From an uncultured Lachnospiraceae bacterium (GTDB lineage Bacteria; Bacillota; Clostridia; Lachnospirales; Lachnospiraceae), in NCBI GenBank assembly GCA_947174665.1, contig CAMWJV010000024.1, positions 1 to 33,403 of the forward strand: DNA of 33,403 nucleotides, written 5' to 3'. Position numbers and translations under genes: made by a program. How positions within the stretch are numbered: the stretch's first letter is position 1; each line of letters begins with the position of its first letter. The notes under the pieces were generated by a model, which made no database searches, had not been told where the DNA came from, and was given only the letters and a program-made list of their open reading frames with translations. Positions 1 through 33,403 of this stretch are shown piece after piece.

Positions 1-131
1 CTATGTATACCATTCCATCGGATGATTCCATTGAAGAATGCATTATCACAAAGCCGGTGGTGGAGAACGAGAGCGAGCCTGTTGTGATTCACAGGGGTGA
101 AGACAGAAAACGGCTGGAGAAAGCCATTTAG
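1..131 (+). CDS. clpX: ClpX C-terminal end (ATP-dependent Clp protease ATP-binding subunit), partial
   Basis: This is the 3' end of a gene cut by the left edge of the window. The frame starting at base 3 is open and stops at the TAG at 129-131, giving about 42 residues. They begin MYTIPSDDSIEECIITK and end in a basic tail, DRKRLEKAI. The IPS-D-x-IEEC-x-ITK pattern, followed by an EPVVIHR stretch, fits the C-terminus of ClpX, the AAA+ unfoldase that feeds ClpP. The position just upstream of engB agrees, because tig-clpP-clpX-(lon)-engB is a common order in Clostridia; lon would then be absent here. The catalytic domains lie outside the window, so the call rests on the tail and on synteny. The next gene starts 22 bases downstream. 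Confidence 0.7.
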   Translation, partial: MYTIPSDDSIEECIITKPVVENESEPVVIHRGEDRKRLEKAI

Positions 132-153
132 TGTGCGAAAGGATAACCCTGAT

Positions 154-759
154 ATGGTCATCAAAACGGTGAGTCTGGAGACTGTTTGCGGTATCACAAG
201 TAAGCTGCCGGACAATATTTACCCTGAGGTTGCCTTCGCAGGGAAAAGCAATGTGGGCAAGTCATCGCTGATCAATGCGCTGATGAACCGCAAGTCCCTG
301 GCCAGAACAAGCTCGCAGCCGGGAAAGACTCAGACGATCAACTATTATAATGTCAACGATGCCCTGTATTTTGTGGATTTGCCGGGATATGGATTTGCCC
401 GGGTAAGCGAGAGTGTAAAGGCACAGTGGGGCAAAATGGTGGAGCGGTATCTGAAAAAGTCGAAACAGCTGAGAGCAGTTTTTCTGCTGATCGATATCCG
501 TCATGCTCCGTCGGAGAATGACAGGATAATGTACGATTGGATATGCGCAAACGGCTATCAGCCTATCCTGATTGCTACAAAGCTGGATAAGATTAAAAAG
601 AGCCAGATCCAGAAGCAGCGGCAGTTGATTCTGAATACACTGGAAGCGAAGAAGGGAACCGTTTTAATCCCCTTTTCCGCGGAGACGAAACAGGGCAGGG
701 AGGAAATCTATGAAACCCTGGACGGCATCATAGAACAGCTTCCGGGAGGGGAATCATGA
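154..759 (+). CDS. engB: EngB/YsxC/YihA ribosome-biogenesis GTPase
   Basis: EngB is a TRAFAC-class GTPase needed for assembly of the large ribosomal subunit. With the ATG at 154 the protein has 201 residues, normal for the family. GTPase motifs are in order: G1 GKSNVGKS at residues 30-37, G3 DLPG at 75-78 (within DLPGYG), G4 TKLDK at 142-146, and a G5-like SAET near the C-terminus. An in-frame ATG at 97 also exists, but it lies inside clpX and would add 19 residues unlike the family; an AAAGGAT element sits upstream of 154. The stop codon overlaps the start of the next gene (ATGA, 756-759), which implies translational coupling. A housekeeping gene with nothing unusual. Confidence 0.95.
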   Translation: MVIKTVSLETVCGITSKLPDNIYPEVAFAGKSNVGKSSLINALMNRKSLARTSSQPGKTQTINYYNVNDALYFVDLPGYGFARVSESVKAQWGKMVERYLKKSKQLRAVFLLIDIRHAPSENDRIMYDWICANGYQPILIATKLDKIKKSQIQKQRQLILNTLEAKKGTVLIPFSAETKQGREEIYETLDGIIEQLPGGES

Positions 760-2006
760 GAAAGTACAGTAAAGCACTGGTAAACCTTGCAATAGCTGTT
801 GCATTGTTTTTTGCAGTCGTTATGCTATTACCCAGAGTGTTGATCTTTTTTCTGCCTTTCGTGATAGGCTGGGTGATAGCGCTGATCGCCAGTCCTTTGG
901 TGCGTTTCTTTGAAGAGAAGGTCAAGATTAAGCGGAAGGCGGGCAGTGCTTTTGTTATTATCGTGATAATCGGGCTGGTGGTACTGCTGCTTTATTTTAT
1001 TATAGCACAGTTGGCAGAGCAGGTTGTCGGATTGCTGGAAGCTTTGCCGGATATGTGGGCCGGCATGGAAAAAGACCTGGAAAATATGGGACAGACGTTG
1101 AGTACGCTTCTGGAGAAGCTGCCGGGGGAACCACGCCTGAAGGTAGAAGACCTTGTGGAACAGATTGAAATTGTTCTGGGAGAGTTTGTCGGGAAAATCG
1201 GTTCGCCCACCATAGCTGCTGCAGGCAATTTCGCAAAACAACTTCCCTCCTTTTTTATAGGGATGATCATGGCGCTTTTATCCGCTTACTTTTTTGTGGC
1301 GGAGCGGGGGCAGATCAACGAATGGTTCAGAACTCATACGCCTGCCTCCATACAGATGCGATACCGGACGATTCAAAGCAGCCTGGTACACTCTGTGGGC
1401 GGGTACTTTAAAGCTCAGCTGAAGATTGAGATATGGATGTATCTGCTCTTGCTCATAGGTCTTGGATTACTGAGGGTCAACTATTTTGCACTGATTGCGC
1501 TGGGGATTGCTTTTTTGGATTTTCTTCCTTTTCTGGGAACGGGGACGGTACTGATTCCCTGGGCTGTTATTCAGATATTGACCGCGGATTACAAGATGGC
1601 GGTATGGCTCCTGATCATCTGGGGCGGCGGACAGTTGGCGAGACAGCTGATCCAGCCTAAGATTGTGGGGGATTCCATGGGTGTACCGGCGCTTCCTACA
1701 CTGTTTTTACTTTTTATCGGATACAAGGTCGGCGGTGTCATCGGTATGATCGTTGCGGTTCCTGTGGGGCTTCTGCTCTATTCTCTGTATCAGGAGGGCG
1801 CATTTGAGACCACAAAAAACAGTGTCATGATATTGACGGCGGGAATCAATCGGTTCAGGCGTCTGGGCAAGGAAGACATGTTTGAAGTAGACGAGATGAA
1901 CCTGCGGAATGAGGAAGCCGCTCAGCTGCTGACAAAGCAGCGTCTGGAGGCGGAGCGGGAAAAGCAGGCAAGGCAGGAAGAAAAGAAAAAAAGGAAAAAA
2001 AAATAA
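756..2006 (+). CDS. AI-2E family transporter (YtvI/PerM-like membrane protein)
   Basis: This 416-residue polytopic membrane protein belongs to the AI-2E exporter/PerM superfamily, whose members have been linked to signal, ion or osmolyte efflux; the substrate here cannot be told. Two hydrophobic segments lie in the first 90 residues. A soluble, charged region (about 90-150) follows, then a second block of membrane helices (about 160-350) with the family-like stretches FLPFLGTG, QPKIVGDSMG and a glycine-rich GVIGMIVAVPVG. The last 50 residues are highly charged and end in a polylysine tract, probably a cytoplasmic tail. The start overlaps the engB stop and is preceded by GGGAGGGG. A terminator follows at 2049. 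Family assignment is confident; function is not. Confidence 0.85.
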   Translation: MRKYSKALVNLAIAVALFFAVVMLLPRVLIFFLPFVIGWVIALIASPLVRFFEEKVKIKRKAGSAFVIIVIIGLVVLLLYFIIAQLAEQVVGLLEALPDMWAGMEKDLENMGQTLSTLLEKLPGEPRLKVEDLVEQIEIVLGEFVGKIGSPTIAAAGNFAKQLPSFFIGMIMALLSAYFFVAERGQINEWFRTHTPASIQMRYRTIQSSLVHSVGGYFKAQLKIEIWMYLLLLIGLGLLRVNYFALIALGIAFLDFLPFLGTGTVLIPWAVIQILTADYKMAVWLLIIWGGGQLARQLIQPKIVGDSMGVPALPTLFLLFIGYKVGGVIGMIVAVPVGLLLYSLYQEGAFETTKNSVMILTAGINRFRRLGKEDMFEVDEMNLRNEEAAQLLTKQRLEAEREKQARQEEKKKRKKK

Positions 2007-2048
2007 AAATGTGAAACTTTTAACCAAATAAATAGTCTATTATAATGT

Positions 2049-2077
2049 AGAGAGTGTGAAAACACTCTCTTTTTGTT
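2049..2077 (+). terminator. Rho-independent terminator after the AI-2E transporter gene
   Basis: A perfect 9-bp stem (AGAGAGTGT at 2049-2057 with ACACTCTCT at 2062-2070), a GAAA tetraloop and a following run of five T. It ends the clpX-engB-permease transcript. Confidence 0.88.
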
Positions 2078-2101
2078 GCAACTTTGATACAAGTGTATAG
2101 T
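2073..2101 (+). promoter_or_regulatory. Possible sigma-A promoter for the OmpR-type regulator
   Basis: TTGTTG at 2073-2078 and TATAGT at 2096-2101 are separated by 17 bases, leaving a leader of roughly 110 bases before the gene at 2220. The -35 match is modest and overlaps the T-tract of the preceding terminator. A second AT-rich patch at 2184-2194 could hold an alternative -10. Tentative. Confidence 0.3.
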
Positions 2102-2219
2102 ACAATGGCCTTGTTCAGGGCGGATAGTGCCCAAGCGAGAAAAATTTTTTAAAACAGGGAATAATTTCGAGTCAATTCTGACATATATCATATAGAGTGC
2201 GTGACGGAGGAGGAAAACC

Positions 2220-2915
2220 ATGAGGAAAGTATTAGTGTACAACAATCAGACGGGAATTGCGGAAAAAATGGCGCCTTTGTTTGCAGGCGAGGGACTTCAG
2301 ATGGCTACGGCAGCCGATACTGAGGAGCTGCAAATGCTTTTGAGGGATAAAGAGATTCTGCTGATGCTGGTGGATGTGGAGCTTGGCTGCAAAGGCTGGG
2401 ATAAGGGAATCGAGCTGATCGCAGGACTGCGGCAGGCCAGCAGCATTCCCCTGATCGTGGTTTCCAGGCAGTCCCAGGAGACGGCGAAGATTATGGCGCT
2501 GGAGGCAGGGGCGGATGACTATGTGGTTGCGGACTGCAATCCTCTGGAGCTTTTGGCCAGGGTAAAATCCCAGATACGCAGATATGTCCAGCTGATCAAT
2601 ATGTGCGTCAATATTGACCGCATCTACAAGGTGGACGGTCTGGTGATTGACGATATACAGCGCAAGGTTACGGTGGAAGGCAGGAGCGTAAGACTGACCC
2701 CCATAGAATATAAGATTTTAAGACTGCTGGTGCAGCAGAGGGGGCGCGTATTCTCCAACAGCCAGATTTATGAGAGCATTTGGAACATGCAGGCCATAGG
2801 AGCGGAAAACACGATTGCGGTGCATATCCGCCACATCCGTGAGAAAATCGAAGCCAACCCCAGAGAACCAAGATACCTGAAGGTGGTGTGGGGAAACGGT
2901 TATAAGGTTGGCTGA
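2220..2915 (+). CDS. OmpR/PhoB-family response regulator with degenerate receiver
   Basis: A 231-residue two-domain regulator: receiver (about 1-120) and winged-helix DNA-binding domain (about 135-231, with RLTPIEYKILRLL and the C-terminal GNGYKVG of the OmpR/VanR group). The receiver keeps the phosphoacceptor position, D52, and a hydroxyl residue at S82. The acidic pair that binds magnesium, normally near residues 8-9, is NN, and the invariant lysine before the KP-type proline is N107 (CNPLE). Phosphorylation is therefore doubtful, and it may act as a pseudo-receiver or respond to another signal. No histidine kinase is adjacent; the gene stands alone between two terminators. The ATG is preceded by GGAGGAGG. 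Confidence 0.9.
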   Translation: MRKVLVYNNQTGIAEKMAPLFAGEGLQMATAADTEELQMLLRDKEILLMLVDVELGCKGWDKGIELIAGLRQASSIPLIVVSRQSQETAKIMALEAGADDYVVADCNPLELLARVKSQIRRYVQLINMCVNIDRIYKVDGLVIDDIQRKVTVEGRSVRLTPIEYKILRLLVQQRGRVFSNSQIYESIWNMQAIGAENTIAVHIRHIREKIEANPREPRYLKVVWGNGYKVG

Positions 2916-2952
2916 TAAAGTGCACAGACGACACATTGAGAAAGAGAAAACA

Positions 2953-2987
2953 GGCCCGGGGGTATACTCATCCCCGGGCCCGTTTTG
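2953..2987 (+). terminator. Rho-independent terminator after the OmpR-type regulator
   Basis: GC-rich 9-bp perfect stem (GGCCCGGGG at 2953-2961 with CCCCGGGCC at 2972-2980), a 10-base loop, then CGTTTT. Confidence 0.85.
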
Positions 2988-3039
2988 GTGCGGGCAGCAG
3001 TTCAGCACAATATTTGTCTCTAAAGTGCGCAGAAACAGA

Positions 3040-3068
3040 TTGACAAAATGCCTGATATACACTATTGT
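3040..3068 (+). promoter_or_regulatory. Sigma-A type promoter for the traX-family gene
   Basis: Consensus -35 TTGACA at 3040-3045, a 17-base spacer, and -10 TATTGT at 3063-3068. Transcription would start near 3075, about 57 bases before the ATG at 3132. Confidence 0.65.
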
Positions 3069-3131
3069 ATTAAAAGAATAATACAGGATTGATTAATACG
3101 AGAATTTAGTCAGGAAAGGCAGGAATAAAAA

Positions 3132-4196
3132 ATGGACAATGCACAATTGAACGCATCGGCATATCAGCCGCCTGCGCAGATACAGAAAAAGAAGGGGATT
3201 ACAGGAAGTACCGTCAAGATCATTGCGGTGGTGACAATGCTGATCGATCATGTGGCGGCAGCTCTTTTGACCAGAATAGTAATATCCAGAGGTTTTTTTT
3301 ATGCAATGGGGAGTGAGCAGAGTCTTATTGAGTGGATGAAGGTCAACGGATTGCTGTATATTGTTACACAGCTTATGAGGCTCATAGGACGGCTGGGCTT
3401 TCCCATTTTCTGCTTCCTTCTGGTGGAAGGCTTTCAGAAGACGAGGAATGTAAAAAAATATGCCCTTCGGTTGGGGCTGTTTGCACTGATTTCGGAGATA
3501 CCCTTTAATCTGGCATTCAGCGGCAGGGTGTGGAATCCCTGGTATCAGAATGTATATTTCACACTGCTGATCGGTATTCTGGCACTGTGGGCCTTTGATA
3601 CCATCGCAAAGCTCGACCCGGCAAAATGGCTGCAGGTGTTTCTGACCATAGGGGGTATATTGCTTCTGCCGCCCCGTGCAGCGCTGGTAGTCTATAACAT
3701 TGTCACAGGTGTTATAAATTTTCTGGCGGGCTTTTTAGGCATGGGTGTGAGAGTGTACGGGCGGAATCTGCCGCTGCTTGGAGGCATTTATATAGTATGT
3801 TTAGCTGTAATGCTGGCAGTTTGGGGGATTTACAGACATAAAAAGGAATTTGACAAAGCATGGAGGATGTGCGGCGACATGGCGTTTCTTGCTGTGGCCA
3901 TGGTAGCGGCGGACCTGTTGAAGACGGACTATTCCGGCATGGGTGTGCTGACGATCGCGGTGATGTATGCCCTGCGGAAAAATAAAGTGGGGGCCATGGC
4001 AGGCGGCTGTGTCACGCTGACGGTCGCGAGTCTCAGTGAGATAACGGCGTTCTCTGCTATGCTTCCCATTGCTTTTTATAACGGAGAACGGGGCCTGAAG
4101 ATGAAATATTTCTTCTATATTTTTTACCCTGCGCATCTTCTGATCATCTGGCTTATCTGCTGGGCTATGGGTATAGGTTGGATATCGGCAATATAG
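3132..4196 (+). CDS. TraX family membrane protein (putative acyltransferase)
   Basis: A 354-residue integral membrane protein. After a 20-residue polar N-terminus, the stretch TVKIIAVVTMLIDHVAAAL matches the start of the TraX family. That family is named after the F-plasmid protein that N-acetylates pilin and is related to membrane-bound acyltransferases. At least eight further hydrophobic segments follow, including GRLGFPIFCFLLVEGF and a C-terminal FYIFYPAHLLIIWLI, also typical. Chromosomal TraX homologues are common in gut Clostridia and there is no conjugation gene nearby, so a role in acylating a surface polymer or peptide is more likely than in a pilus; this is inference. It has its own promoter. 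The stop codon is the first part of a repeat module (TAGTGTGAGAAGA) also present at 6586. Confidence 0.82.
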   Translation: MDNAQLNASAYQPPAQIQKKKGITGSTVKIIAVVTMLIDHVAAALLTRIVISRGFFYAMGSEQSLIEWMKVNGLLYIVTQLMRLIGRLGFPIFCFLLVEGFQKTRNVKKYALRLGLFALISEIPFNLAFSGRVWNPWYQNVYFTLLIGILALWAFDTIAKLDPAKWLQVFLTIGGILLLPPRAALVVYNIVTGVINFLAGFLGMGVRVYGRNLPLLGGIYIVCLAVMLAVWGIYRHKKEFDKAWRMCGDMAFLAVAMVAADLLKTDYSGMGVLTIAVMYALRKNKVGAMAGGCVTLTVASLSEITAFSAMLPIAFYNGERGLKMKYFFYIFYPAHLLIIWLICWAMGIGWISAI

Positions 4197-4223
4197 TGTG
4201 AGAAGACACTAAGCTTAAAAGGA
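4194..4223. repeat. Short palindromic repeat module at the end of the traX-family gene
   Basis: TAGTGTGAGAAGA (4194-4206) is repeated exactly at 6586-6598. CACTAAGCTTAAAAGGA (4207-4223) recurs with one change at 14018-14034. The first part also forms a small stem, AGTGT/ACACT (4195-4199 with 4206-4210). Both copies of the first module begin with a gene's TAG stop codon. Confidence 0.6.
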
Positions 4224-4239
4224 CGGAGAGGAGAAGAAC

Positions 4240-5013
4240 ATGTTAGAGGTTGCAAATTTATCAAAAAAATACGGAAAGACGCTGGCGGTGGACGATGTGG
4301 GCTTTACGGTGCCGGACGGGCGCGTGGGCATTCTGCTGGGGCCCAACGGCGCGGGGAAATCCACGGTTATCAAGAGTATTGCGGGGCTTTTGCGATACAA
4401 GGGAAGCATTCGTATTCAGGGGATAGACTCCAGGGAGACGGAGGCAAAAAAATGCTTTGCCTATGTGCCGGAGATTCCCAATATGTACGAAGCGCTGACC
4501 GTGCGGGAACATATTGAGTTTATCACCAGAGCTTACGGGGTGGAGGTTTCGGAGGAGGAAATCGGACAGCTGTTTGAAAAGTTTGAGCTGGATGACAAGC
4601 AGGATAAGCTTGGAAATGAGCTATCCAAAGGGATGATGCAGAAGGTCAGCATCTGCTGTGCGCTGATCATCAAGCCCAGGGTCATTCTGCTGGATGAACC
4701 GATGGTAGGTCTTGATCCGGCGGCCATCAAGGAACTGAAGGCGGTTATACTGGAACTTCGGGACAGCGGCTGTACAGTTCTCATCAGCACTCATATGCTG
4801 GAGATGGTGAAGGAACTGTGGGATGTAACTTTTGTGATGGATAAGGGGCATATCCTGGGAACCTATGTGAAGGAAGACCTTGCCAATGAGGATCTGGAGG
4901 AGCTGTTCTTTAAAGTGACGGGTCAGGCGGAGAAGAACGAGAGAGGAGAACACTCTCAGGAAATCATTCCGGATCATTCAGAAAATGCGGATGGCAAGGA
5001 GGACGGGAGGTAG
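4240..5013 (+). CDS. ABC transporter ATP-binding protein (ABC-2 type exporter)
   Basis: A 257-residue nucleotide-binding subunit that powers the permease encoded 3 bases downstream. Visible motifs: Walker A GPNGAGKST at residues 34-42, signature LSKGMMQK near residue 128, Walker B VILLDEP near 149-155, and switch histidine in ISTHML. The arrangement is that of drug/peptide exporter or YtrB/CcmA-like ATPases rather than importers. The last 25 residues are acidic and variable. The gene has a GGAGAGGAG ribosome-binding site and is the first of a four-gene run (ATPase, permease, LytTR regulator, GHKL kinase) that probably works as one unit; the substrate is unknown. Confidence 0.92.
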   Translation: MLEVANLSKKYGKTLAVDDVGFTVPDGRVGILLGPNGAGKSTVIKSIAGLLRYKGSIRIQGIDSRETEAKKCFAYVPEIPNMYEALTVREHIEFITRAYGVEVSEEEIGQLFEKFELDDKQDKLGNELSKGMMQKVSICCALIIKPRVILLDEPMVGLDPAAIKELKAVILELRDSGCTVLISTHMLEMVKELWDVTFVMDKGHILGTYVKEDLANEDLEELFFKVTGQAEKNERGEHSQEIIPDHSENADGKEDGR

Positions 5014-5016
5014 ATT

Positions 5017-6588
5017 ATGGGAGCAGTCGGATATCTTTACCGGCGGACTATGACAAATTGGATCAAAAAGTCCCTGCATAAGCCGGTTACCTATTTTTAT
5101 ATTGTATTTTTTTTGATTTATCTGTCTGCTGTGCCCTTTTCTCTGAGAGTCATGGCGGAACAATTCGGAATCAACTCTCCTGATGGCATGGTGCTGGTGC
5201 TGACGTTTTTGGCCTTTTGGGTGATCCCGGGTAATCTGGTGGCTTATGCAAAGCGTAAGGGGCTGGTGTACAGGAACAGCGACGTACACTTTCTGTTTCC
5301 TTCGCCTGTCAGTCCCAAGAGAGTTTTGCTCTACGCACACATAAGAACTCTGTTCATGCAGGTGCTGCTCAATCTGTTTGCGGCCGCATGCGGTATCATT
5401 ATATTTCGGGTGCCAACATGGAGACTGGTGCTGTACGTCCTCTTTTCACTGGTGGTGGAGAATGTGACGGAGGGCTGTATCATGCTTCTGCTTTATGGCT
5501 CGGAGCGCCTTGGTGAAAATCAGCGGAAATGGATTGTCAGGGCGGCTTACGGACTGATCGGAGTGCTGGTGATCATTGGGGTTTACTATTATCTAACTCA
5601 GGGACTGAGCACAGCAGCGCTGGGTAATTTCCTGAACAGCGATGCCGTAAAAATGGTGCCGATCGTAGGCTGGTACATTTCGGTGATCCACCTGCTGTTC
5701 GGCGGGGCGAGTACCATGAACATCGTGGGAGCCCTTCTCTATATCTGCCTGCTGGCAGCAGTGGTGTTCGGGGCGGCCCGGATGAAATGTACAGGAGCCT
5801 TTTATGAGGATGCAGCCAAGTTCGCGGAAGATTATGAGGAAGTGCTGGAGAACCAGAGGCAGGGCGGTGCCAGAATGCGGATTGGCAAGAAAAAGAAGTT
5901 TGGCCGTGCCAGTGTTAATTGGAAGGGAACGGGGGCGAGAGCACTTTTTTACAGGCAGCTGCTGGAGTACAAGAAGAGTAAGTTTTTTATTTTTGATGTC
6001 AGCACGTTGTTTTCCCTGGGTGCGGGAATTGTAATTCCGTGGCTGTATGTCAGGGAGGGCGGCTTTGGTTACGTTGAACCTTATATAATTCCGGCGGTAT
6101 CGGCATACCTTACTTTTATTTTTACCACACTGAACGGAAAATGGGCCAAGGAGTTGAAATCTCCCTACACTTATCTGATTCCGGATTCCGCCTTTGCAAA
6201 GCTGCTGAATGCCACGGGGATTCAGCTGATTCAATGCCTGATAAACGGGGTGCTGATCACGGTGCCGGGAGCGATTGTCATGGGAATGTCTCCTGTGACG
6301 GCGGTGCTCTGTGTGGCAGCCTGCGCGGTGCTGGGCTCCAACAAGCTGTATGCCCTGGCGGTGGCTGAGATCGCGGTGGGAGGAATCCTGGGAACAGTGG
6401 GAAAGCAGCTGTTTCAAATGTTTATCCAGGGATTTGTCATCATGGGGGCGGTGCTGGGAGCAGTGTTAGGTTTCATGGCAGGTGGTGTGATGCTGGCTTA
6501 CTGCATAATGGATGTAATATTGATTTTGCTTACTCTGGCGTTCATGGTGATTGCGGCGCTGAACTTTTATAAGATGGAGACGGCTTAG
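5017..6588 (+). CDS. Large ABC exporter permease (putative ABC exporter family)
   Basis: A 523-residue membrane protein directly after the ATPase. Hydrophobic segments occur near residues 25-45, 58-78, 110-130, 140-155 and 170-195. More follow at about 215-265 (WYISVIHLLFGG onward) and in a C-terminal set (about 330-515). A basic, soluble loop lies between (about 270-310, with GKKKKFGR). This two-block layout with a central charged loop fits the putative ABC exporter permeases of Firmicutes better than short ABC-2 permeases. It probably exports a peptide, lipid or antimicrobial; no substrate gene is evident. The ATG follows GGGAGGT. The gene ends at the repeat module TAGTGTGAGAAGA. Confidence 0.8.
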   Translation: MGAVGYLYRRTMTNWIKKSLHKPVTYFYIVFFLIYLSAVPFSLRVMAEQFGINSPDGMVLVLTFLAFWVIPGNLVAYAKRKGLVYRNSDVHFLFPSPVSPKRVLLYAHIRTLFMQVLLNLFAAACGIIIFRVPTWRLVLYVLFSLVVENVTEGCIMLLLYGSERLGENQRKWIVRAAYGLIGVLVIIGVYYYLTQGLSTAALGNFLNSDAVKMVPIVGWYISVIHLLFGGASTMNIVGALLYICLLAAVVFGAARMKCTGAFYEDAAKFAEDYEEVLENQRQGGARMRIGKKKKFGRASVNWKGTGARALFYRQLLEYKKSKFFIFDVSTLFSLGAGIVIPWLYVREGGFGYVEPYIIPAVSAYLTFIFTTLNGKWAKELKSPYTYLIPDSAFAKLLNATGIQLIQCLINGVLITVPGAIVMGMSPVTAVLCVAACAVLGSNKLYALAVAEIAVGGILGTVGKQLFQMFIQGFVIMGAVLGAVLGFMAGGVMLAYCIMDVILILLTLAFMVIAALNFYKMETA

Positions 6589-6636
6589 TGTGAGAAGAAG
6601 TTCGCAGACTTTTCTCACAAGCCAACTTGTTGGCTT
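6586..6636. repeat. Two adjacent hairpins between the permease and LytTR genes
   Basis: The first hairpin pairs TGTGAGAA (6589-6596) with TTCTCACA (6612-6619). The second pairs AAGCCAA (6619-6625) with TTGGCTT (6630-6636). The first 13 bases equal those at 4194-4206. There is no T-tract, so these are more likely repeats or RNA-processing or stability elements than terminators. Confidence 0.6.
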
Positions 6637-6689
6637 TGGGATTTTAAGTCGCCGAAGGCGGGATGACGAAAGGGGCTGCCTGGAGGAAT

Positions 6690-7391
6690 ATGAAGTATAG
6701 GGTTGCAATTTGTGATGATGACGAAGAGCAGAGAGAATATCTGACGGGAATTGTGGGAGCCTGGGCCGGGAAAAATCACTGCCTGGCCGAGGTGAGGCAG
6801 TATCCGGAGGCGAAGTCTTTTCTCTTCGAATATGGGGAGAAGAAGGATTTTGACATTCTGCTTCTGGATGTGGAGATGCCTGGCATGAGCGGGACTGCTC
6901 TGGCAAAGGAGGTCCGCAGAGACAACAAGGCGGTACAGATCGTTTTTATCACCGGTTTTTATGAGTATTTCAGCGATGGTTTTGATGTTTCTGCACTGCA
7001 CTATCTGATAAAGCCGGTGGGGCCGGAAAAGCTGTTTCCCGTCCTTGACAAGGCGGTTGAAAACTTAAACTGCCACCAGCGTTCTGTTCTGGTTTCTACA
7101 TCTGAGGCGGAGGTAAAGATTCCGCTGGCGGATATATTATATGTGGAGGCGGAAAATGTATATGTGGCAGTTCACACCTTGCGGGGATGTTATAGAACCC
7201 GGTGTTCTCTTGCCAAATTTTCAGAACAGCTGGACGAAACCTTCCTTAAGGTACACCGTTCTTTTGTGGTGGGACTGAAGGATATCGTGAAAATCACAAG
7301 AACACAGATTACCATGTCGAACGGGGACACTGTGCCTATCAGCAGGGGAATGTATGACGGGGTTCATGCCGCACTGGTTAAATATCTGTAG
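6690..7391 (+). CDS. LytTR-family response regulator
   Basis: A 233-residue regulator of the AgrA/VirR/LytR type. The receiver (1-120) has the acidic pair D9-D10, phosphoacceptor D60 (LLLDVEMPG), a hydroxyl residue in FITGF, and the lysine of LIKPVG, so it looks fully functional. The LytTR DNA-binding domain covers about 135-233 (ILYVEAENVYVAVH, FLKVHRSFVVGL and the C-terminal VPISRGMYDGV). I chose the ATG at 6690, preceded by GGAGG (only 3 bases away), over an in-frame ATG at 6663 that adds nine residues before the usual start of the receiver fold. The partner kinase follows 14 bases downstream. Likely targets are the exporter genes next to it. Confidence 0.93.
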   Translation: MKYRVAICDDDEEQREYLTGIVGAWAGKNHCLAEVRQYPEAKSFLFEYGEKKDFDILLLDVEMPGMSGTALAKEVRRDNKAVQIVFITGFYEYFSDGFDVSALHYLIKPVGPEKLFPVLDKAVENLNCHQRSVLVSTSEAEVKIPLADILYVEAENVYVAVHTLRGCYRTRCSLAKFSEQLDETFLKVHRSFVVGLKDIVKITRTQITMSNGDTVPISRGMYDGVHAALVKYL

Positions 7392-7405
7392 GGAGTGGGA
7401 AGACA

Positions 7406-8059
7406 ATGCTTTTTGACAGACTGGTAAAAAAAAGAGTAGCCTCCTTTGAAAATGAGATACTTCAGAGGTACTATGCCGAAGTGGAAAATATGTATACGAA
7501 AATGCGGGGGTGGAGGCATGATTACAGACACCACATTCAGGCCATGAAGGTACACGCGGCAAACGGCGAGCTGGCATCCATCGTCAGCTATCTGGACATG
7601 CTGGATGAGGATCTGACTAACGTGGAGACGGTTGTCAAGACAGGCAACCGTATGGCGGATGCTATCTTAAACAGCAAGCTTTCTCTTGCTGCGGAGAGGG
7701 AGATAACGGTCAGGACCGACACCAATATTCCTGTGGCCCTGTCCATGTCCGAGCTGGACTTGTGCATTGTTATCGGCAATCTGATGGACAATGCCATGGA
7801 GGCTTGTATGGAGCTCCCTGCGGAGAAACGGCTGATAAGGCTTTACATGGAGATGAAAGGAAATTATCTGTACCTTGCCCTGACGAATACGGCAGGCGGC
7901 AGTAAAAAGCAGAGTTTAAAGACCACCAAGGGAAGCGGGCACGGACTAGGACTTTCACGGGTGGATGCCATTGTAAAAAAGTATGGTGGGTATGTGACAA
8001 GGGCATCCGAGGACGAAGCGTTTTCCACGGAGGTCCTGCTGCCACAGGCAGCAAAGTAG
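7406..8059 (+). CDS. GHKL-domain histidine kinase lacking a sensor/membrane domain
   Basis: A 217-residue protein holding only the kinase core of the AgrC/SpoB-like GHKL family. The dimerisation helix includes the phosphoaccepting histidine in RHDYRHH (around residues 37-43; H38 fits the usual position). The ATPase domain has the N box NLMDNAMEAC near 125-135 and the G box GHGLGLSRV near 188-196. Related kinases usually carry five to seven membrane helices before this core. Here there is no hydrophobic segment and only 14 bases between the upstream stop and this ATG, so nothing upstream can be its missing part. It may sense a cytoplasmic signal or take input from the adjacent exporter. A terminator follows at 8099. 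Confidence 0.9.
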   Translation: MLFDRLVKKRVASFENEILQRYYAEVENMYTKMRGWRHDYRHHIQAMKVHAANGELASIVSYLDMLDEDLTNVETVVKTGNRMADAILNSKLSLAAEREITVRTDTNIPVALSMSELDLCIVIGNLMDNAMEACMELPAEKRLIRLYMEMKGNYLYLALTNTAGGSKKQSLKTTKGSGHGLGLSRVDAIVKKYGGYVTRASEDEAFSTEVLLPQAAK

Positions 8060-8098
8060 CACATAAATTTATGAGACATGATATGTCCCATGCAGAGA

Positions 8099-8134
8099 AA
8101 CAGGGCATTGCTCGCTTTATGTCCTGTTTTTTTT
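8099..8134 (+). terminator. Rho-independent terminator after the LytTR/GHKL genes
   Basis: A 10-bp stem with one G-T wobble (AACAGGGCAT at 8099-8108 with ATGTCCTGTT at 8119-8128), followed by a long T run reaching 8134. Confidence 0.88.
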
Positions 8135-8179
8135 CAGTGTATTAATTGTAAGATGTCAGAGAAAGGAGGATAGATAGCA

Positions 8180-8698
8180 ATGAACCAACAAAAAATTGGT
8201 ACATTTCTAAAAGAACTTCGGAATGAAAAAAATATTACACAAGAGCAGCTGGCTGAAAGATTCTGCGTTTCGCGCAGGACAGTTTCCCGTTGGGAGACAG
8301 GTAATAATATGCCCGATCTGGATATTCTTATCGAAATGGCAGATTATTACGGCGTTGATCTGCGGGAGCTGCTTGACGGAGAAAGGAAAAGCGAGAAAAT
8401 GAATAAGGAATTGGAGGAAACTGTGTTAAAAGCAGCAGACTACAGCAATGAAGAAAAACGGAGAATGACAAAAAAGCTTCATTGCTTGTTCGTAGCCGGA
8501 GTTGTATCTTTTATATTTTTCTTTATCTTATTGCTTTGTGAGCCGGATGAACGAACATTCTTTTACGGATTTGCAGTAGGGGCAACATTGGGAATTCCTT
8601 TTGTTATGGTTATCATGGGTGCGATTATGACCAGCAAATATGCTGCCAGGATTTATGAGTTTAAGAAGAGAGTACAGGGGTGTGAAAATGAAAGATAA
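8180..8698 (+). CDS. XRE-family regulator with C-terminal membrane segments
   Basis: A 172-residue protein. The N-terminal helix-turn-helix (about 5-60) has the usual XRE pattern: LKELRNEKNITQEQLAE, then VSRRTVSRWETG, then PDLDILIEMADYYGV. A charged linker (65-98) leads to two hydrophobic segments at about 103-120 and 130-153, so the DNA-binding domain is probably tethered to the membrane. Proteins of this layout are common in Clostridia, often beside transporters. The gene lies between the exporter/LytTR group and a second ABC exporter, and its codons are more AT-rich than those of its neighbours. The ATG is preceded by AAAGGAGGA. Confidence 0.9.
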   Translation: MNQQKIGTFLKELRNEKNITQEQLAERFCVSRRTVSRWETGNNMPDLDILIEMADYYGVDLRELLDGERKSEKMNKELEETVLKAADYSNEEKRRMTKKLHCLFVAGVVSFIFFFILLLCEPDERTFFYGFAVGATLGIPFVMVIMGAIMTSKYAARIYEFKKRVQGCENER

Positions 8699-8753
8699 TC
8701 TGCCGGTTTATACATTTGCTTCTGTAAAGAGATTTTTTTTATAGTGCAAAAAG

Positions 8754-8795
8754 AAATAGCATCTAAACTTTCTCAGGGTTTGGGATGCTATTTTT
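8754..8795 (+). terminator. Rho-independent terminator after the XRE gene
   Basis: A 10-bp perfect outer stem (AAATAGCATC at 8754-8763 with GATGCTATTT at 8784-8793). The loop can pair further (AAAC with GTTT), and a T tract follows. Confidence 0.82.
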
Positions 8796-8804
8796 CTGCA
8801 GTTC

Positions 8805-8849
8805 ACATCAATTTTTTAACATTTTACATCAGATTTTTCTTTTTATATT
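8805..8849 (+). promoter_or_regulatory. AT-rich promoter region with a 21-bp-period direct repeat
   Basis: ACATCA occurs at 8805-8810 and 8826-8831, each followed shortly by a T run, giving a period of 21 bases (two helix turns). A TTTACA (8823-8828) and a TATATT (8844-8849) lie at the second copy, but with only 15 bases between them. Direct repeats about 21 bases apart are the usual layout of LytTR-family sites, though the half-site does not match the AgrA consensus. Tentative operator for the following exporter. Confidence 0.3.
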
Positions 8850-8901
8850 CTCCTGTGTTACAATGTCCTTACTTTGAAACAGGAAGGGGCATGGTGCTTA
8901 T

Positions 8902-10737
8902 ATGAAAGGCGTTCAGAAAAATAAGTCTGAGAAAAAGCGGAAGTATTCCAGAGTAAGCAGTCTGGCATGGGCCATGGGAAAACTGTGGAGACTGGACAGG
9001 AGGCTGGTGATCCTTACCTTTGCGGTGGTTCCGGTGGCGGTGATTCAACCGCTGGTGGATTCCGTCTTTTCCAAAGCGCTGATCGACCGGATCGGGGAGG
9101 GAAAGGCATTTGGCGAACTGGCGATCCTGACGGCGCTGTTCCTGTTTCTGGCGGCAGCACTGGATATCCTGTACACTTTTCTGAACGTGCGATGCTTTGC
9201 GCGGGTCTATTATCCCACATTGGTTTACCAGGGGAAAATAGGAGAGGAGGCATCCTACCGGACAGATTATGAAAATACGGAGCGTCAGGACTATAAGGAA
9301 ATCTTCGGCTATGCTCACAGAGATGCAAATTACGGGCAGTGTGCCATGGAGTTTGTGCGGAAGGATATGGAGGAGACGCTGACACACCTTCTGGGAATCG
9401 GGGTATACGCTTCTCTTCTGATGGTGTTGAATCCCGTTATCCTGGGGGTGACGGCGGCAGCGTCCCTGTTGTCTTATTTTACTACCAGATGGCAGCCGGT
9501 TTACTTTGAGAAAAACAAGAAAAAATGGGAGAAGGAGGAGAGGAAGCAGGATTACCTGGCGGGACTCTCCGACAATTTTCAGGCGGCTAAGGACATTAAG
9601 CTCTATGGGCTGGAGGACTGGATAGAAAAGATGATGCGGGACTATCAGGCGTATCTGCTTGCCTGGGACAAGAAATGCAGTCTGCGGGGACTTTGGGCAT
9701 CCGTCCTTGCCGGAGTGATGACCGTCCTGCAGAACGGCACCGCGTACCTGGTTTTGATCGGACTCCTGCTGGGAGGCGGGCTGACAGTGGGTGAGTTTGT
9801 CTTTTATTTCGGCATTACAGGGAGCGTTGCCGGATTTATGCAGGGAATCATCGGGGATGTGGCAAAACTCAGCACCCGCGCCGACAAGGTGGCCTATTAC
9901 CGTGACTTTTTCGGCTATCCCTGCAGGCTGAATCATGGACACGGCAGCAGTCTTCCCGCTGCTCCCGTGAAAATTGAACTGCGGGATGTGTGGTACAAAT
10001 ATGACGGGGCGGAGGATTACACACTGAAAGGTATCACATTGACGCTGGAGCCGGGGGAAAGTCTTGCCCTGGTGGGGCTGAACGGGGCCGGGAAAACCAC
10101 TCTGGTGAAGCTTCTCTGCGGTCTGTATACGCCATCCCGGGGAGAAATTCTGGTGGGCGGCAGAAATATCGGGGAGTACAATATAGAGGAATACTACTCT
10201 ATGATTTCCGCCGTATTCCAGACAGTTCACGCTGTTGCCTTTACGGTGTTTGAGTTTGTGGCAAGCTTTGACCTTGAGCGCCCCACGGCCAGAGAAGACG
10301 CAGCGGCAGCCATGCGGAAAGCCGGTATCTGGGAGAAAATAGAGGGGCTGCAAAAGGGTATGGACACTCATCTTATGAAAGGTATTTATGACGATGGCGT
10401 TGACCTTTCGGGAGGGGAGATGCAGAAGCTGGTTCTGGCCCGTGCCATCTACAAGGAAGGAGCAATCCTCATTCTGGATGAGCCCACGGCGGCCCTGGAC
10501 CCCATAGCAGAGAACAGACTGTACCTGGAATACCGCTCTCTGACCAGGGGGAAAACCTCCGTTTACATTTCGCATCGTTTTGCCTCCACCCGTTTTTGCG
10601 ACAGGATCGTGCTTCTGGAGGAGGGTGTGATCCGGGAAAGCGGAACCCACCAGGAGCTGATGGAACAGAAAGGCAGATACGCCGAAATGTTCGGAGTACA
10701 GAGCAAATATTATGAGGAGGAGAGGAACAATGGCTGA
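8902..10737 (+). CDS. ABC exporter half-transporter (permease fused to ATPase), subunit 1
   Basis: A 611-residue type-I exporter: membrane domain (about 30-340) fused to a nucleotide-binding domain (about 350-600). ATPase motifs: Walker A GLNGAGKTT near 392-400, Q loop in AVFQTVH, signature LSGGEMQK near 502, Walker B ILILDEP with the catalytic glutamate, and switch histidine YISHR. Such proteins export peptides, lipids or drugs. The ATG at 8902 overlaps the TGA of a four-codon frame (ATG at 8891) that lies immediately after AGGAAGGGG, so the ribosome-binding site is unusually distant (12 bases) or initiation may be coupled. It overlaps the next exporter gene by 8 bases, implying a heterodimer. 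Confidence 0.92.
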   Translation: MKGVQKNKSEKKRKYSRVSSLAWAMGKLWRLDRRLVILTFAVVPVAVIQPLVDSVFSKALIDRIGEGKAFGELAILTALFLFLAAALDILYTFLNVRCFARVYYPTLVYQGKIGEEASYRTDYENTERQDYKEIFGYAHRDANYGQCAMEFVRKDMEETLTHLLGIGVYASLLMVLNPVILGVTAAASLLSYFTTRWQPVYFEKNKKKWEKEERKQDYLAGLSDNFQAAKDIKLYGLEDWIEKMMRDYQAYLLAWDKKCSLRGLWASVLAGVMTVLQNGTAYLVLIGLLLGGGLTVGEFVFYFGITGSVAGFMQGIIGDVAKLSTRADKVAYYRDFFGYPCRLNHGHGSSLPAAPVKIELRDVWYKYDGAEDYTLKGITLTLEPGESLALVGLNGAGKTTLVKLLCGLYTPSRGEILVGGRNIGEYNIEEYYSMISAVFQTVHAVAFTVFEFVASFDLERPTAREDAAAAMRKAGIWEKIEGLQKGMDTHLMKGIYDDGVDLSGGEMQKLVLARAIYKEGAILILDEPTAALDPIAENRLYLEYRSLTRGKTSVYISHRFASTRFCDRIVLLEEGVIRESGTHQELMEQKGRYAEMFGVQSKYYEEERNNG

Positions 10738-12547
10738 GAGCGTGACAAAAAAGGCGTTTCGGATGTACAGCGCCAACAACCCGAAGTATTTTCCTATATG
10801 CTTTCTGGAAATCCTATTTGAAAAGATTTCACCCTATTTCAATCTGTGGATGTCCTCCGAGATTGTGTCCGCCATGTACGAAAAGAGAGGAGCCGGGGAA
10901 ATTTATCTGTTGGCGGCTATTACGCTTTTCGGCAATTTCTTCGTGCGTATCGGGGGAGCTGTTCTGAAGAGGGCGGCCGATACTCAGGAGAGGATACTGA
11001 AGGATAATGAGGCGGCGGCCCTGAACCGCAAGACTCTGTCATTGGACTATGACAAGCTGGAAAACCCGGACATCCGCCAGCACAGGCGGAAGATCATAGA
11101 AAATGCTCAAATTAACGGTTACGGAGTAATGCACATGGCAGACGACATTAAGACATTTGTACAGTCTCTTGTGAATGTGCTGTTTGCGCTGGTGTTTCTG
11201 GGGGAAATGTTTGTACTGGCGGCAAGGGCGCCCTTCCGCCCGGCGGTGTATCTGCTGTTTGCTGCTCTGGCAGTCTGCCTGGTATTAAAAGTTATTTTCA
11301 ACTCCTGGAACAGCAGGAAAGCAGCGGAAGCAAATATGGAACTAGGCAATGAGATGCTGGAGGAAAACCGCCTGTCCCAGGGTTATTATGATGCGGAGGG
11401 CATGGATAACCGCATTTACCGGCAGCAGACACTGATCAGCCGAATCCATGACATGGCAGTCCGCAGACACTATGAAGTGTTTTCAAGGGTGTGCAACGGG
11501 CTTATTATCCGCGGCATGCCCGGTACTCTTCTCAGCCGGCTGTCAGGACTGTGTTCCTATCTCATTATCTGCTATTATTGCACCCTTGGGGTGTTTCCGG
11601 TGGGAAGCGTCATCAAGTATGTGGGCTGTCTGGGGTGGCTGACGGAAAATATCGGCAATCTGTTCCAGTTTTTCGGCGAGGTCCGTGCCAATGAGCCCTT
11701 TCTCCGGATTTATCTGGACTATTTTGACATCAAAAATGATATGTATCAGGGAAGCCTGGCAGTGGAAAAGCGAAGCGACAAAAGGTTTGATATTTCATTT
11801 AAGGATGTGAGCTTCCGCTATGCGGGACAGGAAAACTATGCTCTGAAAAATATCAGCCTGAAACTGAAGGTGGGGGAGCGGCTGGCGGTGGTTGGCGAGA
11901 ACGGAAGCGGGAAAACAACGTTTATAAAGCTTCTCTGCCGTCTGTATGATCCGTCGGAGGGCGAGATCTACATGAATGACTTTAATATCCGCAAGTATGA
12001 CTATCGGCAGTACCTGAACCTGTTCTCGGTGGTATTCCAGGACTACACTCTTCTGTCCCTGCCTCTGGGCAACAATGTGTCTTCCGCCGCTGTCTGGGAC
12101 TCGGTGAAGGCGGAGCGGCTTCTGGAGGAAGCCGGCTTCGGGGAGCGCTACGGGCAGATGCCGAAAGGTCTGGAAACACCGCTCTACAAGGACTTTGATG
12201 AGGACGGTGTGAACCTGTCCGGGGGTGAGGCTCAGAAGGTAGCCCTTGCACGGGCACTCTACAGGGATGCTCCGTTTATTATTCTGGATGAGCCAACGGC
12301 GGCCCTGGATCCCATAGCGGAGGCGGAGATATACGCTAAATTCGATGAGATCGTGGGAGATAAGACGGCAATCTATATCAGTCATCGTCTGTCTTCCTGC
12401 CGCTTCTGTGACAAGATTGCCGTCTTCGACAGAGGCACCATCGTACAGGTGGGCACTCACGCGGAGCTTCTGGCCGACACAGGCGGAAAATATTTAGAGC
12501 TGTGGAATGCCCAGGCGCAGTACTATACGAAGGAAGCAGAACGGTAA
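10730..12547 (+). CDS. ABC exporter half-transporter (permease fused to ATPase), subunit 2
   Basis: A 605-residue partner of the preceding half-transporter with the same layout. Motifs: Walker A GENGSGKTT near 390-398, Q loop in VVFQDYT, signature LSGGEAQK near 496, Walker B FIILDEP followed by TAALDPIAEAE, and switch histidine in YISHRL. Both subunits keep the catalytic glutamate, so neither site is obviously dead, unlike many heterodimeric exporters. I chose the ATG at 10730 (GAGGAGGAGAGG just upstream) over one at 10712 that lies within the RBS-rich end of gene 1 and adds six arginine-rich residues. The TAA stop falls inside the left arm of the long palindrome at 12541. The substrate is unknown. 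Confidence 0.92.
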   Translation: MAESVTKKAFRMYSANNPKYFPICFLEILFEKISPYFNLWMSSEIVSAMYEKRGAGEIYLLAAITLFGNFFVRIGGAVLKRAADTQERILKDNEAAALNRKTLSLDYDKLENPDIRQHRRKIIENAQINGYGVMHMADDIKTFVQSLVNVLFALVFLGEMFVLAARAPFRPAVYLLFAALAVCLVLKVIFNSWNSRKAAEANMELGNEMLEENRLSQGYYDAEGMDNRIYRQQTLISRIHDMAVRRHYEVFSRVCNGLIIRGMPGTLLSRLSGLCSYLIICYYCTLGVFPVGSVIKYVGCLGWLTENIGNLFQFFGEVRANEPFLRIYLDYFDIKNDMYQGSLAVEKRSDKRFDISFKDVSFRYAGQENYALKNISLKLKVGERLAVVGENGSGKTTFIKLLCRLYDPSEGEIYMNDFNIRKYDYRQYLNLFSVVFQDYTLLSLPLGNNVSSAAVWDSVKAERLLEEAGFGERYGQMPKGLETPLYKDFDEDGVNLSGGEAQKVALARALYRDAPFIILDEPTAALDPIAEAEIYAKFDEIVGDKTAIYISHRLSSCRFCDKIAVFDRGTIVQVGTHAELLADTGGKYLELWNAQAQYYTKEAER

Positions 12548-12748
12548 GTTACTTTTCACACCCATGTCAGTTTTAAGTTTCAGGTAATCATTGTTTCGGA
12601 GTGGACCGTATGAACACGTCAGTTCTTAGCGAGGTTTTGTTGAGCTTAGAACTGTTACGTTGTTCATCCCGAGCGAAAGCGTGTCCACTCAGGAATTATG
12701 ATTGCCTGAAACGTATCAATCATCAGCCGGTGAAAAGTAACTTACCGT
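12541..12748. repeat. Long imperfect palindrome, about 208 bases
   Basis: The outer arms are a perfect 19-bp inverted repeat (ACGGTAAGTTACTTTTCAC at 12541-12559; its complement at 12730-12748). Further in, 12577-12591 pairs with 12698-12712 (15 bp, one wobble), GAGTGGAC (12599-12606) pairs with GTCCACTC (12683-12690), and 12610-12628 pairs imperfectly with the segment ending near 12667. The loop is around 12629-12645. The left arm includes the stop codon of the exporter gene. No open frame is present. It could be a folded RNA, a MITE-like relic or a cruciform repeat. Confidence 0.75.
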
Positions 12749-12780
12749 AACCATTTACTGAGAAGTGATAGAAAGGACGG

Positions 12781-12809
12781 TTGACGGGAGGGCGGAAACA
12801 GGGTAAAAT
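12781..12809 (+). promoter_or_regulatory. Sigma-A type promoter for the GH105-type hydrolase gene
   Basis: TTGACG (12781-12786), a 17-base spacer and TAAAAT (12804-12809), about 62 bases before the ATG at 12871. Confidence 0.55.
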
Positions 12810-12870
12810 GATTTTAAGCCGAAAGAGAACGGATGGCGGCCAGTATATGGTTACGGAGGAATAAGCGCCC

Positions 12871-14010
12871 ATGCAGATGCCCATTTTTGAGAGATACATC
12901 GATGAATTGATTGAGAAGAGTACCCTGGATGTTCCGGTGTGGAATATCGAGAAGGCGCTGGCCGGAAAGGCAGGCGGCTGGAATTATATTGACGGCTGTA
13001 TGATCCTTGCCCTGCTGGAGACCTACCACGCCACCGGAGAAAAGAAATATTATGAGTTTGCCGACGCTTTCATCGACCATCGCGTGAGCGAAGACGGTTC
13101 TATCACCGGCTATGACCCTGAGGATTATAACATTGATAATGTAAATGCCGGGAAGACGCTGTTTGCGCTGTATGAACTGAACGGAAAGGAAAAGTACCGC
13201 AGAGCTATTGAACTGATCTATGGTCAGGTACAAAACCAGCCACGGACAGAGGAGGGGAATTTCTGGCATAAAAAGATTTACCCCAACCAGGTATGGCTGG
13301 ACGGCATGTATATGGGACAACCTTTCTACATGGAGTATGAGACGAAGTTTAACAACAGGAAGAATTACGGAGATATATTCGGGCAGTTTGCCAATGTGGT
13401 AAAATATATGCGGGATGAGAAGACCGGGCTCTATTATCATGGCTATGACGCCTCCAAAAAGGTATTCTGGTGCGATAAGGAGACGGGACTGTCCCAAAAC
13501 TTCTGGCTGCGGTCGTTAGGCTGGTATTCCATGGCGCTGCTGGACACCCTTGCAAAGTGTGAGCCGGGAGAAGAATACAGAGCGGAATATGAGAACCTGA
13601 AGAAGGTCTTTGTACAGCTGATAGAGGATATGCTGAAGTTCCAGGACGAGAGCGGCATGTGGTATCAGCTTCCGGCGCTTGCAGGCAGGGAGCCGAATTA
13701 TCTGGAGACCAGCGGAAGTGCCATCATGGCTTACTCGCTGTTGAAAGGAGTGCGTCTGGGATTTCTGCCTGAGAGCTATCGCGAGGAAGGCATCAGAGTG
13801 TTCAACGGTATCTGCGACAGGTATCTGAAGGAGACGGATGGCTCCCTGAATCTGGGAGGAATCTGCCTTGTGGCGGGACTCGGGCCGGAGGACAACCCCC
13901 GGAGAGACGGAAGCTTTGAATATTATATGTCCGAGCCTATAGTGGAGAATGATGCCAAGGGCGTGGGTCCGCTGCTGCTGGCCTACACAGAGCTGCGGAG
14001 GTTAGCGTGA
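12871..14010 (+). CDS. Glycoside hydrolase family 105/88 unsaturated uronyl hydrolase (YteR-like)
   Basis: A 379-residue (alpha/alpha)6-barrel type enzyme that would remove the 4,5-unsaturated uronic acid from the end of oligosaccharides made by polysaccharide lyases (rhamnogalacturonan or similar). Family features: an NVNAGKTLFALYE helix pair near 90-103, WLDGMYMGQPF near 144-154 carrying the likely catalytic aspartate (compare the aspartate of the YteR DGMYM motif), SLGWYSMALLD, and GSAIMAYSLLKG plus the C-terminal GVGPLLLAYTEL. There is no signal peptide, so it acts in the cytoplasm on imported sugars. The start is set by GGAGGA 10 bases upstream. A second protein with such a domain begins at 32451. 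GH105 is more likely than GH88, but not certain. Confidence 0.88.
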   Translation: MQMPIFERYIDELIEKSTLDVPVWNIEKALAGKAGGWNYIDGCMILALLETYHATGEKKYYEFADAFIDHRVSEDGSITGYDPEDYNIDNVNAGKTLFALYELNGKEKYRRAIELIYGQVQNQPRTEEGNFWHKKIYPNQVWLDGMYMGQPFYMEYETKFNNRKNYGDIFGQFANVVKYMRDEKTGLYYHGYDASKKVFWCDKETGLSQNFWLRSLGWYSMALLDTLAKCEPGEEYRAEYENLKKVFVQLIEDMLKFQDESGMWYQLPALAGREPNYLETSGSAIMAYSLLKGVRLGFLPESYREEGIRVFNGICDRYLKETDGSLNLGGICLVAGLGPEDNPRRDGSFEYYMSEPIVENDAKGVGPLLLAYTELRRLA

Positions 14011-14017
14011 AGGAAAT

Positions 14018-14057
14018 CACTAAGCTCAAAAGGATTTCGCTAAGTGGGATAGCGAAA
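14018..14057. repeat. Repeat modules between convergent GH105 and mntP genes
   Basis: CACTAAGCTCAAAAGGA (14018-14034) matches 16 of 17 bases at 4207-4223. TCGCTAAGTG (14037-14046) is identical to 20283-20292. TTTCGCTA (14035-14042) and TAGCGAAA (14050-14057) form a perfect 8-bp hairpin. No T tract follows on either strand. Confidence 0.55.
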
Positions 14058-14072
14058 GGTCGACTGATTCAG

Positions 14073-14645
14073 TCAAACCGGCAGATTCAGCAGCCCAAGG
14101 TGCTCCAGCAGTATTTTCAGTCCCATGAGGATAAGGATGACACCGCCGAAAATCTCTGCCCTGGCCTTGTATTTCAGACCGAATACATTTCCGATTTTCA
14201 CACCGATAACGGACAGGAAAAAGGTGATGACACCGATGAAGGATACGGCAGGGACGATGCTGACCTGCAGGAATGCGTAGGTGATGCCGACGGCAAGGGC
14301 GTCGATGCTTGTGGCTACGGCGAGCAGGAGCATGGTCTTCACATCCACGGAGTCATTTGCCTTTTCCTCTTCTTTGGACAGCGCCTCTTTTATCATGCTG
14401 ATGCCGATAAGTGCCAGCAGTACAAAGGCAATCCAGTGATCGATAGTTGTGACGTAACGCTCAAAACGTGTGCCCAAAACAAAGCCGATTGTGGGCATCA
14501 GCGCCTGAAAGCCTCCGAACCAGAGACCGATGATGAGTGCCTTTTTCCAGGAAAGCTTTTTCATGGCGAGGCCCTTGCAGACGGAAACGGCAAAGGCATC
14601 CATGGACAATCCCACAGCAGTGATAAACAGTGTAAGTAAGCTCAT
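14073..14645 (-). CDS. mntP: MntP-family manganese efflux pump
   Basis: A 190-residue membrane protein of the MntP (YebN) family, which exports Mn2+. Six hydrophobic segments are visible in two triplets. The conserved aspartate-containing motif appears in each half: [14 protein letters not shown] near residues 12-25 and [15 protein letters not shown] in the second half; [12 protein letters not shown] is also characteristic. I start it at the ATG at 14643-14645 ([16 protein letters not shown]), 30 bases after the stop of the araC-type gene. A longer frame reaches back to 14795 but overlaps that gene and does not resemble the family. The ribosome-binding site is weak (AAAGGT). No manganese riboswitch is visible in the short upstream gap, so control may lie before the araC-type gene. 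Confidence 0.92.
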
Positions 14646-14674
14646 TATGTATAACCGTACCTTTCTGACGTATG

Positions 14675-15586
14675 CTACTGTGAAACCAGAGACTGGACAG
14701 TAGCTATTTTTGTGCTCTTTCGGAATGTGGAAGGAGCCTGGTGCATAAATTTGTTGAAAGCTCTGTTGAATTGGGAAAAGCTGGAAAACCCGCACTGAAA
14801 GGCAATGTCAGCGATGGAGTTATCCGTGGACAGAAGCAGGGTCTGAGCGTTTCTCACCCGGGTCAGCTGCACATAATCCGTCAGAGTAAAGCCGGTGATC
14901 CGCTTAAACTGATGAGACAGATAGCAGCTGCTGATAAAAAATTCCCGCGAGATGGAATCCAGCGAAATATTTTCTGTAAAGTGGCCGTGTATGTATGCGG
15001 TAATGCTGTAGACCTTGTTGGTGATATTGTCAAAGTCAGCATGGTTGGAATAGACGTTTTTATCTCTGTACAGGTAGATCAGACTTAAAAATTCAAGGAA
15101 TTTGTTGTGGATAAACAGTTCCTTCAGTTCGTTTGAACTCTGTGAAAGATAGTAAATATCATTCAGTTTTTCCAGCACCGCCTTTTTATAAGGCTCTTCA
15201 AAACGGTAGATGGGAACGGGTTCCTCAAAAATGCTGTAAATATATTTCATATAGCCTTCAAGAGCGGAAACCATAGGAGGTATGGAAAACTGAATGATCA
15301 GACGCTTGTTTGGCGCCCCTTCCGGATAAACGGTCTTGTGAAGCAGGGAGGGCCGCAGCGCCACAATGTCACAGCACCGCATGTCATACCAGACACCGTC
15401 GATTAAGTGGCCTGCACTTTCGTCCAGAAAGACACAGATTTCATAAAACTGGTGAAAATGCTGGAATTCCATGTTGATGGAATAAGAGCGCTCGTCATAG
15501 TCGAAGTCATAATACAGACTGCTTTCGGGACGCCCGATTTCTATCCTGTATTTCTGGACGTAAATTAATGTATTGTCAACCAGCAT
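14675..15586 (-). CDS. AraC-family transcriptional regulator with cupin-like sensor domain
   Basis: A 303-residue regulator. The N-terminal half (about 40-130) looks like the AraC cupin arm: [21 protein letters not shown], then a metal- or sugar-binding style [12 protein letters not shown]. The C-terminal 100 residues carry two helix-turn-helix units, [21 protein letters not shown] and the signature [20 protein letters not shown]. The ATG at 15584-15586 has CAGGAGG upstream and gives the usual family length. A longer open frame to 15850 runs through a palindromic repeat and is not used. It is transcribed away from hypB and towards mntP. Its target may be the nearby GH105 gene or the divergent metal cluster; the sequence does not decide. 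Confidence 0.9.
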
Positions 15587-15606
15587 GGCATTTCCTCCTG
15601 TAATGA

Positions 15607-15756
15607 ATTGTAACTGTTCAGAGCCAGGCAAATTCGTCTGAAATGTGCGATGAATGCTTGTATTCAATCGCACATTTTCGGAAGAATTTATTTGGCGAGA
15701 GCCAAACACCGAGGAAACACGTAGTGTTTTCGAGGTTGGCTCTGAACAGTTACAAT
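15607..15756. repeat. Cloverleaf-like palindromic element between the araC-type gene and hypB
   Basis: The outer arms are a perfect 20-bp inverted repeat (15607-15626 with 15737-15756; core TGTAACTGTTCAGAGCCA). Inside, AAATGTGCGAT (15641-15651) pairs with ATCGCACATTT (15667-15677) and the stem extends both ways. A second inner stem pairs GGAAACAC with GTGTTTTC (within about 15710-15735). TTGGCTCT on the right can pair either with the outer arm or with AGAGCCAA near 15696, so two alternative folds are possible. It contains no convincing ORF. It overlaps the 5' leader of the araC-type gene. Confidence 0.72.
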
Positions 15757-15825
15757 AAATTATATATGACAGCAGGAGAAAAAGCAATACATGCCTCGCC
15801 GCAAGGGCGAAAGTAACAGACGGTC

Positions 15826-15848
15826 GACAGAATTTTGTCAAATCTGTC
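15826..15848. promoter_or_regulatory. Possible operator upstream of hypB
   Basis: GACAGA (15826-15831) and TCTGTC (15843-15848) form an interrupted dyad with an 11-base spacer, followed by TTTACA and AT-rich sequence before the hypB ribosome-binding site. It is a candidate regulator site for the metal cluster. No clear -35/-10 pair with good spacing was found here. Confidence 0.3.
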
Positions 15849-15904
15849 AATTTACAAGAAAAGAAATATATAAGAAAATAGATATATGGACGGAGGTTAA
15901 AGAT

Positions 15905-16576
15905 ATGGACGGCAATGTACGGGTGATTGAAGTAAAGAGAAGTATTTTTGAGAATAACGATAAGGATGCTGCAAGACTGCGGGAGGAGTTGAAGGAAAAG
16001 AAAGTTTTTCTACTGAATCTGATGTCTTCTCCGGGTTCCGGAAAAACAACTACTCTGCTGGCGCTGGCCCGTGCGCTGGAGGGGAAGATCAAGATGGGCG
16101 TGATGGAGGCAGATATCGATTCTGCGGTGGATGCGGAGAAGATGCTGGCAGCAGGCATAAAGTCCATTCAGATCCATACGGGTGGTATGTGTCATCTGGA
16201 TGCGGATATGACCAGGCAGGGATTATACGAGTTCGGTCTGGAGGATGCAGAGCTGATCGTGCTGGAAAATGTGGGAAATCTGGTATGCCCGGCGGAATTT
16301 GATACCGGCGCGGTGAAAAATATGACAATCCTCTCTGTGCCGGAGGGGGATGACAAGCCGCTCAAATATCCTCTGATGTATGAAAAATGCGATTTGCTGG
16401 TTGTGAACAAGATGGATGTGCTGCCCTATTTTGATTTTGACAGGGAGAAGGTAGCGGAGTACGCAAAGCGCCGTAATCCGAACATAGAAATTCTTTACAT
16501 CTCAGCGAAGACGGGAGAGGGAATCGAAGCGCTGGCGGACTGGATTGTGAGGCAGGCGAGAGCCTGGATGGAGTAA
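15905..16576 (+). CDS. hypB: HypB, nickel-insertion GTPase
   Basis: HypB is a GTPase that works with HypA to insert Ni2+, classically into [NiFe]-hydrogenase. The protein has 223 residues from the ATG at 15905, which follows GGAGG; a longer frame from 15791 adds 38 residues without family similarity. Motifs: Walker A PGSGKTT starting at residue 43, DADID-type switch (EADIDSAVD), the metal-binding Cys-His pair C96-H97 in GGMCHLDADM with C128 in NVGNLVCPAEFD, G4 NKMD, and SAKTGEG. C96, H97 and C128 line up with the nickel/zinc site of archaeal HypB. There is no histidine-rich N-terminus. It heads a cluster that ends with hypA but holds no hydrogenase gene, so the nickel client is probably another enzyme of the cluster. 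Confidence 0.93.
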   Translation: MDGNVRVIEVKRSIFENNDKDAARLREELKEKKVFLLNLMSSPGSGKTTTLLALARALEGKIKMGVMEADIDSAVDAEKMLAAGIKSIQIHTGGMCHLDADMTRQGLYEFGLEDAELIVLENVGNLVCPAEFDTGAVKNMTILSVPEGDDKPLKYPLMYEKCDLLVVNKMDVLPYFDFDREKVAEYAKRRNPNIEILYISAKTGEGIEALADWIVRQARAWME

Positions 16577-16603
16577 GGGAGAAGTTTACCGGAAAGGGAG
16601 GGA

Positions 16604-17398
16604 GTGAAATCCTTGGAACAGCAAAAGACAAAGATTCTGGCGGTGGCAGGCAAAGGCGGTGTTGGAAAGACATCCATAGCGGCAACGATCGTACGGCTTC
16701 TGGCGGAAACCTGTCCGAATAAACGGATTCTGGCTATTGACGCAGACCCTGCCGTGGGGCTGTCCACCGCGCTGGGAATTGAGGTACAGACCACGGTGGA
16801 TGACATACGTAAAGCGGTGGTTTCGGCGGCGGAGGATGGAGACACCAAAAGCGCTATTGAACTGCTGGGTGAGGCCAGATACCGTATTTATGATGCGCTT
16901 ACGGAGCTGGAAGGGTTCAGTTTCATCGCCATCGGCCGCCCCGAATCTGCAGGCTGTTATTGCAAGATCAATTCTTATCTCAAGGAAGTGATCAGTATTT
17001 TGTCGGAGAATTTTGACTATGTGGTCATCGATGGGGAAGCCGGTATTGAACAGATCAACAGGCGGGTCATGGAGAAGGTTACGCATTTGCTGTTGATCAC
17101 GGATTCCAGCAGAAAAGGGACACAGGTAATCCGGACCATCAGGAAGGTGGCGGATGAGCTGGTCATGTATGAACAAATTGGAGTCATTGCTAACCGCCTG
17201 CCCTCTCCGGAGGTGAAAGCCTTTCTGGATACAGGGGAACTTCCCGTGCTGGCATATATTCCTTCGGATGCTTCTCTGGCGGAGTTTGACCTGAAGGGGG
17301 AGAATGTCTTCTATCTTTCGGAGGATGCGGCTATTGTACAGGGGACAAGAGAGGCTTTGAAGAACATCGGGATACTGTCGCAAGGGCATGTTATGTAG
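16604..17398 (+). CDS. CooC-like nickel-related ATPase (MinD/ArsA superfamily)
   Basis: A 264-residue deviant-Walker ATPase. KGGVGKT (residues 17-23), DADPAVGLSTALG (46-58) and VVIDGEAGIEQINRR are typical of CooC, the ATPase that helps load nickel into carbon monoxide dehydrogenase. The C-x-C pair C118-Y-C120 in GRPESAGCYC sits where CooC has the two cysteines that bind metal across the dimer. The start is a GTG at 16604, preceded by GGGAGGGA; no closer ATG fits. It follows hypB by 27 bases. The window holds no CODH catalytic subunit, which suggests that it serves a different nickel or Fe-S protein, such as the dehydratase-like or ACS-like proteins downstream. Other members of the family, such as AcsF, are also possible names. 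Confidence 0.85.
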   Translation: MKSLEQQKTKILAVAGKGGVGKTSIAATIVRLLAETCPNKRILAIDADPAVGLSTALGIEVQTTVDDIRKAVVSAAEDGDTKSAIELLGEARYRIYDALTELEGFSFIAIGRPESAGCYCKINSYLKEVISILSENFDYVVIDGEAGIEQINRRVMEKVTHLLLITDSSRKGTQVIRTIRKVADELVMYEQIGVIANRLPSPEVKAFLDTGELPVLAYIPSDASLAEFDLKGENVFYLSEDAAIVQGTREALKNIGILSQGHVM

Positions 17399-17415
17399 AA
17401 GATCAGGAGGTTAAA

Positions 17416-18606
17416 GTGAAGGATTTAAAGCATCTGTATTATTTTGAAAAGCTTCTGGAGGATGCGAACAATGAATTAGTCAGGCAGGCTCAGGCGGATG
17501 GTCGAAAATGTATCGCCACAGTCTGCGAAAATATTCCGGAGCCGCTTTTGAATCTGCCGGGAACGTTTTCCGTGCGTCTGCGTGCCCCTCGCACAGGATC
17601 CATGGATATGGCTACCTATTATATGACCAGTTTTCTGTGCGAATACACAAGGGCACTTCTGGAGCGCGCCATGGAGGGCGGCTATCAGTTTACGGACTGC
17701 CTGATCACTCCGGACGGCTGTTCCATGCTCAACCGCTGCGTGGAGAACATGGAGCTGCTGAAAACAGTGGATAAGAAGGACTATTTTTATGAATATATGG
17801 AGATTCCCATGAAAGCAGATGACAACGGGCTGAATCTCTATACGCTGCAGTGCAGGAATCATATCCTGAAGCCACTGCAGGAGAAATTCGGAATTGATAT
17901 TTCGGATGGAGCGATTCGCAGAGCCGTGGAAGAGCATAACCGAGTCTGTGAATTGATCCGGCAGATCGGAGCGTACCGCAGGGAGGAAAATCCCAGGATT
18001 ACCGGATATGAATTTCATATTCTGACCATGGCCACCTATGTTGCGCCAAAAGATCTGCTCATAGGCAGACTGGAGGAGACACTGAAGGAGCTGGAGACCA
18101 GAAAACCCGACGAGAAGAATCCCTGTCGGATCAGGGTAGTGCTGGTGGGCTCCGAGGTGGACGATGTGGACCTGGTGAGGCTGATCGAGGAATGCGGAGC
18201 ATATGTGTGCGCCGACCGTTTCTGCTACGGTTCTTTTCCCGGAAGGGACAGGATAGAGCTTACGGATGAGGAGGATGCGCTGACGCAGATCTGCCGTCAG
18301 TATATGTACAGGGGGCAGTGTGCCAGATATATGAATCAGGACAAGATACAGGAGAGGCGCAGCTACATAGACAGACTGGCGAAGGAATACCACGCCGACG
18401 GCATTATCTATCAGCAGATGAAATTCTGTGACCCATGGGCTTATGAGCGTATGGTGGGAACCCATGTCCTGCGGGAGGATTATCATTATCCGGTGCTGTC
18501 TGTGGACAGACCTTACGCAGTGGGAAATTCCGGCCAGCTGCGTACCCGTGTGCAGGCCTTCGTGGAAAGCGTTGAACTGAAAAAAATCCAGGGAGGTGGC
18601 AGATAG
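17416..18606 (+). CDS. 2-hydroxyacyl-CoA dehydratase-like subunit (HgdB/BcrC superfamily), divergent
   Basis: A 396-residue protein of the superfamily that includes 2-hydroxyacyl-CoA dehydratases, benzoyl-CoA reductase subunits and double-cubane cluster proteins. Family-like patterns: a cysteine before a proline at C37 (VCENIPEPLL), LITPDGCSMLNRC with C102 and C108, VGSEVDDVDLVRLIEECGA, then an aromatic-rich FCYGSF. DGIIYQQMKFCDPW follows with C338. C37, C102 and C338 are candidate Fe-S ligands. It differs clearly from the usual enzymes (no CGxxP-type motif), so a normal dehydratase role is doubtful. Starts at GTG with AGGAGG upstream. The stop overlaps the next gene by one base, so the two are probably made together as a heterodimer. 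Confidence 0.72.
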   Translation: MKDLKHLYYFEKLLEDANNELVRQAQADGRKCIATVCENIPEPLLNLPGTFSVRLRAPRTGSMDMATYYMTSFLCEYTRALLERAMEGGYQFTDCLITPDGCSMLNRCVENMELLKTVDKKDYFYEYMEIPMKADDNGLNLYTLQCRNHILKPLQEKFGIDISDGAIRRAVEEHNRVCELIRQIGAYRREENPRITGYEFHILTMATYVAPKDLLIGRLEETLKELETRKPDEKNPCRIRVVLVGSEVDDVDLVRLIEECGAYVCADRFCYGSFPGRDRIELTDEEDALTQICRQYMYRGQCARYMNQDKIQERRSYIDRLAKEYHADGIIYQQMKFCDPWAYERMVGTHVLREDYHYPVLSVDRPYAVGNSGQLRTRVQAFVESVELKKIQGGGR

Positions 18607-20156
18607 TGGGAAAAGAATGGGGAAGTGAGAGTCTGGGAAGCTTTTATACAGACGGGAAGGTGAGAAGACGTCGGGAATGGCGGGGCGTAAAGGATACCTT
18701 TTATGATTATGCCAGATGGGTTCACATCATGGGAATCCTGACTAAATTCATTGTGAAGCCGCGGAATATCAAAGCATTTTTCCGCTATCGGTGGATGGCG
18801 AATTACCTTGCCGCGCCCATGATGGTGGATCGCCATACTCAGGGGCTCAGGGGTCCTCAGCTTCGCATCGCCCATACGGAATTTGATCTGGTCATGGAGG
18901 ATGTGGCGAAGCTTCTGGATAATCTGTTCAAGGGGGACAGGAGGATCGGAAACAACAGGAAGTTCTCCAAAAAGGTGGTGCTGGTGGACGAGAACGAGAT
19001 GACGGCGGTGATGATGGGCTTTCCCACGCTTAAATGTCTCAGCCGGGAGACTCCCTCCGTCTATGTCTCCGTGCTTTTGAACCAGTATGCGGCCTGTCAC
19101 TACATCGACGTGGCGCAGGAATTCGGTTTGCCGGGAGATGTCTGCCCTATGCCGGAGGCGGAGGCGGGTGTGTCCATTGAGGACGATTTTCCGGTGCTGG
19201 GTGCCTGTGCAATCCAGTGCAATACCACCTGCGACGGCTCTTTGATGGGGAATGGAATCATCTCCAAGCGTCTGGAGCTGGAGGACGGGATTCCCTGTTT
19301 CCAGCTCGCAGCGCCTCTCAGACACAGAGAGGAGGATGTGCAGGAGTATGCAGCCCAGGAAATCCGCAATGCCATTGCGTTTATCGAAAAGCATACGGGA
19401 GAGAAGTGGGATTGGGATTATTATTTCGAGTGCGCAAAGCGGGTAAATGAGTCCACCCGCCACCGGATGGAGTGGCTGGAGATGAATAAGACCGATTACC
19501 CCCAGGTTTTCGGGTCTAATCTGGCTCTTTATACGGAGACCAATTATATGGCAATCTGCGGCAAGATGCAGGAGTTTGTGGATGCCGACAGAAAGATCTC
19601 CGCCATTGCGGAAAAGGCTTATAAAAATAAGACAAAAGTGGTGAAGGAATACCGCCACAGGGCCATCATCTGGGGAGTGCAGTCCCATTTCTATTTCGAC
19701 TTTCTGATATGGCTGCAGAACTGCTGGGGAATCCTGCCCCTTACCGATATGCTTTCCATGGTGTCTACCAAAGTTCTTTCGGAGGATGATAAGGAACAGG
19801 CCATTTACGATATGGCGTGGCTGACGGAAAACATGATCATGCGTAACCGGACGCATGGAGGCTATAAGGTGCTGCTGGACGAACTCTGGGAGTTCTGTGA
19901 GGAGTTCAGGGCGGATACGGTAATTCTCTGGGAGCATATCAGCTGCAAGGCGCTGGACGGCATGCACGGACAGTTTGAGGAAAAGGCCAGGGAGAAGGGG
20001 ATTCATCTGATCTGGGTGCAGCATGACCTTTTTGACCCGCGGGTGATATCCAGACAGGAGATCAGAGATCAGGTGAACCGTTACATGAGGACGGTATTCC
20101 GTGAAGAGCCAATTGATCCTACGCTGGAAGTGATCTCGGATGAGCATTCCTGGTAA
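18606..20156 (+). CDS. Second 2-hydroxyacyl-CoA dehydratase-like subunit, divergent
   Basis: A 516-residue protein starting at a GTG that overlaps the preceding stop, with GGGAGG upstream. It resembles the same dehydratase/reductase superfamily only loosely: a VVLVDENEMTAVMMGFPTL region, a C-terminal half with VILWEHISCKAL and GIHLIWVQHDLFD, and many cysteines. A compact cluster, C201-x3-C205-x3-C209 (ACAIQCNTTCDG), together with C144, C164 and C180, could bind an Fe-S or mixed-metal centre. It is longer than normal HgdA/HgdB subunits (about 380-480), with a basic N-terminal extension of around 110 residues. It is probably the partner of the gene before it; the reaction is unknown. A chain of hairpins follows. 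Confidence 0.6.
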   Translation: MGKEWGSESLGSFYTDGKVRRRREWRGVKDTFYDYARWVHIMGILTKFIVKPRNIKAFFRYRWMANYLAAPMMVDRHTQGLRGPQLRIAHTEFDLVMEDVAKLLDNLFKGDRRIGNNRKFSKKVVLVDENEMTAVMMGFPTLKCLSRETPSVYVSVLLNQYAACHYIDVAQEFGLPGDVCPMPEAEAGVSIEDDFPVLGACAIQCNTTCDGSLMGNGIISKRLELEDGIPCFQLAAPLRHREEDVQEYAAQEIRNAIAFIEKHTGEKWDWDYYFECAKRVNESTRHRMEWLEMNKTDYPQVFGSNLALYTETNYMAICGKMQEFVDADRKISAIAEKAYKNKTKVVKEYRHRAIIWGVQSHFYFDFLIWLQNCWGILPLTDMLSMVSTKVLSEDDKEQAIYDMAWLTENMIMRNRTHGGYKVLLDELWEFCEEFRADTVILWEHISCKALDGMHGQFEEKAREKGIHLIWVQHDLFDPRVISRQEIRDQVNRYMRTVFREEPIDPTLEVISDEHSW

Positions 20157-20157
20157 A

Positions 20158-20243
20158 AGTGTGCAAAGAATTTCTAAGGCGCCAAAAGGCGCCGCCTAAG
20201 AAATTCTAAGTCTCACACTGAAAAACGCAAAGGCAGCGTTTTT
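20158..20243 (+). terminator. Repeat hairpin and terminator-like hairpin after the dehydratase-like pair
   Basis: A large stem begins at AGTGTG (20158-20163), pairing with CACACT (20214-20219); inside it AGAATTTCT pairs with AGAAATTCT and GGCGCC with GGCGCC. It is followed by AAAAACGC (20221-20228) pairing with GCGTTTTT (20236-20243), a stem ending in a T tract. The second stem could end or attenuate transcription between the two halves of the metal cluster. Confidence 0.6.
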
Positions 20244-20278
20244 CTCACGGATTGTTTGTGCCACCGGGGGCGGCATGG

Positions 20279-20355
20279 TACCTCGCTAAGTGATTTCACG
20301 CTCTGAAAAGCAGAGCTTCTTCGCCCGGAAGAATCCGCAGGCGGATTCTTCCGGG
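20279..20355. repeat. Palindromic repeats before the activator gene
   Basis: TCGCTAAGTG (20283-20292) equals 14037-14046, and ACCTCGCTAAG (20280-20290) is the reverse complement of 12625-12635. Two hairpins follow: GCTCTG (20300-20305) with CAGAGC (20311-20316), and a perfect 15-bp stem CCCGGAAGAATCCGC (20324-20338) with its complement at 20341-20355 around a 2-base loop. No T tract follows. Confidence 0.65.
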
Positions 20356-20444
20356 ATTGCATCAATTCACAGGGAAAATGCAGGTAACAGAGGAGTTCCC
20401 AGCGGAAGAACATAACGAAACGAATTGAGAGATAGGAGAGGAAT

Positions 20445-21233
20445 ATGAAATATTATGGTGGATGTGATTCGGGGAGTACATACACGAAATGTGTGATTCT
20501 CGATGAAAACGGAAAGATGGTGGCGGATGTCACGATCCGCAGCCGGATCAATTCCGTGCTGAGCGCGGAGGATGCTTTAAAGCAGGCTGTTGAACAGGTT
20601 CCCGGGCTGAACAGTCCGGAGGAGCTGGATTATCTTGTGGGTACGGGCTATGGACGCAACAAGGTGCCCTTTGCGGATGAGAATATTTCGGAGATCAGCT
20701 GCCATGCCATGGGTGTTCATGTGGCGGATCCAAAGGTCAAGGCGATCATTGATATCGGGGGCCAGGATGTGAAGGGTATTGCCGTGGATACGGACGGGAC
20801 GGTACTGAATTTTGCCATGAACGATAAATGCGCTGCAGGAACCGGGCGGTTCTTCGAGGCCATGGCAAGAGCCTTTGAGATGGATCTGACAGAATTTTCA
20901 GGATTGTCCTTAAAGGCGAAGAATGTCATCCCTATTACCTCCCAATGTACCGTGTTCGCGGAGTCGGAGGTGATCTCGCTGGTGGGAGAGGGAAAGCCAA
21001 TGGAGGAGATTGCCGCAGGTATTGAGCTTTCTGTGGCGAAAAGATGCTTTGTTATGTCCAAGAAGGCGGGAGCCGTGGACAGCATTGCCCTTACCGGTGG
21101 ATGTGCGAAGAACGAAGGGCTGAAAGCGGCCATTGAGAAGGTTCTGAATCTGAAGGTTATCGAACTGCCCATCGATCCCCAGCTGATGGGAGCGCTGGGG
21201 GCAGCGGAATTTGCAAGGCAGAAGGCGAAGTGA
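20445..21233 (+). CDS. HgdC-type ATP-dependent activator (acyl-CoA dehydratase activase, archerase)
   Basis: A 262-residue ASKHA-fold ATPase that binds one [4Fe-4S] cluster at its homodimer interface. It uses ATP hydrolysis to push an electron at very low potential into a dehydratase- or reductase-type partner. Motifs: CDSGSTYTK at 7-15 (ATP-binding phosphate loop), VGTGYGR, EISCHAMG, IDIGGQDVK, then the two cluster ligands C129 (NDKCAAGTGRF) and C168 (SQCTVFAESEV), and ALTGGCAKNEG. The two cysteines match the positions known for Acidaminococcus HgdC. The length is normal. Its expected partners are the two dehydratase-like proteins upstream. The ATG follows TAGGAGAGG. Confidence 0.93.
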   Translation: MKYYGGCDSGSTYTKCVILDENGKMVADVTIRSRINSVLSAEDALKQAVEQVPGLNSPEELDYLVGTGYGRNKVPFADENISEISCHAMGVHVADPKVKAIIDIGGQDVKGIAVDTDGTVLNFAMNDKCAAGTGRFFEAMARAFEMDLTEFSGLSLKAKNVIPITSQCTVFAESEVISLVGEGKPMEEIAAGIELSVAKRCFVMSKKAGAVDSIALTGGCAKNEGLKAAIEKVLNLKVIELPIDPQLMGALGAAEFARQKAK

Positions 21234-21279
21234 CTTTTGATTGCCGGAAAGCGGCACAGAAGTGAACGGAGGATATGAT

Positions 21280-21447
21280 ATGGCGTTATTTTTAAAGATA
21301 GTGTTGATTATAATGATTGTGGCAGTCAGTCTGTTCGTGTTAACTTTTCTTGTATATTTTTTCAATCTGGACATGAAGCTCATGGCGAAGCTGGCACCGC
21401 TGTTTGAGAAGCATTACGATAAAGTAAAAAGAGATAAACATTTGTAA
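21280..21447 (+). CDS. Small single-pass membrane protein (55 residues)
   Basis: A 55-residue protein with one hydrophobic helix of about 25 residues near the N-terminus (LIIMIVAVSLFVLTFLVYFF) and a basic, probably cytoplasmic tail (KHYDKVKRDKH). It has a strong ribosome-binding site (GGAGG at 21269-21273) and lies between the activator gene and an ACS-like gene that starts 4 bases after its stop. No family was recognised. The context suggests that it anchors or regulates the metal complex, or that its translation drives that of the next gene, which has no clear ribosome-binding site. Frame and RBS support it as real. Confidence 0.7.
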   Translation: MALFLKIVLIIMIVAVSLFVLTFLVYFFNLDMKLMAKLAPLFEKHYDKVKRDKHL

Positions 21448-21451
21448 GCAT

Positions 21452-22210
21452 ATGAAACTGTATGACGAGATAATCTGCAAAATGCAGGATATTCTGGATG
21501 CGGCGGACAGCCGCATACTGCCTGTGGGCGGGACTGCGTGGCCCCAGGTGTCTGACCGGAGCATGATTTTGCGAAGCGATATGGCGTATGAACTGGGGGG
21601 CGAGGGACTTCCGGCCATTGGCTGTACTGTTATCACTGCGGATGATAAGCTGGTTTCCGCGGATGGCATTACTTTATTGGGAGAGGATCTTCCGCAGATC
21701 AGGAAGGATGTACCTTATGCCCGTGTTGCGCTGGTGCGCGTCCGTGAGGAAATGCTGGGGGAAGGACAGGCATTGTACAGCGCCGTCCGCGCCCTGGAGT
21801 ATACCAGATACCACTTTTACCCGGAGGGCTTTATGATGCGGGTATCAACATCCGGGCAGAAAGAGTGTGTCCGGATTGGGAAAGAGGCTCTGAGAAAAGG
21901 GCTGGACTTTACAAAGGCAGGAAATGGGATGCTTTCTGCTTTCCACAGGAATACTGCCGTTGAGGCGGTTCATATTTATTATGTGACACTTCGCGAGTTT
22001 GATTATAATGCTTTGGAAGCATATGCAAAAGAGGCGGAGAGGATCACAAAGACAATTGACCATATACTGAAGAATGTGGTCATGGACTGCAATGCCTGCA
22101 GTCTGCAGAAAGTCTGCGATGAGGTGGAAGGACTGCGGGAACTGCACTTTAAGGGGAATATGACTATGACAGTGGGGGGATCAGTCCGGATTCCAATAAA
22201 CAAAAAGTAA
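21452..22210 (+). CDS. Truncated acetyl-CoA synthase-like protein (AcsB/CdhC family region)
   Basis: A 252-residue protein with a run of features in the same order as the middle of acetyl-CoA synthase: AYELGG at 45-50, DGITLLGEDL at 71-80, a conserved R-rich linker, GFMMRVS at 126-132 (compare W-M-R-V/I-S in ACS), a FHRN-AVE-VHIYYVT stretch at 164-179, and a cysteine group C213-x2-C216-x5-C222. In full ACS this region leads to the A cluster. Here the protein ends soon after the first cysteines, and the Cys-Gly-Cys nickel site is absent. I place it by pattern memory, not alignment. There is no ribosome-binding site of note, so it is probably coupled to the small gene before it. Next to HypA, HypB and CooC homologues, a nickel or CO link is plausible. 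Confidence 0.55.
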   Translation: MKLYDEIICKMQDILDAADSRILPVGGTAWPQVSDRSMILRSDMAYELGGEGLPAIGCTVITADDKLVSADGITLLGEDLPQIRKDVPYARVALVRVREEMLGEGQALYSAVRALEYTRYHFYPEGFMMRVSTSGQKECVRIGKEALRKGLDFTKAGNGMLSAFHRNTAVEAVHIYYVTLREFDYNALEAYAKEAERITKTIDHILKNVVMDCNACSLQKVCDEVEGLRELHFKGNMTMTVGGSVRIPINKK

Positions 22211-22247
22211 CAGCAATAACATATAACAAACAACAAGGAGGAAAACA

Positions 22248-25058
22248 ATGGCATTTGATATGGAGCAGTACAACAGATGGCCGGCGAATCACAAGCACGA
22301 CAAGGAGCCCAGCAAGAAGATCATCGCTCTGGGCAAGAAGATCACGGACGTGGCGGCTCACATGATCGGTGGTGTGAAGGTGGAGGATCCGGAGTACTGG
22401 GGACTTGCGGAGATCATCACAGAGGAGATGGCGGAGGTAGGCCTCGCCATGAAGAAAAGGACGCCCTACACCTTCCCTGAAATGTGCAAATTGTGCAAAA
22501 TCGACAAGGCCGGGGAGGAGAAATTTCAGAAGCTTCTGGACGAGATGAGTTACATAGGCCTGCTGGAATATGATTACGGTTATCATTACGACCACAACGG
22601 GCGCACTCATGAGCAGACGGAGCGCAGATATGTTCTTCCTATGTTTGTGCCGGGCTCTGCGGAGCTGTTCAATATGGAGGAGCTTCCAGACAGAAGCAAT
22701 CCCAGGCTTCGGGATCATCCGGATGTGGCTTCCTTCTTTGAGCGCATGACCTTTATTCCCCTGGCGGGCGTTACTCAGATGGTGCCTCCCGGAGGCGCCG
22801 GTATTGGTATGCATGTGATCCCGGTGGAAAAAGCAATTTCCATGGAGAATCAGTCTGTGGATCTGGAGCATATCTCCTACTGGCTGAAAAAATACGAGGG
22901 CCATATCGGCGTAGGCCGCTGCTCCTGCCGTGCTTCCCGCAAGGTGCTGGGCGAGGGTGTTGCGGATGATGATTTCGGCTGGTGCATCGGCGTGGGTGAT
23001 TTTGCGGATTACTGCCGTGAGACAGGCAAGGGTCATGACATCACCTATGAAGAGGCCATGGCAATCCTGCAGAGAGCGGAGGAGAACGGCTTCGTACACC
23101 AGATTACCAATATCGACGGCGAGAACAAGATTTTCGGTATCTGTAACTGTAACGTAAATATCTGTAATGCCCTGCGCACCTCCCAGCTTTTCAATACACC
23201 CAACATGTCCCGTTCCGCCTATGTTGCCCATGTGGACAAGGAAAAGTGTGTGGCCTGCGGGCGCTGCGTAGAGTACTGCCCGGCAGGCGCTACCAGGCTG
23301 GGACAGAAGCTGTGCACCAAGGACGGCAAAGAAGTACAGTATCCCAAGCAGGAACTTCCTGATGCGACCAAATGGGGTAAGGACAAATGGGATCCGGATT
23401 ACCGGGATAACAACCGTATCAACAGCCACAAGACAGGTACTGCACCTTGTAAGACAGCTTGCCCGGCGCATATTGCCGTACAGGGTTATTTGAAAAAAGC
23501 ATCTCAGGGGAAATATAAGGAAGCCCTTGCGCTGATCAAAAAGCAGAATCCTTTCCCGGCTGTCTGCGGACGCATCTGCAACAGGCGCTGCGAGGATGCA
23601 TGTACCAGAGGAACCATCGACGAGGCAGTGGCCATCGATGCCGTGAAGAAATTTATTGCGGAGCAGGATCTGAAGGCGGAGACCCGCTACATTCCTCCTG
23701 TGGTGATTCCTGCCAGCATCCATATGGATCATTTCGATGATAAGATTGCCATCATCGGAGGCGGGCCCGCAGGTTTGAGCGCGGCATTCTATCTGGCGGA
23801 GAGAGGCTATCGTCCTACTGTCTTTGAGAAGAATGAAAAGCCGGGCGGAATGCTGCAGTACGGAATTCCCTCCTATAAGTTGGAGAAGAATGTTATAGAA
23901 GCTGAGATCGACATTATGCGGGAAATGGGCGTGGAGATCAAGACCGGCGTTGAGGTTGGGAAAGATATCACACTGAAGCAGCTGCGTGAACAGGGATATA
24001 AGGCATTTTATATTGCCATCGGCTGCAGCGCAGGTCGCAGACCCGGCGTGGCGGGAGACGAGGCGGAAGGCACCATGACGGCCATTGAATATCTGCATGA
24101 GGCAAATACAGGCAATACCTCCTACACCGGAAAAGTGGTGGTAGTAGGCGGCGGAAATGTGGCAATCGATGCCTCCAGAGTAAGCGCAAGAAGCGGGGCA
24201 TCTGAAGTGACCATGCTCTGTCTGGAATCAGAAAAGGAGATGCCTGCGTCTGCAGAGGAAGTCAGAGAGGCTTTGGAAGACGGTGTAACCATCAAAAACG
24301 GCTGGGGACCTAAGGAGGTTCTGACCGAGGACGGAAAGGTGAAGGGAATTGTATTCAAGAAATGTCTCTCCGTCTTCAATGCAGAGGGCAGATTTGCCCC
24401 CAGTTACGACGAGAATGATACCATTACCATAGAGTGTGACCGTATTATCTTTGCCATCGGCCAGAAGACCGTATGGGGTGATCTGCTTAAGGATGAGAAG
24501 GTGGAGTTCAACGGACCTGCCATTGTGGCGGATAAGCTTACCTTCCAGACAGGCCAGCCGGATATCTTCGTGGGCGGAGATGTATACACCGGACCGAAGT
24601 TCGCCATTGACGCCATTGCAGCAGGGCATTATGCATCGGAGTCCCTGCATCGCTATGTACATAATGGACACATGACCATCGGGCGCAATAAATGGGAGTT
24701 CAACGAACTGGACAAGGACAATATCCGGGTGGAAAGCTATGACAATTCTTCCCGCCAGATCGAAGGGCTGGATTCCTCCATACCGGAGAAATCTTTCCGG
24801 GATGCCCATCTGACCCTGACCGAGGAGCAGGTGAAAAAGGAGACCGCCCGCTGCTTAGGCTGCGGCGCTACCGTTGTGGACGAGAACAAATGCATCGGCT
24901 GCGGCGTGTGTACCACAAAGTGCGAATTTGACGCTATCACTCTGCATCGTGACAGGCCGGAGTGCACCACCATGGTGACAGCAGAAGACAAATTCAAGGC
25001 GATCATCCCTTATCAGCTGAAGCGCGCGGTGAAGATCGTGACTCACAAGAAGAGCTGA
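22248..25058 (+). CDS. Multi-domain Fe-S/FAD/NAD(P) oxidoreductase (GltD-like) with ferredoxin domains
   Basis: A 936-residue cytoplasmic electron-transfer flavoprotein. Order of parts: an N-terminal region (1-320) with cysteines C80/C83, C225/C227 and C246; a ferredoxin-like motif C334-x2-C337-x2-C340-x3-C344; a GltD-type Fe-S region starting C401 (CKTACP, then CGRICNRRCEDAC); FAD-binding IIGGGPAGLSAA near 500-511 with GGMLQYGIP; NAD(P)-binding VVVGGGNVAIDASR near 630; IFVGGDVYTGP; CLGCG at 869; and a final ferredoxin motif C882-x2-C885-x2-C888-x3-C892. It most likely passes electrons from NAD(P)H through Fe-S clusters to the activator or the dehydratase-like pair. The fused N-terminal part goes well beyond simple GltD. 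Start ATG after AAGGAGGA. Confidence 0.88.
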   Translation: MAFDMEQYNRWPANHKHDKEPSKKIIALGKKITDVAAHMIGGVKVEDPEYWGLAEIITEEMAEVGLAMKKRTPYTFPEMCKLCKIDKAGEEKFQKLLDEMSYIGLLEYDYGYHYDHNGRTHEQTERRYVLPMFVPGSAELFNMEELPDRSNPRLRDHPDVASFFERMTFIPLAGVTQMVPPGGAGIGMHVIPVEKAISMENQSVDLEHISYWLKKYEGHIGVGRCSCRASRKVLGEGVADDDFGWCIGVGDFADYCRETGKGHDITYEEAMAILQRAEENGFVHQITNIDGENKIFGICNCNVNICNALRTSQLFNTPNMSRSAYVAHVDKEKCVACGRCVEYCPAGATRLGQKLCTKDGKEVQYPKQELPDATKWGKDKWDPDYRDNNRINSHKTGTAPCKTACPAHIAVQGYLKKASQGKYKEALALIKKQNPFPAVCGRICNRRCEDACTRGTIDEAVAIDAVKKFIAEQDLKAETRYIPPVVIPASIHMDHFDDKIAIIGGGPAGLSAAFYLAERGYRPTVFEKNEKPGGMLQYGIPSYKLEKNVIEAEIDIMREMGVEIKTGVEVGKDITLKQLREQGYKAFYIAIGCSAGRRPGVAGDEAEGTMTAIEYLHEANTGNTSYTGKVVVVGGGNVAIDASRVSARSGASEVTMLCLESEKEMPASAEEVREALEDGVTIKNGWGPKEVLTEDGKVKGIVFKKCLSVFNAEGRFAPSYDENDTITIECDRIIFAIGQKTVWGDLLKDEKVEFNGPAIVADKLTFQTGQPDIFVGGDVYTGPKFAIDAIAAGHYASESLHRYVHNGHMTIGRNKWEFNELDKDNIRVESYDNSSRQIEGLDSSIPEKSFRDAHLTLTEEQVKKETARCLGCGATVVDENKCIGCGVCTTKCEFDAITLHRDRPECTTMVTAEDKFKAIIPYQLKRAVKIVTHKKS

Positions 25059-25077
25059 ACAGAAAGAGGAAAGTGAC

Positions 25078-25422
25078 ATGCATGAGCTTGGAGTAGTGTT
25101 CTATGTAGTGAAGGATGTAAAGCAGGTGGCGGAGGAAAACGCCGTGGAGAAAATAGCGTCCGTGACACTGCAGATCGGGGAAGTGTCGGGTATCGTGCAC
25201 GAGTATCTGATTGACTGCTGGAACTGGGCCAGAAAAAAGGAAGCTGTCATGGAAGAGGCTGAACTTTTGATAGAGCAGATCGACGCGGTTTCCTTCTGCG
25301 AGGAATGCGGGAAGGAGTACTCTACGGTGCAGTATGCGAAAATCTGCCCTCACTGCGGCAGCGAGCATACTTATCTGGCGCGGGGGAATGAATTTCTGAT
25401 CAAGGAGATTGCCGTGTATTAG
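25078..25422 (+). CDS. hypA: HypA/HybF nickel metallochaperone
   Basis: A 114-residue nickel chaperone that hands nickel on with HypB. It begins MHELGVV, with the essential His2 and Glu3 of the nickel site, and carries the zinc ribbon C74-x2-C77 and C90-x2-C93 (FCEECGKEY, KICPHCGSE). Length is normal. The ATG at 25078 has a GAGGAAAG ribosome-binding site and sits 19 bases after the flavoprotein gene. It closes the cluster that opens with hypB, about 8.5 kb upstream. hypC, hypD, hypE, hypF and hydrogenase subunits are absent from the window. A bidirectional terminator follows. Confidence 0.93.
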   Translation: MHELGVVFYVVKDVKQVAEENAVEKIASVTLQIGEVSGIVHEYLIDCWNWARKKEAVMEEAELLIEQIDAVSFCEECGKEYSTVQYAKICPHCGSEHTYLARGNEFLIKEIAVY

Positions 25423-25461
25423 CCCAAACCGGCAGAAGCAGGCAGCAGAGAAATGAAAAAG

Positions 25462-25499
25462 TGACGCATGATGCTGAATTCGGCATCATGCGTCATTTC
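25462..25499. terminator. Strong (possibly bidirectional) terminator between hypA and the opp operon
   Basis: A perfect 13-bp stem, TGACGCATGATGC (25462-25474) with its complement at 25483-25495, and a short loop (TGAATTCG). TTTCT follows on the plus strand and the run TTTTTCATTTC follows on the minus strand, so it can serve both converging transcripts. Confidence 0.85.
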
Positions 25500-25521
25500 T
25501 GTGTGCTTATCCGTTCCGGCT

Positions 25522-26550
25522 TTAGTCAGCCGGGGATTGTGTCTTTGCGTTCTCGTCATAGGTAAAGCCGCGCAGATTCAGTTCCTTTGCCCTGTGGCAT
25601 GCGCAGAGGCGTCCGTCAGGCATCTCCGCGAGCTCCGGCGAGTCTGTCTTGCATTTATCGATGCAGTAACGGCATCTCTCATGGAAATAACAGCCGCTTG
25701 GCGGGTTGGCAGGGTTAGGAATTTCACCCTTCAAAGGGATACGATCCATCTGAATGGTGGGATCCGCCACAGGCACCGCGGAGAGCAATGCTTCCGTATA
25801 GGGGTGCATGGGCTTTTCAAACAGGTCTTCCGCCGGCGCAAATTCCACCATCCTGCCCAGATACATGACGCCCACCTTGTCTGAAATATGCTCCACCACC
25901 GAAAGGTCATGGCTGATAAACAGATAGGTAAGCTTCAGTTCCTTCTGCAGATCCCGCAGCAGGTTGATGACCTGCGCCTGGATGGATACGTCAAGGGCGG
26001 AAACGGCCTCATCACAGACGATGATCTGAGGCTCGATCACCAGTGCCCTGGCAATGCCGATACGCTGGCGCTGCCCTCCGGAAAAGGCGTGGGGATAACG
26101 CATCAGGTACATGGGGTTTAAGCCCACCTTCTCCGCCATCGCCTTTGCCCGCTGATCCATCTCGTCTTTGGACATTTTGGGAAAGTTGGCCTTTAACGGC
26201 TCCTTGATAATGTCGAGAACAGTCATTCTCGGGTCAAGAGAGGAGTAAGGATCCTGGAAGATCATCTGGATTTCCTTACGGATCTCTTTCATTTTCTTTT
26301 TGTCTACTTTCAGGAAGTCCAGTTCCTCACCGCTCTTTGTGCGATAGAAAACTTCGCCCTCGGAAGCGTTATAGGCGCGGACGATACAGCGGCCCAGCGT
26401 TGTCTTGCCGCAGCCGGATTCGCCTACGATACCGATGGTCTCACCGGGTTTTACGCTGAAGCTGACATCAGTTACAGCCTTTACCGTAACACCCTTGGAT
26501 GTAAAACGTTTATGCAGTCCCTTGACTTCCATAATATTGTCTTTGTTCAT
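25522..26550 (-). CDS. oppF: Opp-type ABC transporter ATP-binding protein (OppF-like)
   Basis: A 342-residue ATPase of the oligopeptide/nickel family. Motifs: Walker [11 protein letters not shown] loop in [11 protein letters not shown], signature SGGQRQR, Walker [13 protein letters not shown] and switch histidine in ISHDLSVV. It has the family's C-terminal extension with a cysteine cluster ([17 protein letters not shown]). The ATG overlaps the TGA of the preceding oppD-like gene (ATGA, 26547-26550). It is the last gene of a minus-strand run that also encodes a binding protein, two permeases and a second ATPase. The substrate may be an oligosaccharide or an oligopeptide; see the binding-protein entry. 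Confidence 0.93.
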
Positions 26551-27608
26551 TCTTTGCCAGCCTCCTCTTTGTTCAGGATAGCCTCCACTTTTGCCCGCTG
26601 GGCCTTGCAGGCCTCGTGAGGGCAGTTAAAACAGGCAATTTTGTGTCCGGGGGCAATTTCGGTCAGCTCCGGCTCCGCTCTGTTGCAGAGTCCTTCGATA
26701 CGAACGTCGCAGCGGTCATAGAACCCGCAGGCCTTCGGCAGGTTCATGGCAAGAGGAACCGTGCCCTCGATGGAGAACAGTCGCTCCTCCTTCTTGGAGC
26801 CGATCTTATGGACGGAGCCGATCAGACCTCTTGTATAGGGATGCTGGGGATTTGCGTAAATCTCCGATGCATCCGCACTCTCCACAATTTTGCCGAGATA
26901 CATAACCGCCACTCTGTCGCACATTTTTGCAACCACGCCAAGGTCATGGGTGATGAAGAGGATTGCCATGTTAAAGTCCTTTTGGAGTTCCTTCATCAGC
27001 TCCAGAATCTGTGCCTGAATGGTCACGTCCAGAGCCGTGGTGGGCTCGTCGGCAATCAGCATTTTCGGATTACACACCAGTGCCATGGCAATCAGGGCAC
27101 GCTGCAGCATACCGCCGGAAAACTCATGGGGATACTGGTTGTAACGCTTTTCCACATTGGCGATACCAACCTTGCGCATCACTTCCATGGATATTTCTTT
27201 GGATTTCTTTTTGTCCTTTGTGATATGAAGCCGTGTGGCTTCATTAATCTGGTTGCCGATGGTATACATCGGAGAAAAGGCAACCATGGGCTCCTGGAAG
27301 ATCATGGAGATTTCCTTGCCCCGGATGGAGCGGATTTCCTGACCCTTCTGGTCCAGTGAAAGGAGATCCACCTTGCCTAAGCCCTCCGAATCAAACATAA
27401 TCTGTCCGCTGGGCACGCATTTTTTGTCATTGATGCCGAGGATTGCTTTGCAGGTCAGGGATTTGCCACAGCCTGACTCACCTACCAGACCCAGTGTTTC
27501 GCCCTTTTTCATCTCAAAGTTTACGCCCCGGACGGCTGTCAGAAGTCCCTCCGTCATATGAATGTCAACATGGAGGTCTTTGACTTCAAGAATATTATCT
27601 TTGTTCAT
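26547..27608 (-). CDS. oppD: Opp-type ABC transporter ATP-binding protein (OppD-like)
   Basis: A 353-residue ATPase, partner of the OppF-like subunit. Motifs: Walker [10 protein letters not shown] loop in [18 protein letters not shown] signature, Walker [13 protein letters not shown], switch histidine in ITHDLGVV. A cysteine-bearing C-terminal tail ([25 protein letters not shown]) could bind Fe-S, as proposed for some dipeptide transporter ATPases. The ATG at 27606-27608 follows GAGAGGAAAA; a longer frame upstream to 27644 is not supported by similarity. A small hairpin (GCCGC/GCGGC, 27624-27637) lies in the 51-base gap to the permease. Confidence 0.93.
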
Positions 27609-27659
27609 TTTTCCTCTCATTCCGCCGCGCAAGCGGCATTTCAATATTTGGAAGCAGGT

Positions 27660-28787
27660 TTACTTGTAAGGGTCTGCTGCATCACGTATTCCGTCGCCGA
27701 GGAAGTTAAATGCAAGCACTGCGATCGTCACGAAGATGATCGGTATCAGCTTGTGAGGATTACTTGCAACGTCAGTGACGGAGCTTGCCTCCTGGAGCAG
27801 TACGCCCCAGCTGGTTGCGGGAGACTTAATGCCCAGTCCTAAATAGGACATGGACGTCTCACCCACGATGGAGCCCGGAATGCCGAGAGTGATTGAAACG
27901 ATAAGATAACTCATAAAGCCGGGAACCAGATGCTTCCATATGATCTTCCATGTGGATACGCCGGAGAGCCTTGCCGCCATAACATAATCCTCATTCTTGA
28001 GGGACAGGAACTTTCCGCGCACCACCCGGGCCATGCCGGTCCAGTTGATAAAGGAGAGAATAATCGTTATGTACAGATACATCTTTACGGTGGAGATTCC
28101 GGGAGGTATCGCCGCGGAAAGAGCCATCCAGAGAGGAATCTGAGGAACGGCGCCGATCACCTCAATGATTCTTTGGATCACAATATCTACTGCTCCGCCA
28201 AAGTATCCTGAAATGGAACCGATAGTGACGCCCAGGAAGAAGCTGATGATAGCGCTGGCAAACGGAATGGTCAGGGAGATTCTGCTTCCGAGAAGAATCC
28301 GGGAGAAAATATCCCGTCCCAGGGAGTCAGTTCCGAAGAGCATAACCTTTGCGCCGGTTCCGCCGCCCGATCCTCCGTTTACGCCGAAGAGATGGATGTC
28401 ACAGGGAATCAGTCCCAGAATTTTGTATTCCGAGCCGTGGACGAAAAATTTAATTTTGTAATACTCAGAGGTATCCTCTGTGATCTTCACGGAAAAATCC
28501 GTCCTGTCAATGGTCTTTTCAAGCTTGTAAACAAAGGGGCCTATAAATTCTCCCTCATGAGTCCAGTGGATTTTGGATGGGGCACTGTCCTTGTACAGGG
28601 CATCAAATTCGTCCAGCGAATAGGGTGCCAGAAAATCCGCGAACAGAGCTCCCAGATATAAGATCAGGAGAATGAGCATGGAAAGCTTTGCCAGCTTGTG
28701 CTTTTTAAGCTTTCTGCCCATCAGTGTCCACTGGGAGGCAAGATAATAATCTTCGTTTGTTTTCTGATTCTGCTTCTTTTTCCACAT
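27660..28787 (-). CDS. oppC: Opp-type ABC transporter permease (OppC-like)
   Basis: A 375-residue membrane subunit. An initial membrane helix (about 33-53) is followed by a roughly 100-residue extracellular region (EFIGPFVYKLEKT, then IKFFVHG) leading to the family's HLFGV...LFGTDSLGRDIFSRIL segment. Five more helices follow, with the coupling-loop pattern ARVVRGKFLSLKNEDYVMAARLSG. The C-terminal LAFNFLGDGIRDAADPY is typical. The long insert before the HLFGV segment is common in transporters of this type that carry sugars. The start codon overlaps the oppB stop by one base (TAATG). Confidence 0.92.
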   Translation of the reverse strand: MWKKKQNQKTNEDYYLASQWTLMGRKLKKHKLAKLSMLILLILYLGALFADFLAPYSLDEFDALYKDSAPSKIHWTHEGEFIGPFVYKLEKTIDRTDFSVKITEDTSEYYKIKFFVHGSEYKILGLIPCDIHLFGVNGGSGGGTGAKVMLFGTDSLGRDIFSRILLGSRISLTIPFASAIISFFLGVTIGSISGYFGGAVDIVIQRIIEVIGAVPQIPLWMALSAAIPPGISTVKMYLYITIILSFINWTGMARVVRGKFLSLKNEDYVMAARLSGVSTWKIIWKHLVPGFMSYLIVSITLGIPGSIVGETSMSYLGLGIKSPATSWGVLLQEASSVTDVASNPHKLIPIIFVTIAVLAFNFLGDGIRDAADPYK

Positions 28788-29890
28788 TATCTGCCACCTC
28801 CTGAATAACGGATTCTCGGGTCAAGGAATGCCAATGCGATATCGGAGAACAGAACACCGATGACCACTAGAACTGCCTGAACCATTACGATAGCTCCCGC
28901 CAGGTACATATCCTGAGCCTGAAGGGCTTTAAAGAGCACGGGTCCCTGAATCTGCATGTTCAGCACCATGGCAGTCACCGTGGAGCCGGAAAACAGGCTT
29001 GAGAGAACGCCGCCCAGTCCGGAGACGGTGGGGTTGATGGCCGCGCGGAAACAGTATTTCATGATAATGGTCCGTTCCGGCACACCCTTTGCCCTTGCCG
29101 TCAGGGTATACTGTCTGGCAACCTCATCCAGCATCTGGGCACGCACAGAGCGGATGATACCGCAGGTGCCGCTGGTGCCGATGACGATGATGGGGATGAT
29201 CATTCTCTTTAAGAATTCTCCGAAATTATATAAATGAACGCCGTTTTGCAGCATTTCCTGTGAGAACAAACCTACATTTGCGTTTCCTGTCCATTTATAG
29301 GACAGATACATCAGCACGATTGCCAGAATAAAGTTCGGTATTGCCGCCCCCAGAAATCCTATAATGGAAGAGATGTAATCCCCCACGGAATATTGGTGGG
29401 TGGAGGCATAGACAGCGATGGGCAGGGATACTGCGTACTGGAAGATCATAATGATCGCTGTGACCAGAATGGTAAGACCGAGCCGGTCATTGACCACATC
29501 CCAGACATCCCGCCCGTAGGCAAACGAATACTTCCAGTTGTGATGTGAGCCATATAGTCTGTAATAAGTGGAATCCGTCGGAGTCCAGATAATGTCTTTG
29601 ATCCATTTGAAGTACTGCTGATACACGGGCAGGTCGAGCCCGTAATCTGCACGAAGGGATGCTGCGTAATCCGCATCCACAAATTCTCCTTCCGATGCAA
29701 GCGCCGCAATATGGGCGGACACATAATCACCGGGAGGCAGCTGGATAACGAAGAAAACCAAAACCGAGATTAAAAGCAATGTGGGAATGAACATCAGAAG
29801 ACGTTTCACTATGTATTGGACGAGGTCTTTTTTGAAGAAATCGCCCACAGCCTTCATCGGGGTTTTCTTCGGGACGTTTTTTTCTTCCAT
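28787..29890 (-). CDS. oppB: Opp-type ABC transporter permease (OppB-like)
   Basis: A 367-residue membrane subunit. After a cytoplasmic N-terminus come the first helix (RLLMFIPTLLLISVLVFFVIQLPPGDYV, split here only for description), a long outside loop (about 60-135) and five helices with the coupling loop RAQMLDEVARQYTLTARAKG. The C-terminal FLDPRIRY is diagnostic of the family. The usual GDFG segment is replaced by an aromatic YSFAYGRDVWDV stretch, seen in carbohydrate-linked members. A GGGAGTTT ribosome-binding site precedes the ATG. Three hairpins separate it from the binding-protein gene. Confidence 0.92.
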   Translation of the reverse strand: MEEKNVPKKTPMKAVGDFFKKDLVQYIVKRLLMFIPTLLLISVLVFFVIQLPPGDYVSAHIAALASEGEFVDADYAASLRADYGLDLPVYQQYFKWIKDIIWTPTDSTYYRLYGSHHNWKYSFAYGRDVWDVVNDRLGLTILVTAIIMIFQYAVSLPIAVYASTHQYSVGDYISSIIGFLGAAIPNFILAIVLMYLSYKWTGNANVGLFSQEMLQNGVHLYNFGEFLKRMIIPIIVIGTSGTCGIIRSVRAQMLDEVARQYTLTARAKGVPERTIIMKYCFRAAINPTVSGLGGVLSSLFSGSTVTAMVLNMQIQGPVLFKALQAQDMYLAGAIVMVQAVLVVIGVLFSDIALAFLDPRIRYSGGGR

Positions 29891-29916
29891 TAGAAACTCC
29901 CTTTCTTAAATAGAAA

Positions 29917-30008
29917 CCGGAGGCGGGGAACCGGGTTCCCCGCCTCCGGAGGTCAGTCTTGCTGCTGAAGAATGCTTTGCATTCTTCTAATTGCCATTTA
30001 TGGCAATT
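29917..30008 (-). repeat. Three consecutive hairpins between the oppA-like and oppB-like genes
   Basis: Perfect stems: CCGGAGGCGGGGAA (29917-29930) with its complement at 29936-29949; GAAGAATGC (29967-29975) with GCATTCTTC (29979-29987), loop TTT; AATTGCCAT (29989-29997) with ATGGCAATT (30000-30008). The last ends on the binding-protein stop codon. Read on the minus strand, the GC-rich stem is followed by TTTCTATTT. They probably stabilise the binding-protein mRNA and let only part of transcription through, giving excess binding protein over permease. Confidence 0.7.
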
Positions 30009-32080
30009 TATTCCGCCTTGAACAGGGTCCAGTAGTGAACGATGTTCTGGTACTGATACAGGTCATCCGATACCAGGAGCTCCGGATAGTTCTTGACATT
30101 GGAGTTGATCAGGCAGTAGCTGCCTGCCGCCTTCAGGTATGCGATGGTCCAGAGATTTTCCTTGTGGATATTGTAGATGTCCAGGTTGTACTGATCTCTT
30201 TCGGCGGAATCGGGAGTGGAGTTCCACTTCTCATAGATTTCCACCAGCTTCGCCATATCGCCTTCGGGAGCTACGCCCTGAGCGCCGTTTGTTCCGTAGT
30301 AGGTGCCGTAATCGCCGTACCACTCAGCTGACTGTGCGATGGGAACGAAGGGCTGTACTCTGGATCTCATGGAAAGACCGCCGATGGCAGTGTGGGGACC
30401 CAGTACCGCATACCAGTCATTGTTGTCAATTTCCTGGTCGAATGCGGATACTTCAATATCTTTTGTAGCGCACTTGATGCCTGCCTTATTGTAATACTGT
30501 TCCAGAACCGGGTATGCCTGATCTGCGCCGGAATCTGTGTAGGTATAGATCGTCAGGACAAAGTCCGTGCCGTCGGCAAAATCATAGAAGCCGTCGCTGC
30601 CCATTACAAGGCCGCATCCCTCCAGGAGACTCTTTGCTTTGTCTACATCATATTCTGTCCATTTTTTCTCCCACTCTGCATCATAGCCGAAGTTGCCTTC
30701 CGCCGGAGCGCACTGACCGGGCTCCAGGAAACCTTCGGAAAGGAGGCCGGAAACCTGCTCGCGGTCTACACAGATGGAGATTGCCTGACGGAAATCGCTG
30801 TTGGAAAACAGGTTTGCATAGTTTTCTTCCTTGCAGGTGTAGTTAAAGGTGATCAGGTAGGAACCCCAGTTTGTGCTGGCGAAGGAACGAAGCTGTGCCT
30901 TATCGCCAAGGTCGGAGAGAAGGGAAGCAATATCCTGCATTCCCACTTCAAGGACATCGAGTTCGCCGGAGCGGAACATCAGCTGATCCTGACCGTCCTC
31001 GGACGTAGCGTTAAAGTGGATCTCATCGCAGTAGGGAAGCTGCTGTCCCTGTGCATCAACCTTCCAGAAGTAAGGGTTGCGCTCTAAGATGCAGAGCTGT
31101 GCGTCTCTGGAATTATTGCCTTCCTTTGTGGACAATGTATAGGAGTTCAGGCAGGGAATGCCGTCCTCATTCCACCAGTAGTAAGCGACTGCCTTGCCAA
31201 GGTCGTTGACAGTGGCTGCGTCAATTCCCTTTGCCTGTGCGTTCTTGAGAACTGTCTCGTCGTCAAGTCCTGTCTTTTCCCAATAAGGGTTCTCAACATA
31301 GATGGAATCCGGGATCAGGTCAATAAGATAGTGGGAAGGAGCCCAGCACCACTTGAAATCTCCGTTCTCAATAAAGTCAGCAGGGAACTTGGGATTCACA
31401 AAGGTCCAGGTCACGGTGTAATCGTCAACCTTTTCCAGGACTGCCCATGCGTCTTCGTCGTTCACTGTTTCTTTCAGGCAAGCCCAGCTTTTCTTGGTAT
31501 CATAGTTGGTGAGATGGCACATATAGTACCAGAAGGTAATGTCATCCGCATTGAAATCATCGCCGTCGGACCACTTCATGCCTTCCCTCAGCTTGAAGGT
31601 CCATACCGTGTAATCATCATTGTGATCAAAGCTCTTGATGACGTTTGCATAGTAGGTGCCGTCCGTATTATAGCGAATGATGCTCTCCAGTACGGGTCTG
31701 GACAGGCCCCAGCTGCCGCCTGCGCCGGCAAGGTTGATAACGCCGCCGTAGGTGCCGATTTCCAGTGCGTTTCCTGCTGCGTCAACCTGATCTACAAAAA
31801 CATCATCTTCTACAGGGAGTCTGTCTTCGACTTTAGGGAGCGTTCCTGCCGATACCTGATCGGCAAGCATGGGTGCTTCGCCAAAACCCGTCACCTCAAC
31901 GGGGGGGGCAGTTACTTCCGGTGATGCTCCTTCCGGTGTGGAGCCGCCCTGCTGTGACTGCTGCACGTCTCCGCCGGAACCGGACGGTGCGCTGCTGCCC
32001 GTATTATCATTGGAGCCGCAGGCAGCCATAGAAAGGGCCATTGTGCCCGCTAAAAGCAGGGCAATGAGTCTTTTCTTCAT
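30008..32080 (-). CDS. oppA: Family 5 extracellular solute-binding lipoprotein (OppA-like)
   Basis: A 690-residue lipoprotein that captures substrate outside the cell for the permeases downstream. It starts MKKRLIALLLAGTMALSMAAC, a lipoprotein signal with the acylated cysteine at about residue 21, followed by a Ser/Gly/Pro-rich tether (about 22-65). Family-5 features: WTFKLREGMKWSDGDDFNADD, LCILERNPYFWKVDAQGQQLPYCDEI, and FRQAISICVDREQV. It is longer than peptide-binding OppA (about 540), and the NPYFWKVD-x-x-G-x-QLPY segment is, in my experience, common in sugar-linked members. The ATG at 32078-32080 has AAGGAGGA 7 bases upstream. It is divergent from a uronyl-hydrolase fusion gene, so oligouronides are a reasonable guess. 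Confidence 0.9.
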   Translation of the reverse strand: MKKRLIALLLAGTMALSMAACGSNDNTGSSAPSGSGGDVQQSQQGGSTPEGASPEVTAPPVEVTGFGEAPMLADQVSAGTLPKVEDRLPVEDDVFVDQVDAAGNALEIGTYGGVINLAGAGGSWGLSRPVLESIIRYNTDGTYYANVIKSFDHNDDYTVWTFKLREGMKWSDGDDFNADDITFWYYMCHLTNYDTKKSWACLKETVNDEDAWAVLEKVDDYTVTWTFVNPKFPADFIENGDFKWCWAPSHYLIDLIPDSIYVENPYWEKTGLDDETVLKNAQAKGIDAATVNDLGKAVAYYWWNEDGIPCLNSYTLSTKEGNNSRDAQLCILERNPYFWKVDAQGQQLPYCDEIHFNATSEDGQDQLMFRSGELDVLEVGMQDIASLLSDLGDKAQLRSFASTNWGSYLITFNYTCKEENYANLFSNSDFRQAISICVDREQVSGLLSEGFLEPGQCAPAEGNFGYDAEWEKKWTEYDVDKAKSLLEGCGLVMGSDGFYDFADGTDFVLTIYTYTDSGADQAYPVLEQYYNKAGIKCATKDIEVSAFDQEIDNNDWYAVLGPHTAIGGLSMRSRVQPFVPIAQSAEWYGDYGTYYGTNGAQGVAPEGDMAKLVEIYEKWNSTPDSAERDQYNLDIYNIHKENLWTIAYLKAAGSYCLINSNVKNYPELLVSDDLYQYQNIVHYWTLFKAE

Positions 32081-32150
32081 AAATAAATCCTCCTTAAAAA
32101 ATTTTGGAAACGTTGATTTAAATAATGCCAATGTGTTCCCTTGTGACAGT

Positions 32151-32179
32151 AGTATAGCAACTGCGAATTCAAAAAGCAA
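32151..32179 (-). promoter_or_regulatory. oppA: Sigma-A type promoter of the opp operon
   Basis: On the minus strand, TTGCTT (32174-32179) and TATACT (32151-32156) with a 17-base spacer, giving a leader of about 65 bases before the ATG at 32080. The 370-base gap 32081-32450 also holds a TATAAT at 32244-32249 on the plus strand without a good -35, plus a hairpin at 32378; otherwise it is AT-rich with no ORF. Confidence 0.65.
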
Positions 32180-32377
32180 CACTTTTATGTGAAATTTGCG
32201 TTTTTAATTTTTTGGTATTGTAAAAAGTGCATAAAATCAGAGTTATAATTTGGTAAATACTATGCAAAGGACAAATAAACGGCTGATTAGGAAAGCAAAA
32301 AATGCAATATTTATATAGGAAAAAGCAAGAGATGCGTGGAAATTACAGCCCGCGTCTGGTAATCTTTTTATTGTAAG

Positions 32378-32408
32378 GTAACAGTTCATGAGCGGGCTGA
32401 ACTGTTAC
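32378..32408 (+). repeat. Hairpin repeat in the leader of the HAD-GH105 gene
   Basis: GTAACAGTTCA (32378-32388) pairs perfectly with TGAACTGTTAC (32398-32408) around a 9-base loop. Its arms resemble those of the element at 15607 (GTAACTGTTCA) with the middle base exchanged in both arms, and GAACTGTTAC recurs at 12649-12658. No T tract follows, so it is not a terminator. Confidence 0.6.
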
Positions 32409-32450
32409 ACTGTAAGCAGCGGAAATAAGCAGCGGAGGTGAAAGTGGATT

Positions 32451-33403
32451 ATGAACAAAAATCTGATAATATTCACGGACAGCGGGGACACCATTATTGA
32501 TGAAGGCACTCAGGTATATGACGAGAGGGGAATTGTTACGGAGGCCGGTTTCATCCCGGGTGCGGGAGAACTTCTGAAGCAGCTGAAGGAGGAGGGCTAC
32601 CGCATTGCGCTGGTGGCGGACGGCGAGTGGGAGTCCTTTCAGAATGTATATAGAAAGAACGGTCTGGGCTATTGTTTTGAGGAGTGGATCGTATCCGAGG
32701 TGGTGGGGGAGCAGAAGCCTGCCAGATCCATGTTTGACACTGCTATGGAAAAGATGCGCCTGAGCGATGCTGATAAACCTTTCATTATTATGATCGGCAA
32801 TAACCTGAAAAAGGATGTGGCGGGAGCAAACCGATATGGAATCACCTCCGTGTGGCTGGACTGGTCGCCCAGGTATTTCCACAGGGTGGAGGAGCCGGAC
32901 TGGCAGCCGGACTATACGGTAAAGACGCCGGAGGAACTTAAAAATCTTATAGGTGAGCTGGAGGAGCAGTGCCGGGCTAAGAAGGAGCTGATCCGCAGTG
33001 TGACCGGGAAAATAGAAAAGATGGTGGATTCCTTTTCAGACATTCTCTATGAGACGGATGACACCTTTCTGAAGAATATGCAGAGCCATAATCTGGCGGG
33101 GGATGACATCTCCAAATATAAATACTGGGAGTGGACCCAGGGTGTGGGACTGTACGGGCTGTGGAAGCTGTTCAATTATGAAAAAAGAGAAAGCTGTCTG
33201 GAAACGCTGAAAAAATATTATGACAGGCAGATCGAGACAGGGTTTCCGGCTTTGAATGTGAATACGGCCGCCCCCTATCTGGCGATGTCATTTCTGGCGG
33301 AGTATACAGGGGAGGAAAAATATATGCAGCCCTGTGTGGAGGCAGCGCGGCAGATCATGGAGTCCTTCCCCAGGACGGAGGAGGGCGGTTTTCAGCACAT
33401 GAC
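32451..33403 (+). CDS. HAD-like hydrolase fused to GH105/GH88-type domain, 5' part
   Basis: The gene is open to the right edge; 317 residues are visible. Residues 1-165 look like a HAD phosphatase: IIFTDSGDTI with nucleophile D10 and T14, EQKPARSMFD with the motif III lysine, and IGNNLKKDVAGANRYGI in place of the GDxxxD motif. The usual second aspartate of motif I (DxD) is G12, with an aspartate one place later (D13), so activity is uncertain. From about residue 175, KYWEWTQGVGLYGLWKL, LNVNTAAPYLAMSFLAEYTGEEKY and PRTEEGGFQH match the start of an unsaturated uronyl hydrolase barrel. No signal peptide. The ATG follows GGAGGTG 10 bases upstream. The catalytic aspartate may lie beyond the window. 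Confidence 0.8.
   Translation, partial: MNKNLIIFTDSGDTIIDEGTQVYDERGIVTEAGFIPGAGELLKQLKEEGYRIALVADGEWESFQNVYRKNGLGYCFEEWIVSEVVGEQKPARSMFDTAMEKMRLSDADKPFIIMIGNNLKKDVAGANRYGITSVWLDWSPRYFHRVEEPDWQPDYTVKTPEELKNLIGELEEQCRAKKELIRSVTGKIEKMVDSFSDILYETDDTFLKNMQSHNLAGDDISKYKYWEWTQGVGLYGLWKLFNYEKRESCLETLKKYYDRQIETGFPALNVNTAAPYLAMSFLAEYTGEEKYMQPCVEAARQIMESFPRTEEGGFQHM

Follow-up and report, generated by a model that had tools for sequence, protein, structure and literature searches.

The nine co-oriented genes at positions 15905-25422 of the window (the whole 33,403-nucleotide stretch analyzed here, G000:C24, from an uncultured Lachnospiraceae bacterium) are two adjacent units rather than one (Table 1). 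The first unit (16604-22210) encodes a CooC-type ATPase, two HGD-D subunits, an activase, a 55-aa membrane peptide and AcsL, a 252-aa protein resembling acetyl-CoA synthase (ACS). This six-gene module is apparently an undescribed gene set of some gut and rumen bacteria; full-text literature searches returned no published account of it. The second unit consists of hypB and isrA-hypA. We put at roughly 50% the probability that the module is an ATP-driven, possibly nickel-containing reductase that shares a pathway with an ene-reductase. An earlier sequence-only reading of this DNA had described nine co-oriented genes in this interval, and all nine open reading frames are indeed on the + strand at the positions first claimed. 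The hgdA1 and hgdB2 frames overlap by one base, sequences resembling ribosome-binding sites were seen by eye upstream of most of the nine frames, acsL excepted, and the two units look co-transcribed.

Table 1. The nine genes of the two units, in order along the window
Gene	Product or feature	Position	Strand	Basis
hypB	HypB-type nickel GTPase, unit 2, isrA/hypA partner	15905..16576	+	TIGR00073, 238.5 bits (cut-off 121.2)
cooC-like	P-loop ATPase, Cys-x-Cys metal motif C118/C120, unit 1	16604..17398	+	Invariant C118/C120, CooC identity, tree
hgdA1	HGD-D/BzdN-like subunit, six double-cubane cysteines	17416..18606	+	PF06050, 289.9 bits (cut-off 28.4); BzdN ligand alignment
hgdB2	Divergent HGD-D subunit, 516 aa, [4Fe-4S] cysteines C180, C209, C447	18606..20156	+	
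act	ATP-dependent acyl-CoA dehydratase/benzoyl-CoA reductase-type activase (HgdC/BcrAD)	20445..21233	+	TIGR00241, 227.4 bits (cut-off 125.4)
tm	55-aa protein with a hydrophobic stretch at its N-terminus and a conserved tail	21280..21447	+	Recurrence at other loci
acsL	Standalone ACS middle-domain protein, C-terminal C213-x2-C216-x5-C222...H232	21452..22210	+	
isrA-like	936-aa NAD(P)/FAD/multi-[4Fe-4S] protein, Cys6 site	22248..25058	+	Cys conservation, IsrA layout, GltD-type domains
hypA	HypA-type nickel chaperone	25078..25422	+	PF01155, 106 bits (cut-off 28.9)

An AcsL alignment scanned against a collection of one genome per species (84,980 species) confirmed 165 AcsL relatives, and the 85 loci studied are the best 80 of these 165 together with five from other genomes. 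Sequence of 5.8 kb or more ahead of acsL was available at 61 loci; cooC, hgdA1, hgdB2, act and tm were all present in 49 of these, and their order was identical in all 49. Given the 165 relatives and this fixed order, the gene set goes beyond chance, and the conservation of gene order across relatives that the sequence-only reading had proposed to look for holds for the six-gene module. In 5 of the 61 loci the HGD pair alone is missing, leaving cooC-act-tm-acsL, and HgdB2 is found elsewhere in those genomes; in another 7 one or more other genes are missing within 6.5 kb, L072 having its cooC slightly further upstream. The order differs in G462 (acsL-cooC-hgdA1-hgdB2-act-tm-isrA-hypA), and a second copy in the window genome (G000:C34) reads hgdA1-hgdB2-acsL with no adjoining cooC, act or tm.

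Going by record titles, most carriers of AcsL belong to the Lachnospiraceae, among them Pseudobutyrivibrio and Butyrivibrio fibrisolvens 16/4; others are Eubacterium sp. 14-2, Anaerovoracaceae and two spirochaetes. AcsL is uncommon: of 291 genomes sampled from the class, a single-sequence search found it in 5. AcsL-type matches occurred in 20 of 220 genomes of the Lachnospiraceae, the window's family, to which its nearest named relatives such as Acetatifactor sp. (L016) belong; the match in G521, a 726-aa frame, we took as a full ACS and set aside. The remaining 19 genomes are the same 19 that have HgdB2, a coincidence with a chance of ~1e-27 for two random sets of 19 among 220 genomes (uncorrected for kinship). 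HgdB2 was also present in 15 of 15 genomes tested, six of them without hgdB2 at the acsL locus. AcsL and the HGD pair are an obligate pairing.

Both members of this pair contain an HGD-D domain, HgdB2 scoring 126.1 bits against PF06050. The cysteine ligands of the double-cubane [8Fe-9S] cluster of the benzoyl-CoA reductase (BCR) BzdN have been named (PMC11971306), and C37/75/102/270/302/338 of HgdA1 align with these ligands (C36/73/100/263/293/327), with the full set of six found in 62 of 65 HgdA1 sequences. In HgdB2, C180 and C447 align with the BzdO aqua-[4Fe-4S] ligands C95 and C380, and C209 aligns with BzdO C129, one column off the ligand C128, and matches the cysteine of the TTCDG motif of the double-cubane cluster protein (DCCP); all three are kept in 65 of 66 sequences. 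The aligned residues show a predicted double-cubane [8Fe-9S] ligand set in HgdA1 and a predicted catalytic-type [4Fe-4S] set in HgdB2. C129 and C168 of the activase are conserved in 78 of 78 sequences. An ATP-coupled low-potential reductase, as put forward from the sequence alone, is supported.

AcsL matches CdhC (PF03598, 26.6 bits, cut-off 24) and has the fold of the ACS middle domain. It had been described as an ACS-like fragment; the likeness to ACS stands and the fragment does not, as 1094 AcsL relatives were found among candidates of similar length (at least 120 of those listed span 216-267 aa), and AcsL looks like an intact family rather than a broken gene. Cys-Gly-Cys is the motif of the A-cluster distal nickel (Ni_d). 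AcsL has no Cys-Gly-Cys and ends before the SCGCFECICG segment of all five full ACS compared. Its C213/C216/C222 fall on ACS cysteines in a global profile alignment, the local alignment and the structure match ending earlier, and the tail that bears these cysteines is poorly modeled (pLDDT about 50). We take AcsL, on its sequence, to be an ACS middle domain followed by a predicted, truncated A-cluster-like CxxC...C motif. The small tm frame found no Pfam match, has the conserved tail residues P40, K44, H45, Y46 and D47, and is seen again at other loci, either between act and acsL or following hgdB2.

The CooC-like protein matches a general P-loop family (PF01656, 56.4 bits, over the cut-off) and lies far below the cut-offs of the MinD/ArsA equivalog models, yet it has the CooC motifs: C118 and C120 are invariant in 65 of 65 sequences, and G16, K17, G18, G19, G21 and K22 of a deviant Walker A are among the nearly invariant columns. 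CODH/ACS clusters from other genomes hold two CooC types, 'GCYC' and 'GCVC', to which the module CooC is 32-34% and 27-29% identical, respectively. The GCVC-type gene sits between CooS and ACS. As the GCYC gene adjoins ACS in L146 and lies beyond CooS on the other side in L150 and L151, GCYC cannot be named the ACS-side type from position alone. In a tree, the 29 module CooCs all cluster together (100/99), and this cluster branches with the GCYC type (100/99), the GCYC group itself being weakly supported (88/47).

These data bear on the possibility that the module is an ordinary CoA-thioester reductase or dehydratase, in which the HGD pair would be BCR- or 2-hydroxyacyl-CoA dehydratase-like, AcsL would be a metal-free or [4Fe-4S] CoA-handling subunit, and CooC would supply zinc or assemble Fe-S clusters. 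The closest folds of the HGD pair (BzdNO, 2-hydroxyisocaproyl-CoA dehydratase and DCCP) and the match of AcsL to the ACS middle domain only, with no Cys-Gly-Cys, agree with such an enzyme, as does CooC-1, whose conserved Cys-x-Cys cysteines can hold either Zn or Ni across a pair of monomers (PMC6006190). However, HgdB2 has a glycine at the position of BzdO His131, and the NCBIfam equivalog cut-offs for these enzymes are missed by far (double_cubane 146 vs 350 bits, bzdN 91.7 vs 453.8, HadC 92.4 vs 700 and HadB 21.3 vs 750). To our knowledge, a CooC-type ATPase with an invariant Cys-x-Cys would also be unusual for BCR or HAD systems, and we consider this explanation rather unlikely.

Three nickel-type factors are present at the locus, as the earlier reading had stated. 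Its further claim that there is no hydrogenase, no CODH catalytic subunit and no complete ACS agrees with family searches of the window genome (82.7% complete), which gave no match to CooS, [NiFe] hydrogenase, LarA or urease and no full-length ACS. Searches of G202, a 100% complete genome with the module and no IsrA at threshold, likewise gave no match to CooS, [NiFe] hydrogenase, LarA or urease. With no match to these four families in either genome, the module is a candidate user of its own CooC. Counted by hand, 30 of 52 carriers hold at least one of the four nickel-enzyme families over the cut-off, and these might be served by CooC or the Hyp proteins. These other families, and the ability of CooC to bind zinc, leave nickel on AcsL plausible only; we infer both the nickel and the substrate of the module.

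Enrichments of 'Ca. Galacturonibacter soehngenii' (Lachnospiraceae) incorporate CO2 into acetate and show CODH activity with no canonical CODH/ACS genes. The same authors name Pseudobutyrivibrio xylanivorans and Butyrivibrio fibrisolvens among the relatives where they did not identify the complex (PMC7000372), and strains of the two carry the AcsL module (L059 and L053, respectively). AcsL with the ATP-driven reductase could then be a non-canonical ACS, substituting for CODH/ACS and either forming acetyl-CoA or handling CO in Lachnospiraceae lacking the canonical genes. We find this very improbable: the module has no corrinoid protein, methyltransferase or CooS, AcsL has no Ni_d site, and a CooS-family match slightly above its cut-off (499.6 bits, cut-off 478) is present in the genome of P. 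xylanivorans (L059, G318).

Turning to the second unit, the 936-aa protein contains GltD-type FAD and NAD(P) domains (PF14691 and PF07992) with flanking [4Fe-4S] motifs, and its Cys6 site (C225, C227, C246, C299, C301 and C306, with two CxC motifs) is kept in 39 of 39 sequences. From these features we assign it to the IsrA (putative isoprene reductase) family. The IsrA family has been published with hypA and hypB neighbors: of 988 IsrA homologues, 73% have hypA and 56% have hypB no more than five genes away, and nickel has been proposed at the Cys6 site (PMC10134865). The gene combination was originally thought to match nothing known, but isrA, hypA and hypB are already a published isoprene-reductase-type set in that work, whose list of IsrA neighbors, in the portion available, mentions no HGD-D, ACS-like or CooC genes. 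H91, H97 and C128 of HypB are kept in 12 of 12 sequences and C96 in 11 of 12, and hypB lies upstream of the module in 11 of 85 loci, some of which are cut short. HypA falls below the cut-off of the TIGR00100 hypA model (73.5 vs 88.1 bits), and its H2 and CxxC pairs (C74/C77 and C90/C93) are kept in 40 of 40 sequences.

At 10 IsrA loci that do not adjoin the module (L125, L135-L143), hypA was present in 9 and hypB in 8, and hypA was present in none of 8 module loci without IsrA (L126, L127, L129-L134). Of 67 loci with 4.5 kb downstream, isrA came next in 35 (32 with hypA) and did not in 32 (4 with hypA). These counts indicate that HypA and HypB are the companions of IsrA, and that CooC belongs to AcsL and the HGD pair. 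The idea of one nine-gene system is therefore not borne out, as neither isrA nor hypA is next to the module in 28 of the 67 loci and 30 of 220 genomes have isrA but no module. Scattering of the genes in neighboring genomes, which the sequence-only reading had named as a point against such a system, is seen in half: the six-gene core is fixed, and isrA and hypA are separable from it.

The two units are nonetheless associated. IsrA was detected in 45 of the 220 Lachnospiraceae genomes, comprising 15 of the 19 that have the module and 30 of the remaining 201 (p ~1e-8, with four candidates per genome scored and kinship uncorrected), and hypA was beside isrA in all 9 inspected of the 30 module-free isrA genomes. 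With four candidates scored, IsrA was not found in 4 of the 19 module genomes, and G202 was also negative in a fuller scan. A quick tree built from 27 IsrA proteins calls for at least three changes in whether isrA adjoins the module, although a count of three could also reflect a single gain with two losses. The IsrA of G462 is 49% identical and sits in a different gene order. IsrA has probably joined the module more than once. A 684-689-aa protein lies downstream of acsL in L013, L127, L129 and L130, and an 803-aa protein upstream of cooC in L131; those of L127, L130 and L131 were scanned and have an old-yellow-enzyme FMN domain, with likeness to BaiCD/bilirubin reductase below cut-offs. Since either IsrA or old-yellow-enzyme-like proteins are found at module loci, two kinds of flavin-type reductase accompany the module.

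By analogy, the HGD pair could instead be a reductive activator that drives a nickel center, on AcsL or at the IsrA Cys6 site, to its active low-valent state. ATP-driven activation of a nickel cofactor through large Fe-S clusters is known for methyl-coenzyme M reductase (MCR; PMC12176620). The retention of cooC and act by acsL in the rearranged loci L041, L054, L064, L132 and L133 would fit such a role, as would the occurrence of module-adjacent IsrA in at least two parts of the IsrA tree. On the other hand, 30 of 45 IsrA genomes have no module and 4 of 19 module genomes no detected IsrA, HgdB2 retains the three catalytic [4Fe-4S] cysteines of BzdO, and AcsL is without the ACS Ni_d ligands. 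We consider an activator unlikely and favor reduction of a metabolite by HgdB2 over a complex that mainly activates a nickel site.

In the pathway that we propose, cooC-hgdA1-hgdB2-act-tm-acsL would encode a membrane-tethered, ATP-driven reductase anchored by the 55-aa peptide. Low-potential electrons would run from the activase through the [8Fe-9S] cluster to the HgdB2 [4Fe-4S] cluster and/or a metal site on AcsL, into which CooC may load nickel as its relatives do for CODH/ACS. The neighboring hypB and isrA-hypA would encode an NAD(P)H:ene-reductase of the IsrA type together with nickel chaperones dedicated to it. The ATP-driven module would carry out a difficult reduction on a substrate that is unsaturated or hydroxylated and may be lipophilic or CoA-bound, and the ene-reductase, IsrA here and an old-yellow-enzyme/BaiCD-like protein in some other lineages, would take the product further, with product or electrons passing to IsrA.

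Several observations run against this proposal: AcsL has no Ni_d motif and a poor tail model, the G000:C34 copy stands without cooC, act and tm, the HGD pair is absent at 5 of 61 loci, no IsrA was detected in 4 of 19 module genomes, other nickel-enzyme families occur in 30 of 52 carriers, and the scores fall short of the equivalog cut-offs for DCCP, BzdN and other BCR/HAD proteins.

More tentatively, the module may represent a new type of nickel enzyme, a nitrogenase/BCR-like ATP-driven double-cubane reductase with AcsL as a third subunit, a minimal ACS-derived Ni-Fe-S protein loaded by a CooC ATPase of its own; in Clostridia of the gut and rumen this enzyme would have been brought in repeatedly as the entry step for ene-reductases. 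If so, the ACS middle domain and an A-cluster-like motif would have found a further use beyond canonical CO metabolism, linked to the enzyme class that uses ATP to obtain very low-potential electrons. Nickel-dependent, ATP-driven reduction would then be testable in the culturable Pseudobutyrivibrio, Butyrivibrio fibrisolvens 16/4 and Eubacterium sp. 14-2. The module offers candidate genes for reductions in its carriers and gives the IsrA family a partner system.

Among known systems, class I BCR BzdNO(PQ) and DCCP:DCCP-R share with the module the HGD-D fold, a BcrAD-type ATP activase, the six [8Fe-9S] cysteines (HgdA1) and the three [4Fe-4S] cysteines (HgdB2). In contrast, identity to BzdNO is low (HgdB2 14% to 8s02_C by structural alignment), His131 has no equivalent, the N-terminus of HgdB2 reaches ~80 residues beyond the part covered by the BzdNO match, and cooC, tm and acsL are three genes extra to those systems. 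Unlike acetyl-CoA synthase (AcsB/CdhC), AcsL has no N-terminal domain and no Ni_d motif, and it is small, with a length of 216-267 aa among at least 120 relatives listed. The module CooC has the KGGVGKT P-loop and invariant Cys-x-Cys of the CooC/AcsF nickel-insertion ATPases, but it is a separate group (100/99) at 32-34% identity, in a window genome (82.7% complete) where CooS and full ACS were not found. We know of no reason to expect MCR in these bacteria. The ATP-driven MCR activation complex likewise sends low-potential electrons through complex Fe-S clusters towards nickel, but with other proteins and sites (McrC, Mmp7, A2, L-cluster-like sites). Finally, the IsrA-like protein has the domain order, the Cys6 site with two CxC motifs and the adjoining hypA/hypB of the IsrA of Acetobacterium wieringae, and differs from it in that it adjoins an ATP-driven module.

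The genome that carries the window holds a second hgdA1-hgdB2-acsL copy, found on another of its contigs without cooC, act or tm adjacent. Further HGD-D pairs were also observed elsewhere: the compared loci L013, L126, L127, L128/L129 and L130 have a second, more divergent pair close to the module. In these loci both pairs appear to be served by one cooC, and act and acsL, where present, likewise appear to be single and common to the two pairs. Some of the second pairs are accompanied by a small membrane peptide of their own.

Coordinates of features in and beyond the window
Feature	Location	Strand or character	Basis
MntP-like efflux-pump protein and AraC-like ORF	window 14073-15850	minus	model score; reading by eye
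hgdB2/act intergenic gap	window 20157-20444	288 bases	
Oligopeptide/dipeptide-type ABC transporter genes	window 25522-32182	minus, convergent	family scan of 3/5 genes
Second hgdA1-hgdB2-acsL copy	G000:C34, L011 8444-11900	divergent	
DUF5692 membrane protein	L136 6045-7100		Pfam match

Within the operon, the gap between hgdB2 and act contains two 15-nt inverted repeats, one of them perfect with a 2-nt loop. Its appearance suggests hairpins within the operon or the insertion of a short repeat element. Immediately upstream of hypB lie the gene for the MntP-like protein (125.3 bits; model cut-off 214) and an adjoining ORF which, by eye, resembles an AraC-type regulator. The downstream transporter set comprises two ATPases, two permeases and a 724-aa binding protein that scored far below the cut-off of the NikA models (58.5 bits against 393), so nickel import is not assigned to it.

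On a Spirochaetaceae contig (L085), an isrA-like gene (49%) adjoins module genes on the opposite strand, possibly another independent association. The DUF5692 protein of L136 adjoins a standalone isrA-hypA-hypB, in agreement with the isrA neighbour reported previously (PMC10134865); ORFs that look similar occur in L139, L140, L141 and L142, the Pfam scan having covered the L136 protein. Finally, two Pseudobutyrivibrio loci (L152, L154) encode a CooS-like protein with a His-rich start, next to ORFs that look ABC transporter-like by eye, and these surroundings resemble the genomic context described for clade B CODH (PMC13056359).
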